From contig NZ_CP112880.1 in the NCBI RefSeq assembly GCF_028747205.1, positions 1,364,001-1,428,000 on the forward strand: a stretch of 64,000 bases of DNA, read 5' to 3'. Under the pieces are notes generated by a model, which did no database searches, had not been told where the DNA came from, and saw only the letters and a list, made by a program, of their open reading frames with translations. This DNA is from Streptomyces sp. CA-278952. Lineage in GTDB: Bacteria; Actinomycetota; Actinomycetes; Streptomycetales; Streptomycetaceae. Made by a program: the position numbers and the translations under genes. Below, piece by piece: positions 1 through 64,000 of this stretch; positions within the stretch are counted from its first letter, which is position 1; each line of letters opens with the position of its first letter.

Positions 1-70
1 CCGCTGTGCGCGGGGGCCGGGCGGCGGGAGTACGGCCCCTGCCGCCCGGCGTCCGGTCGGAACCGGGGTG

Positions 71-1273
71 CTACTCGACGACCTTGAGGAGCTTGTTGGC
101 CGTGCCCTCGGTGGCGTTGCTGATGGCGTCCGGGGTGGCTCCCTCGGTGAGCGCCGTGGCGACGGCCTCCGGGGTGGCGTCCTGGTTGCCCGCCAGGTAG
201 ACGGCGGCCGCGCCGACGACGTGCGGGGTGGCCATGGACGTACCGGAGATGGTGTTGGTGCCGGTGTCGCTGTCGTTCCAGGTGGACGTGATGTCCGAGC
301 CGGGGGCGTAGATGTCGACGACCGGGCCGTAGTTGGAGAACGACGACTGCTCGTCGGCCTCCGTGGACGAGGCGACGGTGATCGCCTCGGGGACGCGGGA
401 GGGCGAGCCCTGCCCGGCGTCGCTGGACTCGTTGCCGGCGGCCACACCGAAGGTGATGCCCGCGGCGATGGCCTTCTGGACGGCCGCGTCGAGGGCGGGG
501 TCGGCGCCGCCGCCGAGGCTCATGTTGGCGACGGACGGACCCTTGGCGTTGGCGGCGACCCAGTCGATCCCGGCGATGACCTGCTCGGTGGTGCCCGAGC
601 CGCTGTCGTCCAGGACGCGGACGGCCACGATGTTCGCCTTCTTGGCGACGCCGTGCGCGGTCCCGGCTATGGTTCCCGCCACGTGGGTGCCGTGCCCGTT
701 GCCGTCGTCGGCGTCGTCGTCGTTGTCGATGGCGTCGAAGCCGGAGGTGGCGCGGCCCTCGAAGTCCTCGTGGGTGACGCGGACGCCGGTGTCGATGACG
801 TACGCGGTGACGCCCTCGCCGCCGGCGTCCGGGTAGGTGTAGGCGTTGTCGCCCGCGGTCTCGGTCTGGTCGATCCGGTCCAGACCCCAGGACGGCGGGT
901 TGTCCTGGGTGGCGTCGATGCTGAACTTCTTGTTCTGCACCACCTTGGCGACGGCCGGGTCGGCGGCGAGGCGCTTGGCCTCGGTCTCCGAAAGGCCGCT
1001 GGCGGAGAAGCCGTTGATGCTGGAGGAGTAGGTGCGCTTGAGCTTGCCGCCGTACTCCTTCGCGAGCTCGGACTTGTCGGCCTTCTTCTCGTCCAGCATC
1101 ACGATGTAGCTGCCGGACACGGCGGTCGCGGCGTCCGCGCCGTAGACCGTGCCCAAGGGAGCCGGTGCGGCTCCGGCGTACGAGGTGCCGAGAAGGGTGG
1201 CTCCGGCGGCGGCCGCCACGGCGGTGATCGCGGCGGTCAGCTTGATGCGACGGGTGCGCTGGTGCTTGGCCAT
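71..1273 (-). CDS. Secreted S8 family serine protease (subtilisin-like) with I9 propeptide
   Basis: The 400-residue product is a secreted subtilisin-type endopeptidase. A signal peptide (about 1-36, basic then Ala-rich) is followed by an inhibitor I9 propeptide (about 55-117, opening SYIVMLDE) and the catalytic domain from about 128. The triad is visible: Asp161 in VIDTG, His194 in GHGTHVAG and Ser346 in SGTSMATPH. Asn281 in AAGNE is the oxyanion residue. The ATG at 1273 is chosen because GAGGAG lies about ten bases upstream and it opens directly on the signal peptide; a start 21 bases further upstream is open but has no advantage. The propeptide should be cleaved outside the cell. No extra C-terminal domain is present. 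It appears monocistronic. Confidence 0.95.
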   Translation of the reverse strand: MAKHQRTRRIKLTAAITAVAAAAGATLLGTSYAGAAPAPLGTVYGADAATAVSGSYIVMLDEKKADKSELAKEYGGKLKRTYSSSINGFSASGLSETEAKRLAADPAVAKVVQNKKFSIDATQDNPPSWGLDRIDQTETAGDNAYTYPDAGGEGVTAYVIDTGVRVTHEDFEGRATSGFDAIDNDDDADDGNGHGTHVAGTIAGTAHGVAKKANIVAVRVLDDSGSGTTEQVIAGIDWVAANAKGPSVANMSLGGGADPALDAAVQKAIAAGITFGVAAGNESSDAGQGSPSRVPEAITVASSTEADEQSSFSNYGPVVDIYAPGSDITSTWNDSDTGTNTISGTSMATPHVVGAAAVYLAGNQDATPEAVATALTEGATPDAISNATEGTANKLLKVVE

Positions 1274-1838
1274 GAAGAGGGGTCTCCTCGTCAAACTCTG
1301 TGGGGGGATTGGCCCTCGGCCGGAAGATCTCCGGGGGCTGGCTCAAAACCCTGACCGATTGACGGGCACAGATCAAGACCCTCACGTGGGCACACTTGCT
1401 CAACAACGTTTCGTAATAAGAAATCGGCCATGGCTGGTCACAACGGCCGGGGACAGTCGCCGAACGTCCGACCCACCCGGATCGAGCGGTATCGAGCCAC
1501 CCCGCGAGGGCGTACCGCCTTTCATATCCCTTGCTCAGAGCCGTAGTTGAAGATTCGGTTGCCATCCGCCCGGCCATCGCCGGGCCCCCACTGTGGCCTG
1601 TGGGGCGGGAGTGACCATGCGTGAAGACCCGTGAAGGTCCGTGAAGGTGTGCGCGAGAGGGGTGAACACGTGGACCCTGGTGTGAAGTCGCGAGGGTATG
1701 CGTGCAGATGCGCCGACCGGACCCGCCACGACGGGGGCTTCACAGAGCCGAAACACGGATGTCCCGCCCCGGGAGGCCGCTGGGCGCGGCGCACGGGGCG
1801 GGACGGAGAACGTCCGGATAGCGCTCAGGCGATTCCGC
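1274..1838. other. Intergenic region between protease and glycosyltransferase genes
   Basis: This 565-base stretch has no convincing gene. It carries the promoter side of the protease (leftward) and the 3' side of the glycosyltransferase. An AT-richer island at about 1396-1432 stands out from the GC-rich surroundings and is the likeliest place for the protease promoter, but I could not assign -35/-10 boxes. Short direct repeats of CGTGAAGG occur at about 1620-1650. The open frames here are short, without family resemblance, and look like chance frames. Confidence 0.5.
1761..1804 (-). terminator. GC hairpin after the glycosyltransferase gene
   Basis: An 11-base perfect inverted repeat (GTCCCGCCCCG at 1761-1771, complement at 1794-1804) lies about 35 bases past the stop of the leftward glycosyltransferase gene. 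A second small hairpin, GGACG/CGTCC at 1801-1815, partly overlaps it. There is no U-tract, which is common for actinobacterial terminators. Terminator function is inferred from position. Confidence 0.5.
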
Positions 1839-3038
1839 TCAGCGCGACAGCTCGGCCTCGATGAGGTCGGCGGCCCGCGGGGTGCCGCCCTCGCGCGCCA
1901 TCTGCTCGCTCAGCCGCCCGCACCGGGCGGCCACTTCGGGGTCGTTCACCAGAGCGAGCACGGCCTCGCGCAGGCTCGCGGCGTCGGCCTCCTCCATCGG
2001 GAGATGCCGGGCCACCCCCAGCGACTGGAGCATGTCAGCGTTGCCGAACTGGTCGACGGCCTGGGGGACGGCGACCATCGGGGTGCCGGTGGCGAGCCCC
2101 TCCTGGCTCCCGCCCGCGCCGGCGTGGGTGATGAAGGCGTCAGCCTGCTTGAGGACGGCCAACTGCGGAACCCAGGTGCGCACCTCCACATTGCCCGGTA
2201 CGTCTCCGAGTTCGGCGGGGTCGACGTGCGCCCCGATCTGGAGCACCACGTGCCAGCCGGGCAGGCCGCCGAAGGCCTCGACGCACTCCCGGTAGAACGC
2301 GGGCTGCTTGGTGAAGGAGGAGCCCAGCGACACCAGGAGCACCTTCTCCGCCCCGTCCGGCCGGGTCCACTCCCCCTGGTCCGCGCGGTCGCCCTGACAG
2401 GCCCCGACGAAGGTGTACATCTCGCGGTTCACGCGGTCGGCGTTCGGCTGGAGCGCCTCGGGGATCAGCACGATGCCGAAGCGCGGGCGGGCCACGAAGT
2501 CGTCGCTGGGAACATGACCCAGGCCGTTCTCGGCGAGCCAGTCGTCGAAGCGCGCGTAGTACGCCTTGCCGCGCTCGGTCTGCTTCAGCTCGGCGGTCAT
2601 CGGCTCGCCGACCTCCTGCTCGTACCCGTCCCAGGGGACCAGGTTGGGCCAGAGGGAGACGGCGGGGACGCCCCAGCGGTGGGCGAGGACCCGGGCGGGA
2701 TAGGAGGTGATGTCGTGCAGGACGAGGTCGGGCTCGTCGCCCGCGAAGGCCTCGGCGAGCCGCGGGAGCGCCTGGAGCGCGTCGTCGAGGAAGGGTTCGA
2801 TGTTGTCGATCAGCTCGGTGCCCCAGGCATCGGGGTCGTCGTCGGTCGGCAGGGTCGAGGCGTAGATCACCGGCCGGGCGCCGGTGGCGGCGACCTTCTC
2901 GGCAAAGGAGGCCGGGATGGCGTAGCTGACGCGGTGTCCACGGTCGACGAGTTCGCGGATGACGTCGAGGCTCGGGTTCACATGTCCGTGGGCGGCGATG
3001 GAGAACATGGCGATGTGGGCACGCGGGGATTCCGTCAT
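1839..3038 (-). CDS. Macrolide-type (MGT family) GT1 glycosyltransferase
   Basis: The 399-residue protein is a GT1/GT-B glycosyltransferase of the macrolide-inactivating type (OleD/Mgt-like), which moves glucose from UDP-glucose to small hydroxylated acceptors in the cytoplasm. The N terminus has AHGHVNPSL, with the catalytic-base histidine region of the family. The C-terminal donor site is visible in TWVPQLAVL, then [11 protein letters not shown] and PQAVDQ. The length is normal for the family. The ATG at 3038 fits the family N terminus ([13 protein letters not shown]). A frame open further upstream runs into the ABC operon and is not used. Just upstream is a 14-base palindrome that could be an operator. 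No TetR gene is adjacent. The acceptor is unknown. Confidence 0.9.
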
Positions 3039-3057
3039 GCCGCACACCGTAGACGAG

Positions 3058-3071
3058 ACGAGACGTCTCGT
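3058..3071. promoter_or_regulatory. Perfect 14-base palindrome upstream of the glycosyltransferase
   Basis: ACGAGAC/GTCTCGT is a perfect palindrome 20 bases before the glycosyltransferase ATG. It sits in the 56-base gap between that gene and the ABC operon, inside a GACGA-rich direct repeat. Size and symmetry suit a TetR-type operator. This is inferred, since no regulator gene lies beside it. Confidence 0.45.
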
Positions 3072-3094
3072 GCAACCAGGTTCCCTGGCCGGGA

Positions 3095-4393
3095 TCAGCG
3101 CTGGTAGCGGGCCAGCACCCGGTTTCCGTCGTCCACCAGCCGTTTCCGCAGCTCGTCGGTGTCGATCGCGCCGCTGTAGTACTCCTGGAGGGCGGGGGTC
3201 GCCACCTTGTCCTTCCACTCGGGGTAGCCGCGCACCGACTGGGCGGGCGCCGGGCGCAGACCCTGCGCGAGCGCGGTGCCGACGGCCCAGCCGTGCTCGC
3301 TCCCGCGCAGCGACGGGTCGGCCAGGGCCTCCGTACCGGTGGGCAGCATCCAGTCGCCCCGGGCGAGGCGCACCATGTTCGGGGGGCGCAGCAGGAAGTC
3401 GATGAACGCGACTGCCTCCTTCTTGTGCGGGCTCTCCTCGGCGACCGACAGCGTCTGCGGGCTCACGCCCTGGACCGCGCCGCCCGCGCCCGCGGGCATC
3501 GGCAGGACCGTCCAGTCGAACCCCTTCGGGGCCTGCTGGATGATCTGCTGACGGTAGGAGAAGCCGAGCGGGAGCATCGCGTACTTGCCGCCGAAGAACC
3601 CGGGGAGCGCGTCCGACCCGCCCATGCCCAGCGCGCCGCGGGCGGCGCTGCCGTCGGTGTTGACCTGGTCGCGGATGGTGCCGGTCACCACACCGTCGCC
3701 CTGCTCGAAGCGCAGAACCGCCTTGCCGTCGTCGTCGCGGTGGAAGAGCTGTCCGCCGCCGGAGAGTCCCAGGTTGAGGGTGACGGAGACCGGCTCCTTC
3801 AGCGGCCAGGCGACCCCGTACCGCCCCTTGCCCGTCAGCTCGTCGGTGACCTGGCGGAACTCCTCCCAGCTCCAGGGGTGCTCCGGGGTCGGAATCCGGG
3901 CACCCGACGCCTTCAGCAGCTCCGTGTTGGCGATCAGGACCCGGGGCTCCTGGAGGAAGGGCACCCCGTGGATGCCCTTGCCGAACGTGGTGGTGCGCCA
4001 GGACTGTTCGGGGATGTCGGCCTTGAGCCGGTCGGGGAGGAGGGGGCGCAGGTCGGCGAGGTAGCCCCCGTACGCGAAGTCGGCCAGGTCGTCGGAGGCG
4101 TCATGGATGACGTCGGGGGCCTCGCCGCCCTCGAAGGAGGTGAGCAGCTGGTCGTGGACGCTGTCCCAGCTGCCCTGGACGTAGTCGACCTGGACGTCGG
4201 GGTGGGCCGCGTTCCACTCCTTCACCAGGTGTTTGTTGGCGTCGACGGACTCCTTCTGCCAGGCCAGCGACTGGAACCGGAGCCGGATCGTGCCGTCCGC
4301 ATCCCGCCCGTCGTCGCCGCCGGCCGAGCAGCCGGTGAGCAGCAGGGCCAGTACGGCGACGGCGGACGCCGCCCGCCGGGCCGGGGCGCGCAT
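3095..4393 (-). CDS. ABC sugar transporter substrate-binding lipoprotein (family 1)
   Basis: The 432-residue product is an extracellular sugar-binding lipoprotein of the MalE/UgpB class. A lipoprotein signal ends in the lipobox LLTGC. The binding-protein fold follows, with family segments such as [14 protein letters not shown] and the C-terminal MLPTG. Its ATG overlaps the stop of the upstream permease gene (TGATG), so translation is probably coupled. It is the last gene of a permease-permease-binding protein operon, whereas the binding protein is usually first. The operon has no ATPase, as is usual for Streptomyces sugar importers that share one (MsiK). The sugar cannot be told from sequence. 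Confidence 0.92.
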
Positions 4394-5277
4394 CAGCTCT
4401 TCACCGCCCCGGCCGTCATCCCGCCGGTGATCCGCCGCTGGATGAAGGCGAAGAGGACGAGGGAGGGGAGCGTGGCGAGGAAGGCGGCCGCGGCGAGCGG
4501 GCCGAGGTCGGCCACGCCCTCCGCGCCGAGGAAGTGGGTGAGGACGACCGGCAAGGTCTGCTTCTCCGGGGTCTTGAGCAGGACGAGCGCGAAGAAGAAC
4601 TCGTTCCATGCGGTGATGAAGGCGAACAGCCCGGTGGCGACGATCCCGGGGGCGAGGAGCGGGGCCACGACCGAGATGAGCGTCCGCACCCGGCCCGCCC
4701 CGTCGACGGCGGCGGCCTCCTCCAGCTCGGTCGGCACGGCCCGTACGTATCCGGCGAGCATCCACAGCGCGAAGGGCAGCGACCAGACGACGTAGACCAG
4801 GACCAGCCCCCACAGGGTGTTGATCAGATGCAGGTTCTTCAGGATCAGGAAGAGCGGGATGATCACCAGGACGAACGGGAACGCCTGGCTGACCACCACC
4901 CAGCCGGTGGCGGCGGTGGCGAGCCGGCCCCGGTGGCGGGCCATCACATAGGCCATCGGGGTGGCGATCACGACGGCGATCACGGCCGCGCCGAGGGCGA
5001 CGATCAGGGAGTTGGCCGCGGCCTGGAGCAGCGGCTGCTCGTCGAAGGCCTGCCGGAAGTTGTCCAGGGTGGGCTGCTCGGGAATCCAGGTGGGGTGCAG
5101 CGAGCCCAGTTCGCGGGCGGGCTTGAAGGCGGTCGAGACCAGCCACACGAACGGGAACGCGAGGAAGACCAGGTACGCCAGGAGCGCCAGGTACTGAGCG
5201 GCCCGCGCGGGCCTGCCGGTGCGCAGCCCGGTCGACTCCCGCCCTGCCGGTGCCGGCCCCGCCGGTCGTCGCCTCAT
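4393..5277 (-). CDS. Sugar ABC transporter permease (MalG-like)
   Basis: This 294-residue membrane permease is the second inner-membrane half of the sugar importer. About six hydrophobic helices are visible, starting with YLALLAYLVFLAFPFVWLV. The cytoplasmic EAA loop that contacts the ATPase is clear (ELEEAAAVDGAG, then a conserved Pro). The ATG at 5277 overlaps the stop of the preceding permease (ATGA), which fixes the start. A longer upstream frame antisense to nothing useful is ignored. The stop overlaps the start of the binding-protein gene. Confidence 0.92.
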   Translation of the reverse strand: MRRRPAGPAPAGRESTGLRTGRPARAAQYLALLAYLVFLAFPFVWLVSTAFKPARELGSLHPTWIPEQPTLDNFRQAFDEQPLLQAAANSLIVALGAAVIAVVIATPMAYVMARHRGRLATAATGWVVVSQAFPFVLVIIPLFLILKNLHLINTLWGLVLVYVVWSLPFALWMLAGYVRAVPTELEEAAAVDGAGRVRTLISVVAPLLAPGIVATGLFAFITAWNEFFFALVLLKTPEKQTLPVVLTHFLGAEGVADLGPLAAAAFLATLPSLVLFAFIQRRITGGMTAGAVKS

Positions 5278-6287
5278 CGGTCCTCGCCTCCCCTGAGCCG
5301 GCCTACGAGGTAGAGGGCGAGGAGCACGGAGATCACCGCGACCATCACGAAGCCCATCGCCGCGGCGTACCCGAACTGCCCGTACCGGAAGGCCTCCTCG
5401 TAGGCGAAGAGCATCGGCAGCCGGGTCCGGCCGCCGGGTCCGCCGCTGGTCAGGACGTAGACCAGGGCGAAGGAGTTGAAGTTCCAGATCAGGTTGAGCG
5501 CAGAGATCGCGAGCGCGATCGGTTTCAGTGCGGGCCAGGTGACGGTACGGAAACGGCGCCACGCGCCCGCTCCGTCCAGGGCGGCCGCCTCGTGGAGTTC
5601 GCGCGGGGTGTTCTGGAGGCCGGCGAGCAGGGCCACGGTGGTCTGGGGCATGCCCGCCCAGATGCCGACGAGGATCACGGCGGGCAGCGCGGTGGCGAGG
5701 CCGGTGAGCCAGTCCCGGCCGTCACCCAGTCCGAGGTCGCGGATGGTCTCGTTGAGGATGCCGGCGTCCGGGTTGTAGACGAGCCGCCACATGATGCCGA
5801 CGACGACCTCGGGCATCGCCCAGGGGATGATCGCCAGCGCCCGGGCCAGCCAGCGCATCCGCAGGTTCTGGTTGAGCAGCAGGGCGAGGCCGAGCGCCAG
5901 GAGGAACTGCGGGACGGTGACGCCGACGGCCCAGAGCAGGCCGATCCGGAAGGAGTCCCAGAACAGGGTGTCGTGCAGCAGGTCCTGGAAGTTCAGGGTG
6001 CCGATCCACTGGGTGGAGCGGGTGCGGCCGGACTGGGCGTCGGTGAAGGCGAGAGCGATGCCGTAGAGGAGCGGCCCGACGCTGAGAATCAGGATCGGGA
6101 TGAGCGCGGGCAGCACCAGGAACCAGGCGGCCCGGTCCCCGAACGCCTTGCGTTCCGGACGGCCCGACCGCCCCGGACGGCCGGAGCCCCCCGCACGTCC
6201 GCCCCGCCCGCCCTGCCCGTCCGGTCCGTTGCGCCCGCTGTGCGGGTCGTCCGGTCCGGGCCGCTTCGTCGCGGTCACCGATGTCAC
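5274..6287 (-). CDS. Sugar ABC transporter permease (MalF-like)
   Basis: This 337-residue protein is the first membrane half of the importer and the first gene of the operon. The cytoplasmic N terminus (about 1-50) is unusually rich in Gly, Arg and Pro (GGRGGRAGGSGRPGR). Six helices follow, beginning near AAWFLVLPALIPILIL. The EAA loop reads ELHEAAALDGAGAW. The start is a GTG at 6287 with AAAGGGG about ten bases upstream. Operon control is unknown; no regulator gene is adjacent. Confidence 0.9.
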   Translation of the reverse strand: MTSVTATKRPGPDDPHSGRNGPDGQGGRGGRAGGSGRPGRSGRPERKAFGDRAAWFLVLPALIPILILSVGPLLYGIALAFTDAQSGRTRSTQWIGTLNFQDLLHDTLFWDSFRIGLLWAVGVTVPQFLLALGLALLLNQNLRMRWLARALAIIPWAMPEVVVGIMWRLVYNPDAGILNETIRDLGLGDGRDWLTGLATALPAVILVGIWAGMPQTTVALLAGLQNTPRELHEAAALDGAGAWRRFRTVTWPALKPIALAISALNLIWNFNSFALVYVLTSGGPGGRTRLPMLFAYEEAFRYGQFGYAAAMGFVMVAVISVLLALYLVGRLRGGEDR

Positions 6288-6429
6288 GAAGTAGACCCCT
6301 TTGCCCCGTATCTCCCTGATGCACCTGCGACGGACTTCATCCCGTTCCCACTGCCCGGGAGACCTCCGTCATCGTGCTGACGGGTCATCGGTTCGTCAAG
6401 GTGGCCTGCGGGGATGCAAAATCGCACCC
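6288..6429. promoter_or_regulatory. Divergent promoter region, sugar ABC operon / phosphotransferase gene
   Basis: This 142-base gap separates two divergently transcribed units, so it must contain the ABC operon promoter (leftward) and the phosphotransferase promoter (rightward). I see no clear LacI-type palindrome and assign no boxes. Confidence 0.5.
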
Positions 6430-7296
6430 ATGGACGAGATGCGAGCGCGCGAGGTGCTGACGGCAGCCGGCTTCCCCGGCGCGGCGGAGCTGCTCGCGCT
6501 GGGCGAGAACGCGGTCTTCGCCGCCGGCGACCTGGTGATCAAGGTCGGCCGGGACGCCACCGGCCACCCCGAGCTGCGCGAGCGGGCGGAGCGGGAGGTG
6601 GCCATCGCCGACTGGCTCGCCGCGTCCGGCGTCCCGGCCGTCCGCGCGGCCGAGCGCGGGCCCCGCCTGGTCGAGGGCCACCCCGTGACGCTGTGGCACC
6701 GGCTTCCCGACCCCGTGCGCCCCGCCGAGCCGCGTGACCTCGCCCCGCTGCTCTCCCTGGTGCACGCGCTGCCCGCCCCGGCCGACTTCACCCTGCCGCG
6801 CCGCGAGCTGCTGGGCGGCGTGGAGCGCTGGCTGAGCCTGGCGGGAGACGCGATCGACCCGGCGGACGCGGACTACCTCCGCGAGCGCCGCGACGGCTTC
6901 GCGGCCGCGGCCGCCGCGCTCGTCCCGCATCTGCCGCCGGGGCCGATCCACGGCGACGCGCTCCCGCGCAACGTCCACGTCGGGCCCGACGGCCCGGTCC
7001 TGGTCGACCTGGAGACGTTCTCGGCCGATCTGCGCGAACACGACCTGGTCGTCCTCGCCCTCTCCCGCGACCGCTACGGCCTCGACCCGGCGGCGTACGA
7101 CGCCTTCACCTCCGCGTACGGCTGGGACGTCCGGGAGTGGGAGGGGTGCGCGGTGCTGCGCGGCGCCCGGGAGACGGCCAGCTGTGCGTGGGTCTCCCAG
7201 CACGCCCCGGCCAACCCGAAGGCGCTCACCGAATTCCGCCGCCGGGTGGCATCGCTGCGCGAGGGGGATCCCGAGGTGCGCTGGCGCCCCTTCTGA
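6430..7296 (+). CDS. Aminoglycoside phosphotransferase (APH)-fold protein
   Basis: The 288-residue protein has the APH/choline-kinase fold. The ATP-binding lysine lies in DLVIKVG. The catalytic loop is HGDALPRN and the metal-binding Asp is in VLVDLET. The ATG at 6430 starts right before the conserved N lobe; an upstream in-frame extension has no support. Members of this family phosphorylate small hydroxylated substrates, only some of which are antibiotics, so a resistance role is not implied. It is transcribed away from the sugar operon. Confidence 0.85.
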   Translation: MDEMRAREVLTAAGFPGAAELLALGENAVFAAGDLVIKVGRDATGHPELRERAEREVAIADWLAASGVPAVRAAERGPRLVEGHPVTLWHRLPDPVRPAEPRDLAPLLSLVHALPAPADFTLPRRELLGGVERWLSLAGDAIDPADADYLRERRDGFAAAAAALVPHLPPGPIHGDALPRNVHVGPDGPVLVDLETFSADLREHDLVVLALSRDRYGLDPAAYDAFTSAYGWDVREWEGCAVLRGARETASCAWVSQHAPANPKALTEFRRRVASLREGDPEVRWRPF

Positions 7297-7392
7297 GCGG
7301 CCCGGGAGGCACGGTCCGGCGCCCAGTGATCCTTCCGTACTATGCGTCGTGGCCGTCAGGCCGAACAGGTGCGATTGCAACGGGGGTTGCCC

Positions 7393-7800
7393 ATGGGCAC
7401 CGGAGAAGGCAGCGAGCAGAACCTCGCAAGCTCGGCGAGCGACAAGAATCGCGCGGCGAAGTACATGAGAGAGAACCTGATGCCGGGCGCCCGGTCGGCC
7501 GGCGGCATGGCGGCCGGCGGCGGGTCGGTGCGGATTCCCTTCCTCGCCCCGTCGGCGGCTCCTCCCAGCCCCCTGATCAAGCAGGACACCGGGCTGAAAG
7601 GGCTCTCCGCCTGGGCCTCGGACCAGGGCGTCTCCGATGCACTCGGCAACTGGCAGGCACAGGTCAACCGGCTGATGGGGCGGTTGCAGCAGGAGCTGAA
7701 CGGGCTGGAAGGCGCGAAGACCATCTTCCACAACCAGGACCTCGCCACCGGCGCCCAGATGAACTCCATACGGCCGCCCAGCAGCTTCGACGGAATGTGA
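7393..7800 (+). CDS. Small helical protein of a WXG/type VII-like locus
   Basis: The 135-residue protein has a low-complexity Gly/Ala N terminus (about 20-60). A helical segment (about 75-115, with NWQAQVNRLMGRLQQELNGL) follows. Size and a central Trp suggest a WXG100-like partner, but there is no strict WXG turn. The ATG at 7393 follows GGGGG; an upstream open frame is not needed. Only 11 bases separate it from the next gene, which does carry WXG, so the two are probably co-transcribed and may form a dimer. Function is inferred from context. Confidence 0.65.
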   Translation: MGTGEGSEQNLASSASDKNRAAKYMRENLMPGARSAGGMAAGGGSVRIPFLAPSAAPPSPLIKQDTGLKGLSAWASDQGVSDALGNWQAQVNRLMGRLQQELNGLEGAKTIFHNQDLATGAQMNSIRPPSSFDGM

Positions 7801-7811
7801 CGGGCGCCACC

Positions 7812-9143
7812 ATGACGCTGAGCTATGAAGACGTCGTGACGGCCGATCTTTCCTCCTTCGCGGACGTGGCCGGGGCGTGGAAGAAGATGGGCGAGCGCTT
7901 CGGTGAGCTGAAAACCGACTACGCGCAGAACGTGCAGGCCGTGCTGACCAACGGGAACTGGCAGGGCGAGGCCTTCGGCGCCCAGCAGAACAGCGCCGCG
8001 GCCACCGCCTTCGAGTTCGGTGCGGCGAAGGCCGAGGCGCTGGCCATCTCCAGTCTTCTCACGGACGCGCAGACCGAGCTGACCCGCCTGCAGAAGGCGG
8101 TCAAGGAGCTGGTCGCGGACGCCGAGAAGAAGGACTACGAGGTCGACGGCACCGGCAAGGCGACCTACGTCGGGTACGACAACCTCTCCGCGCAGGAGAA
8201 GTACGCCTTCCAGCACGACCCCGACCACACCCGCCTGCTGGCCGACGCCCGGGAGAAGGCGCAGGGCTGGACCGACCAGATAGCCAAAGCGGTCAAGGCA
8301 GTCGACGACGCCGACCAGAGCGTCAAGCGGGCGCTGTCCCGTGCAACGAACGACGTCTCGATGGACGGCATCGGCATCGGCGGGTTCAACACACGGGCCG
8401 AGGGCGATCTGGCGAAGGCCGGCAAGCCGGGCCCCAAGCCGGGCGAGAAGGACGGGTGGGTCGCCGAGGGCGAGTCCGAGGCCTCTGGGCCAGGTGTCGG
8501 GACGGACGCCAGCGGTCCGAACATCGGGAAGGGCAAGCTGGCCGAGGCCGAGGCGCACGCCGACCTCGGCCGCGCCAAGGCGGAGGGCACGCTCACCAAT
8601 GGGCCGATGAAGCTGGCCGGAGAAGCCGAAGCCTATGCGGGCGCCAAGGCCTCGGCGGCCGCAGGCGTCACCCAGGAGGGCGCCCAGGGCGAGGCCAAGG
8701 GCTTCGCGGGCGGCGAGGCTTCGGCCAGTGGCACCGCCGACGCCGGCCCCGTCGGCGTGTATGCCAGGACTGAGGCAATGGCGGGCGCGGAGGCCGGGGT
8801 CAACGCGCAAGTGGGTCTGGACGGCGTGAACCTGAGCGCCGAGGCCTTCGCCGGGGCCAAGGCCAGCGCGGGCGCGGGCGCGGACATCGGTGGACTCGGC
8901 GCGGGTGTCACGGTCGAGGGCTGGGCCGGTCCTGGCGCCGAGGCGAGTCTGAACGCCAGCAAGGACGCCAACGGCGTATGGCACTTCGGCCCGAAGGTGG
9001 GCCTTTCCCCCGGTCTCGGCGGCGCCGTGGGCTTCGAGTTCACCGTCGACCCTGGGAAGGTCGTCGATACGGTGGGCGATGCGGCCGGGGCCGTGGGCGA
9101 TGCGGCGAACTGGGTAGGAGACGGGATCGGCAGTCTGCTCTGA
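7812..9143 (+). CDS. WXG-domain protein with long Ala/Gly-rich C-terminal region
   Basis: The 443-residue protein begins with a helical hairpin carrying Trp50-Gln-Gly52 (NWQGEAF), the turn that defines WXG100-type secretion substrates. A helical stretch runs to about residue 190. Then come about 250 residues dominated by Ala, Gly and Glu with recurring GAKAS/AGAEA patterns, ending in amphipathic turns (VGDAAGAVGDAANWVGDG). The architecture fits a type VII-secreted protein with a C-terminal structural or effector region. No catalytic motif is seen and no ESX core genes are in the window. The start is ATG at 7812, weakly preceded by a ribosome site. Confidence 0.75.
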   Translation: MTLSYEDVVTADLSSFADVAGAWKKMGERFGELKTDYAQNVQAVLTNGNWQGEAFGAQQNSAAATAFEFGAAKAEALAISSLLTDAQTELTRLQKAVKELVADAEKKDYEVDGTGKATYVGYDNLSAQEKYAFQHDPDHTRLLADAREKAQGWTDQIAKAVKAVDDADQSVKRALSRATNDVSMDGIGIGGFNTRAEGDLAKAGKPGPKPGEKDGWVAEGESEASGPGVGTDASGPNIGKGKLAEAEAHADLGRAKAEGTLTNGPMKLAGEAEAYAGAKASAAAGVTQEGAQGEAKGFAGGEASASGTADAGPVGVYARTEAMAGAEAGVNAQVGLDGVNLSAEAFAGAKASAGAGADIGGLGAGVTVEGWAGPGAEASLNASKDANGVWHFGPKVGLSPGLGGAVGFEFTVDPGKVVDTVGDAAGAVGDAANWVGDGIGSLL

Positions 9144-9201
9144 CGTACATCGACGCGGACCCGCTGCCGTGAGCACACCGTTACCGTAAGGAGAGACCGG
9201 G

Positions 9202-9699
9202 ATGACCACCACCCTGCCCGTACCGATCGCGTTCGAACTGCCGGACGGCTGGCGCGCCACGCCGCCGGACGGGGTGGGCGCGCCGGGCGCGGCGTTCGTC
9301 GCCCTGCACCCGCACCCGGATGCGGGGTTCACCGCGAACATCACGGTCGACGGCACGTTCCGCCCGGACCCGGCGACGCTCCCCGAGATCGCCGACGAAT
9401 CGGTGGCCAACCTGCGTGGGTCCGCCGCCTCGGTCGACGTCGCCGAACGCCGGGAGGTCGGTTCCGAGGACGCTCCCGGCCTCACCCAGACCCTGGCGAT
9501 CTCGGCGGTCGCCGGGGGCGCGCTCCGCGACCTCATCCAGTCGCAGGTCTATCTGTCCATGCTGGACGTCGACGATCCGAGCAAGCGGGCGGTGATCCGG
9601 CTGATCCTGACGGTGACCGCGGCCCAGCACGGCGACGTCGTCGAGGACTTCCGGGACTTCGTGCGCACGGTCCGCCCGGACACCGGTGCGACGTCCTAG
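9202..9699 (+). CDS. Conserved hypothetical protein, possible LpqN-like domain
   Basis: The 165-residue soluble protein has no signal peptide. The pattern (LPDGWRATPPDG, NITVDG, then a hydrophobic strand set and a C-terminal VVEDFRDFVRTVRP) resembles LpqN/DUF1795-like domains that accompany mycobacterial-type secretion genes. This family match is tentative. The ATG has GGAGAG 8-13 bases upstream. It follows the WXG-domain gene by 58 bases on the same strand, supporting a shared function. Confidence 0.6.
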   Translation: MTTTLPVPIAFELPDGWRATPPDGVGAPGAAFVALHPHPDAGFTANITVDGTFRPDPATLPEIADESVANLRGSAASVDVAERREVGSEDAPGLTQTLAISAVAGGALRDLIQSQVYLSMLDVDDPSKRAVIRLILTVTAAQHGDVVEDFRDFVRTVRPDTGATS

Positions 9700-9765
9700 G
9701 GAGTGCCGACCGGGGCGACCGGCCCTTTCTTGCACCGCTGTTCCGACCACTCATAGATTGACCTC

Positions 9766-10278
9766 ATGGGATTCTTCGACAAGCTGACCGGAACCAAGCA
9801 CCCCGAGGTCGGGCTGGCGCCCTGTCCGGCCGAGGAGTTGCGGGCGGCTCTGCTCGGTCTCAACCGGCCGAACGTCCCCTACGTCATCGGCGACGGCGCG
9901 GCGCACGGCGCCGATCTCGTGGCGGAGTGGCGGATCGACGAGCCCGCCTGGCAGACCTTCTTCATCGGGTCCCAGCTGACGCACGCCATCCGGATCCGGA
10001 TGCGGCTGGCCGAGGACGTCCCCGAGGTGCGTGCCGTCGAGGAGAGTTGGGAAGTCACCCGCGTCGGCAATCCTCCGCGGCTTCAGACCTCGGCGGAGTA
10101 CGGGCGCGGCGGGGGCAGGACTGTCTCGCGCCGCTACACCTTGCAGCGGGGGGAGAGCGGCCGTCTGGAGGCGACCGAATCGTTCAGCTTCGACAGCGCG
10201 CAGCTGACGGATCCCCTGCGGGACACCGCCCTCAAGTCGGGCTGGACCTGGCGCGGAGTAATCTTCGGCAAGCTCTGA
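9766..10278 (+). CDS. Conserved hypothetical cytoplasmic protein
   Basis: I do not recognise this 170-residue protein. It starts MGFFDKLTG, has no signal or membrane segment, and shows alternating strand-like patterns with aromatic positions (AEWRIDEPAWQTFF, SWEVTR), ending WTWRGVIFGKL. It is on the same strand as the WXG-type genes, 66 bases downstream, and may be the last gene of that locus. No function is assigned. Confidence 0.6.
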   Translation: MGFFDKLTGTKHPEVGLAPCPAEELRAALLGLNRPNVPYVIGDGAAHGADLVAEWRIDEPAWQTFFIGSQLTHAIRIRMRLAEDVPEVRAVEESWEVTRVGNPPRLQTSAEYGRGGGRTVSRRYTLQRGESGRLEATESFSFDSAQLTDPLRDTALKSGWTWRGVIFGKL

Positions 10279-10364
10279 TCGGCGCCCTCCGGCGGCCTGC
10301 CGGCGGCACGGTGCCGCGTATGCTTCCGCCGACTGTCCCGCACCATGCGAAACGGAGCCTTCCC

Positions 10365-10718
10365 ATGCCCATAGCCCGCTCGACCGCAGTGACGTGGAGC
10401 CTCTCGGCCCTGGCCGCCGGAGCGCTGCTCGTCGGCTGCTCGGCCTCGGCGAGTGTGGGGGGTTCCGAGTCGAAGCTGTCCAAGGACAAGCTGTCCGCCA
10501 CGGTCGCGAAGAAGCTCGCCGAGACGACGGGCCAGCCGGAACCGGACGTCACATGCCCCGAGGACCTCGCCGGGAAGGTCGGCACCGAGACCCGCTGCAC
10601 CCTCACGGCGGGCGACGGCAGCACCCTGGGGGTGACGGCCACCGTCACCTCGGTCGACGGCGATCAGATCAACTTCGACATCGAGGCGGACGACAAGGCC
10701 TCCCCCGCCGCGAACTGA
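10365..10718 (+). CDS. DUF4333-type lipoprotein
   Basis: The 117-residue product has a lipoprotein signal with lipobox LLVGC (about 20-25). A small DUF4333-like domain follows, with two conserved cysteines (VTCPEDL and TRCTLTAGDG) likely to form a disulfide. It ends in a strand pair (VTATVTSVDGD). The ATG at 10365 lies 8 bases after GGAG. It should be anchored on the outer face of the membrane. Function of the family is unknown. Confidence 0.8.
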   Translation: MPIARSTAVTWSLSALAAGALLVGCSASASVGGSESKLSKDKLSATVAKKLAETTGQPEPDVTCPEDLAGKVGTETRCTLTAGDGSTLGVTATVTSVDGDQINFDIEADDKASPAAN

Positions 10719-10749
10719 CGCGGGGGGCTTCCGTCCCGCCCGCCCCGGC

Positions 10750-11460
10750 TCAGCGGCTGCGCGGGATCACCGGCCAGGACGCCTCGACCACGGCCGCCGG
10801 GTCCGAGCGGCGGAGGTAGGCCTGGAGCGAGGCCGACTGCTCGGCGGCCGCCCGGATCTGAAGGGCGTGCAGTTCGGCGGGCGGCAGGGTGCCGACGGGG
10901 CGGTGCCGCTCTCCCATCCGGCGCACCACGCGTACGGCGGCCACCGCGTCGGCGCTCGCCTCGTGGGCTCCGTCGAGCGTGACCCCGTAGTGGTCGCAGA
11001 GCGCTTGGAGGGCCCGCTTGCCCTTGCGGTACTTGTCGACGTGCTTGTCGATCACCAGCGGGTCGATGACGGGCGAGGGCGCGCCGCCGACCCGCTCGTC
11101 GACCGACGGCAGCCCGTGCCTGCGGCACTCGCGGTCCAGCAGCGAGAGGTCGTAGCGGGCGTTCATCACCACCAGCGGGACGCCCGAGCGCAGCACCTCG
11201 GCGACCGCGTGGGCGATCTCCTCGACCGCCGGGGCGGCCCGCGACCCGTGCTTGCGGGCGTGGTCGGTGCCGATGCCGTGGATCGCGGAGGCCTGTTCGG
11301 GTATCGCCACCCCCGGGTCGAGCAGCCAGGTCCGCTGCTCGGCGACCGTCCCGTCCGCGTCCAGCCGGACCAGTGCGGCGGTGACGATGCGGTCGTTCTC
11401 GACGTCGGTCCCCGTCGTCTCCAGGTCGAAGCCGACCAGTGTTCCCCGGTGCCAGCTCAT
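10750..11460 (-). CDS. DnaQ-fold 3'-5' exonuclease (DEDDh)
   Basis: The 236-residue protein carries the three exonuclease motifs: ExoI FDLETTG (Asp12, Glu14), ExoII NARYD, and ExoIII HEASADA with the catalytic His. This is the DEDDh class of two-metal 3'-5' exonucleases (DNA polymerase III epsilon-like and relatives). The C-terminal about 50 residues are an extra helical region. The ATG at 11460 follows GGAGG. It is a stand-alone exonuclease with no polymerase domain. The substrate (DNA or RNA) is not settled by sequence. Confidence 0.9.
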   Translation of the reverse strand: MSWHRGTLVGFDLETTGTDVENDRIVTAALVRLDADGTVAEQRTWLLDPGVAIPEQASAIHGIGTDHARKHGSRAAPAVEEIAHAVAEVLRSGVPLVVMNARYDLSLLDRECRRHGLPSVDERVGGAPSPVIDPLVIDKHVDKYRKGKRALQALCDHYGVTLDGAHEASADAVAAVRVVRRMGERHRPVGTLPPAELHALQIRAAAEQSASLQAYLRRSDPAAVVEASWPVIPRSR

Positions 11461-11585
11461 CCCGATACCTCCTTCGTGGTGCGCTCCCCCATGTGCTGAC
11501 CACCTTCGCACGGGCCACTGACAGCGCCCCGGGGAGGTCCGCGGCGCACGGCCCGTCAGAAGACCGGGCGGGCCGGTGAGAAGAA

Positions 11586-11627
11586 CCGGGCAGGCCGTCG
11601 GGAGAGCCGGGCGGGCCGTCGGGAGAC
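11586..11627. repeat. Two 21-bp tandem copies near the HEPN gene end
   Basis: Two near-identical 21-base units (CCGGGC[A/G]GGCCGTCGGGAGA[G/C]) lie 28 bases beyond the stop codon of the leftward HEPN gene. They are non-coding. Similar short arrays recur at gene ends across the window. Confidence 0.7.
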
Positions 11628-11655
11628 CGAGCGGGAACGCGGGCGGCCCGCCGGC

Positions 11656-12891
11656 TCAGGAGACGGGCCTGGAGTCCGTCCAGACCGATTCGAACTCCTC
11701 GCGGTAGGTCTCGAACAGGCCGTGCTCGCTGTCCTGCCCCGCCCGCACCACCGTGCGCCTGCCCCCGCCGCGCAGCACCAGGACGGGCGCCTCCATGCCC
11801 CGGGCCCGCCGCAGATAGGGCTGGACGACGCCCACGGCGTCCGGGCCGTCGCCGTCCACCAGGTAGGCGGTGAAGCGCGGGGTCTCGTCGAAGACCTGGA
11901 TCTCGAACGCGCCCGGGTCGCGGAGCTTGGAGCGCACCCGGCGCATGTGGAGGATGTTCATCTCCACCGAACGGCTCAGCTCGCCCTTCTTGAGGCCGAG
12001 TTCCCGCTCCCGGCGGCGCACCGCGCTGCTGGCCGGGTTGATGAACAGCAGTCGGACCCGGCAGCCCGACTCGGCGAGCCGGACGAGCCGGCGGCCGGAG
12101 AAGTTCTGCACGAGCAGGTTGAGCCCTATGCCGATGGCGTCGAGCCGCCGTGCCCCGCCGAAGAGGTCCTCGGCGGGCAGCTGGCGCTGGAGCCGGACCC
12201 GGTCGGGGTGGACGGAGACCACGTCCGCGTACCGGTCGCCGACCAGCTCCTCCACCGCGTCGACCGGCAACCGGTCCGCGGAGGGCACCCCCGCCCCGCT
12301 GCCGAGGATGTCCAGGAGCCGGGCGGAGGCGCGCTCCGCCTGGGCGAGGACCGCCTCGTTCAGCGCGCGGTTGCGGGAGACGACGTTGCGCGCGACCTCC
12401 AGCTCGTCCAGGGCCAGCTCGACGTCGCGCCGGTCGTCGAAGTACGGCTCGAAGCAGGGCCAGTGCTGGACCATCAGCTCACGCAGCTGCGGCAGCGTCA
12501 GGAAGCTGAGGACGTTGTCGTCGGCCGGGTCCAGCAGATAGCCCTTGCGGCGCGAGACCTCGCGTACGGCGACGGCGCGCTGCACCCACTCCTGCCCGGC
12601 CGGTCCGGCCGCGGCCACGACCCACTCCTCGCCGTGCACCGGCTCGTAGATCGGCCGGAGCACCGCGGCGACGACGGCCCGCAGACGTTGTTCGACCAGA
12701 TTCAGCCAGATATAGGCGCGTCCGGCCCGCTGGGCCCGGGTGCGTACCTCGTTCCATGCCTCCGAGCCCCAGTCCAGCTCGGCGCCGATCTCCATGGGCT
12801 GCGCGAGGGACACCGCCCCGGGCGGGGCATCGGTCGATTCCCCCTCGTGACCTGCGTCACCTGGGGGCAGCTCGAACCCTCCCGAGCTCAC
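11656..12891 (-). CDS. SAV2148-family HEPN domain protein
   Basis: The 411-residue protein matches what I know as the SAV2148 family of actinobacteria. A HEPN-like segment includes RELMVQH (Arg137, His143), fitting the RX4-6H signature of HEPN ribonucleases. A C-terminal alpha/beta region contains VRLLFINPASS and VDGDGPDAVGV. Function is unproven; RNA cleavage is a possibility from the fold only. The GTG at 12891 is preferred, with GGAAGGCG upstream and the family N terminus SSGGFELPPGD. A TTG ten codons earlier is open but weaker. It is divergent from glgX. Confidence 0.8.
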   Translation of the reverse strand: MSSGGFELPPGDAGHEGESTDAPPGAVSLAQPMEIGAELDWGSEAWNEVRTRAQRAGRAYIWLNLVEQRLRAVVAAVLRPIYEPVHGEEWVVAAAGPAGQEWVQRAVAVREVSRRKGYLLDPADDNVLSFLTLPQLRELMVQHWPCFEPYFDDRRDVELALDELEVARNVVSRNRALNEAVLAQAERASARLLDILGSGAGVPSADRLPVDAVEELVGDRYADVVSVHPDRVRLQRQLPAEDLFGGARRLDAIGIGLNLLVQNFSGRRLVRLAESGCRVRLLFINPASSAVRRRERELGLKKGELSRSVEMNILHMRRVRSKLRDPGAFEIQVFDETPRFTAYLVDGDGPDAVGVVQPYLRRARGMEAPVLVLRGGGRRTVVRAGQDSEHGLFETYREEFESVWTDSRPVS

Positions 12892-13284
12892 CCGCGTACC
12901 GCCTTCCACTCCCCCACCCAACGATCAAGGAAGGGTACTCCGGGACCACGATCCGACGCAGCCCGATGCGCAGGCGACTTTCTCAACTCCCCTACCCGCA
13001 AGGCTTGTTCCTTGCGGTGAGATCGGGGGGAGTGAGCGGATTCATAGTGATTCGGGCCCCTGCCCCGGGGCGGGAACCGGACGCCCACCGGGTGAGGGGG
13101 TCCGGAAGCGCGTCCGGGGCGGCACGGGAGTGTCCGAAGTTGACCGGTGCGGCCGGGGTCCGGCGACGGGACCCGGCCGCACCGGGCGACGTCCTAGGTG
13201 AGCACCGTGTTTTCGGGGAGTATTCGGGAAGCATCGGGCCGAGGAAGCCACCGCACCCGGATCAGAAGGGGAAGAGTCTTCATC
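12892..13284. promoter_or_regulatory. Divergent region between HEPN gene and glgX
   Basis: This 393-base region must hold promoters for the leftward HEPN gene and for glgX. It has an AT-richer patch near 12905-12950 and a GATCGGGGGGAGTGAG segment near 13021. Short open frames here lack family resemblance. I found no clear operator palindrome. Confidence 0.5.
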
Positions 13285-15414
<2,130 letters not shown>

Positions 15415-15446
15415 GGCCGGACGGGCCGGGAGCGGGAGTGAGTGTT

Positions 15447-15478
15447 CCGCCCGGGGTGACACGGATCGCCCCGGGCGG
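15447..15478. terminator. Perfect 10-bp inverted repeat between glgX and treY
   Basis: CCGCCCGGGG at 15447-15456 pairs perfectly with 15469-15478 across a 12-base loop, 33 bases past the glgX stop and 15 before the treY ATG. It may be a terminator or attenuator separating the two genes. An operator is the alternative. Confidence 0.5.
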
Positions 15479-15493
15479 GGTACGTAGGAGTCC

Positions 15494-17866
15494 ATGACGC
15501 CCACCGCCACGTACCGGCTTCAGCTCCAGCCCGACTTCCCGTTCGCCGCCGCCGAGAAGGCCGTGCCGTACCTCGCCGCGCTCGGTGTCTCGCACCTCCA
15601 CCTGTCGCCCGTCCTGGAGGCGGTCCCCGGCTCCCCGCACGGCTACGACGTGGTCGACCACAGCCGGGTCCGGGCGGAGCTGGGCGGCGAGGAGGGGCTG
15701 CGCTCGCTCGCCTCGGCCGCCCGGGAGCACGGGCTCGGCCTGGTCCTGGACATCGTGCCCAACCACATGGCGGCCTCGCCCCGGCACAACCGGCGGCTGT
15801 GGGACGTGCTGCGCGAGGGCCCGTCCTCCCCGTCCGCCCGCTGGTTCGACATCGACTGGGCGGCCGGCGGGGACCGGGTGCTGCTGCCGGTGCTCGCCGG
15901 GCCGCTCGGCGGAGAGCTGGAGCGCCTCTCGGTGGACGGGGAGGTGCTGCGCTACGGCGAGCTGGAGTTCCCGTTGCGCGCGGGGACGGCGGGCCTTCCC
16001 CTGCCGGAGCTGCTGGACGCCCAGCACTACCGGCTCGGCTGGTGGCGCCTGGCCCGTACCGAGCTGAACTACCGGCGGTTCTTCACCGTATCGGAGCTGA
16101 TCGCGGTCCGCGTCGAACACCCGGAGGTCTTCGACGCCACCCACGCCAAGGTCCTCGAACTGCTCCGCGACGGGGTGCTGGACGGACTGCGCGTCGACCA
16201 TCCCGACGGCCTCGCCGCGCCCGCCGCCTATCTGGAGCGGCTGAACGAGGCCACCGGCGGCCGCTGGACGGTGGTGGAGAAGATCCTCACCGGCGACGAG
16301 CGGCTCCCGGCGGACTGGGCGGTCGCGGGCACCACCGGGTACGACGCGCTGCACCGAATCGACGGGCTGTTCACCGACCCGTCCGGCGCGGCGGAGCTGC
16401 TCGGCCGCTACCGGGGGTTCGCGGGCCCGCCCGGTGACCGGGGCGGCGACTGGGCGGCGACGGTGCGCCGGGCCGCGCACCGGGTGGCGACGCACGAGCT
16501 GGCCGCCGAGACCGCGTGGCTGACCCGGCTCGCGGCCGGGGTCTGCGGACGGGACCCCGCGCTGCGCGACCACGCGCCCTGGGCGCTGGAGACGGCGGTC
16601 CGGGAGCTGCTGGTGCGGATCCCGGTCTACCGCCCGTACGTCACGGCGGGCGAACCGCCGTCACGGATCGCCGAGGAGACGCTGACCGACGAGGCGGTAC
16701 GGGACGCGAAGGCGGTGTTCTCCGTGCCGGAGGAGGCGACGGCCGTCGACGTCGTGCGGGATCTGGCGCTCGGGAGGCTCGGCGACGGGGAGGAGCAGGC
16801 GGCGTTCTGTGCCCGGTTCGCGCAGACCGCGTCCGCGCTGCACGCCAAGTCGGTGGAGGACACGGCGTTCTACCGGTACGTCCCGCTGGTCTCGGCCACC
16901 GAGGTGGGCGGGGACCCGGGGCGGCCCGCGGTGTCGCCGGAGGAGTTCCACGCCTTCGCCACGCGGATCGCGCGCGACTGGCCCGCCACCGGCACGGTCC
17001 TGACCACGCACGACACCAAGCGCAGCGCGGACGTACGGGCCCGGATCGCGGTGCTGTCCCAGTGCCCGGAGCGGTGGGCGGCGCTGGTGGCGGAGCTGTC
17101 GGCGGCGGCCACCGTGGCGGCCCCGGATCCACAACTGGCGTGGGCTGCCTGGCAGTCGGCGTACGGATGTGCGGAGCTGCCGGCCGAGGAGCTGACCGAG
17201 CGGCTGGAGCCGGCGCTGCTGAAGGCGGTGCGGGAGGCGGGCCTGTTCACCAGTTGGACGGAGCCGGATCCGGTGTACGAGCGGGCGGTGACGGACTTCG
17301 TCGCCGCCGGTCCGGGCAGCGGGGCGGGCGCGGCCCGGGCCCGGGTCGCGGAGTTCGCCGACGCGCTCGCCCCGCATGTGCGGGCCCAGGTGCTGGGGGC
17401 GGCGCTGGTGCAGCTGACGATGCCGGGGGTGCCGGATCTCTACCAGGGCACGGAGAGCGAGTACCTGGCCCTGGTCGACCCGGACAACCGGCGGCCGTTC
17501 CGGCGGCCGGAGGCCGGGGGCGAGAAGCAGGCGCTGACGGCGGCCGCGCTGGGGCTGCGGCGGGAGCTGCCGGAGGTGTTCGGGGAGCCGGGGACGTACG
17601 CGCCGCTGACGGCCCGGGGCCCGGCCGCCCCGCACCTGGTGTCCTTCTGCCGGTCCGGCGAGGTGGTCACGGCGGTGACCCGGCTGTCCCTGCGGCTGGC
17701 GGAGGACGGGGGCTGGCGGGACACGGTGCTGGAACTGCCGGGCGGGGGGCCCTGGCGGGACCTGCTGTCGGCCTCGCCCGGGCGGGAGTTCGCGGGCGGC
17801 GCGGTGGCGGCGGCCGAGCTGTTCGCCGAGCGGCCGGTGGCGCTGCTGCGGCGGGTGCGGGGCTGA
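15494..17866 (+). CDS. treY: Maltooligosyl trehalose synthase TreY
   Basis: The 790-residue GH13 enzyme turns the reducing-end alpha-1,4 bond of maltodextrins into alpha,alpha-1,1, making maltooligosyl trehalose in the cytoplasm. The N terminus (TYRLQLQPDFPFAAAEKAVPYL) is typical. Catalytic motifs are LDIVPNHMA, DGLRVDHPDGL (nucleophile Asp), VVEKILTGDE (Glu) and LTTHDTKRSADVRAR. The ATG is preceded by AGGAG. It follows glgX by 79 bases. Its partner treZ is 9.3 kb downstream rather than adjacent. Confidence 0.96.
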   Translation: MTPTATYRLQLQPDFPFAAAEKAVPYLAALGVSHLHLSPVLEAVPGSPHGYDVVDHSRVRAELGGEEGLRSLASAAREHGLGLVLDIVPNHMAASPRHNRRLWDVLREGPSSPSARWFDIDWAAGGDRVLLPVLAGPLGGELERLSVDGEVLRYGELEFPLRAGTAGLPLPELLDAQHYRLGWWRLARTELNYRRFFTVSELIAVRVEHPEVFDATHAKVLELLRDGVLDGLRVDHPDGLAAPAAYLERLNEATGGRWTVVEKILTGDERLPADWAVAGTTGYDALHRIDGLFTDPSGAAELLGRYRGFAGPPGDRGGDWAATVRRAAHRVATHELAAETAWLTRLAAGVCGRDPALRDHAPWALETAVRELLVRIPVYRPYVTAGEPPSRIAEETLTDEAVRDAKAVFSVPEEATAVDVVRDLALGRLGDGEEQAAFCARFAQTASALHAKSVEDTAFYRYVPLVSATEVGGDPGRPAVSPEEFHAFATRIARDWPATGTVLTTHDTKRSADVRARIAVLSQCPERWAALVAELSAAATVAAPDPQLAWAAWQSAYGCAELPAEELTERLEPALLKAVREAGLFTSWTEPDPVYERAVTDFVAAGPGSGAGAARARVAEFADALAPHVRAQVLGAALVQLTMPGVPDLYQGTESEYLALVDPDNRRPFRRPEAGGEKQALTAAALGLRRELPEVFGEPGTYAPLTARGPAAPHLVSFCRSGEVVTAVTRLSLRLAEDGGWRDTVLELPGGGPWRDLLSASPGREFAGGAVAAAELFAERPVALLRRVRG

Positions 17867-17885
17867 AAAGCCGGGGCCGTGACCG

Positions 17886-18908
17886 TCAGGACGGGCGTAC
17901 GAGGAGGGTGCGCGGGCCGCGGGTGAGCAGGCCGCCCGCCGCCGGGCGGAAGCCGTCGGCCCAGCGGATGCCGGGCATCGCCGTCAGCAGGGCGCGCAGA
18001 CCGTGTTCGGCCTCCAGGCCGCCGAGGAGCGCCGCGGGGCAGCCGGCCGGGCCGATGAGGAGCGGGTCGGCGTCGGCGCGCAGCGGGTCGAAGCGGTCGG
18101 GCGCGCCGAACCGGGCCGGGTCGCGGCCCGCCGCGCCGATGAGGCAGGCGACGGGCGCGTCGGCGGGGAGCGTGCCGCCGCTGACGGCCACCTCGGTACG
18201 GGTGCGGCGCAGCACGATCTGGACCGGCGGGTCGCGGCGCAGCGTCTCCGCCCAGGCGCGCGCGAGCAGCGTGGCGGCCCCTTCGCCGGCCGTCGCGGCG
18301 GCCGACAGGTCGGGGTCGTCGAGCATGTTGGCGAGGAACGAGGCGAGGGCGTGCTCGCGGAGCGCGGTGGGTCCGGCGCAGTCACCGGCTCCGCCGCCCG
18401 CCCGCCGGTGGAGGGCGCCCCGGGGCAGGGTGCTCAGGTCCGGGTAGGAGAGCCCGGCCGCCGCGGCGGCGGCGCCGGCGGGCAGCCAGCGGCAGAAGTC
18501 GGCGACCAGGTCCGCCCGGTCGCGCCCGGCGATCCGGCGGGCCAGGACGTACGCGGTCCGCTCGACGACGGGTTCGGCGGTGCGGTAGGGCACGGCCGAC
18601 GGGACGCAGACCAGGGTGCCCCGGCAGAGGCCGAGCGGGACGGGGGCCCGGCCGCGCGGGGCCCCGTCGTGCGGGTAGCCGGTGAACCGGGGGTCGGTGA
18701 GGGCCAGGGCCACATCCGCGTACCGGCTCAGCAGCCAGGTGCCGAGGCCCGGGTCGTAGCCGAGGGGGTAGTCGGTGCGCAGCAGGCGGTAGAGGCGCAG
18801 CCGGTACGGGTCCATGGTGGCCCCGGGCGCCAGCAGGCCCGGCTGTCCGCCCGCGATCCGGTGCGGGCGGCGGGCGGCGGGCAGGGCGTCGGGGCGGTCG
18901 GCCGGCAT
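17886..18908 (-). CDS. Divergent, shortened cytochrome P450-like protein
   Basis: The 340-residue protein is P450-related but about 60 residues short. The K-helix ExxR is present (ETLRRDPPVQ) and so is the following AAGRDPARFGAPDRFDP block. The heme loop is altered: instead of FGxGxHxCxG it reads IGPAGCPAALLGGLE. The Cys aligns, with the downstream Glu at the right spacing, but the Phe and His are gone and the loop is three residues shorter. The I-helix oxygen-activating AGxxT is not visible and that region is compressed. It may bind heme poorly or be non-catalytic. The ATG at 18908 is chosen over an open upstream extension. It is convergent with treY, 19 bases away. Confidence 0.7.
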   Translation of the reverse strand: MPADRPDALPAARRPHRIAGGQPGLLAPGATMDPYRLRLYRLLRTDYPLGYDPGLGTWLLSRYADVALALTDPRFTGYPHDGAPRGRAPVPLGLCRGTLVCVPSAVPYRTAEPVVERTAYVLARRIAGRDRADLVADFCRWLPAGAAAAAAGLSYPDLSTLPRGALHRRAGGGAGDCAGPTALREHALASFLANMLDDPDLSAAATAGEGAATLLARAWAETLRRDPPVQIVLRRTRTEVAVSGGTLPADAPVACLIGAAGRDPARFGAPDRFDPLRADADPLLIGPAGCPAALLGGLEAEHGLRALLTAMPGIRWADGFRPAAGGLLTRGPRTLLVRPS

Positions 18909-18954
18909 CCCGCGCCCCCTGGAGTCGGTGCGCCGGCTGTCGGCGCGCGCCCTC

Positions 18955-19917
18955 TCAGCGGACCACCGCCGGGGGCGCACCGCAGTCGGCGTACGGCCGT
19001 TCGGGTGAGAGGGTGGCGGGGCGAAGGGGACGGATCCCGGCGGTGGGCAGAGAGCCGAGCAGTTCCGTGAAGGCCGCCGCCGCCCCGGTCAGCGCCACCC
19101 GGGAGAAGACGCCCATGGGTCGCAGCCAGGGCGGGTCGACGCCGAGCACCGCGCAGTCCTCACCGATCGCGCTCCGGACGAGGTGGGCGGCGGCCGTGGA
19201 CACGCCGACGCCTGCCGCCGCCATCCGGACGGCTGTGGAGGTGTGCTCGGTCCACACCGCCGTACGGGGCGCGAAGCCCGCCGCCTCGCAGACCCCTTCC
19301 AGGAAGGGGCGGCCGTCGATGAGCGGCTCCATGGCGCACCGCACCCAGAACCGGTCGGCCAGCTCGTGGAGGGCGACCGGGGAACGCCCGGCCAACGGGT
19401 CGTCGAACGGGACGACGAGGACGATCTCCTCCTCCCCCACCGGGACGACGGGGCCGGTCCAGCGCGCCGGCAGCGGTCCGACGGCCAGGTCGGCGATGCC
19501 GCGCTCCACCTCGTCCTCCAGGGCGTCGGTGCTCGCGTACTCGTGGAGGACGAGGCGCACGCCCGGATGGGCGCGCCGCCAGTGGGCGAAGACGTCGGGG
19601 AGGATGCCGACGGCCACCGAGTGCACGGTGGCGATGTGCAGTTCGCCGCCCTCCGCCCCGGCGGCGGCGCGGGCCGCGCGGCGGGCCTGGGCGGCGCTGC
19701 GGACGGAGCGTTCGGCGTGCGGCAGGAAGGCCCGGCCCATCGGGGTGAGCAGGACGCCGCGCGGCAGCCGTTCCAGCAGCTCGCCCCCGACGGCTCTCTC
19801 CAGCGCCTTGATCTGGTGGGAGAGGGCGGGCTGGGTGACGTGGAGCCGTTCGGCGGCACGGGTGAAGGAGGACTCCTCGACCACCGCGACGAAGTACTCC
19901 ATCTGACGCAGGCTCAT
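18955..19917 (-). CDS. LysR-family transcriptional regulator
   Basis: The 320-residue regulator has an N-terminal winged helix-turn-helix (MEYFVAVVEESSFTRAAERLHVTQPALSHQIKALE) typical of LysR proteins, then a periplasmic-binding-type effector domain from about residue 90. The ATG at 19917 matches the family N terminus (MSLRQMEYF); upstream in-frame residues belong to the intergenic region. It is divergent from a dihydrolipoamide dehydrogenase gene with 112 bases between, the usual layout for a regulator and its target. The inducer is unknown. Confidence 0.92.
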   Translation of the reverse strand: MSLRQMEYFVAVVEESSFTRAAERLHVTQPALSHQIKALERAVGGELLERLPRGVLLTPMGRAFLPHAERSVRSAAQARRAARAAAGAEGGELHIATVHSVAVGILPDVFAHWRRAHPGVRLVLHEYASTDALEDEVERGIADLAVGPLPARWTGPVVPVGEEEIVLVVPFDDPLAGRSPVALHELADRFWVRCAMEPLIDGRPFLEGVCEAAGFAPRTAVWTEHTSTAVRMAAAGVGVSTAAAHLVRSAIGEDCAVLGVDPPWLRPMGVFSRVALTGAAAAFTELLGSLPTAGIRPLRPATLSPERPYADCGAPPAVVR

Positions 19918-20029
19918 CCACCGCACCTTCCGCAGGACTTCACGCACCGCGTCCCATGAACGTTGTGCATCGACTCCACACGCATTCTGCCTTGGACGCA
20001 TGGCGGGGGCCGGGGCGAGGGTGGGACCC

Positions 20030-21469
20030 ATGACGCTGACGAACGCGGAGAAGATCCACACGAGCGGGAGCACCACGGACGTACTGGTCATCGGCGGCGG
20101 GACCGGCGGTTATGCGACGGCGTTGCGCGCGGCGGCCCTGGGGCTGCGCGTCGTGCTCGCCGAGCGGGACGCGGTCGGCGGCACCTGTCTGCACCGCGGC
20201 TGCATCCCGAGCAAGGCGATGCTGCACGCCGCCGAGCTCGTCGACGGCATCGCCGAGGCCCGGGAGCGGTGGGGGGTGAAGGCGACGCTCGACGCGGTGG
20301 ACTGGCCCGCCCTGGTGGCGACCCGGGACGACATCGTGGCCCGCAACCACCGCGGGGTCGAGGCGCAACTCGCGCGGGCCGGGGTCGAGGTGGTGCGTGG
20401 CAGCGCCGAGCTGACGGGCCCGCGCTCGGCCCGGATCGACGGGTACGGGGAGGTCGTGGCGCGGCGGGGCGTGGTGCTGGCGACCGGTTCACGGCCCCGG
20501 ATGCTGCCGGGTCCGGCGGCGGACGGGCGGCGGGTGGTGACGAGCGACGACGCGCTGTTCGCGCCGGGGTTGCCCGGCTCCGTGCTGGTGGTCGGCGGCG
20601 GGGCGATCGGCGTGGAGTACGCCTCGTTCCACCGGTCGATGGGGGCCGAGGTCACCCTGGTGGAGGCCGCGGACCGGCTGGTTCCGCTGGAGGACGCGGA
20701 GGTGTCGCGGCATCTGCAACGGGGGTTGCGGAAGCGGGGCATCCGGGTGGAGACGGGGGCGCGGTTGGTGGAGTGGGAGGTGCTGGAGGCGGGGGTGCGG
20801 GCCGTCGTGCGGACCTCCCGGGGCGAGCGCGTCACAGTGGCGGCCGAGCGGCTGCTGGTCGCGGTCGGCCGGGAGCCGGTGACGGAGGGGCTGGGGCTCG
20901 CGGCGGCGGGGCTGGCCACGGACGGGCGGGGCCATGTCGTGCCGGCCGACTGGTCGAGGCTGGAGACGGCGGTGCCGGGCATCCACGTGGTGGGCGACCT
21001 GCTGCCGCCGCCGTCCCTGGGGCTGGCCCACGCCTCGTTCGCCGAGGCGCTGTTGGTCGCGGAGACGCTGGCCGGGGTGCGTGCCTCCCCGGTCGACTAC
21101 GCCACCGTTCCCCGGGTCACGTACTCCTCGCCGCAGACGGCCGCGGTGGGGCTGACCGAGGCGCAGGCCCGGGACGCGGGGCACGACGTGGTGGTGAACA
21201 CCCTGCCGCTGACCGCCGTCGCCAAGGGCATGGTGCACGGCAGGGGCGGGATGGTGAAGGTGGTGGCGGAGCGGGCGGGCCGGGTGCTGGGCGTGCATCT
21301 GGTCGGCCCGCACGTCTCGGAGCTGATCGCGGAGAGTCAGCTCGTGGTCGGCTGGGACGCGGAGCCCGCCGATGTCGCCCACCACATCCATCCGCATCCG
21401 ACGCTCTCGGAGGCGGTCGGCGAGGCGTTCCTGACGCTGGCCGGGCGCGGGCTGCACCAGCAGCACTGA
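20030..21469 (+). CDS. lpdA: Dihydrolipoyl dehydrogenase / class I disulfide oxidoreductase
   Basis: The 479-residue flavoprotein has an N-terminal FAD site (VLVIGGGTGGYATALRAA), the redox pair GGTCLHRGCIPSK, an NAD site (VLVVGGGAIGVEYASF) and the C-terminal active-site motif HIHPHPTLSEA. This fits reoxidation of dihydrolipoamide with NAD+. No other 2-oxo-acid dehydrogenase subunit is nearby, so a different disulfide substrate is possible. The ATG at 20030 is used; an upstream ATG in frame lacks a better ribosome site. It is probably controlled by the divergent LysR protein. Confidence 0.88.
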   Translation: MTLTNAEKIHTSGSTTDVLVIGGGTGGYATALRAAALGLRVVLAERDAVGGTCLHRGCIPSKAMLHAAELVDGIAEARERWGVKATLDAVDWPALVATRDDIVARNHRGVEAQLARAGVEVVRGSAELTGPRSARIDGYGEVVARRGVVLATGSRPRMLPGPAADGRRVVTSDDALFAPGLPGSVLVVGGGAIGVEYASFHRSMGAEVTLVEAADRLVPLEDAEVSRHLQRGLRKRGIRVETGARLVEWEVLEAGVRAVVRTSRGERVTVAAERLLVAVGREPVTEGLGLAAAGLATDGRGHVVPADWSRLETAVPGIHVVGDLLPPPSLGLAHASFAEALLVAETLAGVRASPVDYATVPRVTYSSPQTAAVGLTEAQARDAGHDVVVNTLPLTAVAKGMVHGRGGMVKVVAERAGRVLGVHLVGPHVSELIAESQLVVGWDAEPADVAHHIHPHPTLSEAVGEAFLTLAGRGLHQQH

Positions 21470-21480
21470 CCGGAGGGGGG

Positions 21481-22146
21481 TCAGGCAGGCGGAAGGCCGG
21501 GGGTGTGCGGCGGAAGCTCGGGCGGGTGGGACGGGCGTTCGGGCCGAAGGTCGGCCGCCGCCCGGGGCGCGGGCGGCGGAAGCTCGGGCGGGCGGGGGGT
21601 CGGCGCGGTGAGGCGGAAGCTCATCCGGCCGAAGCTCACCTGGTCGCCGTCCCGCACCGGGATCGAGCCGACGAGCCGCTGGCCGTTGACACAGGTGCCG
21701 TTGGTGGAGCCGAGGTCGCGCAGCACCCAACGGCCGTTCCGCGCGGAGAGTTCGGCGTGCAGCCGGGAGACCGTCTCATGGTTGAGGCGCAGCCCGTTGG
21801 CCGGGTCGCGGCCGATGAGCAGCGGGTACGGGCCGGGGGCAGGGAGCAGCAGCTTGGGGAGCCGCTCGGTCTGCCAGGCGCGGCGCAGCCGCCCGGGGAA
21901 GGCGGATATCCCGCCCACCGCGCGGACGAGTCCCTGGGACCAGCCGCTGCCGGCTTCCAGGTCGGAGGTGAGGGCCACCAGCTCCTCCGGGCGCCGGGCG
22001 ACGAGGGCGAGCTCCATGCGCCGCATGAAGGTGTCGTGCGACAGCTTGCCCTGTGCCGCGCCGTCTCTGAGCACGCCGAGGACACGGTCGCGCTGGGCGT
22101 CCGAGAGCCGCGCGGGACCCGTGGGGAACTCGAAGGAGGACGTCAC
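21481..22146 (-). CDS. DUF1707-FHA domain protein
   Basis: The 221-residue protein joins an N-terminal DUF1707-type helical domain (RLSDAQRDRVLGVLRDGAAQ, about 13-65) to an FHA phosphothreonine-binding domain (about 108-180). The FHA core shows IGRDP, the SRLH turn and GSTNGTCVNG. A Pro-rich tail ends the protein. FHA domains dock Thr-phosphorylated partners, so this is likely a reader for Ser/Thr kinases, several of which lie further right. The start is a GTG at 22146. The stop lies 11 bases from the convergent dehydrogenase stop. Confidence 0.88.
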   Translation of the reverse strand: MTSSFEFPTGPARLSDAQRDRVLGVLRDGAAQGKLSHDTFMRRMELALVARRPEELVALTSDLEAGSGWSQGLVRAVGGISAFPGRLRRAWQTERLPKLLLPAPGPYPLLIGRDPANGLRLNHETVSRLHAELSARNGRWVLRDLGSTNGTCVNGQRLVGSIPVRDGDQVSFGRMSFRLTAPTPRPPELPPPAPRAAADLRPERPSHPPELPPHTPGLPPA

Positions 22147-22275
22147 GTCGACGATTGTCGGGCCGAGGGGCCCGGGGTGTCCAGATGAGGCCGTGTTCCT
22201 CCCGCGCTGACCTGCGCCGCTGGCCTGCGGAGCCCCTTGCTAGGGTCTGCCGCTCATCCATCACGAGGAGACTCC

Positions 22276-23250
22276 GTGCCCCCTGTTCCATCGCGGTTGA
22301 CGGTCCGTCCGCTGTCCGGGCCCGCTGAGCTCGACCTGTTCTGCGGCCTTTCCTACGTTCTCGACCACGAGCTGGCCGACGACCTCGCCACCGGGCGCCG
22401 CGTCCCGGGGTGGATGTGGGTCGCCCTGGACGGGGAGCGGGTCGTTGCCAGGGCCGCCTGGTGGACCGACGCCGCGGGGAACGGTCCGCTGGCGCTGGAC
22501 TTCTTCGACCTGGACGACACGCTTCCGGTCCCGGAGCGCGTCGCGATCGGCGTCCGGCTGCTGGAGACGGCGACGGCTGCCGTGCTGCCCGCCGGTGCGG
22601 AGCGGCCCGAGTACGGGCGGTTCGTACCGCCGGACTGGCACGAGGACCCGGTCGCCCGGGACCTCGTGGGGGCGCGGATCCGGGTGATGGAGGAGACCGG
22701 GGCCAGGATGCTGGTGGAGCGGCTGCGGCTGGAGTGGCGGGCCGGTACGCCGGTGCCCGAGGACTCCGGCCGGCTGGTGTTCCGTCCGGTCGCCGGCCGG
22801 GAGGACCTGGTCGCGCTGATGGCACCGGTGATGGAGGGCACCCTCGACGCCCACGGGCAGGAGAACTTGGCGTCCGGGCTCGATGTGCGCAAGGCGGCCG
22901 AGAAGCACTACGACGAGGAGCTGGCGGGGTACTCCACCCCGATGGACTGGTGGCGGATCGCCGAACTGCCCACCGGTGAGCCGGTCGGCTTCGTCATCCC
23001 GGCCCGCAACAGCTACAACCCGATCATCGCGTACATCGGGGTGCTGCCCGCCCGGCGCGGACACGGGTACATCGACGACCTCCTCGCCGAGGGCACCCGC
23101 GTACTGGCGGCCGAGGGCGTGGACCGGATCCGGGCGGCGACCGACCTCGGCAACGTACCGATGGCGAAGTCCTTCGAGCGTCTCGGGTACGTCAACTTCG
23201 AGCGGGCGTTCAACATGGTCTGGGACAGCCCCGTTGATCCGACCCGTTGA
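22276..23250 (+). CDS. GNAT-family acetyltransferase (first of two paralogues)
   Basis: The 324-residue protein has a C-terminal GNAT domain with acetyl-CoA loop ARRGHGY and a following DLGNVPMAKSFERLGY helix. The N-terminal half is a degenerate partner domain (ARAAWW). It is paralogous to the next gene over its whole length. The start is a GTG at 22276, strongly preceded by GAGGAG. The stop codon falls inside a 13-bp tandem repeat. The substrate is unknown. Confidence 0.88.
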   Translation: MPPVPSRLTVRPLSGPAELDLFCGLSYVLDHELADDLATGRRVPGWMWVALDGERVVARAAWWTDAAGNGPLALDFFDLDDTLPVPERVAIGVRLLETATAAVLPAGAERPEYGRFVPPDWHEDPVARDLVGARIRVMEETGARMLVERLRLEWRAGTPVPEDSGRLVFRPVAGREDLVALMAPVMEGTLDAHGQENLASGLDVRKAAEKHYDEELAGYSTPMDWWRIAELPTGEPVGFVIPARNSYNPIIAYIGVLPARRGHGYIDDLLAEGTRVLAAEGVDRIRAATDLGNVPMAKSFERLGYVNFERAFNMVWDSPVDPTR

Positions 23251-23320
23251 CCCGACCCGTTGACCCGACCCGTTGACCCGACCCGTTGACCCGGCCCGTT
23301 GACCCGGCCCGTTAATCCGG
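23230..23320. repeat. Seven 13-bp tandem repeats across a gene end
   Basis: Seven units of CCCGTTGACCCGA (the last copies have G for A, the first and last have one further change) run without gaps. The stop of the first GNAT gene (23248-23250) lies in unit 2. Because each unit contains TGA and 13 is not a multiple of three, the array supplies stops in all three frames. Confidence 0.95.
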
Positions 23321-23392
23321 TGGACGGCGGGCGCGGGGGGCGGCTACGGTCGGCACCGACATCGGCACCGGTCGCGGAAGGAGGCGGGAAAC

Positions 23393-23482
23393 GTGCGCAG
23401 GAACAACGGCACCACCATCCGCAGTACGTCACTCTCGCGCTCCCGTCCCGCCCGCCGGGCGGTGTCGGACCTCCTCGTCTGA
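23393..23482 (+). CDS. Possible 29-residue small basic peptide
   Basis: A GTG at 23393 is preceded by GGAAGGAGG and opens 29 codons rich in Arg and Ser (MRRNNGTTIRSTSLSRSR...), ending 36 bases before the second GNAT gene. The ribosome site is among the best in the region. It could be a leader peptide or a chance frame. No homology is claimed. Confidence 0.35.
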   Translation: MRRNNGTTIRSTSLSRSRPARRAVSDLLV

Positions 23483-23518
23483 CCGGGAGCGCGGCATTCC
23501 GTCCCGGAGGACATTTCC

Positions 23519-24430
23519 ATGACCGATCCGGTCATCCGCGCGCTCACGCCGAGCGACGCCGCACTCTTCACCACGTTCCAGGGCAGCCCCCTCGTCGGCC
23601 GGGCCGCCTTCGGCCACGCCTACACCTCGACGGCCGACGGCGGCGAGTACCGCCCCGACTGGTCCTGGGTCGCCCTGCGCGACGACACCGTGATCGCCAG
23701 GGCCGCCTGGTGGGGCGGGCCCGACGACACCGAGCCCGTCGTGCTCAACTGGTTCGACTTCGCGGACGGGGAGGCGGATGCGGGCGCCGAACTCCTGCGC
23801 CGCGCCCCGTTCGACAAGGAGTACGAGCTGATCGCACCCGCCGGGTGGCGGGACGACCCGGCGGTGCGGGCCGCCGTCGAGGCGCGGGTCGCCGCCGCGA
23901 CGGCGGCCGGCATGAAGCCGCTGGTCGAGCGCTACCGCTACCGGTGGACCCCCGACTGCCCCCTGCCGGAGCGGACAGGCCGGCTCACCTTCCGTCCGGA
24001 GCCGGACGACGCCGTCGTCCTCGACGTCCTGCGCCGGGTCCACTCGGCCACGCTGGACGCCCACGCCCGCAAGGCCATCGAGGGCCCCGGTGGGCTGGAG
24101 GCGGCAGCCCAGGAGGAGTTGGACTTCTTCCACTGGTGCCCCTCGCCGCGGGAGTGGCTGCGGCTGGCGTACACGCCGGACGGCGAGGTGGCGGGCATCC
24201 AGGTGCCCGCGCACAACCCGTCGGGGCCCTGCGTCGGTTTCATCGGGGTCGTCCCCGAGGCGCGCGGGCACGGCTACGGCTACGACCTGCTGGTGGAGTG
24301 CACCCGCTTCCTGGTCGAGCAGGGCGCCGAGTTCGTCGCGGGCGCGACGGACCAGGGGAACGTGCCGATGGCCGCCGCGTTCGCCCGCGCCGGGTACCCG
24401 GTCACCCAGGAATGGGTCCATCTGGCGTGA
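23519..24430 (+). CDS. GNAT-family acetyltransferase (second paralogue)
   Basis: The 303-residue protein shares the design of the previous GNAT gene, with an N-terminal half bearing ARAAWW and a C-terminal acetyl-CoA site (EARGHGYGYDLL, DQGNVPMAAAFARAGY). The ATG follows CGGAGGA. The two genes likely arose by tandem duplication. Its last 29 bases overlap the end of the convergent fucosidase gene. The substrate is unknown. Confidence 0.88.
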   Translation: MTDPVIRALTPSDAALFTTFQGSPLVGRAAFGHAYTSTADGGEYRPDWSWVALRDDTVIARAAWWGGPDDTEPVVLNWFDFADGEADAGAELLRRAPFDKEYELIAPAGWRDDPAVRAAVEARVAAATAAGMKPLVERYRYRWTPDCPLPERTGRLTFRPEPDDAVVLDVLRRVHSATLDAHARKAIEGPGGLEAAAQEELDFFHWCPSPREWLRLAYTPDGEVAGIQVPAHNPSGPCVGFIGVVPEARGHGYGYDLLVECTRFLVEQGAEFVAGATDQGNVPMAAAFARAGYPVTQEWVHLA

Positions 24431-25550
24431 GGGCCCCGGCCTCCTCGGCCAGCCACTCCAGGCGGAGCCGCTGCTCGGCGGGGATCGTCGCGTCCTCGCC
24501 GCGCGGCCCCACGTTGAGCAGGACGTTTCCGCCGTCGGCCGCCGTGTCGCGGACCAGTGAGGTGAGGGCTTCGCGGCCGATGAAGGCGTCGGCCCCCGAG
24601 GCCCGGTTGTAGCCGAAGCTGTGGTCGACGCCCCGGGTGATCTCGTACGGGTCGCTGCCCTCGTAGCGGGCGTACTCCGGGGTGCGGAAGTCGAAGACGG
24701 GCGGTGTGCGTGGGACGAAGCCCTCGCCCTGCGCCACCGTCCGGCGGTCCCACCAGTTGTACAGCGCCTTCGCTCCCGGCAGGTTCAGGCCCCGCCAGTG
24801 CGGGGCGTAGGGCAGGAGACGGTCGTTGACGACGCCGTGCGGGACGGTGAAGCGGTAGAAGTCGACCAGGGAGCGGATCTCGCCGGCGGAGGCGGGCCAG
24901 GCGATGTCGTTCCAGAGGATGTCGGGCCGGTAGCGGCGGATCAGCTCCCGCAGTTGCGCGTCGGCGTAGGCCGGGTAGCTGCCGCGCGGGACGGCGGAGA
25001 ACATGTCGGCGGCGGTGCCGATGGGCCGGTCGTCGAAGGTCCAGTCGAGCCCCCCGGAGTAGTAGACGCCGAAGCGCAGGCCCTCGGCCCGTACGGCTTC
25101 GGCGAACTCGCCCACCACGTCCCGGGTGGTGTGCCAGCCGGAGCGGTGCGGGTTCTCCGTCTCCGAGGGCCACAGGCAGAACCCGTCGTGGTGCTTGGTG
25201 ACCAGGACCGCGTAGCCGGCGCCCGCCTCGCGGAAGGCGCGGGCCCAGGCGGCCGGGTCCCAGCCGGCGAGCCCGTCCTCGAAGTCGCGGCCGAACTCCG
25301 TGTAGGGGCGCTTCCCGTAGGTGGCGCGGTGGTGGGCGGCGACCGGGGAGCCGGGGAAGCGGAGCGCGTTCTCGTACCACTCCGCGTACGAGGTCCAGCC
25401 CAGCGGCGCACGCCAGCCCGCCGCCGGGAGTTCGGCGGCGGGGACGTAGGGCGGGGCCCAGCCGGGAACGGATGCGGGTGTCCAGTGGACGAAGATCCCC
25501 AGTTGGGCCCGGGACCACCATGAAGCGACCATGGCGGGAGTATTGATCAT
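24402..25550 (-). CDS. GH29-family alpha-L-fucosidase
   Basis: The 382-residue protein matches GH29 retaining fucosidases. WWSRAQLGIFVHW at the N terminus, VTKHHDGFCLW in the barrel and LWNDIAWP, which holds the likely nucleophile Asp, are all family landmarks. The C-terminal beta domain is short. No signal peptide is seen, so it acts inside the cell on imported oligosaccharides. The ATG at 25550 overlaps the stop of the upstream GH1 gene (ATGA), implying coupled translation. A Met six codons later is an alternative start. Confidence 0.9.
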   Translation of the reverse strand: MINTPAMVASWWSRAQLGIFVHWTPASVPGWAPPYVPAAELPAAGWRAPLGWTSYAEWYENALRFPGSPVAAHHRATYGKRPYTEFGRDFEDGLAGWDPAAWARAFREAGAGYAVLVTKHHDGFCLWPSETENPHRSGWHTTRDVVGEFAEAVRAEGLRFGVYYSGGLDWTFDDRPIGTAADMFSAVPRGSYPAYADAQLRELIRRYRPDILWNDIAWPASAGEIRSLVDFYRFTVPHGVVNDRLLPYAPHWRGLNLPGAKALYNWWDRRTVAQGEGFVPRTPPVFDFRTPEYARYEGSDPYEITRGVDHSFGYNRASGADAFIGREALTSLVRDTAADGGNVLLNVGPRGEDATIPAEQRLRLEWLAEEAGALTPDGPIPG

Positions 25551-26986
25551 TCGGGGGGAGCTGCGTAAGCCCCCTCGACCGCCGGATTCCACTTCTGTGT
25601 TTTCTGTGCCCTCTGTGCCTTCTGTGCTTTCTGTGCCTTCTGTGCTTTCTGTGCGCGGATCAGGTCGCGGTACCAGGCGTAGGACCGCTTGGGCGTACGG
25701 GTCAGGGTCTCGTAGTCGATGTGGACCAGGCCGAACCGCTGCGAGGCGCCCTCCGTCCACTCGACGTTGTCGGTGAGCGACCAGGTGAAGTAGCCGCGCA
25801 CGTCCACCCCGGCGTCCATCGCCGCGCGCAGGGCTCGCAGGTGGCTCTCCAGATAGGCGATGCGGCGGTCGTCCGCGTGGGGCTCCTCCAGGGCGCAGCC
25901 GTTCTCGGTGATGTACAGCGGCGGGAGGCGGTCGCCGTAGCGGGTGTGGAGCGCGGTGACGATCTCGGTCAGCCCCTCGGGGACCACGGGCCAGCCGAAG
26001 CCGGTCTTCTCGTACCCTTCGATCTCCCGTATGCCGAAGGGCAGTTCACCGGGCATCTTGAAGCCGGAGAAGGTCGCCGGCGCCTCCGGCCCGGGTGCTC
26101 CGACGAGGGTGGGGTTGTAGTAGTTCACGCCGTACCAGTCGAGCGGGGTGGAGATGACCTTGAGGTCGTCGGCGACCGGGCCCGGCATCAGCGCGGCGAG
26201 GTTCTCGTCCGGGTAGCGGCCGGTGAGGACCGGGTCGGCGAAGAGCCAGTTGGTGAGCGTGTCGTACAGCTCCGCTCCGAGGCGGTCCTCGTCGGTGTCG
26301 CCCGCCGTCCAGACCGGGGCGTGCGAGAGGGCGGCGCCGATGTTGTCCGCGCCCCCCGCGCGCAGGGCGCGGACGGCGAGGCCGTGGGCGAGGAGCTGGT
26401 GGTGGGCGGCGGGCAGGGCGTCGAAGAGGAGGGTGCGGCCGGGGGCGTGCTCGCCCAGCGCGTAGCCGAGCAGGGTGACCTCGGCGGGCTCGTTGACCGT
26501 GATCCACATGGGGACGCGGTCGGCGAGGCGTTCGGCGACGATGCCCGCGTACTCGGCGAAGCGGTAGGCGGTGTCGCGGTCGAGCCAGCCGCCCGCCTCC
26601 TCCAGCGGGAGCGGGGTGTCCCAGTGGTAGAGGGTGGGTGCGGGGGTGATGCCGTGGGCGCAGAGCTCGTCGACGAGCCGGTCGTAGAAGTCGAGCCCGT
26701 CGGCGTTGACGGCTCCGCTGCCGCCGGGCACCACGCGCGGCCAGCTGACGGAGAACCGGAAGGCGTCGGCGCCGAGGCCGGCCAGCAGGGCGACGTCCTC
26801 GCGGTAGCGGGCGTGGAATCCGGTGCCCCGGGTGGTGTCGGTGCCGTCCTTGATCCGGCCGGGCAGCGCGGCGAAGGCGTCCCAGCCGGAGGGGCCCTTG
26901 CCGTCCGCGTCCACCGCCCCCTCGGTCTGGAAGGCGGAGGCGGAGGCTCCCCAGAGGAAGCCGGGAGGGAACATCGGCAGGGTCAT
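25547..26986 (-). CDS. GH1-family beta-glucosidase with Ala-Gln-Lys repeat tail
   Basis: The 479-residue GH1 enzyme shows the acid/base motif TVNEP and the nucleophile motif YITENG in a complete barrel (FLWGASASAFQTEG at the N terminus). It is cytoplasmic. The C terminus is odd: after the usual end (SYAWYRDLIR) come tandem Ala-Gln-Lys triplets (AQKAQKAQKAQKAQRAQK), a WNP turn and a short tail. The triplets come from a 9-bp tandem DNA repeat. The ATG has GGAGG upstream. It forms a two-gene operon with the fucosidase. Confidence 0.92.
   Translation of the reverse strand: MTLPMFPPGFLWGASASAFQTEGAVDADGKGPSGWDAFAALPGRIKDGTDTTRGTGFHARYREDVALLAGLGADAFRFSVSWPRVVPGGSGAVNADGLDFYDRLVDELCAHGITPAPTLYHWDTPLPLEEAGGWLDRDTAYRFAEYAGIVAERLADRVPMWITVNEPAEVTLLGYALGEHAPGRTLLFDALPAAHHQLLAHGLAVRALRAGGADNIGAALSHAPVWTAGDTDEDRLGAELYDTLTNWLFADPVLTGRYPDENLAALMPGPVADDLKVISTPLDWYGVNYYNPTLVGAPGPEAPATFSGFKMPGELPFGIREIEGYEKTGFGWPVVPEGLTEIVTALHTRYGDRLPPLYITENGCALEEPHADDRRIAYLESHLRALRAAMDAGVDVRGYFTWSLTDNVEWTEGASQRFGLVHIDYETLTRTPKRSYAWYRDLIRAQKAQKAQKAQKAQRAQKTQKWNPAVEGAYAAPPE
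25593..25655. repeat. Seven 9-bp tandem repeats coding Ala-Gln-Lys
   Basis: Units of TTCTGTGC[C/T] repeat seven times with small changes. On the minus strand they encode the Ala-Gln-Lys triplets at the end of the GH1 protein. The unit length preserves the frame, so copy changes would only lengthen or shorten the tail. Confidence 0.92.
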
Positions 26987-27200
26987 CGCGGCCTCCAGCA
27001 GCCGTACGTATGAGCGAAACCCCTACGTGCCGGCAGAACCAGTACGTGTGAGCGGAATCCGTATGAGCGGGCGCCTCGCCGGGCAATGATCAGGACCAGA
27101 CCTTAATCGCCGGTGGCGGGCGGCAACAGAGCCTGTCGCGAGGATCGTGGAGCCCGTCCCCGGGCGGCCGCGCGCCCCGCCCAGGGACGAGGAGTGGTGG
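26987..27200. promoter_or_regulatory. Divergent region between GH1 operon and treZ with direct repeats
   Basis: The 214-base gap serves the leftward glycosidase operon and rightward treZ. A motif GTACGT[A/G]TGAGCG[A/G]A appears at 27004 and 27042, with a shortened copy GTATGAGCGG at 27061. Spacing of the full copies is 38 bases. They could be regulator sites; this is untested. Confidence 0.5.
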
Positions 27201-28961
27201 ATGCAGTTCGAGGTGTGGGCCCCCGAGGCGGACTCGGTCGTGCTGGAGGCGGCGGACGTCCGGTGCCCGATGGAGCGTGACGCGGGGCGCGAGGGGTGGT
27301 GGACGGCCGAGACGGAGGCCTCGGACGGGCTCCGGTACGGGTTCCGGCTGGACGAGGGCCCCCTGCTGCCGGACCCCCGTTCGCGGCGCCAGCCGGACGG
27401 GCCCGACGGGCCGAGCGCGGTCGTCGACCAGGAGGCGTACGCCTGGCGCGGGGCGTGGGCGGGGCGGCGGCTGAACCGTGCGGTGCTGTACGAGCTGCAC
27501 GTGGGGACGTACACCCCCGAGGGCACCTTCGACGCTGCGGCGGCGCGGCTGGGCCATCTGGCGGAGCTGGGCGTCACCCATGTGTCGCTGATGCCCGTCT
27601 GCCCGTTCCCGGGCGTCAACGGCTGGGGGTACGAGGGCGTCTCGCTGTGGGCGGTGCACGAGCCGTACGGCGGACCCGAGGGACTGAAGCGCTTTGTCGA
27701 CACGGCGCACGGGCTGGGGCTCGGGGTGGTCCTGGACGTCGTCCACAACCACCTGGGCCCGTCCGGGAACCACCTGCCCGCCTTCGGCCCGTACTTCACC
27801 GACACCCACCACACCCCGTGGGGCGCGGCGGTCAATCTGGACGCTCCGGGCTCCGACGAGGTGCGGGCGTTCCTGCTGGGCAGCGCCCTGGCCTGGTTGC
27901 GCGACTACCGGCTCGACGGGCTGCGGCTCGACGCGGTGCACGCGCTGGCCGACACCCGGGCGCTCACCTTCCTGGAGGAGCTGTCGGCGGCGGTCGACGC
28001 GCTGGCGGTCGAGGTGGGCAGGCCGCTCGGGCTGATCGCCGAGTCCGACCTCTGCGACCCGCGCACCACGACCCCGCGTCCGGCGGGCGGCCTCGGGCTG
28101 CACGCCCAGTGGAACGACGACTTCCACCACGCCCTGCACACCGCGCTCACCGGCGAGTCCCAGGGCTACTACGCCGACTTCGCCCGTGCTCCGCTCGCTG
28201 CCCTCGCCAAGACGGTGACGTCGGGCTTCTTCCACAACGGGACCTTCTCCAGCTTCCGGGGCCGCACCCACGGCCGCCCGGTCGACGTGACGCGCACCCC
28301 GGCCCACCGCTTCGTGGGCTACGCGCAGACGCACGATCAGATCGGCAACCGGGCGCTCGGCGACCGGTCGGCCGCCTCCCTGCCCCCCGGGCTCCAGGCC
28401 TGCGCGGCGGCCCTGGTGCTGACGGGCCCGTTCACGCCGATGCTCTTCATGGGCGAGGAGTGGGGGGCGCGGACCCCCTGGCAGTTCTTCACCGACCACA
28501 CGGACCCGGAGCTGGCCGAGGCCGTACGCAACGGCAGGCGGCGGGAGTTCGGCGCGCACGGCTGGGCTCAGGAGGAGATCCCCGACCCCCAGGACCCGGC
28601 GACCCGGGACCGCTCCTGTCTCGACTGGACCGAGCCGGAGCGCGAACCGCACGCTCGACTGCTCGCCTGGTACCGCGAACTGATCGCGCTGCGGCGCTCG
28701 TTGCCTGATCTGCACGATCCCGACCTGGCCTCGGTGAAGACCGCTTACGACGAGGACGCGCGCTGGCTGGCGTACCGCAGGGGCGACCTGCGGATCGCGG
28801 TGAACCTCGCGGACAAGCCGGCCGCGATTACGCTGGGCTCCGGACGTCACCGACGGCTCGGTGGGCGGGTGTTGGCGGCCTGGGAGACCGTGGAGGCCCC
28901 GGGGGCGGACGGGGTCCTGCATCTGCCGCCGGAGTCGTGCGTGGTCCTGGCCGACGACTGA
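27201..28961 (+). CDS. treZ: Maltooligosyl trehalose trehalohydrolase TreZ
   Basis: The 586-residue GH13 enzyme releases trehalose from maltooligosyl trehalose, the step after TreY. A CBM48-like N domain ([14 protein letters not shown]) precedes the barrel. Catalytic motifs are [25 protein letters not shown] (nucleophile Asp), LIAESDL (Glu) and [13 protein letters not shown]. The ATG at 27201 follows GAGGAG; a GTG 18 codons earlier is open but lacks support. It is not adjacent to treY. Confidence 0.95.
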
Positions 28962-29052
28962 GCGGAGACAACGGACCGTCAGCTTTCTTGCCTTCGCGTG
29001 CACTTCAACTCGTAGCGTTCGGCGCAGTGCACGAAACCACGAGAGGAACACC

Positions 29053-30072
29053 ATGAAGCAGCGATTCCTGGGCCGTTCGGGGCTGCGCGTCAGCGAACTG
29101 TGCCTGGGGACGATGACGTTCGGCCAGGACACCGACGAGGCGGCCGCCCATCGGATCCTCGACACGTTCACGGAGGCGGGCGGCACGTTCGTCGACACCG
29201 CCGACGTGTACAACCACGGCGTCTCCGAGGAGATCGTCGGCCGGTGGCTGAAGGGCCGCAGGCGCGACGATCTCGTCATCGCCACCAAGGTGTTCGGGAC
29301 GATGGGCGAGTCCCCGAACGCGGGCGGGCTGAGCCGCAAGCACATCGTGTCGGCGGTGGAGGCGAGCCTGCGCCGCCTCGGCACGGACCACATCGACCTC
29401 TACCAGACGCATGTGTGGGACGCGACGACGCCGGTCGAGGAGACCCTCTCCACCCTGGACACGCTGGTGAAGGCGGGCAAGGTCCGCTACCTCGGCGCGA
29501 GCAACGTCTCCGCCTCCCAGCTCCAGCGCTCCCAGGACCTCGCGGACCGGAACGGCTGGGAGCGGTACGTAGCCCTCCAGCCGCTGTACAACCTGCTGGC
29601 GCGCGAGATCGAGTGGGAACTGGTCCCCGTCAGCGCGGCGGAGGGCGTCGGCATCATCCCGTGGAGCCCGCTCCAGGGCGGCTGGCTGACCGGCAAGTAC
29701 CGGCGCGGGATGACCGCCGCCGCGCCGGGGACCCGGGAGGCCCGCTACCAGGAGGAGCTGGGCCGGGAGGCCTGGCGGGAGCGGGACAACGAGGAGACCT
29801 GGAGGGTCGTGGAGGCGGTCGTCGCGGTGGCCGAGGAGGCGGGCCGCACTCCGGCGCAGACCGCGCTGCGCTGGCTGCTCGGCCGTCCCGGCGTCACCGC
29901 GCCGATCGTCGGGGCCCGGACGCCGGAACAGCTGGCCGACAGTCTCGGCGCGGCGGGCTGGGAGCTGACGGCGGAGCAGGCCGAGCGGCTGGACGCGGCG
30001 AGCGCCCGGCCGCTGCCCTACCCGTACGACGTCCTGCACCGCTTCCGGGACCGGGAGCCGCGCGACGACTGA
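29053..30072 (+). CDS. Aldo/keto reductase
   Basis: The 339-residue protein is a monomeric NADPH-dependent aldo/keto reductase. The catalytic set is visible: Asp and Tyr in [11 protein letters not shown], Lys in VIATKVFG and His in LYQTHVWD. The C-terminal [12 protein letters not shown] binds the cofactor. The ATG at 29053 is preceded by GAGAGG. It lies 91 bases after treZ and is probably a separate unit. The substrate is unknown. Confidence 0.93.
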
Positions 30073-30093
30073 GCCGGGGAGGCCCGGGGCCGT

Positions 30094-31239
30094 CTACTCC
30101 ACGACGGCCAGTTCGCGGGCGGTGGTGTTGAGCCGCCGCCCGCCGTCCTCGGTGACCGCCACGATGTCCTCGATCCGGACGCCGAAGCGGCCCGGGAGGT
30201 AGATGCCCGGCTCCACGGAGAAGCACATGCCCGGCACCAGCGGCTGCTCCTCGCCCTCGATCATGTAGGGCGGCTCGTGGGTGGTGACGCCGATGCCGTG
30301 GCCGGTGCGGTGGATGAACCGTTCGCCGTAGCCGAATCCGGTGATCACCGCGCGGGCGGCCCGGTCGATCTCCTGGCAGGCGACGCCGGGCCGGACGGCG
30401 GCACAGCCCGCCTGCTGGGCCTCGCGGACGATGTCGTGGACCCGCTGCTCCTCGGCGGTGGGCTCGCCGACGTGAACCGTACGGGAGGTGTCGGAGCCGT
30501 AGCCGTGCTTGAGGCCGCCGAAGTCGAGGACGACCATGTCGCCGCGCTCGATGGTGCGTGCCCCGGCCTCGTGGTGCGGGTTGGCCCCGTTGGGGCCGGA
30601 GCCGACGACGGTGAAGTCGACCTGGGAGTGTCCGAACTCGCGGAGGAGGGCGGCCAGATCGGTGGCCACGTCGACCTCGCGGCGGCCGGAGAAGCGCACC
30701 TTGAGGATCTCCTCGTACGTGGCGTCCGCGGCGGCTCCGGCGGCGGTGAGCCGTTCCAGCTCGGCGGCGTCCTTCACCGCGCGGAGCATCGGGAGCGCCT
30801 CGGTGAGCGCGGTGTAGGAGGTGCCGGGCAGCTCCCGCTGGAGGCCGAGCAGATGCATCGCCCAGGCGTTGTCGCTGACGCCGAAGCGGCCCTCGGCGTC
30901 CAGCAGCGGGGCGGTCACCGCGTACGGGTCCTTGCCGTCGGTCCAGTCCCGCAGGGTGAGGGCGGGCGCCCCGGTGGCGGCGGCCGCGTCGGGGGCCTCC
31001 AGGGTCGGGACCACCAGGACCGGGTCCTGGCCGGCCCGCAGCACGAGGAGGGTGAGGCGTTCGGTGCTCACGGGGCGGTAGCCGGTGAGGTGGACGAGGT
31101 CGGGACCCGGCGCGACGATCACCCCGGCGAGCCCGGCCTCGGCGGCGGACTCGGCGGCGCGCGCCATCCGGGCCCGGTAGTCGGCGGCGGTGAAGGGCGG
31201 CGGGGCGGACTGCTGGGCGGACGGGCTCGGGCTGGACAT
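30094..31239 (-). CDS. M24 family Xaa-Pro peptidase
   Basis: The 381-residue protein has a creatinase-type N domain (about 1-140) and a pita-bread catalytic domain. Metal ligands appear in order: Asp in VVLDFGG, Asp in GSDTSRT, His in HRTGHGIG, Glu in SVEPGIY and Glu in VRIEDIV. This fits a dinuclear-metal aminopeptidase cutting Xaa-Pro bonds. The ATG at 31239 follows AGGAGG. It is cytoplasmic, and convergent with the aldo/keto reductase gene. Confidence 0.93.
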   Translation of the reverse strand: MSSPSPSAQQSAPPPFTAADYRARMARAAESAAEAGLAGVIVAPGPDLVHLTGYRPVSTERLTLLVLRAGQDPVLVVPTLEAPDAAAATGAPALTLRDWTDGKDPYAVTAPLLDAEGRFGVSDNAWAMHLLGLQRELPGTSYTALTEALPMLRAVKDAAELERLTAAGAAADATYEEILKVRFSGRREVDVATDLAALLREFGHSQVDFTVVGSGPNGANPHHEAGARTIERGDMVVLDFGGLKHGYGSDTSRTVHVGEPTAEEQRVHDIVREAQQAGCAAVRPGVACQEIDRAARAVITGFGYGERFIHRTGHGIGVTTHEPPYMIEGEEQPLVPGMCFSVEPGIYLPGRFGVRIEDIVAVTEDGGRRLNTTARELAVVE

Positions 31240-31345
31240 CAGGGCCTCCTGGCGGTGCGACACGGCACACAGCATCCTGCCCGCCCGGCGGGGCGTGCGC
31301 GACCGGCTTGCCGGAGTGCGTCGGACGTCGGCGACGCCGGCGGGC

Positions 31346-31437
31346 GCCATCGGGAACGACCAGCAGGCGCCGTCGGCAACGACCAGCCGCCGCCATCGGC
31401 AACGACCAGCAGGTGCCGTCGGCAACGACCGGTCGGT
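31346..31437. repeat. Four 23-bp tandem repeats
   Basis: Four contiguous 23-base units (GCC[A/G]TCGG[G/C]AACGACC...) alternate slightly between odd and even copies. They lie between the M24 peptidase start and the 3' end of the kinase gene, and the final base of unit 4 is the first base of the kinase stop triplet. Confidence 0.92.
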
Positions 31438-32087
31438 CAGAGGCGCACGATCAGGTCCGCCCGGTCCCGGCCCCGCTCCACCAGCCGGGCGTTCGCCTCG
31501 TCGGACCGGGCCACCCACTCCTCCGCGCGCCGCCGGGGCCTGCCGTGGCGGACATGGCGGTCGACGAGCCGGCGCACCCGGGCCTCCGGGTCGAGTTCCA
31601 GGAACCACACCTCGTCCAGCAGCCCGCGCACCGGGGCCCAGGGGCCGGCGTCGAGCAGCAGGTAGTTCCCCTCGGTGACGACGAGCGGGACGTCCGGCTC
31701 CACGGGCAGCGAACCCGCGACCGGCTCCTCCAGGGACCGGTCGAAGGCCGGGGCGTAGACCGCGTGCAGCGGGTCCGGTGCGCGCAGCCGCCGCAGCAGG
31801 GCCGCGTACCCGGCCGCGTCGAAGGTGTCGGGGGCGCCCTTGCGGTCGGCGCGGCCGAGGCGGTCCAGCTCGGCGGCGGCGAGGTGGAAGCCGTCCATCG
31901 GGACGAGGGCGGCGCCTCCGTCCAGGGCCGCGACGAGCCGTTCCGCCAGGGTGGACTTGCCGGCCCCGGGCGGGCCCGCGATCCCCAGGACCCGTCGTCC
32001 TCCGGTCGCGGCGAGGGCGCGGGCCCGGTCCGTCAGGGCGGCGAGGCCGCCGGCGCTCGTGCCGTCCACGATGTCCATGCGGGGCAT
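31437..32087 (-). CDS. P-loop nucleoside/nucleotide kinase family protein
   Basis: The 216-residue protein is a uridine kinase/pantothenate kinase-like P-loop enzyme: Walker A GIAGPPGAGKST, substrate loop VPMDGFHLA, and the LID-like VVTEGNYLLLD. Relatives phosphorylate nucleosides or sugars; the substrate here is uncertain. The start is ATG at 32087 or 32078 (MDIVDG); neither has a good ribosome site. The C terminus abuts a 23-bp repeat array. Confidence 0.82.
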   Translation of the reverse strand: MPRMDIVDGTSAGGLAALTDRARALAATGGRRVLGIAGPPGAGKSTLAERLVAALDGGAALVPMDGFHLAAAELDRLGRADRKGAPDTFDAAGYAALLRRLRAPDPLHAVYAPAFDRSLEEPVAGSLPVEPDVPLVVTEGNYLLLDAGPWAPVRGLLDEVWFLELDPEARVRRLVDRHVRHGRPRRRAEEWVARSDEANARLVERGRDRADLIVRL

Positions 32088-32109
32088 TGTGCGACGACGG
32101 GGAGCCCAG

Positions 32110-32143
32110 GCGTTAGTGTGACGGCGTTAGTGTTACGTATAAC
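32110..32143 (+). promoter_or_regulatory. Direct repeat and GTTA-TAAC element before the VOC gene
   Basis: GCGTTAGTGT occurs twice (32110 and 32124, 14-base period), followed by GTTACGTATAAC (32132-32143), whose arms GTTA/TAAC are inverted. It lies 25-60 bases upstream of the VOC gene start and may include its promoter or an operator. Confidence 0.4.
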
Positions 32144-32168
32144 CTCATCGATGGAAGGCTCCCCCGCC

Positions 32169-32561
32169 ATGTCCCGTATCGCCCTGGTCACCCTGGTCGT
32201 CCGCGACTACGACGAGGCGCTCGCGTTCTACCGCGACGCGCTCGGCTTCGAGCTGGTGGAGGACACCGACCGGGGCGACGGCACCCGCTGGGTGGTGGTG
32301 CGCCCGCGCGGAGCCGCGCCCGGCACGGGGCTGCTGCTGGCCCGCGCGAAGGACGAGGTCCAGAGCGGGGCCGTGGGGGCGCAGACGGGCGGCCGGGTCG
32401 GCTTCTTCCTGCACACCGAGGACTTCGCGGCCGACCACGCCCGGATGGCGGCGGCCGGGGTGCGGTTCCTGGAGGAGCCCCGGCACGAGCCGTACGGCTC
32501 CGTCGCGGTCTTCGAGGACCTCTACGGCAACCGCTGGGACCTGCTCCAGCCCGCCGCCTGA
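32169..32561 (+). CDS. VOC (glyoxalase/dioxygenase fold) family protein
   Basis: The 130-residue protein is a single VOC unit of two beta-alpha-beta-beta-beta repeats: LVVRDYDEALAFYRDALGFE at the N terminus and GSVAVFEDLYGNRWDLLQ at the C terminus with the usual Glu ligand position. Members act in glyoxal detoxification, antibiotic binding or ring cleavage; this one is not assigned. The ATG at 32169 is preceded by GGAAGG. Confidence 0.88.
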   Translation: MSRIALVTLVVRDYDEALAFYRDALGFELVEDTDRGDGTRWVVVRPRGAAPGTGLLLARAKDEVQSGAVGAQTGGRVGFFLHTEDFAADHARMAAAGVRFLEEPRHEPYGSVAVFEDLYGNRWDLLQPAA

Positions 32562-32598
32562 CCCGCACGCCCCCGGTGCGACCCCGCCACCGGCCCCC

Positions 32599-33264
32599 TT
32601 ACGAGGTGGAGCCGTCCCGGCCCTCCAGGTAGGCCAGCACCGCGAGGACGCGGCGGTGGACGGCGCCGTCGTCCGGCTCCAGGCCGAGCTTGGCGAAGAT
32701 CGAGCCGATGTGCTTGCTCACCGCCCGTTCGGAGACGGTGAGTTCGGCGGCGATGGTGGCGTTCGCCTTGCCCTGCGCCATGTGCTCCAGGACCTCGCGC
32801 TCGCGGGCGGTGAGGCTCTGGAGCGGGCCCGCCGAGGACTTGCGGGTGAGGAGCTGCGTGACCACCTCCGGGTCGAGCGCGGTGCCGCCCGCCGCCACCC
32901 GGTCCAGGGCCTCCAGGAACTGCTCGACCCGGCCCACCCGGTCCTTGAGCAGGTAGCCGATGCCCCGGGCGCCTTGGGCGAGCAGCTCGGCGGCGTACGT
33001 CTCCTCGACGTACTGCGACAGGACCAGGATCGGCAGGCCGGGCAGTTCGGCGCGGGCGGCGATCGCGGCCCGCAGCCCCTCGTCGCGGAAGGTGGGCGGC
33101 AGCCGTACGTCCAGCACGGCGACGTCCGGGCGGTGTTCGAGCAGGGCGGGCAGGATCTCCGGGCCGGCCGCCGCGTCGGCCACCACCTCGTGTCCGGAGC
33201 TGGTGAGCAGGAGGACGAGGCCCTCGCGCAGGAGGGCGTTGTCCTCGGCGATCACGATCCGCAC
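32599..33264 (-). CDS. NarL/LuxR-type response regulator
   Basis: The 221-residue regulator has a receiver domain with acidic pocket IAEDN and phosphoacceptor Asp in VAVLDVRLPP, then a LuxR-type helix-turn-helix (LTAREREVLEHMAQGKANATIA). The GTG at 33264 overlaps the end of the kinase gene by 13 bases and has GGAG six bases upstream. It should be phosphorylated by the adjacent kinase and probably controls the divergent ABC export genes. Confidence 0.93.
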   Translation of the reverse strand: MRIVIAEDNALLREGLVLLLTSSGHEVVADAAAGPEILPALLEHRPDVAVLDVRLPPTFRDEGLRAAIAARAELPGLPILVLSQYVEETYAAELLAQGARGIGYLLKDRVGRVEQFLEALDRVAAGGTALDPEVVTQLLTRKSSAGPLQSLTAREREVLEHMAQGKANATIAAELTVSERAVSKHIGSIFAKLGLEPDDGAVHRRVLAVLAYLEGRDGSTS

Positions 33265-34484
33265 GGCAGCTCCACTTCGATGTCCGTCGGCCCCCCGGTG
33301 GGGCTGCTGACGCGGGTGGCGCCGTCCAGCGCGGCGACCCGCCGCCGGATGCCCACCAGCCCGCTGCCGGCGCGTTCGTCCGCGCCGCCGCGACCATCGT
33401 CGCCGATGGTCACCCGCAGGAGGCCGGGGGGCCGGTCGACGCGGACCCGGGCGGCGGTGGCGCCGCTGTGCTTGCTGATGTTGGTGAGCGCCTCGGCGAC
33501 CACGAAGTAGGCGGCGGCCTCGATCGCGGCGGGCAGCCGCCGCCCGTCCTCCACCGCGTCCAGCTCCGCCGTGACGGGTACGGCGACATCGGCGGCCAAC
33601 GCCCGTACCGCACCGGCCAGTCCACGGTCGGTGAGGACCGGCGGGTGGATGCCGCGCACCACGTGCCGCAGCTCGGCGAGCGCGGCTTCGGCCCCGTCCT
33701 GCGCCTCGTCCAGGCGGGCCCGCGCGGCGGCCGGATCGCGGTCGAGCAGCTGTTTGGCGAGCCCGATCCGCATCGACAGGGCGACGATCCTGGCCTGGGC
33801 GCCGTCGTGCAGGTCCCGCTCGATACGCCGCAGTTCGGCCCCGTGCGCGGCGACCGCGCCGGCCCGGCTCTCGGTGAGGTGGGCGATCCGCTCGGTGAGT
33901 TCGGCGGCGGGCGGCGGGGCGAGCAGGGCCATGGTCCAGCCCGCCGAGAGGTCGGCCAGCACCGGGTGCCAGCGCAGGGCCCAGCCGGGCCGGTCGGGCG
34001 GCTCGATGCCGTACTCGTCGGCCCGCCGCCGGTCCACCAGTCCCACGACGGACAGCGCGATGCCGTCCACCAGCAGGGCGACGGGCCAGAGGATCATCGT
34101 GAGGTAGCCGAGCCCCATGCCGAAGAGCGTCTGGACGGGCAGCCAGAGCGCGAGCCGCCAGGTGGTCCGGTCGGTGAGCGTCCGGCGGACCCGCTCGGGC
34201 AACTCGCCGCCGCCCAGCGGCGGATACGACGCGGGGCGGTGTCCCGGCCCGAGCCGGGCCGCCGCCCTGCGGCTCTCCGCCGAGGCGGCACGGCGCAGCA
34301 GCGTGGCGGCCTCCGGCAGCGCGGGCAGCCCGATGATCGCGACGGCGAAGAGGAGGGCGGCCACCACCAGGAACGCGCCGACGTAGGTCAGCATCGCGAC
34401 CCCGATGCCGATGAGGAGGTAGCGCGAGGCGTCCCAGGAACGCCGGACGGCGACCGTGAGGGGACCAGGTGGTGAGCTGCTCAT
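33252..34484 (-). CDS. DesK-like (HisKA_3) sensor histidine kinase
   Basis: The 410-residue kinase has an N-terminal membrane region of hydrophobic helices (LLIGIGVAMLTYVGAFLVV; later LPVQTLFGMGLGYL). The dimerisation helix bears the phospho-His (ERDLHDGAQARIVAL). The ATPase domain shows AEALTNISKHS and IGDDGRGG with GSGLVGIRRR. The ATG at 34484 is chosen over a Pro-rich upstream extension. It pairs with the downstream regulator. The stimulus is unknown; a membrane or cell-wall signal is likely from the neighbouring exporter. Confidence 0.92.
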   Translation of the reverse strand: MSSSPPGPLTVAVRRSWDASRYLLIGIGVAMLTYVGAFLVVAALLFAVAIIGLPALPEAATLLRRAASAESRRAAARLGPGHRPASYPPLGGGELPERVRRTLTDRTTWRLALWLPVQTLFGMGLGYLTMILWPVALLVDGIALSVVGLVDRRRADEYGIEPPDRPGWALRWHPVLADLSAGWTMALLAPPPAAELTERIAHLTESRAGAVAAHGAELRRIERDLHDGAQARIVALSMRIGLAKQLLDRDPAAARARLDEAQDGAEAALAELRHVVRGIHPPVLTDRGLAGAVRALAADVAVPVTAELDAVEDGRRLPAAIEAAAYFVVAEALTNISKHSGATAARVRVDRPPGLLRVTIGDDGRGGADERAGSGLVGIRRRVAALDGATRVSSPTGGPTDIEVELPCGS

Positions 34485-34651
34485 GGCAGCCCACGGTACG
34501 GGGGCGGGCCCGCCGCCGGAGGGGGGCGGTCCCCCGGCCGGGGGTGGAGCTGGCTGTACCCCGGGTCCGGTAGTGCGCACCCTCGCCCGGACGCGTCCCG
34601 ACTCATAGCGTTCTAGCAGGTCAAACGGTACGGGGACGGTGGAGGCGAACA
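34485..34651. promoter_or_regulatory. Divergent region of two-component and ABC export genes with palindromes
   Basis: Two perfect palindromes lie here: GGCGGGCCCGCC (34503-34514) and CCCCCGGCCGGGGG (34531-34544). The 167-base region holds both promoters. A CATAGCGTTCTAGC segment near 34604 is a possible -10 area for the ABC genes. Either palindrome could bind the response regulator. Confidence 0.45.
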
Positions 34652-35362
34652 GTGGGTACGACGATGGTGGAGCAGGCGGCCGCGCTCGGTCTGGAGGGGG
34701 TGAGCCGGAGCTACGGGCGACGCGGGAGCAGTCGGAGGACGACGGCGCTCGACGGGGTCAGCTGCGCTGTTCCGGCCGGCAGTTTCACCGCGGTGGTCGG
34801 CCCCTCGGGTTCGGGCAAGAGCACCTTCCTCCAGGTCGCGGCGGGCCTGGACCGGCCGACCTCGGGCACGGTCAGGATCGCCGGCACGGATCTCGGGTCG
34901 CTCTCGGAGGCCGCGCTGACCCGGCTGCGCCGGGACCGGATCGGGTTCGTCTTCCAGTCGCACGCGCTCAACCTGGTGCCGTCGCTGTCCATCGAGGAGA
35001 ACGTGGTGCTGCCGCTGGTGCTGGGCGGCGCGGACCCGGGCGGCCCAGATGTGCTGGCGCGGGGACGGGAGTTGCTGGCCCGGGTGGGTCTCGCGGGGCG
35101 CGGCGGCGACGGGCCGTCGACGCTGTCGGGCGGCCAGCAGCAGCGGGTCGCGGTGGCGCGGGCGCTGGTGACGGAGCCGGAGGTGATCTTCGCGGACGAG
35201 CCGACCGCCTCCCTCGACCCGGAGTCCGCGGCGCTGGTGCTGGCGCTGCTGCGGGACGCCGTACGGATCGAGGGCCGCACGGTCGTGATGGTCACCCATG
35301 ACCCCGTGGCGGCGAGCTGGGCGGACACCGTGCTGACGATGGACGGCGGTCGGCTGCGATGA
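34652..35362 (+). CDS. ABC transporter ATP-binding protein (MacB/LolD type)
   Basis: The 236-residue ATPase has Walker A GPSGSGKST, signature LSGGQQQR, Walker B VIFADEPT and the switch His in VTHD. The sequence FQSHALNLVPSLSIEENV is typical of MacB/LolD-type ATPases that drive FtsX-fold permeases. The start is a GTG with GGAGG upstream. It is coupled to the next gene by an ATGA overlap. Confidence 0.95.
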   Translation: MGTTMVEQAAALGLEGVSRSYGRRGSSRRTTALDGVSCAVPAGSFTAVVGPSGSGKSTFLQVAAGLDRPTSGTVRIAGTDLGSLSEAALTRLRRDRIGFVFQSHALNLVPSLSIEENVVLPLVLGGADPGGPDVLARGRELLARVGLAGRGGDGPSTLSGGQQQRVAVARALVTEPEVIFADEPTASLDPESAALVLALLRDAVRIEGRTVVMVTHDPVAASWADTVLTMDGGRLR

Positions 35363-38127
35363 GAAGGCGTACGGGCGCGGCGGCCCAGGAGCCGTCGGAA
35401 GTACCGGACGGGCGTACGGGCGCGGCGGCCCAGGAGCCGTCGGAAGTACCGACCGGACGCACGGGCGCGGCGGCCAGGAAGCCGTCGGGAGCCCGGACCG
35501 GACGGGTGAGCACGGCGGCGCGGGAGCCGCTGGGGGTGCGGCAGGGGTCGCGGCGGGCGTCGGCGTTCCTGGCCCGGCGGTCGCTGGCCACGCACCGGCG
35601 GGCCTGGGCGGCGGTGATCGTGGCGACGGGCGCCGCCGCCGCGCTGGTCGGCGCGTTCGCGTTCGTCGTCGGCTCGCTGCTGGTGGCCGCGCCGCCGGTG
35701 CAGCGGTACGCCGGCGCGGACGCGGTGGTGGCGGCGGACCAGAAGGTGTCGTACACCGCGAAGCCCTGGGGCAGTGAACCGAGGACCGCGACGGCGTATC
35801 TGCCGGAGCGGGCCCGCCTGGACCGGTCGGTGCTGGCCGCGGTGGCGGGGGCCGACGGGGTGGCTAAGGCCGTCGCGGACGATTCCGTGCCGGTGTCCAC
35901 GGGCAACGGGCATCCCGCGGTGGGCCGCTCCTGGCCGTCCGCCGTGCTCACCCCGTACGAGCTGGCCGAGGGCCGGGCCCCAAGGGACGCGACGGAGGTC
36001 GTCCTGGACGGCGCGCTCGCGGCGGGCGGTCAGGCCCCGGGCGAGCGGGTCGTGCTGCGGGCCGGCGGAGCCGCCCGGACGTACACCGTCAGCGGGATCG
36101 CCCGCTCCGGGGCCGGGGGCGACGCTCCGCCGGCCGTGTTCTTCACCGAGCCCCGGCTGACCGCCCTGGCCGGGCACCCGGGCCGGATCGACGCGATCGG
36201 CGTGGTCGCGGAGCCGGGCGTCTCGCGGGACGCGCTGCGGGACGCGATCGGCGCGGTCCTGCCGGAGCGTTCGGGCGTCCCCGGGTCCGACCGGGGGGTG
36301 CGGGTGCTGACGGGTGCGGAGCGAGGGGAGGCCGAGCACGTGGACGCGCTCGGCGGACGCGGTGACCAGCTGGCCCTGCTCGGTTCGATCGGCGGCACCG
36401 TGCTGATGGTGGCGCTCCTCGTGATCGCCTCGACGCTGTCCCAGGCGATCCATCAGCGGTCCGGGGAGCTGGCGCTGCTGCGGGCGGTGGGGGCCTCGCC
36501 CCGTCAGCTGCGGTCCGCGATCGGCCGGGAGGCGGGCCGGGTATCCGCGGCGGCGGCACTGCTGGGCGGCATCGGTGCCGTGCCACTGGGTCTCGCGATG
36601 CGTTCGCTGCTGACGACCGATGCGCTGCCGCTGCCGGTGCCGTGGTGGCTGCCGCCCGCCGCGGCGCTGACCGGCGGGCTGCTGGTCGCGCTGCTCGCGC
36701 GGCCGGTCGCGATGCTCGCCGCCCGGTCCATCACCCGGCTGCGGCCGGCCGCCGCGCTGGGTGCGGTGACGGCGGACGAGCCGAGCGAGCCGGGACGGTT
36801 CCGTACGGTGGCGGGGGCCGTGCTGGCCTTCGCCGGGATCAGCTCGGCGGGGGTCGCGACGACGCAGAGCGGCCAGGCGGCGGGCGCCGCCGCCTCGGGC
36901 GCGGCGTTGTCCCTGGTGATCGCGGTCGCCCTGTTGGGGCCCCGGATCTCCCGGATCGTCCTGGGCGTGCTGGGTCGCCCGCTGCGCCGGGTGGGCGGGG
37001 TCTCGGGGTTCCTGGCCGAGCGGGCCGCCTCGGCGCACACCCGGCGGCTCGCCACCGCGTTCACCCCGATCGTGCTGGTGGTCGCGTTCGTCTGCGTGCA
37101 GCTCGCCTCGGGGCCGACGATGGAGCGTGCCTCCGGCCACCAGGCGTCCGCCGCGCTGCGGGCGGACCTGGTGGCGACGGGCGGCGGGGCGGGGCTGCCC
37201 GCCGGGGCGGCCCGGGCGGTGCGGGAGGCTCCGGGGGTCACGGCGGCGACCGGGGTGCTGCGTTCGGCGGTCGTCCTGGCCGACCGGCAGGCCGGCGAGC
37301 CGGTGCTGACCCGGCTGCCCGTGCTGGGCGTGGAGGCGCGCGGCCTGTCCGGCACGCTCGATCCCGGCGTCACGGCGGGCGACCTGGACCGGCTTACGGG
37401 GCGGGACGCCGTCGCGGTCGGGGCGGACCGGGCGAAGAGCCTGGACGTCGGCCCCGGGGACCGGGTCGCGCTGCGGCTCGGCGACGGTACGCGGGTGGAA
37501 CCCCGGGTCGTCGCGGTGTACGAACACGAGCTGGGCCTGGGCGAGTTCCTCTTCCCGCGCGAGGCGTTGGCGGGCCATGTCTCGGCCGCGCGGGACCAGG
37601 CCGTGCTGATCCGGACCGGGGGTGCGTCCGGTGCGGACCCGGCGGCCGCGGTGCGTCGGGCGCTGGCTCCGTACGGCGGCGGGGTCGCGGTACGGGCCGC
37701 CACCGGCGACGACGTGGCGATCGCTCCACCGGTGTCGGACGGGGACAACGCCGTGATCGTCATCGGCGTCGGGGTGATCGGCGGCTTCGCGCTGCTGGCG
37801 GTGGTGAGCACGCTGGCGCTGATCACGGTCGGCCGCCGGGGTGAGTTCCGGCTGCTGCGGATGGTCGGCACGGGGCGTCGGCAGCTGCGGCGGATGCTGG
37901 TGCTGGAGACCGGTCTGGTCACGTTCGCCGGGCTGGTGATCGGCACGGCGGTGGCCGCGATCCCGCTGACCGCGTTCGCCGTCTCGGTGGCGGGCACGGC
38001 ACCCTATCTCCCGCCGGTGCACTACGCGGTGATCGCGGGGGCGGTGGCGCTCGCCGCGGCGGCGGGGACGCTGGTCCCGGGCGCCTCGGCCGGAGGACGC
38101 TTCGTCCTGGGACGCCGGGCGGGGTGA
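35359..38127 (+). CDS. FtsX/MacB-type ABC permease with repeated N terminus
   Basis: The 922-residue permease has two FtsX modules, each with hydrophobic helices around a large extracellular loop; helices begin near AWAAVIVATGAAAALVGAFAFVV and end near ALAAAAGTLVPG. Such proteins move lipids, peptides or drugs rather than sugars. The first 63 residues hold four copies of a 15-residue repeat (RTGAAAQEPSEVP...). The ATG overlapping the ATPase stop is used, but a GTG at 35506 (residue 50) would skip most of the repeat. Control by the divergent two-component system is likely. Confidence 0.9.
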   Translation: MRRRTGAAAQEPSEVPDGRTGAAAQEPSEVPTGRTGAAARKPSGARTGRVSTAAREPLGVRQGSRRASAFLARRSLATHRRAWAAVIVATGAAAALVGAFAFVVGSLLVAAPPVQRYAGADAVVAADQKVSYTAKPWGSEPRTATAYLPERARLDRSVLAAVAGADGVAKAVADDSVPVSTGNGHPAVGRSWPSAVLTPYELAEGRAPRDATEVVLDGALAAGGQAPGERVVLRAGGAARTYTVSGIARSGAGGDAPPAVFFTEPRLTALAGHPGRIDAIGVVAEPGVSRDALRDAIGAVLPERSGVPGSDRGVRVLTGAERGEAEHVDALGGRGDQLALLGSIGGTVLMVALLVIASTLSQAIHQRSGELALLRAVGASPRQLRSAIGREAGRVSAAAALLGGIGAVPLGLAMRSLLTTDALPLPVPWWLPPAAALTGGLLVALLARPVAMLAARSITRLRPAAALGAVTADEPSEPGRFRTVAGAVLAFAGISSAGVATTQSGQAAGAAASGAALSLVIAVALLGPRISRIVLGVLGRPLRRVGGVSGFLAERAASAHTRRLATAFTPIVLVVAFVCVQLASGPTMERASGHQASAALRADLVATGGGAGLPAGAARAVREAPGVTAATGVLRSAVVLADRQAGEPVLTRLPVLGVEARGLSGTLDPGVTAGDLDRLTGRDAVAVGADRAKSLDVGPGDRVALRLGDGTRVEPRVVAVYEHELGLGEFLFPREALAGHVSAARDQAVLIRTGGASGADPAAAVRRALAPYGGGVAVRAATGDDVAIAPPVSDGDNAVIVIGVGVIGGFALLAVVSTLALITVGRRGEFRLLRMVGTGRRQLRRMLVLETGLVTFAGLVIGTAVAAIPLTAFAVSVAGTAPYLPPVHYAVIAGAVALAAAAGTLVPGASAGGRFVLGRRAG
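35368..35547 (+). repeat. Four 45-bp coding repeats in permease N terminus
   Basis: Units at 35368, 35413, 35458 and 35503 encode 15-residue repeats. The first two are almost identical in DNA, the third and fourth progressively diverged. Frame is conserved. Confidence 0.9.
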
Positions 38128-38172
38128 GGGGTGAGGGGTGAGGGGCGGCGGGGCGAGAGGCGGCGGGGCGGG

Positions 38173-38278
38173 GCGGGCCAAGAGGCAAGCCGAGCGTCCG
38201 GCGGGGCGGGCCGGGAGACGGGCTGGGCGACGGTCGAGGCGGGCCGAGAGGCGAGCCGAGCGTCGGGCGGGGCTGGGC
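38173..38278. repeat. Direct repeat of about 38 bp after the permease gene
   Basis: GCGGGCC[A/G]AGAGGC[A/G]AGCCGAGCGTC... occurs at 38173 and again at 38239, 66 bases apart, in the G-rich gap between the convergent permease and LysR genes. The gap also has a GTGAGGG triplet run at 38126-38145. Confidence 0.8.
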
Positions 38279-38288
38279 GGGTCCGGAT

Positions 38289-39212
38289 TCAGACCCGCGC
38301 CAGGCCCGCTTCCCGTACGGCCACCGCCTCCATCGCGTCCAGCACCGGCCGGATCAGCGGATGGCCCTCGGCCCCCTGTCGTACGGCCGCGAAGACGCGG
38401 CGGGTCGGGGCGCTGCCCTCCACGGGGCGGACGACCACCCCGGTCAGCTCCATCCCGCGCAGCGCGGACCGGGGCACCAGGGCCACCCCGGCGTCGGCCC
38501 CGGCCAGGGCGACCACGGCGCGGAAGTCGTCCGAGGAGTGCTCGAGGCGGGGGGCGAACCCGGCGAACTCGCAGGCCAGGACCACCACGTCATGGCAGGG
38601 GTTGCCCGGGTAGGGCCCGATCCACGGGTCCTTCGCGAGGTCGGCGACCGCCACCTGGTCCTGGTCCGCGAGGCGGTGGCCCACCGGGAGCACCGCGTCG
38701 AACGGCTCCGAGTACAGGGGGACGCGGGTCAGGCGGCGGTCGTCCTCGGCGGGGGCGCCCCGGTATTCGACGGCCACCGCCACATCGACCTGCCGGTCCA
38801 GCACCATCGGCACGCTCGCGTCGCCCTCCGCGTCCTGGACCCTGACCCGGATGCCGGGCGCGGTGCGGGCCAGCTCGGTGAGGGCGGGGGCGAGGACGAG
38901 GCCGATGCCGGTGGCGAACGCGGCGACCGTGACCGTACCGGCGACGCCCGCGCTGTAGTCGGCCAGCTCCGCCTCCGCTCGCTCCAGCTGGGCCAGGACC
39001 ACGTTGGTGTGGCTCAGCAGGATCTCCCCGGCGGCCGTGAGCCGGGTGCCGCGCGCACCGCGTTCGACGAGGCGGTGGCCGGTCTCCTGCTCCAGGGCGG
39101 CGAGCTGCTGGGAGACGGCGGAGGGCGTCAGGTACAACGCGGCGGCGGCCGCGGTCACCGTGCGGTGGTCGGCCACCGCACGGAGGATTCGCAGCCGCCG
39201 CGCATCGATCAT
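38289..39212 (-). CDS. LysR-family regulator downstream of kbl
   Basis: The 307-residue regulator has an N-terminal helix-turn-helix (RILRAVADHRTVTAAAAALYLTPSAVSQQLAALE) and an effector domain from about 90. It starts 46 bases after the kbl stop on the same strand, so it may be the third gene of a tdh-kbl-lysR transcript. It may respond to threonine or glycine, but that is only context. The ATG at 39212 is the family start. Confidence 0.92.
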   Translation of the reverse strand: MIDARRLRILRAVADHRTVTAAAAALYLTPSAVSQQLAALEQETGHRLVERGARGTRLTAAGEILLSHTNVVLAQLERAEAELADYSAGVAGTVTVAAFATGIGLVLAPALTELARTAPGIRVRVQDAEGDASVPMVLDRQVDVAVAVEYRGAPAEDDRRLTRVPLYSEPFDAVLPVGHRLADQDQVAVADLAKDPWIGPYPGNPCHDVVVLACEFAGFAPRLEHSSDDFRAVVALAGADAGVALVPRSALRGMELTGVVVRPVEGSAPTRRVFAAVRQGAEGHPLIRPVLDAMEAVAVREAGLARV

Positions 39213-39258
39213 GTGCCCATTGTCCCAGGTCGCGGCAAGTGCCCGACCCGGTGAGCGG

Positions 39259-40458
<1,200 letters not shown>

Positions 40459-40504
40459 GCGGATTCCTTAAGGGATCAAGGGCGGAGGGCGGTCGGGAGA
40501 TCAG

Positions 40505-40572
40505 GCGCGTCCGGCGGTCAGGCGCGTCGGGCGGTCAGACGCGTCCGGCGGTCAGACGCGTCCGGCGGTCAG
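40505..40572. repeat. Four 17-bp tandem repeats across the tdh stop
   Basis: Four units of [A/G]CGCGTC[C/G]GGCGGTCAG fill the tdh-kbl gap, and the tdh stop (40569-40571) is part of the fourth. Read leftward each unit gives a TGA, and since 17 is not a multiple of three the array stops all frames. Confidence 0.95.
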
Positions 40573-41597
40573 ACGGTCCAGTCGAGGATGACCTTGCCGC
40601 CGAGGCCGCTCGCGGCGTCGTCGAAGGCCGCTTCGAAGTCGCGGAAGCCGTACCGGCCGGTGATCACGGGGGCGAGGTCGAGGCCGCCCTCCAGCAGGAC
40701 GGACATGGCGTACCAGGTCTCGTACATCTCGCGGCCGTAGATCCCCTTGATGGTGATCATCGAGGTGACGATGCGGGACCAGTCGACGGGGAACTCCTCG
40801 GCGGGCAGGCCGAGCATCGCGATGCGGCCGCCGTGCGTCATGTTCGCGACCATGTCGCGCATCGCCTCGGGGCGGCCGGACATCTCCAGACCGATATCGA
40901 AGCCCTCGCGCAGTCCCAGCTCCCGCTGCCCGTCGGCGATGGTCCGGTCCGCGACGTTGAGGGCGAGGCTGACGCCGACCTTGCGGGCCAGCGCGAGGCG
41001 GGCCTCGCTGACGTCGGTGATGACGACGTTGCGGGCCCCGGCGTGCCTGGCGACGGCGGCGGCCATGATGCCGATCGGTCCGGCGCCGGTGATCAGGACG
41101 TCCTCGCCGACGAGCGGGAAGGACAGCGCGGTGTGCACGGCGTTGCCGAACGGGTCGAAGATCGCCGCGATGTCGAGGTCGACGGGGGTCCGGTGCACCC
41201 ACACGTTGGAGGCGGGCAGGACCACGTACTCGGCGAACGCCCCGTCCCGGCCGACGCCGAGGCCGACGGTGGAGCGGCAGAGGTGGCGGCGGCCGGCGAG
41301 ACAGTTGCGGCACTTGCCGCAGACGAGGTGGCCCTCGCCGCTGACCAGGTCGCCGACGGCGATGTCCGCGACGTCGGAGCCGGTCGCGGCGACCTCGCCG
41401 GCGAACTCGTGGCCGAGGATCAGCGGGGTGGTGACCGCCTGCTGGGCCCAGCCGTCATAGGCGCGGATGTGCAGGTCGGTACCGCAGATACCGGTGCGCA
41501 GGACCTTGATCAGGACGTCGGTGGGGCCGTACTCCGGCTCCGGCACATCCATCAGCCACAGTCCGGGTTCGGCCTTCTGCTTGACGAGTGCCTTCAC
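40569..41597 (-). CDS. tdh: L-threonine 3-dehydrogenase
   Basis: The 342-residue zinc alcohol dehydrogenase-type enzyme oxidises threonine to 2-amino-3-ketobutyrate with NAD+. The catalytic zinc site ([17 protein letters not shown]), the four-Cys structural site ([15 protein letters not shown]) and the nucleotide fold ([14 protein letters not shown]) are complete. The GTG at 41597, with GGAG upstream and the family start [14 protein letters not shown], is chosen; a long upstream in-frame extension runs through repeats and is rejected. It is operon partner of kbl. Confidence 0.95.
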
Positions 41598-41993
41598 GGC
41601 TGCGGCTCCCTGACGTCGGTACGCGAGTGGATACCCCGGGCCTCGGGGCAAGTCGGAAGAACCCTGCGGCCCGGGGTGGTTTTCGGGTGGTCGCCCCCAT
41701 GGCGGGGCGCGGCGGGACGGGACGGAGCTCGTCGCGCGGCTCCACGACGTACTACGGCTGCACGTCGCACGGCTCCACGACGTACGGCTGCACGACATAT
41801 CGCTGCACGTCGTACGGCTCCATGCGCCATCCTCGGCCGTCACGGAGAAATCTGCCGTACGACGGGGCCCGGGTCCATCGAGGATTTCTTAAGCACGGCC
41901 GCAGGAGATCTTCACGCCTGGCCGTGGCTTCACCGACCGCTGCCGTCGCCGGGGCTCCGCCGTGGCGGCGGTCACCGGCCTCCGCCGCGGCGG
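41598..41993. repeat. Gene-free gap upstream of tdh with 15-bp repeats
   Basis: This 396-base gap separates tdh from the kinase fusion end. At 41738-41830 there are six copies of a 15-base unit (GGCT[C/G]CACG[A/T]CGTAC and variants, the first with three extra bases). The tdh promoter must lie in the rest. Open frames through the repeats are chance frames. Confidence 0.85.
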
Positions 41994-44477
41994 CTACACG
42001 TCGCCGAACGGGCCCAGGAAGCGAGGGCGGCCCTTCTCGATCCGGTAGAGGAAGATCCCGTTCTCGTACCGCAGCACCTGGCGGGTCGACGGGTGGAAAG
42101 CGAGCGGGCGCACGATCCCCCGGTGCTCGGTACGGACGAGCCGCCCGGCGATGCCGCTGCGCACCTCCCCCGAGGCGCTGGTGGTCCCGGCGGCGCGGGC
42201 GATCAGGCCGACCGCATCGTACGCCTCGGCGGCCCAGGTGCCCGGGGGTGCGCCGAAGCGTTCGCGGTGGGCTGCGGTGAACTTCCCGGCCGAGGGGAGG
42301 GCCATGGGGTCGGCGTACGCCTCGGCGAAGACCCAGCCCTCGGCGGCCTCGCCCGCCCCGTCGAGGAAGGCGGGCCCGAGGGCGGGTCCGGCGGCGACCC
42401 TGCTGCCGGTGAAACCCTCGCCCGCCAGCGCGGTGGCCAGGCGGGCGGCCCGGGTCGCGTCGGCGCTCGCGAGCACCACGGCGTTCGCCCCGCTGGTCAT
42501 GGCCTTGCGTGCGGCCGCGCCGAAGCCGGCGTCGCCCTGTGGGAGCGCGTGTTCGATGAGAGTGGCGTCGGCCGGCGGGATGTCGCGGAACGCGCTGCCC
42601 AGTTGTCCGCCGAGGCCGGCGCCGCCGCTGTCCTGGACGAGGAGGACGCGCTCGGCGGGGCGGGTCTGGACGACGTAGCCGGTGAGGCCCGGGGCGAGCA
42701 TGCGGTCGTACGGGCGGGTCACGCAGAGGTGGGCGGCCGTCCCGGACGCCGTGGTGGAGCCCGCCGCGACGACGACCAGGGCGAGCCGCGCCTCCCCGTA
42801 CCGCTGGACGACGTCCCCGGCCAGCACGGTGCCGGTGGGCCCGACCGCGGCGATGACGTCGGGGTCGGCGCCCAGCCGGTCGGCCGCCCGCAGCGCCCGG
42901 CGCGGGTCCCCGGCATCGTCCTCGGTCCGCAGCGCGAGGCGGAATGCCGTATCGGTACGAGCGTTGTGATCGGCGACCGCGAGCCGTACGCCGCGCTGGT
43001 GCGCCAGCCCGGCGGCGCGGCCGGGCCCGCTGAGGTCGGCATGGAGCCCGATCGTGTACGTGGGCGGTGTGCCGGAGCCCGACGCGGCCCCGGCGGACCG
43101 CCGCCCGGCGAGCCACGCCGCGGTGGAGCCGCCGGTGACCACGACGGCCCCGGCCGCACCGGCGATCAGGAGCCGCCGCCGCGTGAGGGCCGCCGCCGAC
43201 GGTGCTGCTCCGTCCTCGTCCGGGGCCAGGGTGGCGGGCAGCGGCTCGGGGTCCGGCAGCGCGAGGGCGGCCGCGGAACGTGCGGCGATCAGCGCGGAGA
43301 GCCCGGGCGACACGAACCAGGACCCCGGGGGCGAGGCGGTGTCCGGCTCCACGGCCGGAGCCCCGCCCGGTACGGCCTCGGCACCCGCGTCCGGAGCCCC
43401 GTCCAGTACGGCCTCGGCAGCCACCCCCGAAGCCCCGCCCGGCACGACCCCAGCAGCCACCCCCGGAGCCCCGCCCGGCACGACCCCAGCAGCCCCGTCC
43501 GGAGCCGCCCCGGAGGCTCCGTCGCGCGCACCGCCCCCGGAAGCCCCGTCCCGGGCCACTCCCGGAGTCCCACCCGGGGCCGCTCGGGGAGCCCAGGCCG
43601 CACGGGGGTCCGGCGGCCGGAGCGGGACCGGCCCCGGGCTCTTCCCCGACCGGCCGCGGTTCCCTCCCCCGGCCGCCTCCAGGTCGTCGCCGATCCGGCT
43701 CGCCGACGGCCGGGCGGCCGGGTCCTTGCTCAGGCAGGCGGCGATCAGGGGCAGCAACTCGGGCGGTACACCCGCCAGGTCCGGCTCCTCGTGGACCGTA
43801 CGGAACAGCACGCCGGCCGCGCCGGCCGCGCCGCCCTCACCGAACGGCCGCCGGCCCGTCGCCGCGTACACCAGGACGCAGCCGAGGGAGAACACGTCGC
43901 ACGCCGGTCCCACCGGCCCGGCCGACGCCTGTTCGGGGGCGAGGTAGCCGGGCGTGCCGATCACCGCGTCGGTGGCGGTGAGTGCGGTGGCGCCCTCGTG
44001 GCGGGCGATCCCGAAGTCGATGAGGCGGGGGCCGTCGAGGGCGAGGAGCACGTTGCCGGGTTTGACGTCGCGGTGGATCAGCCCGGCCTCGTGGACTGCG
44101 ACGAGCGCCGCGGCGAGCCGGCTTCCGAGCGCCCGGACGGTGGACGTGGGCAGCGCGCCGCCGGCGCCCACCACCTCGGCCAGCGAGGGTCCGGGGACGA
44201 ACGCGGTCGCCAGCCACGGCTCGCGGGCCTCGGTATCCGCGCCGAGCACCGGGACCACCCACGGTCCGCTGATCCGGGCGGCGGCCTCGGCCTCGCGCCG
44301 GAAGCGGGCGCGGAAGCCGGGATCGGCGGCGTGCTCGGCCCGGATCACCTTGACGGCGGCGAGCGCCCCGCCCGCCGTTCGCGCCAGGTAGACCACCCCC
44401 ATGCCGCCGGCGCCGAGCCGGACGAGCGTGCGGTACGGGCCGACGGTGCGGGGGTCTTCGGTGGTGAGGGGCCGCAC
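41994..44477 (-). CDS. Ser/Thr kinase fused to extracellular substrate-binding-type sensor (b)
   Basis: The 827-residue protein has a PknB-like kinase domain (about 14-270): LGAGGMGVVY, Lys43, HRDVKPGN (Asp137), DFG at 154. A disordered Pro/Gly/Ala linker (about 280-380) with 12-residue repeats follows. One membrane helix begins RRRLLIAG (433-455). A Leu/Ile/Val-binding-protein-like domain (about 470-815, TIGLHADLSGPGRAAG onward) should be outside. The fold suggests amino-acid or amide sensing, coupled to kinase output. The GTG start is two bases from the paralogue stop. It is the last gene of the lipoprotein-kinase-kinase unit. Confidence 0.92.
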   Translation of the reverse strand: MRPLTTEDPRTVGPYRTLVRLGAGGMGVVYLARTAGGALAAVKVIRAEHAADPGFRARFRREAEAAARISGPWVVPVLGADTEAREPWLATAFVPGPSLAEVVGAGGALPTSTVRALGSRLAAALVAVHEAGLIHRDVKPGNVLLALDGPRLIDFGIARHEGATALTATDAVIGTPGYLAPEQASAGPVGPACDVFSLGCVLVYAATGRRPFGEGGAAGAAGVLFRTVHEEPDLAGVPPELLPLIAACLSKDPAARPSASRIGDDLEAAGGGNRGRSGKSPGPVPLRPPDPRAAWAPRAAPGGTPGVARDGASGGGARDGASGAAPDGAAGVVPGGAPGVAAGVVPGGASGVAAEAVLDGAPDAGAEAVPGGAPAVEPDTASPPGSWFVSPGLSALIAARSAAALALPDPEPLPATLAPDEDGAAPSAAALTRRRLLIAGAAGAVVVTGGSTAAWLAGRRSAGAASGSGTPPTYTIGLHADLSGPGRAAGLAHQRGVRLAVADHNARTDTAFRLALRTEDDAGDPRRALRAADRLGADPDVIAAVGPTGTVLAGDVVQRYGEARLALVVVAAGSTTASGTAAHLCVTRPYDRMLAPGLTGYVVQTRPAERVLLVQDSGGAGLGGQLGSAFRDIPPADATLIEHALPQGDAGFGAAARKAMTSGANAVVLASADATRAARLATALAGEGFTGSRVAAGPALGPAFLDGAGEAAEGWVFAEAYADPMALPSAGKFTAAHRERFGAPPGTWAAEAYDAVGLIARAAGTTSASGEVRSGIAGRLVRTEHRGIVRPLAFHPSTRQVLRYENGIFLYRIEKGRPRFLGPFGDV
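43353..43484 (-). repeat. 36-bp coding repeats in the kinase linker
   Basis: About four 36-base units encode VVPGGAPGVAAG-like 12-mers. The two central copies are nearly identical in DNA, the outer ones diverged. They lie in the flexible linker between kinase and membrane helix. Confidence 0.8.
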
Positions 44478-44478
44478 G

Positions 44479-46659
44479 TCAGCTCTTCGGCTTCGGGGCC
44501 GGGCCGAGATAGCGGTGGCGGCCCTTCTCCACCCGGTACAAATGGGCTTCCTGGCCGACGAGTCGCTGACGCTTCTCGTCGAACGCGTACGGGCGGGAGA
44601 TCCCCTCGTACCGGGCGGCGGCGATCGCGGCGGTGAGCTGGGAGCGGGTGGGGCGGCCGCTCTTGGGCGGCCCGGCGCCCGGCTTCGCTCTCTGCCCCGC
44701 CCGGTCGGCCAGGGCGGCCAGTTCGCGGGCGACGAGCCCCGTCACGTCGTACGCCTCGGCCGACCAGGCGGCGGGGGCCGCGCCGAAGCGCTTGCGGTGG
44801 GCGGCGGCGAACGTCGCGGCGGCCGGGGCGCTCGCGTCGGTGAACGGTGCGACGAACTCCCAGCCGTCGGCCGCCGCGCCCGCCTGTTCCAGGAACTCCG
44901 GCCCCATGACGGTGTGCTGGGCCATGCGCGGTCCGGGGAAGGAGAGGTCGGCCAGGATGCGGGCGACCCGGGAGGCGCCGGCCGCGTCACCGGCGTAGAA
45001 GAGGGCGTCGCTCCGGTGGGAGAGGAGGTCGGTGACGACCGGGTCGAAGACGGTCGTCCCGGCGGGCACCACCCGGGGGTGCGTGGTGCCGGTGGTGAGG
45101 CTGGGCGTCATCAGGTTCGTCGTATAGCCCGCCTGGTAGGCCGTCTGACCGCCGGACCGGTCGATCAGGATGCCCAGCCGCTCGACATCGGGGCGGAGCA
45201 GGAGGCGGTGGACGATGGGGACGCAGAGCGAGGCGTAGGAGGGGGCGGCCTGGAAGAAGGAGCCGTTGGCCCGGGCGGGGAAGGAGATCTGGAGGGCCGA
45301 CACCGTCAGGACCGGCAGCACCGCCTCGTCGTACGCGGCCAGGGCCGCCCCGGCCGCCGCGTCGCCCGTCGGGCCGATGACGGCGACGATCTCCGGGTCG
45401 CGGGCGAACTCCTCGGCGACGCGGGCGGACCGGGCCGGGTCCCCCTGGTCGTCGAGGACTTTCACGGCGAGCCGGAACGGCTGGTCGTCGAGGGAGTTGA
45501 AGCGGTCGACGGCGAGCCGGGCGCCGCGTTCCTGGGCACGTCCGGCGGCGCTCAGGGGGCCGGTGAGGTCGGCGTGCACGCCGATGATCCAGCGGCGTGC
45601 GCCGGGAGCTCCGTCCCCGCCGCCGTCGGGCTCGTCGCCGGTGAGGCGTACGGCGGCGAAGGCGCCCGCGCCGAGGGCCACCGCCCCGCCCGCCGCGAGG
45701 AGCAGGAACCGCCGCCGGCCGGGGGCGGGTTCCGGCGGGCCGGGCTCCTCGGCGACGGTGGGGTCGATGCCGGGCAGGGCCAGCACGGCGGCGGACCGTT
45801 CCGCGATGATCCGGACGACGTCCTCGGGCAGCCAGTCGGCGGTGGGGTCGGCCGGTACGTCCTCGGCTATCAGGGTGTCGAGGTCGGCGGCGGCCGGACG
45901 CGCACCGGGGTCCTTGGCGAGGCACCGGTCCAGGACCGCGCGCAGGTGGGCGTCGTCGATCCCGTCGAGGTCGGGCGCGTCGTGGACGGTCCGGTAGAGC
46001 AGAGCGTCGACCGCTCCGCTGCCGAACGGCGGCCGGCCGGTGGCCGCGTACGCCAGCAGGCAGCCGAGCGAGAAGAGGTCCCCGGCCGGTCCCGCGGTGT
46101 TCCCGGACACCTGCTCGGGCGGGAGGAATCCGGGGGTGCCGACGACGAGTCCGGTGGCGGTCAGCGCGGTGGCGTCGGCGGCGCGGGCGATCCCGAAGTC
46201 GATCAGCCGGGGGCCGGCGGCCGTCAGCAGGACGTTGCCGGGTTTGACGTCGCGGTGGACGAGCCCGGCTCCGTGCACGGCGGTCAGGGCGCGGGCGAGC
46301 AGCCGGCCGAGGACCATGACGCTGCGCACGGGCAGCGGCCCGCGCCGGGCGACGACGTCGGAAAGCGTGGGCCCGGGAACGAACTCCGTTGCGAGCCACG
46401 GGCGTTCGCTCTCGGTGTCGGCGCCGGTGACGGACACGGCCCAGGGACTGTCGACCCGGCGGGCCGCCTCGGTCTCGCGGCGGAAGCGGGTCCGGAAGTC
46501 CTCGTCCCCCGCGAGTTCGGGGAGGATCACCTTGATCGCGGCGAGCGCGCCGGCGTCGGTGCGCCCGAGGTAGACGACGCCCATGCCGCCCGCTCCGAGG
46601 CGGCCCAGGAGCCGGTGGCCGCCGATGCGGGCGGGATCAGTAGGTCGCAGATCGTCCAT
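44479..46659 (-). CDS. Ser/Thr kinase fused to extracellular substrate-binding-type sensor (a)
   Basis: The 726-residue paralogue of the next gene has a kinase domain (LGAGGMGVVY, Lys43, HRDVKPGN with Asp137, DFG 154-156). The linker is short, and a membrane helix at about 319-338 is preceded by RRRFLLLA. A Peripla_BP_6-type ligand-binding domain (about 356-680, IIGVHADLTGPLSAAG) should lie outside. It ends with a short kinase-type tail (HLYRVEKGRHRYLGP) shared with the paralogue. The ATG follows the lipoprotein stop by nine bases. Ligand unknown. Confidence 0.92.
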   Translation of the reverse strand: MDDLRPTDPARIGGHRLLGRLGAGGMGVVYLGRTDAGALAAIKVILPELAGDEDFRTRFRRETEAARRVDSPWAVSVTGADTESERPWLATEFVPGPTLSDVVARRGPLPVRSVMVLGRLLARALTAVHGAGLVHRDVKPGNVLLTAAGPRLIDFGIARAADATALTATGLVVGTPGFLPPEQVSGNTAGPAGDLFSLGCLLAYAATGRPPFGSGAVDALLYRTVHDAPDLDGIDDAHLRAVLDRCLAKDPGARPAAADLDTLIAEDVPADPTADWLPEDVVRIIAERSAAVLALPGIDPTVAEEPGPPEPAPGRRRFLLLAAGGAVALGAGAFAAVRLTGDEPDGGGDGAPGARRWIIGVHADLTGPLSAAGRAQERGARLAVDRFNSLDDQPFRLAVKVLDDQGDPARSARVAEEFARDPEIVAVIGPTGDAAAGAALAAYDEAVLPVLTVSALQISFPARANGSFFQAAPSYASLCVPIVHRLLLRPDVERLGILIDRSGGQTAYQAGYTTNLMTPSLTTGTTHPRVVPAGTTVFDPVVTDLLSHRSDALFYAGDAAGASRVARILADLSFPGPRMAQHTVMGPEFLEQAGAAADGWEFVAPFTDASAPAAATFAAAHRKRFGAAPAAWSAEAYDVTGLVARELAALADRAGQRAKPGAGPPKSGRPTRSQLTAAIAAARYEGISRPYAFDEKRQRLVGQEAHLYRVEKGRHRYLGPAPKPKS

Positions 46660-46668
46660 CGCCGGGCC

Positions 46669-47499
46669 TCAGCTCTGCTTCTCGACGGCGTCTTCGAGCC
46701 GGGACAGCATGGTGCCCTGCGCCTCGTCGACCAGGGTGTCGATCTCGTCCTCGGTGCGCCCCTTCGCCCCCTTGCCGGTCACGGCGACGGTGAACTGGAG
46801 GCTCTGCGCCTGCTGCCAGGAGTAGTGGTGCGGCCCGCCCAGTTCGGAGCTCCGGTACTCCCCCATCTCGTTGAGGAAGTCCTCGGAGCTGTTCTGGGTG
46901 CTCTCGCCGCCGAGGAGGCCCGCGGCGACCATGGATCCGATCGTCTCGCCCTCGCGCAGTTCCTGGGTGGGGCAGCGCATGCTCTCCTCGATCGACTCCG
47001 CCATCTCCCAGGCGGCGTCCTCGCGGGTACGGTGCACGGTGACGACGGCGCCGAGGCGCACCGGCCCCTTTCCCGCCTCGGCGGGCAGCTCGAACGACCG
47101 GGTGAGGGTGGCCAGGACGCTGTACGCGGGCTTCTGCTGCTGCCAGACACAGTCCTCGCCGAGCACGGGCCAGGTCGCGGGGTCGCTCTCGTACGGGCTC
47201 CGCTTCACCACTCCGGGGCCGAAGCTGTCGGGGCCGGCGATGACGCGGCCGATGAGGTCGCGCGCCTGGGCCCGGGTCTTCGGGAGCCGGGCGGGGTCGG
47301 GTACGGGCGAGGCGTCGGGCGACGGCCCGGCACCGGTGCCGCCGGCGGGGTCCGGGCTCGCGCCCGCGCTCATCGAGGCGTCGCGCTTCTCCGCTTCCCC
47401 CGGGTCGTCCGCCGCGCCGGAGCAGCCGGCGAGCAGCGCGGTCACCAGGGCCAGGGGCAGGGCGTACCGGCCCCTTCCTAACGGCACGTGACAGGTCAC
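46669..47499 (-). CDS. Lipoprotein co-transcribed with kinase-sensor genes
   Basis: The 276-residue product has a lipoprotein signal with lipobox LLAGC, a Gly/Ala/Pro-rich spacer (about 30-70) and a globular domain with two Cys (GEDCVWQQQ, ESMRCPTQE) likely bonded. I do not recognise the family. It is the first gene of a three-gene unit with the kinase fusions and may present or bind the signal they sense; that is inference. GTG at 47499 with GGGGAAAC upstream. Confidence 0.82.
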   Translation of the reverse strand: MTCHVPLGRGRYALPLALVTALLAGCSGAADDPGEAEKRDASMSAGASPDPAGGTGAGPSPDASPVPDPARLPKTRAQARDLIGRVIAGPDSFGPGVVKRSPYESDPATWPVLGEDCVWQQQKPAYSVLATLTRSFELPAEAGKGPVRLGAVVTVHRTREDAAWEMAESIEESMRCPTQELREGETIGSMVAAGLLGGESTQNSSEDFLNEMGEYRSSELGGPHHYSWQQAQSLQFTVAVTGKGAKGRTEDEIDTLVDEAQGTMLSRLEDAVEKQS

Positions 47500-47759
47500 A
47501 ACGTTTCCCCGTTCCTCCTCGACGCCGCGTCGATCATAGGATCGTCCGGCGTGGCAGGCGGGTGCCGATGAGGGACTGTTACCTCGTCGGGACATGCGTG
47601 GCACCCCCTGGGGCGCCGGGCCCCCCTCGGGCGGTCTCCGGAGCACCGGGCGGACGATCCGTGCCGCTCGGGCCACATGATGGGGAAACGCCGCCGCGAG
47701 CGCCCCGGATCTGCTGGGATGGGCGGGGAGAACACGCGTAGTGAGCACGGGGGCGCAGG
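47500..47759. promoter_or_regulatory. Divergent region left of the GTPase cluster
   Basis: The 260-base gap holds promoters for the leftward lipoprotein-kinase unit and for the rightward cluster. A TATGAT at 47538-47533 (minus strand) is a possible -10 for the leftward unit, but no good -35 is at the expected distance. Nothing clear was found for the rightward one. Confidence 0.4.
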
Positions 47760-50057
47760 GTGGGGTTGGAGTTCGGGCACGATCTCGGGCCGCTTCGTGC
47801 CCTGCGGGGGCTGCCGCTCTCCCCGCTCGTCACGGGGTACCAGCACGTCCAGGCCCAGCAACAGGCCCTGGGTCTAAGGCACATCGGCGACGCGTTGGTG
47901 GAGCGCGGGCGGGGGCTGCGGGTGCTCGACGGGCTCTTCGAGGAGGGCGCCGGGCGCCGCTGGCAGCACATCGGCCCCGATCGGCTCCGTCGGATCGGCG
48001 CCTTGCGCGGTGAGGCGTACCGTCCGCTCCTCGCCCGGCTGGAGACGGTGCAGCTCCAGGACCCCGCTGCCCTGCGCCGTATCCTCCTGTACCAGCTCGT
48101 CGAACTGCTCCAGGCCCACCCGCGGCACTCCGAGCCCGGAACCGCCGTCTCCCTGGGGGTCTGCCCGACGGAGGCGGCCGCCCTCGTCCGTGCGGCGGCC
48201 GCCTGCCACCGCCTCACTGGCGAACAACGGCGTGCGGCGGAGGAGTTGGAGGACTCCTGGGACATCGGGAGGGTGCGGCGTGCCGCCGGGCTGGCGTCCC
48301 TGCTCCCGGCGGGGGGCGGGGGCGACGCGCTGCTGCGGCGGCGGTTCGCGGACATCGCCGCACGCGCGAGGGAAGCCGACGTCGCCCTCGAAGCCGCGCA
48401 GGAGGCCGAGCGGTCGGGCGATGCCCGTGCGGCCGAGGACGGCTTCCTCAAGGCCGCCCGGCTGGCCTCCGACTGCCCCCGCGCCCGGCTCGCCCTCGTA
48501 CGGCTGTACCGACCGGCGGTCGAGGGGAGCGCGGGGCCCGGCGCTGTACTGACCGCCCGTCACGTGTCGGATGCCGTGGCGTTGTCGCTCCGTCCTTCGC
48601 CATCGCCATCGCCTTCGCCTTCGCCATCGCCTTCGCCTTCGCCATCGCCATCGCCATCGCCATCGCCCGCCGACGCGACGCCCGAGCGGCAGGTCGTCCG
48701 GCTGACCCGGGTCCCGGGCGGGCCGGCCGTAATCGCCGAGATCGCCGGCGCCTCCTCGGCGGTCGGCTGGGTGGACCGGGACCCGCCGTTCGGCCAGGAG
48801 GTCCGCTACGCCGTGTTCCCGCTGCGGGACGGCCTGGTCGACGGCCCTCCCGTGGTCTCCGACGTCCTGCTCGTCGCCCCGGAGGTGTCCGCGTTGCGGT
48901 CCAGCACGGGGCCGGGCCGTATCGACGCCGCGTGGACCGAGCCGTCGGGGGCGCTGGACGTACGGGTCGTGCTCGACGGCCCCGACGGGCGGGTGGACGG
49001 CGTCGGGGTACGTCCGGGCGCGCTGACCGCGACCGGCCTGGACGTCGGTACGTACGTGCTCCGCGTCCACTGCCGCTACCGGTCGCCGGACGCCAGCGTG
49101 GTCGAGTCGGCGGGCACGGACCGTCACATCACCGTCCGCCCCTGGCCCGCTCCCGTGCACCGGCTCGATGCCACGGCGGGCCGGGGGTCCGTCCGGTTCA
49201 CCTGGAGCGGCGGACAGGACGCGGACGTGCGCCTCGTCTGCTGGCCGGCCGATCCGCCGGAACCGGGGACCGAGCTGACCCACGACCCGGCGGCACCCTG
49301 GCCCGCTCCGCTGTCCTGGGAGGCGGTGGCGGACGGCCTGGCGCCTCCCCCGGGCTCCGTCACCCGGGTGTCCGCCCTGGCCGTTCTCGGACCGCACGCC
49401 GTGGCGGGTCCCGGCCTGCTCGTCGAGTGCCCGCCCGCCGTGGCCGGGGTGCGCGTGGAGCGGGTCGGCGGGGGCCGGGCCCGCGTCACCTTCGACTGGC
49501 CGGCGGAGACGGGCCAGGTGGCGGCCACCGTGGAACAGGACGGCGTGAGCTCCTCGCACCGCGTGACCCGCAGCACTTACGTCCGGGAGGGGCTGTACAT
49601 GGACGTGCCGCCCTCCGCCTTCACCGTCGCACTCTCCGCCGCCCCTCGCACGGCGGACGCGGTGGTGGTCCCTCCGCCCGGCAGCGCGACCGCCGTCCCC
49701 GCGGACATCTCCGTCAGCTACCGCATCGTTCCCGGCCCCCGCCGAGGGCTGCGTCGCGGGCCCGCGCTGCTACGGGTCGCCCTGTCCTGTGCGGGTGAAG
49801 CACCTGACCGGCTGCCGGAGTTCGTCCTGGTGGCGAGGGCGGGCGGCGGGCGCGCCCCGATCCGGCCGCTCGACCACACCGACGGGAGGACCCTGCTCCG
49901 GCTCGACGGTGGCGCGTTGTCCGCCGGCAGTCCCGTCGAGCTGCCGGTGCCGGCGGACCTCCGGCCGCCCTACGTCCTGCGCGGTTTCCTCCTCGGCGAC
50001 GGAGCCGCCGACGTACGACTCGACGAGCCCTCTCCCCCGACCCTGGTGGTGCGCTGA
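47760..50057 (+). CDS. Large helical and beta-domain protein with Pro-Ser linker, head of GTPase cluster
   Basis: I do not recognise this 765-residue protein by name. The N-terminal about 275 residues are helical and Arg/Ala-rich (EEGAGRRWQHIG, AALRRILLYQLVELL). A 24-residue Pro-Ser run comes next. Then about 450 residues of strands in fibronectin III-like units follow (VSALRSSTGPGRIDAAWTEP, HRLDATAGRGSVRFTWSGG, VRVERVGGGRARVTFDW). It has no signal or membrane helix. It may be a scaffold or recognition protein. The GTG at 47760 is used. Its stop is one base from the next ATG, so it belongs to the cluster operon. Confidence 0.78.
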   Translation: MGLEFGHDLGPLRALRGLPLSPLVTGYQHVQAQQQALGLRHIGDALVERGRGLRVLDGLFEEGAGRRWQHIGPDRLRRIGALRGEAYRPLLARLETVQLQDPAALRRILLYQLVELLQAHPRHSEPGTAVSLGVCPTEAAALVRAAAACHRLTGEQRRAAEELEDSWDIGRVRRAAGLASLLPAGGGGDALLRRRFADIAARAREADVALEAAQEAERSGDARAAEDGFLKAARLASDCPRARLALVRLYRPAVEGSAGPGAVLTARHVSDAVALSLRPSPSPSPSPSPSPSPSPSPSPSPSPADATPERQVVRLTRVPGGPAVIAEIAGASSAVGWVDRDPPFGQEVRYAVFPLRDGLVDGPPVVSDVLLVAPEVSALRSSTGPGRIDAAWTEPSGALDVRVVLDGPDGRVDGVGVRPGALTATGLDVGTYVLRVHCRYRSPDASVVESAGTDRHITVRPWPAPVHRLDATAGRGSVRFTWSGGQDADVRLVCWPADPPEPGTELTHDPAAPWPAPLSWEAVADGLAPPPGSVTRVSALAVLGPHAVAGPGLLVECPPAVAGVRVERVGGGRARVTFDWPAETGQVAATVEQDGVSSSHRVTRSTYVREGLYMDVPPSAFTVALSAAPRTADAVVVPPPGSATAVPADISVSYRIVPGPRRGLRRGPALLRVALSCAGEAPDRLPEFVLVARAGGGRAPIRPLDHTDGRTLLRLDGGALSAGSPVELPVPADLRPPYVLRGFLLGDGAADVRLDEPSPPTLVVR
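48594..48665 (+). repeat. Twelve 6-bp repeats coding the Pro-Ser linker
   Basis: CC[T/A]TCG repeats twelve times without interruption and encodes Pro-Ser dipeptides. It keeps the frame, so linker length could vary between strains. Confidence 0.95.
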
Positions 50058-50058
50058 C

Positions 50059-51318
50059 ATGACGAGCGTCATCTGTCCCTACTGCTTCGACCGCGCACCG
50101 GCCGCGCGCCTGCCGTACCGCTGCCTGATGATGGCCACCGGGGTACGCGGCGGCGACCCGTGCGACGCCGAACCCGACGACGTATGGGCCGGCTTCATGG
50201 GGCCGGGCATGCCGCCGTCGCGGCGGCTGCGCGGACCGGTCTTCCCCGCGCCCCGCACGCTCGCGGCCCTTCGGGGCTCCTCGACCCGGCAGCCGTGCCC
50301 CCGTTGCGGGGTGGCCACCTCGGTGCGGGTCTGCCGCGGCTGTCACAACGACTTCCCCAGCGAGTACTGCGACCAGGACAGCCGCATCATCGCCCTGGTG
50401 GGCGCCAAGGCCTCCGGCAAGAGCACCTATGTGTCGGTGCTCGTCAACGAACTCCGGGGCCGGGTGGGCCGGGAGTACGACATCTCCCTGCCGGCGATGG
50501 GTGCCGAGACCCAGCGCCGCGACCGGGAGATGGAGGAGGACCTCTACGAACGGCTGCGGCTCCCCGACACGACGCGCCCGGCGGCGATGGGCTTCAACGA
50601 CCCGCTGCTCTACCGGCTGAGCGTGCCGCGCCGGGGCCGGTACGCCAAGGGCAGCAGACACACCACCCTGGTGTTCTTCGACGCGGCGGGCGAGGACCTC
50701 AAGAGCGAGGAGGCGATGGCCAGATACACCCAGTACCTGGCGGCCGCCGACGGCATCATCCTGCTCGTCGACCCGCTCCAGATGGGTTCGGTGCGCGACC
50801 GCAGCGCGACCGCCGACGGCCCGCCGCTGCCCGCCGTCGAGACGTCCCCGCAGCAGATCGCCGCCGGCCTCGCCGCCCAACTGCGCTCCCACGGACGGAG
50901 TGTGTCGCGGGGCCGGGTCACCACACCGATGGCCGTCGCCGTGACGAAGACGGACGCGCTGAGGCCGCTGCTCGGGTCGCATTCGCCGCTGCTGCGCAAC
51001 GCCGATCACACCGGCGGCGAACAGGACGACGACGACCGGCTCGCCGTACACGAGGAGCTGCGGTCCCTGCTGAGCGACTGGGACTCCGGGGTGCTCTGCC
51101 GCCAACTGGAGAACGACTTCGCCGAACTGTCGTACTTCGGCCTCTCCGCGCTGGGCGCTCCGCCGCCCGCCGGCGCACCGGCCGACGCACCGAAGTCGGG
51201 ACCACAGCCCCTGCGGGTGGAGGACCCGCTGCTCTGGCTGCTGGGGCGGCGCGGCCTGATCCAGGTGCGCAGGAGCCGGCCGGAGAGCCGGGACCGCACG
51301 GGGAAGGCCGGCTCATGA
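50059..51318 (+). CDS. Zinc-ribbon TRAFAC-class GTPase (soluble)
   Basis: The 419-residue protein starts with cysteine pairs CPYC (6-9) and CPRCG...CRGC (80-95), a zinc ribbon. The GTPase follows: P-loop GAKASGKS (115-122), switch-like DxxG in FFDAAGED (Asp208) and TKTD (296-299) as the base-recognition motif. It has no membrane helix. This is the double-ribbon GTPase type found next to GAP1 proteins in bacterial conflict systems. The ATG is one base after the previous stop; the end overlaps the GAP1 start (ATGA). Confidence 0.9.
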   Translation: MTSVICPYCFDRAPAARLPYRCLMMATGVRGGDPCDAEPDDVWAGFMGPGMPPSRRLRGPVFPAPRTLAALRGSSTRQPCPRCGVATSVRVCRGCHNDFPSEYCDQDSRIIALVGAKASGKSTYVSVLVNELRGRVGREYDISLPAMGAETQRRDREMEEDLYERLRLPDTTRPAAMGFNDPLLYRLSVPRRGRYAKGSRHTTLVFFDAAGEDLKSEEAMARYTQYLAAADGIILLVDPLQMGSVRDRSATADGPPLPAVETSPQQIAAGLAAQLRSHGRSVSRGRVTTPMAVAVTKTDALRPLLGSHSPLLRNADHTGGEQDDDDRLAVHEELRSLLSDWDSGVLCRQLENDFAELSYFGLSALGAPPPAGAPADAPKSGPQPLRVEDPLLWLLGRRGLIQVRRSRPESRDRTGKAGS

Positions 51319-53783
51319 GCCTGGGACAGCTGCACTACACCTCGGCGCCGCCCGGCCCGGACGGCTCGGGCTTCCGCTTCACCGCGCTCACCCCGGGGCT
51401 GCCGCAGGCGGTGCTCCGGGAGGCGGAGCAGATCATCGGGTACGAGCCACCCCGGAACGCCCCGTCCCGCCCGTCCCCGGCCGAACTCGGCGCCTTTCCC
51501 ACGGCGTTCAGTTACAGCGAGCTGTCGGACGGAAGCAGACTGCTGGCCCGCACGGTCTACACGGGCGCCGATTACAGCGGGCGCTGGGGCAACTTCCACG
51601 CCCACGCGGTGCACCTGGCCCCGGGCCGGTATCTGCCGGACCGGGCCCTGCCCGTCAGCGCCTGGGAGTCCCCCGGCTGGGCCACCGCCACTCCCGAGTC
51701 AGGCGCACCGCCGGCCCTGGCCGCCCTGCCGCCCTCCGCGCTGCTGGACCCGGCCGGGCTGGTCGCCTTCGCCGTCTCCAGGGAGCCCTGGCTCGCCGCC
51801 GTCTTCACCGACCTCCAGCGCCAGGCCGAGGACGAAGCAGCCCCACAGGTCGTCCTCGTGGAGCGGGACAGCGCCGATGTCGCGCGCTGGGTGGCCCTGG
51901 CAAGCGCGGTGCTCCCCCGGGACGACGCCCACCGGCTGACGTTCACCACCTACTCCCGGCGCCCGCACCTCGCCGGGCAGCGCATCATCGGTGTCCTGCC
52001 GGACGACGCCCACGGGCTCGCCGGTTCGGGGCGCCGCTACCGGGTCCACGACTGTGCCGTCCCGCCCGTCCCGGACGGGCCGGAGCCGAGCCTCTGGGCC
52101 GTGGCCGCCGCCCGGATGTGGTCGGCCGGCGCCTTCGGGCTCCTCCATCACGCCCATCAGCTCCCGGGAGACCCGTTCACCGCCGGCCCCGTGGCGGCGC
52201 TCGCGCTGTGCGCCGGTATCGAGCTGCCGGCGCCGCATCGCACGGCGGCGGCGCAGTGGGTGTGCGAGCACCCCGCCGAGCTGGACGGCGAGGATCTGGA
52301 CCGGCTCGTCCACACCCTGGCGACACCCCGGCAGGAGGCGGCGCCGGCGGCCGAGATCACCGCGCTGGCCGAGCTGTTCGCACGGGTGGGAGGCAACCTG
52401 CGGGCGGAGGCCGCCGCCCCGCTCGCCGCCCGGCTGCTGGTCGCCGCCGTCCGCTCCGCCGATCCGGTACGCCCGCCGCGCCGCGAGACGCTGACCGACC
52501 AGGTGGCCCGGCAGCTCGCCGCCGAGCTGGGTCCGGAGCTGCGGGCCGGGATCGAGGACGCGGAGAGCGGCTTCGCGCGCCCGCTGCGGCTGCTGCGGGT
52601 GGCCGGTCTCCTCGATGTGGACTGCTCCGACCTGGTACCGCTGCTCGCCCACCGGCTGGCGTCGGCGCTGCTGGCCGATCCGTCCGTGTACGGGGGTGGG
52701 CTCCACGAGGCCCTCCCGGAGCTGCCCGGCCTCCACAGCGCCCTGCTGCGGGAGCTCGAAGCGGCGGCCCAGGCCGGTCCGGCCACCGTCACCGTGCTCC
52801 TGGAGCGCGCTCCTGTACCGCTGGAGAGCGGCGAGGCCCTGCCGTATCTGCGCATGTGCGGCTGGGCGGCCCGTCGCCCGGCCGGGGGCACGGACGGGGA
52901 CCGGACCCGTGAGCTGCGGGCCGTGCTGGAGGCGGCGGGCGTCTCCGTCCTCGCGCGTCCGCCGCTTCTCCGCATCGCCTACCGCCTGGTGTGGGGCTCC
53001 ACCGCGCCGACGCCGGAGGAGGCCAGGTACGACCTGCTGGAGAGGGGCGCGGGGCTCCACCACGCGGCGGGGACCTGGCCGTTCCTCGTGACGGCCGCCC
53101 TCCACGGCCGGCCTGGGGACCCGCAGGCGGACGAGCTCGCGCACGACCTCCTCAAGGCCTTCCCCGAGCAACTCCAGGACCGCGACCGGGCGGCGCTCCT
53201 GCTGCTGGACTTCTCGCGCGACCTGCGGGCGGGCGCCGCTCCGCCCGGCTGGGTCGACCGGGTTCTCGGCCTGCGGAGGAGTGCGGAACCGGTGAACCCG
53301 CCGGTGCTGGAGCGCGTCTTCGGCGTTCTCGCGCACCGTCTGCTGACCGACCACGGCGTGGGCCACGAGCTGGACGCCCTGATCCGCAGCGGCGACGCCG
53401 ACCTCTGCGCGGCCTACGAACGGGCGGCCCGGGCCGAGGAGGTGGGGAGCAGGCTGCTGCGCGACCCGGACTACTTCGCGGACCTCTTCGTCGGCTGGAA
53501 CGCCCACCCCCAGGCGGGCGGCGGCTGGGGCCGGGTCCGCGGCGCCCTGCTGGACGGGGTGCTGCGTCCGGCGGCGCGGGCGCTGAGCGCGGAGGATCTG
53601 GCGGCCGTCGAGACGGCGCTCTCCACGAGGGGCGCACGGCACGCGGAGGACTTCCGCGCCTGGAACCGGCCCGGTGCTCTGGGCCGGCTCGGGCTGCGGT
53701 TCGGCGGGCGGGACGGCCGTCCGGGCAAGGCGTCGTCCCGCCGTCGGGGCTTCGGGGACCGCGACCGGGACGGTGGCGTCTGA
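51315..53783 (+). CDS. GAP1-type GTPase-associated protein (first copy)
   Basis: The 822-residue protein is a GTPase-associated protein 1-type partner. The N-terminal domain begins LGQLHYTSAPPG, has FHAHAVHL and TFTTYSRRP, followed by a long helical array (about 300-780) and a basic tail (DFRAWNRPGALGRLGLRF). It is coupled to the GTPase gene by an ATGA overlap and to the next GTPase gene by a TGATG overlap. A paralogue lies at 60760-63279. It should modulate or read the nucleotide state of its GTPases; the details are inferred from family context. Confidence 0.88.
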   Translation: MSLGQLHYTSAPPGPDGSGFRFTALTPGLPQAVLREAEQIIGYEPPRNAPSRPSPAELGAFPTAFSYSELSDGSRLLARTVYTGADYSGRWGNFHAHAVHLAPGRYLPDRALPVSAWESPGWATATPESGAPPALAALPPSALLDPAGLVAFAVSREPWLAAVFTDLQRQAEDEAAPQVVLVERDSADVARWVALASAVLPRDDAHRLTFTTYSRRPHLAGQRIIGVLPDDAHGLAGSGRRYRVHDCAVPPVPDGPEPSLWAVAAARMWSAGAFGLLHHAHQLPGDPFTAGPVAALALCAGIELPAPHRTAAAQWVCEHPAELDGEDLDRLVHTLATPRQEAAPAAEITALAELFARVGGNLRAEAAAPLAARLLVAAVRSADPVRPPRRETLTDQVARQLAAELGPELRAGIEDAESGFARPLRLLRVAGLLDVDCSDLVPLLAHRLASALLADPSVYGGGLHEALPELPGLHSALLRELEAAAQAGPATVTVLLERAPVPLESGEALPYLRMCGWAARRPAGGTDGDRTRELRAVLEAAGVSVLARPPLLRIAYRLVWGSTAPTPEEARYDLLERGAGLHHAAGTWPFLVTAALHGRPGDPQADELAHDLLKAFPEQLQDRDRAALLLLDFSRDLRAGAAPPGWVDRVLGLRRSAEPVNPPVLERVFGVLAHRLLTDHGVGHELDALIRSGDADLCAAYERAARAEEVGSRLLRDPDYFADLFVGWNAHPQAGGGWGRVRGALLDGVLRPAARALSAEDLAAVETALSTRGARHAEDFRAWNRPGALGRLGLRFGGRDGRPGKASSRRRGFGDRDRDGGV

Positions 53784-55417
53784 TGGGCGGGCCGGCCGGG
53801 GCGGCGGTCTGGCTGACGGTGGCCGTCGGGGCGGGTGTGTGCCTGTTCCGCGCGTTCTGGGAGTTCCTCGCCCTGGCGCTCGGCGCCTCCGTGAAGGTCC
53901 TCGGCCCCCGGACCCCGGGCACTCCCGATCCCCGGGTCCCGCCCGTCGGATCCGAGCCCGCGCAGCGCGCGTACTGGTCCCGGCTCATGTGGGTGGACGC
54001 GTCCACCTCCACCCGGGCCGCCGCCTCGGTCATCCGGCGCCGGTTGCTGGGCCGCTGGATGGCCGTCACGGCCCGGCGCATGTTCACGGGACGGCAGCCC
54101 TCCACCGGTTACGGCGGCCACTGGCTCGCCCGCCTCGGGTTCGTCCTCGTGGCCCCGGGCACCGCGCTGGGCGCGATCGCCGGGGCGCTCCTGGTCTCGG
54201 CCGTCATGGTGCTGATCCACCTGGTGATGTGGCTGCTGGTCGGGCTGGTGGGGCTGGCCGCGGTCGCCGGGGTCGCCGTGCTGCGCGGTGCGGACCGGGC
54301 CGGCGCCCTGGTGCGGCGGATCCGGATGAAGTGCCCGTACCCCGGGTGCTACCGGCCCTTCCCGCTCGCCGTGCACCGCTGTCCCGGCTGCGGATCGGCC
54401 CACCGGGAGCTGCGCCCGGGCAGGTTCGGTGCGCTGTGGCACGTCTGCGCCTGCGGGCGCCGGATCGTCGCCGTCTCGTCGGCCGGGCGCGACCGGCTCG
54501 CCGTCGAGTGCCCGCACTGCGACCGGCCGCTGCCGGCCGGGATCGGCCGGGAGCGCATCGTGCACGTACCGGTCATCGGTGGGACCTCGTCGGGCAAGAC
54601 GATGCTGATGGCGGCCGCGGTCGCCGGGCTGCACGCGGGGGGCGGGCGGGGCGCGCCGAAGGTGTCGTTCGCGACGGCCGACGACCGGCGTGACGTGGTC
54701 GATCTGAACAGCCAGCTCAAGAACGCCGGTTGGGTGCGCAAGACTCAGGGCGGCCAGCCTCGCGCCCTGATGCTGCGGGTCACCCACCGCCGCAGACGCC
54801 GGCTGCTGTACCTCTACGACCCGATGGGTGAGTCGCTGTACGACGTGGACTCCACGCGCCGCCAGGAGTATCTGGCCCACGCCGACGGCGTGATCCTGGC
54901 CGTCGACGTCCTGGCCGACCCCCAGGTGCGCCGTTCCCTCTCGGCGGAGGAGGAGGAGCTGGCACGCGCGGCCCATCCGTCGGATCCGGGTCCGTGGCAG
55001 ACGTACCAGACCTTCACCGGTGAGCTCTCGGCGCTGGCCGGACGACGGCGGCGTGGCCGGCTGCCGTTGGCGGTGGTGGTCACGAAGCGGGACGTCCTGG
55101 ACCGGATCGAGCGTCTGCGGGTCCCCCCGACGGGGGTCGGCCCCTGGCTGGCCACGGTCGGCCTGGACCCCTTGGTCCGGGACATCGGGCACCGGTTCCG
55201 GACCCGGCGGTTCTGGGCGCTCAGCGCCTACGCAGCCACCGGGACGGGTCCGCTGGTCAGCGAGCAGCAGCGGGCCGCGGAGGCGGTGCTGTGGATCCTC
55301 GCCCGCACCGGACTGCGCGTCGGCAAGCTGCTGCCCGAGGGGGGTCGCGAGGAGCTGCCGACCGGGTCCGTGCCGCACCCGCGCGATGCCCCCGCACAAG
55401 ATCGTTCAACCCGCTGA
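53783..55417 (+). CDS. Membrane-anchored zinc-ribbon TRAFAC-class GTPase
   Basis: The 544-residue protein is a second GTPase, with hydrophobic helices at about 6-36, 117-143 and 145-167. Several Cys pairs follow (CPYPGC, CPGCG, CACG, CPHC; about 184-246), forming one or two zinc ribbons. The GTPase has P-loop GGTSSGKT (266-273), the DxxG-like YDPMGE and TKRD. It is distinct from the soluble GTPase and puts the switch on the membrane. The ATG overlaps the GAP1 stop. Confidence 0.9.
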   Translation: MGGPAGAAVWLTVAVGAGVCLFRAFWEFLALALGASVKVLGPRTPGTPDPRVPPVGSEPAQRAYWSRLMWVDASTSTRAAASVIRRRLLGRWMAVTARRMFTGRQPSTGYGGHWLARLGFVLVAPGTALGAIAGALLVSAVMVLIHLVMWLLVGLVGLAAVAGVAVLRGADRAGALVRRIRMKCPYPGCYRPFPLAVHRCPGCGSAHRELRPGRFGALWHVCACGRRIVAVSSAGRDRLAVECPHCDRPLPAGIGRERIVHVPVIGGTSSGKTMLMAAAVAGLHAGGGRGAPKVSFATADDRRDVVDLNSQLKNAGWVRKTQGGQPRALMLRVTHRRRRRLLYLYDPMGESLYDVDSTRRQEYLAHADGVILAVDVLADPQVRRSLSAEEEELARAAHPSDPGPWQTYQTFTGELSALAGRRRRGRLPLAVVVTKRDVLDRIERLRVPPTGVGPWLATVGLDPLVRDIGHRFRTRRFWALSAYAATGTGPLVSEQQRAAEAVLWILARTGLRVGKLLPEGGREELPTGSVPHPRDAPAQDRSTR

Positions 55418-55478
55418 CGGAGCCGGACGCGGTCGTTAAGGTCGGTCAGGTCCGAGAAGAGAGAGACGGTTCACGGCT

Positions 55479-55625
55479 ATGCCGGTCGTTACGCCGAACA
55501 TCGCGCGGGGGCGTCGGCTGCTCCTCACCCTGTTCGTCCTCGCCTGCCTGGCGGTCCTCGTCGGGCTGCTGGCCTGGGGTTGGGTTCTCCTCGACGACCA
55601 GGTGACCGAGGCGCTCGGCGAGTGA
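55479..55625 (+). CDS. 48-residue single-helix membrane peptide
   Basis: An ATG at 55479 opens 48 codons: a basic N terminus (PNIARGRRLLL), one hydrophobic helix (about 13-37, TLFVLACLAVLVGLLAWGW) and an acidic end (DDQVTEALGE). It lies between the membrane GTPase and the vWA gene, which start and end close to it. The ribosome site is weak (AGAGAG). The clean membrane topology and cluster location make it likely real. It may be a membrane partner or toxin-like peptide; unproven. Confidence 0.6.
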   Translation: MPVVTPNIARGRRLLLTLFVLACLAVLVGLLAWGWVLLDDQVTEALGE

Positions 55626-55684
55626 CGACACCACGTACGCACCACGGAACGAGGACGTGCACACCATGACAAGGAGGGCTTCGA

Positions 55685-56371
55685 GTGAGTGACATTCCCG
55701 GCGGTCCCATGGCGAACCGGCCGGTCCACTTCATCTGGCTGCTGGACTGCTCCTACTCCATGCAGGGCGAGAAGATCGGACAGCTCAACTACGCGATCCG
55801 GGAGGCGGTTCCCGAGATGCGGTCGGTCGCCCATGACAACCCGGCGGCCCAGCTCCTGCTGCGTACGCTGACGTTCTCCACGGAGACGCGGTGGCACCAC
55901 AAGGACCCGGTGCCGGTCGACGACTTCACCTGGCAGGACGTCCAGGTCGACGGCACGACCAACCTGGGCGAGGCGCTCGAGGTGGTCTCCCGGGAGCTCC
56001 AGACGCCGCCGATGCCGCAGCGGGCCCTGAAACCCGTGCTGGCCCTGGTCTCCGACGGGGTGCCGACGGACGACTGGAAGGCGGGTCTGCGCGCGCTGGA
56101 CGCCACCCCGTGGGGCAGGAAGGCCGTGCGGGTGGCCATCGCGATCGGGGCGGACGCCGATCGCAGTGTCCTCCAGGAGTTCCTGGGCAACCCCGAGCTC
56201 CAGCCGTTGGACGCCAACAGTCCCAAGCAGTTGGCGGCGGCGATCCGCTGGGCGTCGACCGCCGCGGTCAAGGCCGCGTCGCAGCCGGTGGCCGGCCCGT
56301 CCGACATCACGGTCAAGCAGCCGCAGTACGCGCCACCGCAGTTGGACGACGACGATGACGACGTCTGGTGA
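55685..56371 (+). CDS. TerY-like von Willebrand A domain protein
   Basis: The 228-residue protein is one vWA domain with a complete metal-dependent adhesion site: DCSYS (Asp21, Ser23, Ser25), the Thr in DGTTNLG and the Asp in SDGVPTDD. The tail ends in an acidic run (DDDDDDVW). It matches the TerY part of TerY-P triads. The GTG at 55685 has AAGGAGG upstream; a Met at residue 9 is an alternative. Its end overlaps the PP2C start (GTGA). Confidence 0.9.
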   Translation: MSDIPGGPMANRPVHFIWLLDCSYSMQGEKIGQLNYAIREAVPEMRSVAHDNPAAQLLLRTLTFSTETRWHHKDPVPVDDFTWQDVQVDGTTNLGEALEVVSRELQTPPMPQRALKPVLALVSDGVPTDDWKAGLRALDATPWGRKAVRVAIAIGADADRSVLQEFLGNPELQPLDANSPKQLAAAIRWASTAAVKAASQPVAGPSDITVKQPQYAPPQLDDDDDDVW

Positions 56372-57264
56372 GCGCTCCTGAGCAGCCGCTGTGGGAGACG
56401 CTCGAGCACAGCGTGCGGGGAGTGAACAAACAGATCAACCAGGACTGGTACGCCGCCGAGGGATCCGGGACGGAAGGTGATCCGTTGATCCTCTCGGTGG
56501 CGGACGGCCATGGCTCGGCGGTGCACGCCCGCAGCGAGATCGGGGCGCGCTGTGCTGTCGACCTGTTCGGCCACCAGGCCCGTACGTTCGCCCAACTGGC
56601 CCGCGCCGAGGGGCCGGACGGAGCACCCAGCCTGAGCTGGCTCATGAACTACGCGCGCAACGAGCTGCCCCGGCAGCTGGTGGCCGCCTGGCAGGAGAGG
56701 GTGCTCGCCCACTGGGACCACAACCGGGGGACGGTGGACCCGGCGGCCGAGCCGCCCCGCAAGGACCAGAAGCTGCTGCTGTACGGGGCCACGCTGGTCG
56801 GTGCGGTGCTCACCCCGCGGATGTTCGCGGCCTGGCAGCTCGGCGACGGCGAGCTGACGGTGACCGACGCCGACGGAGCGATCGCGCTGCCGCTGGCACC
56901 GGTGGAGGCGGATCTCGGCGACGAGACCGAATCCCTCTGCAGCCGCCAGGCATGGAAGATGATCCGGGTGCACTGGGCCCCGGTCGTCGCACCGGACCGC
57001 ACCCCGCGGATGATCGCCCTGTCGACCGACGGCCTGTCCAAGAGCTTCGCGTCCGACGAGGGCTTCACCCAGTTCATGACCGGCCTGGACCAGCGGCTCT
57101 CGAAGGACGGCCGCACCGACGGCGTACGCGACGCCCTGCCCGGATGGCTGGCCGAAGCGGCCCGCTACTCCGGTGACGACACGACCCTGGTCGCTGCCCG
57201 GCGGCCCGACCTCATCGCGGCGGACGACAGCGCCGCGGCGGACGAACGACGGAGTGACGCATGA
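56368..57264 (+). CDS. PP2C-type protein phosphatase of TerY-P triad
   Basis: The 298-residue phosphatase has metal-binding residues in the expected order: NQDWYA, VADGHGS, LSTDGLSK and GDDTTLV. It should remove phosphate from Ser/Thr targets of the neighbouring kinase. It is coupled by overlaps on both sides to the vWA and kinase genes, so the three are made together. Confidence 0.92.
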   Translation: MSAPEQPLWETLEHSVRGVNKQINQDWYAAEGSGTEGDPLILSVADGHGSAVHARSEIGARCAVDLFGHQARTFAQLARAEGPDGAPSLSWLMNYARNELPRQLVAAWQERVLAHWDHNRGTVDPAAEPPRKDQKLLLYGATLVGAVLTPRMFAAWQLGDGELTVTDADGAIALPLAPVEADLGDETESLCSRQAWKMIRVHWAPVVAPDRTPRMIALSTDGLSKSFASDEGFTQFMTGLDQRLSKDGRTDGVRDALPGWLAEAARYSGDDTTLVAARRPDLIAADDSAAADERRSDA

Positions 57265-58592
57265 GCGGCATGCTCGACGGAGGAACGCACCTCACCGCCG
57301 ATGACGGGGAGTCCGTCCGCGTCATCGACATGCTCGGAGCCGGCGGCCAGGGGGAGGTGTACCGGGTGGAGACCCCCTCCGGCGAACGCGCCCTCAAGTG
57401 GTACTACCCGTCCTGCGCGACGCCCGAGCAGGACGCGATCGTACGGGAGCTGGTGACCCGGGACTTCGACGACGACCGATTCCTCTGGCCCACGGCGTAC
57501 GTGCCCTCCGGCACGGGGGCGTTCGGCTATCTGATGGATCTGCGCCCGGACCGGTTCAAGGGGCTGCCGGACCTCTTCCGCCGCAGGCTGCGGACCACGA
57601 CGCGCACCCTGCTGACCGCCGCCCTCTACACGGTGGAGGCCTACCAGGCCCTGCACTCCCGGGGAATCGCCTACCGGGACATCTCCTGGGGCAACATCTT
57701 CTTCGACCCGGCCACGGGCGACGTCCTGGTCTGCGACAACGACAACGCCGTGGTCGAAGGGGACAGCAGCGGGATCTCGGGGACGATGGAGTTCATGGCG
57801 CCGGAGCTGGTGCGCGCCGAGCCGGGGGCCAGACCCGGCACCCAGTCGGATCTGCACTCGCTGTCCGTGCTCCTCTTCATGCTTCTGATGAACCATCACC
57901 CGTTGAAGGGCAGGCAGGAGTTGGAGATCCACTGTCTCGACGAGGCGGCGGAGAAGCGGCTGTACGGGAAGCGGCCCCTGTTCGTCTTCGACCCCGACGA
58001 CACGGCGAACAGCCCCGACCCCGTCGAACAGTCCACGGTCCTGGACACCTGGGCGGCGGCTCCTCCGGCTCTCCAGGACCTCTTCACGCACAACTTCACC
58101 GTGGGGCTGCACGAGCCGACCGCCCGGGTGCGCGAATCGCAGTGGCGGGACGCGCTGCGGTCCGTCCTGGACGCGGTCGTGGACTGCGCCGACTGCGGCC
58201 GCCAGAACATGACGCAGCCCGGGGCGACCACCGCCGGGTCCTGCTGGTCCTGCCGCAGTGCCCTGGTCCTGCCGCCCCGGCTGAGCATCATCACCCGCCT
58301 GCCCCGGTCCGAGCGCCATGTCCGGCTGCGACGGGCAGCCCGCGTCCATGAGCATCACCTGGCGCCGGAGCCGTCACGCCACGACTACAGCGACGCCACC
58401 CTGGTGGCCGAGCTGACCGAACACCCCAGCAGGCCGGGCAAGTTCGGGCTGGCGAACCGTTCGTCGACGAGCTGGACCGGCACGCGTTCCGACGGCACCT
58501 CGCAGGAGATCGCCCCGGGCCAGACCGTTCCGCTCCGGGCGGGCCTGCGACTCGATCTCGGCGGGGCCCAGGCAGCGGTCCACGCGAAGTGA
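57261..58592 (+). CDS. TerY-P triad protein kinase with zinc ribbon
   Basis: The 443-residue protein has a kinase domain (about 20-305): Gly loop LGAGGQGEVYRV, Lys46, catalytic Asp140 in a YRDISWGN loop (Tyr in place of His), and Asp159 in CDND where DFG is usual. It keeps the catalytic Lys, Asp and Asn, so it is probably active. A zinc ribbon follows (Cys309, 312, 328, 331) and a beta-rich tail (about 375-443, EIAPGQTVPLRAG). It is the third gene of the triad and the last of the cluster operon. Confidence 0.92.
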   Translation: MSGMLDGGTHLTADDGESVRVIDMLGAGGQGEVYRVETPSGERALKWYYPSCATPEQDAIVRELVTRDFDDDRFLWPTAYVPSGTGAFGYLMDLRPDRFKGLPDLFRRRLRTTTRTLLTAALYTVEAYQALHSRGIAYRDISWGNIFFDPATGDVLVCDNDNAVVEGDSSGISGTMEFMAPELVRAEPGARPGTQSDLHSLSVLLFMLLMNHHPLKGRQELEIHCLDEAAEKRLYGKRPLFVFDPDDTANSPDPVEQSTVLDTWAAAPPALQDLFTHNFTVGLHEPTARVRESQWRDALRSVLDAVVDCADCGRQNMTQPGATTAGSCWSCRSALVLPPRLSIITRLPRSERHVRLRRAARVHEHHLAPEPSRHDYSDATLVAELTEHPSRPGKFGLANRSSTSWTGTRSDGTSQEIAPGQTVPLRAGLRLDLGGAQAAVHAK

Positions 58593-58600
58593 GCCGAGTA

Positions 58601-58637
58601 GGCGTGGCCGCCGGGACGCTTCCCCGGAGGCCACGCC
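58601..58637. terminator. Strong hairpin between convergent operons
   Basis: GGCGTGGCC (58601-58609) pairs perfectly with 58629-58637. Inside, CCGGG pairs with CCCGG around a 7-base loop, leaving one mismatch. It lies nine bases past the triad stop and 21 from the convergent small-protein stop, fitting a bidirectional terminator. Confidence 0.75.
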
Positions 58638-58657
58638 GTACGGCCCGAAGAGCTGGG

Positions 58658-58987
58658 TCAGAGCCCGAGCAGCTGCCCGATCTCCTGCGCCAGGGCGATC
58701 CCGCCGCTGCCCGCCGCGAGCCCCACCGTCAGGGTCTCCAACGCCTGCCGAATCCGCCCTTGGTCGGCGGGGCGCCCCTCCTCCCCCGCCCGGACCAGCT
58801 CTCCGCGCACGATCTCCGCCTGCGCGGCGAGCTCCGGCCGTGCCGTATCCCGGCGCACGAGCTGTACGAGGTCGGCGGCGAGCTTCAGCGCTTCGGCCGG
58901 GGGTGTGCCGTAGGTGACCTGGATCTTTCCGTTGTCACCGAAGTTGCTCGGGCCGGAGATGTCGCCGTGGAAGTTGTAGGTGCTCAT
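58658..58987 (-). CDS. Small helical protein with N-terminal GDISGPSN motif
   Basis: The 109-residue protein begins with a Gly/Asn-rich motif (residues 3-27; core GDISGPSNFGDNG) and continues as a helical domain (about 30-109, ALKLAADLVQLVRRD, ending ALAQEIGQLLGL). The motif is closely copied at the C terminus of the adjacent membrane protein (16 of 25 residues the same). Design resembles small adaptor domains that carry a prion-like motif in Streptomyces. No catalytic residues. The ATG follows AGGAG. Function inferred. Confidence 0.8.
   Translation of the reverse strand: MSTYNFHGDISGPSNFGDNGKIQVTYGTPPAEALKLAADLVQLVRRDTARPELAAQAEIVRGELVRAGEEGRPADQGRIRQALETLTVGLAAGSGGIALAQEIGQLLGL
58907..58981 (-). 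other. Shared Gly/Asn-rich motif, copy 1 (N-terminal)
   Basis: This segment codes residues 3-27 of the small protein. Its pattern (TYN-x-x-GDI-x-GPSN-x-G-x-NG) matches the motif at 59095-59169. See the finding on amyloid-type signalling. Confidence 0.8.
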
Positions 58988-58994
58988 GTCTCTC

Positions 58995-59048
58995 CTGGTG
59001 GTCGGTCGCGTGGTGCCAGGGCTGGTGGTCGGTCGGGTGGTGCCGGGG
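58995..59048. repeat. Two 27-bp tandem repeats abutting a stop codon
   Basis: Two near-identical 27-base units (CTGGTGGTCGGTCG[C/G]G...) fill the gap between the two motif genes. The array ends two bases before the stop of the upstream gene (59050-59052). Confidence 0.9.
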
Positions 59049-59049
59049 C

Positions 59050-60531
59050 TCAGGGAGAGCCGCCCCCGGCGGCCGCCGGCGCCTGGGGTCCCTGGCCGTA
59101 AGCGGCGGAGATCTGTCCGTTGTTGCCGATGTTCGACGGGCCGGTGATGTCGCCGGAGATGTTGTACGTCTGGGTGTTGATGACCTGCTGGGCCCGGTCG
59201 AAGGAGCTGGTGTCCACGTTGTGGTCGGTCAAGAACCGCTCGGTCGCGATGAGCACCCCCTGTTGGAGCCGGTGGAGAAAGTCCTGCGAGTCCGTGCGCT
59301 CCGAGTGACCGAGCTGGTCCCATGAGGCGACCCGTTCGCGCAGGCTGTCCGTGGCGCCGTAGTCGTACAGCGCGCGCTTCTTGGTGATCTCCTTGCGCCA
59401 CTTCTCCAGTGCGCGGGCGCGCAGCCTGTTCGCGGAGTTGCGGCGTGCGATCCGCCCGGGGGCTCCGGTCAGCGCGGACCAGGTGTGCGAGGTGGCGAAC
59501 CGGATCAGGCTCCAGACGCGTTCGAACCCGTCGCGCGGGAGGTAGTCCGATCCGTAGTAGCGGGCGTGCACCGGGGGGATGCAGTAGGCGGCGACCTCCC
59601 AGGAGAGGCTGGGGTGCTGGAGCCGGGCCCGCAGGTGCATCGAGACGATGACCCGGCCGCCCTCGCCGACCCGTTCCAGGCTGAGGTAGGTACGCGTCCC
59701 CGCACCGGGTTTGAGGAGCCCCGCCTTGACCAGAAGGGGCGGGATCTCGCTGTTGGGCGGACGCAGCCGGTCCGGCAGCACCTCGTCGCCGAGGTAGTAG
59801 ACCTGGGGTCCGAGCACGTAGAGCCGGTTCTGCGCCCGCAGCCCTTCGAGGCCGGCGAGTTTTCCCAGCTCCCGGGCCAGGTAGGTGTGGAGGTCGACGG
59901 CGTCGAAGGGGATCAGGGTCTTCTTGCCGCCGCCGGGGGCGTCCGCGGGGCGGCTGATGTCGATCGGCTGCCAGACCGTCTCCTTGATCTTGCTCCCGCT
60001 GCCGACGAAGGGGTTCTCCCGCTCCGCGCTCCGGGTGTACGGCATCATGTTCGGCCGCCGCAGCGCGCGCAGCCGCTGCTCGACCTCGTCGGCCACCTCG
60101 GGTACGAGGTCCTGGGGGCGGGTGGCGGAGAAGCGGGCTTCGAGGGCCGCGGCACGCCCCTGGGCCTCGGTCCGGCGCACCAGCCACCAGGAGCAGCCGA
60201 GCACGAGCGGCAGAAGCGCGGCGGCCCCTGCCGCCACGCCGGACGAGCCTGCGACCAGGCCGCCGACCGCGCTCAGCACGGCGAGCCACCAACCCGCGCA
60301 GAGCCAGGCCAGCCTGCGGTCGCGGAGGTCCGTCCGCCGGGTCGCGCGGGCCGCGTGGCGCGCCAGCGCGAGCAGGTTCACGCCCAGCGGCAGTCCGGTG
60401 GCGGTGAGGCGGTCCCCCGAGAGCTCCTGGTGCGCGTACCGGGCGAACCCGTCGTCCAGGTGCACCGACGAGCACAGCAGTCTGGTGGTCGCGTCCTTGT
60501 CGTACGTCGGCAGAGCGGGCACATGCCGCAT
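59050..60531 (-). CDS. Membrane protein with C-terminal GDITGPSN motif
   Basis: The 493-residue protein has a soluble N-terminal segment, a hairpin of two hydrophobic helices (about 74-117, LAWLCAGWWLAVLSAVGGL) and a large cytoplasmic domain (about 120-450) I do not recognise; it includes DAVDLHTYLARELGKLAG and VSMHLRARLQHPSLSWEVAAY. The C terminus holds a Gly/Asn-rich motif (residues 455-479) copied at the N terminus of the next gene. No enzymatic motif. The ATG at 60531 follows GGAAGGGGG. It could be the membrane effector of the cluster. Confidence 0.8.
   Translation of the reverse strand: MRHVPALPTYDKDATTRLLCSSVHLDDGFARYAHQELSGDRLTATGLPLGVNLLALARHAARATRRTDLRDRRLAWLCAGWWLAVLSAVGGLVAGSSGVAAGAAALLPLVLGCSWWLVRRTEAQGRAAALEARFSATRPQDLVPEVADEVEQRLRALRRPNMMPYTRSAERENPFVGSGSKIKETVWQPIDISRPADAPGGGKKTLIPFDAVDLHTYLARELGKLAGLEGLRAQNRLYVLGPQVYYLGDEVLPDRLRPPNSEIPPLLVKAGLLKPGAGTRTYLSLERVGEGGRVIVSMHLRARLQHPSLSWEVAAYCIPPVHARYYGSDYLPRDGFERVWSLIRFATSHTWSALTGAPGRIARRNSANRLRARALEKWRKEITKKRALYDYGATDSLRERVASWDQLGHSERTDSQDFLHRLQQGVLIATERFLTDHNVDTSSFDRAQQVINTQTYNISGDITGPSNIGNNGQISAAYGQGPQAPAAAGGGSP
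59095..59169 (-). other. Shared Gly/Asn-rich motif, copy 2 (C-terminal)
   Basis: This segment codes residues 455-479 of the membrane protein, with core GDITGPSNIGNNG. It is followed only by a disordered Gln/Pro/Ala/Gly tail of 14 residues. Confidence 0.8.
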
Positions 60532-60759
60532 CGCATCCCCCTTCCGGTGCGCCCGGGCCGGCGCACCCCCGCACAGTCTTCTACACCACGGCCGGGCGCA
60601 CGTCCCGCGACGGCCCTCGGGGCAGCGCCTGACGCAGCGTAGGGATTCTGTCCCCGTCCTTGATAACGTCGCCCCCGCGGCTGCGGACTTCTTCCCCCGA
60701 CCCCAGCCGTACGGGGAGGGCACGGGGATCGGGCGCGGCAGGACGAAGAGGGCCGACAG
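60532..60759. promoter_or_regulatory. Divergent region between membrane protein and second GAP1 gene
   Basis: The 228-base gap holds both promoters. TTGATAACG at about 60660 stands out as AT-rich, and may be part of a promoter. No clear operator was found. Confidence 0.4.
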
Positions 60760-63279
60760 ATGAGCCTTGCACAGGTGCACTACACCTCGGCCGCGCCGGG
60801 GGACGAGGGAACGGCGGGCCGGTTCACGGCGGTCGGCCCAGGAGTGTCGGGTGCGCTGCTGGCGGAGATCGAGCCCTTGGTGCGCTACGAGTTTCCCGGG
60901 GGCGTCCCGGACCGGCCGTCCGGCGACGAACTGCGCTCGCTGCCGCAGGCGTTCGGATACTTCGTGCTGTCCGACGGCAGTCGGCTGGTGGCACGTTCGG
61001 CCCCGGTACGGGACACGGGCGGCCACGCGGGGCCGGGCGTACGGTTCCACGCGCACGCGGTACACCTGCCGCCGGGGGTTCCGCTGCCGGGCGACCGGCT
61101 GCCGGTCGAGGCGTGGCGGTCGCCGCACTGGGTGGCGGTGACGCCGGACGGGGCGATACCGGACCCGTTGACGCTGCCGCCGGGTCCGGCGGCGGTCTCC
61201 GAGGGCCTCGACGACTTCGCCGTCTCGCGCGGCCCCTGGCTCGCGGCCGTGCTGGCGGATCTGCGCCGGGCGAGCGACGCGGAGACGAGCGGCGGCAGGC
61301 CGGTGGTGCTGGTGGAGCGGCAGTGCGCGGACGTGGCCCGGTGGCTGGGGCTCGCGTCGGTCACCCTGCCGAGGGAGAGCGCGGAGCGGCTGACGTTCAC
61401 CACGTACACCCGGCGGCCGGAGAGTTCGCCGTCGCGGGTGGTGGGGGTGGGGCCCGAGGACGCGGCGGAGGCACGGGCCGCGGGGCTGCGGGTGCACGAG
61501 TGCGCGGGGCCGCCTCCGGCCGACGTCGGCCCGGCCGACGCGTGGGCGGCGACGGCGGCACGGGTCTGGCGGAGCCGGTCGCCGGAGCTGTTCGGTGAGG
61601 CGCGGGAGCTGCCCGGGGAGCCGTTCGCGGCGGGCCCGTTGGCCGTGACCGCGCTGTGTGCGGGGGTCGAGCTCGGGCCGGACGGGCGTGCGGCGGCGGC
61701 CGGCTGGGCCGCCGATCGCCCGTACGCGCTGGACGCCAAGCGCACGGGCCAGTTGGTGGAAGCCCTCACCTCGCCCGCCGTCGACGACCGTACGGGCCCC
61801 GAATTCGACGCGGCCGGGCGGCTGTTCGGCGCACTGGAGGGCCGTTGCCCGGCCGCGGTGACCGCCCCGCTCGCGGCGATGCTGGTCACGGAAGCGGTAC
61901 GGGGCGGCAACGGCTCGCTGGAGCTGCCGCACCGGGAGGCGTTCGCCGGTCCGGAGGGGGCGGAGGTCGCTGAGCGGCTGGGTCCGGAGATCCTGACCGA
62001 GCTGGCCGACACGGTCGGCTCACGCTCGGTGGGGCGCACCATACAACTCTTGCGGGTGGCGCGGCTGTTGGACGTGGACGGCAGGGAGTCGCTGCCAGGG
62101 GCCATTGACCGGCTGGCGCCCGCTCTGCTGGCGGAGGCGGCGGCGCACGAAGGCCCCCCGGGCTTCGCACCGGCCCTGCTGGAGCTGCTGGACGAGCAGT
62201 TCGAGGTGCGGACGGCGCTGCTCGGCGCGCTGGACCGGATCGCGCCCGAGGACCCCGGGGCGGTGGCCCGGTTCCTGGAGCGGGTCACGCTGCCGTTCAC
62301 GGGTACGCAGGCGTTGCCGCATCTGCGGATGTGCGCCGAGGTGCCGGAGGCGATGGCGACCCTGGGCGGTGACCGGGCGGCGGTGTGGCACCGGGTGCTG
62401 CGGGCGGCCGGCCTCTCCCCCTTCGCCGAGCCCCTGGTCCTGCGCACGGCGGCCGGCCTGGTGTGGGAGGACCGGGCCCCGACGGTCGGGGAGGCCCGGC
62501 TGCTGCTGGACGCGGCCACCTCGGACGCGCACCGCGCGGCCGGTACCTGGGCGCGCCTGGTGGACGCGGCGCTCGGGGCGTCCACCGGTGGCACGTCCGC
62601 CGCCGGCGCCCCCACCGCCGGCACGTCCACCGGTGGCACGTCCGCTGCCGGCACGTCCGCCGCCGGCACGGACGAGGCGGCCGGGCTCGCCCACGACCTG
62701 CTGCGCGGCTTCCCCGAGGAGATCGGCGGCCGGGAGCGGGCAGGACTCCACCTGCTGGTCCTCGTCCGCGAACTGCGCACGGGCGCCCCGGAACCCGGCT
62801 GGGCGGAGCGGGTCCGCACGCTGTGCGCGCAGGCGGAGCCGGTCGAACCGGCGCTCCGGGAGCGGGCGCACGCGGCCCTGGTCGAACGGCTGCTGGCCCC
62901 GGACCGCCCGGGGGCGGAGCTGTACGACTTCGTCCACGGCGACGACGCCGAGCTGATCGCCGCGTACGACCGGGCCGCCCGGACGGAGACCGTACGGGCG
63001 CGGCTGCGCACCCAGCCCGCCTACGCGGCGGACTGCTTCACCGTCTGGACGGCCCACCCGCACGCGGGCCGCGCCTGGCCGCCGGTGGCCGCAGCCCTCC
63101 TCGACGACGTCCTGCGCCCCGCCGTACGCGCCCTGTCGGCCGAAGCCGTGGCGGAGGTCGAGGAGACGGTGGGCCGCACGGGCAGCAGCGGCCGGGCCGA
63201 CGCCTTCCGCGACTGGAACCGGGTCAGCGCCCTGGGGCGGCTGGGCCGCCGGATCGCGGGGCGGGTGCGGCGGGGGTGA
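60760..63279 (+). CDS. GAP1-type GTPase-associated protein (second copy)
   Basis: The 839-residue paralogue of the first GAP1 protein starts LAQVHYTSAAPG, has FHAHAVHL and TFTTYTRRP, a helical array, and ends FRDWNRVSALGRLGRR. A flexible insert at about 608-637 is made of six 5-residue repeats (STGGT, SAAGT). No GTPase gene is beside it on its strand; it may act on one of the two GTPases in the cluster. The ATG at 60760 follows GAAGAGG. Confidence 0.88.
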   Translation: MSLAQVHYTSAAPGDEGTAGRFTAVGPGVSGALLAEIEPLVRYEFPGGVPDRPSGDELRSLPQAFGYFVLSDGSRLVARSAPVRDTGGHAGPGVRFHAHAVHLPPGVPLPGDRLPVEAWRSPHWVAVTPDGAIPDPLTLPPGPAAVSEGLDDFAVSRGPWLAAVLADLRRASDAETSGGRPVVLVERQCADVARWLGLASVTLPRESAERLTFTTYTRRPESSPSRVVGVGPEDAAEARAAGLRVHECAGPPPADVGPADAWAATAARVWRSRSPELFGEARELPGEPFAAGPLAVTALCAGVELGPDGRAAAAGWAADRPYALDAKRTGQLVEALTSPAVDDRTGPEFDAAGRLFGALEGRCPAAVTAPLAAMLVTEAVRGGNGSLELPHREAFAGPEGAEVAERLGPEILTELADTVGSRSVGRTIQLLRVARLLDVDGRESLPGAIDRLAPALLAEAAAHEGPPGFAPALLELLDEQFEVRTALLGALDRIAPEDPGAVARFLERVTLPFTGTQALPHLRMCAEVPEAMATLGGDRAAVWHRVLRAAGLSPFAEPLVLRTAAGLVWEDRAPTVGEARLLLDAATSDAHRAAGTWARLVDAALGASTGGTSAAGAPTAGTSTGGTSAAGTSAAGTDEAAGLAHDLLRGFPEEIGGRERAGLHLLVLVRELRTGAPEPGWAERVRTLCAQAEPVEPALRERAHAALVERLLAPDRPGAELYDFVHGDDAELIAAYDRAARTETVRARLRTQPAYAADCFTVWTAHPHAGRAWPPVAAALLDDVLRPAVRALSAEAVAEVEETVGRTGSSGRADAFRDWNRVSALGRLGRRIAGRVRRG
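62581..62670 (+). repeat. Six 15-bp coding repeats in second GAP1 protein
   Basis: Six contiguous 15-base units (TCC[A/G]CC...GGCACG) encode Ser/Thr-Ala-Gly repeats. The first GAP1 protein lacks this insert. Confidence 0.9.
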
Positions 63280-63331
63280 CTCCCGGCCCGCTTGACGCCC
63301 GACGTCCTGGGATGCCTGCCCGCAAGGCGTC

Positions 63332-63802
63332 TCAGCCGTAGGCGGCGGATTCCCAGACGTCTCCTGCCTTCAGTCCCCCCGTCCAGGAAGGGTCGTGCAC
63401 ACGGATCGTCAGCCGGGCGTTGGGCAGGCGGGAGTCATCGCTCCACAGTTCACGCCAGGCGTCTTCGAAGGCCGCCTGCCAGGCAGCCGCGTCCCGGGAA
63501 TCCAGACCGCGGGCGCGCAGCCCGTCCTCGATGCGCTGCTTCTCGGCATGCTCGGCGAACGGAGAGTTGTGCAGATCACCCACCGTGACGCTCTCGATGA
63601 TCTCCTCGGCCGCGCCGGGGACATCGTCCCGCCCGCGTACGCTCGCATCACCGGCCGCGCGTTCCCGACCGTCGACCAGCAACCGCAGGGCGAAGATCGC
63701 ACGGTCCGAGGGAGCACCGCTGTCCGGGTGCGCCGAGGTGAGACGGAGCGTCAGCTCATGCCCGTCGACCTTTTCGACTCGCGCTTTCCACAGGCTCGAC
63801 AC
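63332..63802 (-). CDS. Conserved hypothetical protein
   Basis: I do not recognise this 156-residue soluble protein. It begins SSLWKARVEKVDGHELTLRL and ends DPSWTGGLKAGDVWES, with mixed strand and helix patterns. The GTG at 63802 has GGAAGG upstream and a plausible start. An ATG ten codons earlier (63832) is also open and has GGGAGG three bases upstream, but that extension would include a rare TTA codon. It lies 52 bases from the convergent second GAP1 gene; a link to the cluster is unclear. Confidence 0.6.
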   Translation of the reverse strand: MSSLWKARVEKVDGHELTLRLTSAHPDSGAPSDRAIFALRLLVDGRERAAGDASVRGRDDVPGAAEEIIESVTVGDLHNSPFAEHAEKQRIEDGLRARGLDSRDAAAWQAAFEDAWRELWSDDSRLPNARLTIRVHDPSWTGGLKAGDVWESAAYG

Positions 63803-63850
63803 AGGTAATCCTTCCGTTTCCGCTGCACACATGCGCCTCCCGGAGGGAGA

Positions 63851-64000
63851 TCACAGGTACAGCAGACCAGCGGCCATGGCGTGGACGAGGGTATCCAGCC
63901 CCTCTGCTCCATATCCGTGGTTGGTGATACGCATGTCGAACGTGGTCACATTCCTTTGCGCCGCCGCTGCGCGAGCGCTGGCCCGGGGAGGAGCGAAAGG
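63851..64000 (-). CDS. 3' end of a leftward gene, cut by the window edge
   Basis: A minus-strand frame is open from the window end to a TGA at 63851-63853. It encodes 49 residues ending HAMAAGLLYL. It could be the end of a gene that starts beyond the window, or a chance frame. No family recognised. Confidence 0.35.
   Translation of the reverse strand, partial: PFAPPRASARAAAAQRNVTTFDMRITNHGYGAEGLDTLVHAMAAGLLYL

Follow-up and report, generated by a model that had tools for sequence, protein, structure and literature searches.

The locus described here lies in Streptomyces sp. CA-278952, within a stretch of 64,000 nucleotides (contig NZ_CP112880.1, positions 1,364,001 to 1,428,000) that was analyzed as a whole and is referred to below as the window. 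Its genes and features, in window coordinates, are as follows.

47603..60599, no strand: insert of about 13 kb carrying B–K between the resident genes A and L (alignment with L077, L075, L079, and L081)
47760..50057, + strand: B, 765-aa beta-domain protein in the position of the FNIII component, with a Ser-Pro linker (frame and GC3; homologues adjoin C in related loci)
50059..51318, + strand: C, DO-GTPase2 with N-terminal Cys pairs and GAKASGKS, DAAGE, and TKTD motifs (Pfam PF19993, 3.7e-10; residues from the sequence)
51315..53783, + strand: D, GAP1 with N2, M, and C domains (Pfam PF20013/20014/20052)
53783..55417, + strand: E, membrane DO-GTPase2 with Cys pairs and GGTSSGKT, DPMGE, and TKRD motifs (Pfam PF19993, 7.6e-14; hydropathy; residues from the sequence)
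55479..55625, + strand: F, 48-aa microprotein with a single TM segment (hydropathy; counterpart ORFs at 12 of 13 loci)
55685..56371, + strand: G, TerY-like vWA protein with a DCSYS MIDAS motif (Pfam PF00092, 1.4e-5)
56368..57264, + strand: H, PP2C phosphatase (PP2C_2) with DGHG present (Pfam PF13672, 1.4e-31)
57261..58592, + strand: I, kinase with a zinc ribbon (Cys pairs by eye) and a C-terminal tail (Pfam PF00069, Pkinase, 1.3e-15)
58658..58987, - strand: J, 109-aa protein with the motif at its N-terminus (modeled as disordered) and a four-helix bundle (motif alignment, structure model)
59050..60531, - strand: K, 493 aa, two TM helices, an alpha/beta domain, and a C-terminal motif in a disordered tail (hydropathy, structure model)
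60760..63279, + strand: L, apparently a resident orphan GAP1 (GAP1-N2/M/C), adjacent to the module and outside it (Pfam, neighborhoods, tree)

A sequence-only reading of this DNA had described a beta-domain protein followed by a tightly overlapping run of GTPase, GAP1, membrane GTPase, membrane peptide, vWA, PP2C, and kinase genes, and then a convergent motif-sharing pair and a divergent second GAP1; apart from small corrections, we found the same arrangement. Genes overlap by 1–4 bp at C/D, D/E, G/H, and H/I, J and K are co-directional and converge on the B–I run with a motif common to both, and L diverges from K. D matched GAP1-N2, M, and C with E-values of 5.9e-43, 5.4e-24, and 2.3e-117, respectively, and no Pfam family was matched by B, F, J, or K at E 0.01. 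The catalytic motifs look intact, including the P-loops GAKASGKS (C) and GGTSSGKT (E), Walker-B DAAGE and DPMGE, TKTD and TKRD of the two GTPases, DCSYS of the vWA protein, DGHG of the PP2C, and YRDISWGN, DND, and APE of the kinase. Cys pairs can be seen in both DO-GTPases, and the hydropathy profile of E has two N-terminal membrane stretches (residues 3–27 and 115–171) and no C-terminal one. An fn3 domain was matched neither by B nor by three of its relatives, and a further relative in L097 gave an fn3 E-value of 0.17, which falls short of the cut-off. Of 13 related loci, 12 (all but L052) likewise hold a small ORF with one TM segment between E and G, and most of these ORFs begin, as F does, with VTP...R.RR; F looks like a genuine gene.

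Judged by its sequence features, the B–I run is a member of the GAP1-N2 GTPase systems, of the kinase/PP2C/vWA theme. According to Kaur et al. (2020; PMC7159879), in the section used here, the third theme of GAP1-N2 neighborhoods consists of a kinase beside a PP2C and a standalone vWA protein, the kinase often carries a zinc ribbon and a beta-rich domain, and the theme accounts for 10% of the neighborhoods and is confined to actinobacteria. A vWA/PP2C/zinc-ribbon-kinase set also goes by the name TerY-P in the relevant part of PMC11090510. The window holds the features of both: GAP1 with N2, M, and C domains, two DO-GTPase paralogues with the Walker-B glutamate, kinase, PP2C, and vWA domains by Pfam together with the zinc ribbon by eye and, as in TerY-P, a vWA with MIDAS, a PP2C, and a kinase whose zinc ribbon is C-terminal. 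The earlier identification of GAP1 with GTPases and of the TerY-P triad as known conflict-system parts is thus borne out, as the B–I run matches a published system (PMC7159879, in the part consulted). With the GAP1-N2 systems of that part it shares GAP1-N2/M/C, two DO-GTPases, one of which has membrane segments, the zinc-ribbon kinase, PP2C, standalone vWA, and an actinobacterial host, whereas the motif-matched J/K pair, the F microprotein, and the orphan GAP1 appear nowhere in the text of PMC7159879 examined. Likewise, TerY-P triads have the same vWA, PP2C, and kinase with C-terminal zinc ribbon, but in the part of PMC11090510 concerned they are coupled to a restriction system, and here to GTPases/GAP1 and J/K. 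PADLOC gave no match on the run beyond kinase models on I.

The genome of CA-278952 has two GAP1-C matches, D and L, which lie 7 kb apart, and this speaks for the single device including the second GAP1 that had been proposed earlier. The genus sample of 150 genomes, 46 of which have GAP1-C matches, speaks against it. Among 40 stretches compared from this sample, 18 neighborhoods (L066–L083) have a GAP1 of L's clade without any of B, C, and E–K. The best match of this solitary GAP1 is L in 17 of the 18 and D in the other one, L069, an 8.8-kb contig whose GAP1 stands at the base of the solitary clade in the tree. L of the window groups with the solitary GAP1s in the same tree, nearest to that of L075 (92% identical), and D groups with D of L046. 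L adjoins K only in the window and its close relatives L005, L006, and L046; L006 and L046 look like one and the same genome. GAP1 without the run is also found in L061 and L085, from another clade.

The solitary GAP1 adjoins homologues of the window genes A and Akin in L075, L077, L079, and L081, and these loci show where the insert begins and ends. L077 aligns to the window up to about position 47602 and again from about 60600, and because these two blocks stand only 66 bp apart in L077, B–K can be delimited as an insert of about 13 kb. Similar borders are seen in L075, L079, and L081, with 0.8–3.7 kb of other DNA in the gap; the genes that occupy the insertion spot vary, with an alpha/beta hydrolase-like one in L075 and, in L081, one for a large protein that looks secreted. 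When the best 15–17 candidates per genome were scored, DO-GTPase2 was matched in 24 and DO-GTPase1 in 10 of the 150 genomes, and neither was matched in the 18 genomes with a solitary GAP1, where a divergent GTPase could be missed. Since GAP1s of the solitary clade lie without the run, in genomes without a DO-GTPase match, L looks like a resident orphan GAP1 and not like a part of the device. As a member of the solitary clade that stands next to A in genomes lacking the insert, it was rejected as a device component, and a single device including it is highly improbable. The expected linkage of the second GAP1 to the run therefore failed in the neighborhood survey, in which L-clade GAP1s are scattered without the run, a result that concerns L only. 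What stands of the one-device proposal is that B–I form one published system to which J/K belongs; what does not is L.

Linkage of the motif pair to the run, expected from the same reading, held. With K orthologues defined by a score of at least 400 bits, 16 of the 150 genomes have one (window included); J adjoins K at every one of the 16. The full run, from B and C through GAP1 and E to G, H, and I, is present at 14, the window among them. One exception, L057, lies on a contig of 5.3 kb that breaks off after G. The other, L060, has GAP1, J, and K only, and its genome (G038) has no DO-GTPase2 and no kinase-I match; therefore, the run is not strictly needed. At 12 named loci found with K, which share at least three genomes with the 16-locus set, J, I, H, and G are present without exception, with an insertion of about 4 kb between J and I in L011. 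All 12 are from Streptomyces, as are all named K homologues among the 120 listed of 164. From the kinase side, J/K occurs in 15 of 18 genomes with the kinase. The remaining three have GAP1, B, and the triad (G093), GAP1, B, vWA, and the kinase with no PP2C match (G133), and, on a contig of 4.9 kb, GAP1 and the triad (G081); DO-GTPase2 matches and K orthologues are missing from all three. No J/K match was found at five DO-GTPase loci without a vWA, PP2C, or kinase match (L089–L093). By eye, two of these five loci carry HSP70-like genes.

These counts support the assignment of the J/K pair to the GTPase/TerY-P system. It might instead be an independent two-gene module that merely lies beside the run, with no signaling between them. 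J/K and B–I occupy opposite strands in the window, so that their co-regulation is not given, and G038 retains K/J with GAP1 only. However, the full run accompanies 14 of the 16 K loci even though the outer neighbors of the block vary between clades, and J/K is missing both from the five DO-GTPase-only loci and, as judged by K orthologues, from the three kinase genomes without a DO-GTPase match. We regard mere adjacency as rather improbable.

The motif that joins J and K is 61% identical over 28 residues (E 5e-10). When the 8.2-Mb genome of the organism was searched with the motif peptide, J and K were matched, along with a transporter by chance (E 0.7). We assembled 40 J/K pairs from the window's clade, 28 from loci and 12 from protein lists, in which J and K were paired if their contigs had the same length; 37 of the 40 were unique. 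The K tail fits its own J better than the J of other genomes (82.8 vs 64.2), and the highest of 20,000 permutations reached 71.8, so that none scored as high as the matched pairs. The same comparison gave no signal for the helical part of J (p 0.79) or the K body (p 0.43), which served as controls. A set of 38 pairs, 32 of them unique, from which two pairs had been left out, gave 76.0 vs 59.2, and the signal held after collapse to 31, 23, and 11 K-body clusters. Individual changes are common to both partners, as with GGQNQFG in L059, AGVIG/AGIIG in L051, and NNVNGPSN, one residue shorter, in L009 and L010. For 15 of the 37 K tails, that is, not for most, the J of the same genome is the best or tied-best match, and it is among the top three for 21. 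Mutual recognition of the two motifs would be expected to give this pattern, as would gene conversion, whereas independent drift would not.

In the structure model of K (pLDDT 83, pTM 0.80), the hydrophobic stretches lie in two long helices; there is also an alpha/beta domain and a helical C-terminal part, and most of the motif falls in a tail of low confidence (residues 460–493). In the J model (pLDDT 73), residues 1–27, which contain the motif, are likewise of low confidence and are followed by four helices. Neither model had an informative fold match. The disorder of both motifs in these monomer models would also fit a plain docking tag, with K and J tethered by a small beta-strand or a folded interface and no amyloid or prion-like assembly; the co-variation demands mutual recognition of the motifs only. 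The more distant relatives of K bear on this alternative.

The K search matched 53 of the 150 genomes overall, including weaker matches beyond the orthologues. No GTPase/TerY-P run was seen on inspection of the neighbors of L062–L065, L101, and ten more distant K loci, as would be expected if K/J were an independent module. We compared 48 of the distant loci, 47 from the genus and one from Nonomuraea, 37 of which rest on weak or partial K matches; the duplicates L135–L141 were left out. Of six further stretches, three coincide with L040, L044, and L045, and those in G089, G128, and G022 were left out. Scored against the 700 bp downstream in three forward frames, the distant K tail fits its own downstream region far better than permuted ones (74.0 vs 41.4), and none of 20,000 permutations exceeded 54.4. 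When each tail family was represented by one locus, p was 0.001 for 20 or 16 families and at most 0.015 for 12 broad families, and the signal fades with 6 very broad families (median p 0.019, maximum 0.36). Thirty of the 48 loci exceed the off-family background by 3 sd and 18 do not; no partner motif was matched within 700 bp downstream in L115, L116, L120, and L132, and L133 scores below its median.

The tails fall into about 12 to 20 families, depending on the cut-off. The matched motifs of K and partner are NNFGGNQSVGNTNTTQT and NNFGGNQSTGNTDTTQT in L134 and GGIHGSTFALG and GGIHGSTFAIG in L123, and in L101 the unit NFGNAPGS is repeated in K and has a near copy in the partner. Most partners are about 118–153 aa long, and one is 200 aa (start codons were guessed); the motif lies close to the N-terminus. 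Among the partners tested against Pfam, one is a DUF5955 protein, a name found in no open-access paper searched, and one had no match. CAP12-PCTIR_TIR was matched by the partners in L111, L118, and L134 (1e-25 to 1.8e-26) and PNP_UDP_1 by those in L044, L108, and L122 (2.6e-17 to 3.5e-14); with L124 and L126 (TIR) and L119 (PNP), whose partners resemble these by sequence, five TIR and four PNP partners occur among the 48. Candidate defense protein models of PADLOC (PDC-S35 and PDC-M60C) and its PN-superfamily effector model matched the six TIR/PNP partners tested. The K relatives of L101 and L102 carry FHA domains, which suggests a phospho-input; a pattern search found FHA-like starts in only these 2 of the 48. 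With a distant-K profile, at least 37 more proteins were matched at E 1e-10, at least 19 of them with a precomputed FHA domain, and the named sources among the matches listed are Nonomuraea, [Actinomadura] parvosata, and Amycolatopsis.

K/J is part of a wider two-gene family. The K body is conserved in it and the C-terminal motif variable, and the partner encoded next repeats that motif close to its own N-terminus and adds a small helical, TIR, or PNP/UDP-phosphorylase part. As far as sequence comparison indicates, K holds the conserved place and the partner the swappable, sometimes effector-bearing one. In a tree of K bodies with the tails removed, in which long branches were flagged, the K proteins of the GTPase system form one clade (100/100, 14 rows), as do the TIR-linked ones (100/100, 4 rows), and the PNP-linked ones form one clade together with one further protein. 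Because the GTPase-system K proteins form a single clade, the system captured the pair once and then maintained it, which argues against an independent module. As regards the docking tag, the motif is homotypic and Gly/Asn-rich by eye, differs wholesale between families, and occurs as a repeated unit in L101, and at some loci the protein that carries it has a TIR or PNP domain, a likeness to the amyloid pairs of NLRs. These features count against a plain docking tag, which we consider rather unlikely.

The known systems closest to J/K are the NLR-linked amyloid pairs (BASS/BELL). In the portions of PMC7889193, PMC8086366, and PMC12261475 consulted, these pairs likewise consist of adjacent genes with a short, family-variable motif, N-terminal on one product and C-terminal on the other, the C-terminal copy can stand on a membrane protein, and TIR (in bacteria) and PNP_UDP (in fungi) are named as partners. 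The matched N- and C-terminal motifs of the adjacent genes J and K are thus a feature of BASS pairs. In contrast, no NLR was found with K/J, and K is a protein of about 490 aa with two TM helices; in the K/J family, the TIR and PNP proteins carry the motif at the N-terminus, and the place of the NLR is taken by an FHA domain or a GTPase/kinase system. No NACHT or NB-ARC partner was found: J has only 109 aa, K matches no NTPase family, and the genome search with the motif gave only the chance third match. Some distant-K partners also share domains with CBASS/Pycsar-type effectors (CAP12 TIR by its Pfam name and the PN-superfamily by its PADLOC name, the latter effector model being one that we take to be CBASS-linked), but here these domains are coupled to K by the motif.

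We somewhat favor the view that the B–K insert is a GAP1-N2/DO-GTPase/TerY-P system with the motif-matched pair as its output, in which K recruits J through an amyloid-signaling-like motif. B and the two GTPases, with GAP1, would detect a disturbance near the membrane and apply a threshold to it, and the vWA/PP2C/kinase triad would act as a reversible phospho-switch. A phospho-input of this kind is plausible because FHA domains occur in some K relatives. Once the switch is on, the membrane protein K may expose its C-terminal motif, which, by analogy with NLR/effector pairs, would template the matching N-terminal motif of J, and the resulting membrane-anchored higher-order assembly would act through the helical domain of J and lead to containment, dormancy, or death. 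K would then be a membrane hub that was captured here as the output of a GTPase/kinase switch, without an NLR. In this scheme the gene identities, the linkage, the co-variation of the motifs, and the effector domains of some partners were computed, and the templating, the amyloid nature of the motif, the gating of K/J by the run, the trigger, the outcome, and the role in defense are our inferences.

The threshold-gated defense reading of such systems is itself a prediction of Kaur et al., in the part of PMC7159879 cited above. The run could also serve envelope or developmental homeostasis. The DO-GTPase family is cited as predicted to act in membrane-related stress in the section of PMC11237479 consulted, several genomes have retained L next to A and receptor-like kinases, and the run has the PADLOC kinase matches on I as its only ones. 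A homeostatic role nevertheless appears doubtful in view of the patchy distribution of the system (16 of 150 genomes), the variable insertion site in the window, and the TIR and PNP partners of the sister modules.

The run itself is already known. Pairs of the J/K type have no mention in the open-access literature searched or in the text of PMC7159879 examined, and the passage of Kaur et al. on the GTPase/TerY-P theme names no dedicated effector for it; J/K is a candidate for that output. More tentatively, and at somewhat less than even odds, K/J pairs may be widespread NLR-independent signaling pairs of actinomycetes, in which the hub K, with FHA or GTPase/TerY-P input, would nucleate TIR, PNP/UDP phosphorylase, and four-helix effectors through fast-diversifying, prion-like motifs. 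Whether bacteria have signaling amyloids in NLR-independent pathways is a question raised in the part of a review consulted (PMC7889193). K/J modules provide a concrete and testable candidate, with matched pairs in a genus that has good laboratory strains and with partners that carry well-studied enzyme domains, and these tagged pairs hint at a previously unrecognized way for bacteria to trigger an alarm.

The spot between the resident lipoprotein-like gene A (so judged by eye) and the resident orphan GAP1 gene L is a variable insertion site, the contents of which differ among the window and the comparison loci L075, L077, and L081.

Content of the gap between A and the orphan GAP1
Window: 47603-60599, insert of genes B-K
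L077: 66 bp
L075: hydrolase-like gene
L081: large, secreted-looking protein

Adjoining this site, two neighbouring kinases with periplasmic-binding-protein domains are located at 41994-46659, and their homologues lie close to the orphan GAP1 in L075, L077, L079, and L081. Within the insert, gene B, encoding a beta protein, contains a Ser-Pro coding repeat of ~80 bp (48595-48675), likely a flexible linker or an unstable tract.

On the sequence tree, the orphan GAP1 clade, comprising L (60760-63279) and the GAP1s of L066-L083, is nested among the system GAP1s. When the best 15-17 candidates per genome were scored, none of the 18 other genomes with an orphan-clade GAP1 gave a match to DO-GTPase1 or DO-GTPase2.

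GAP1 also accompanies kinase I in L084, L097, and L099, where neither a DO-GTPase match nor J/K, the adjacent genes with a matched short motif, was found. The vWA/PP2C/kinase triad is complete in L097 and L099, and no PP2C match was found in L084. These three loci represent a GTPase-less form of the system.

A vWA-like gene (L062:8122-8913) stands immediately upstream of a distant relative of K, the two-TM membrane protein, an arrangement that hints at further vWA-K links elsewhere. In L060 (genome G038), GAP1, J, and K are the only system genes remaining, with GAP1 convergent to J/K, and this reduced form suggests a direct tie from GAP1 to J/K.
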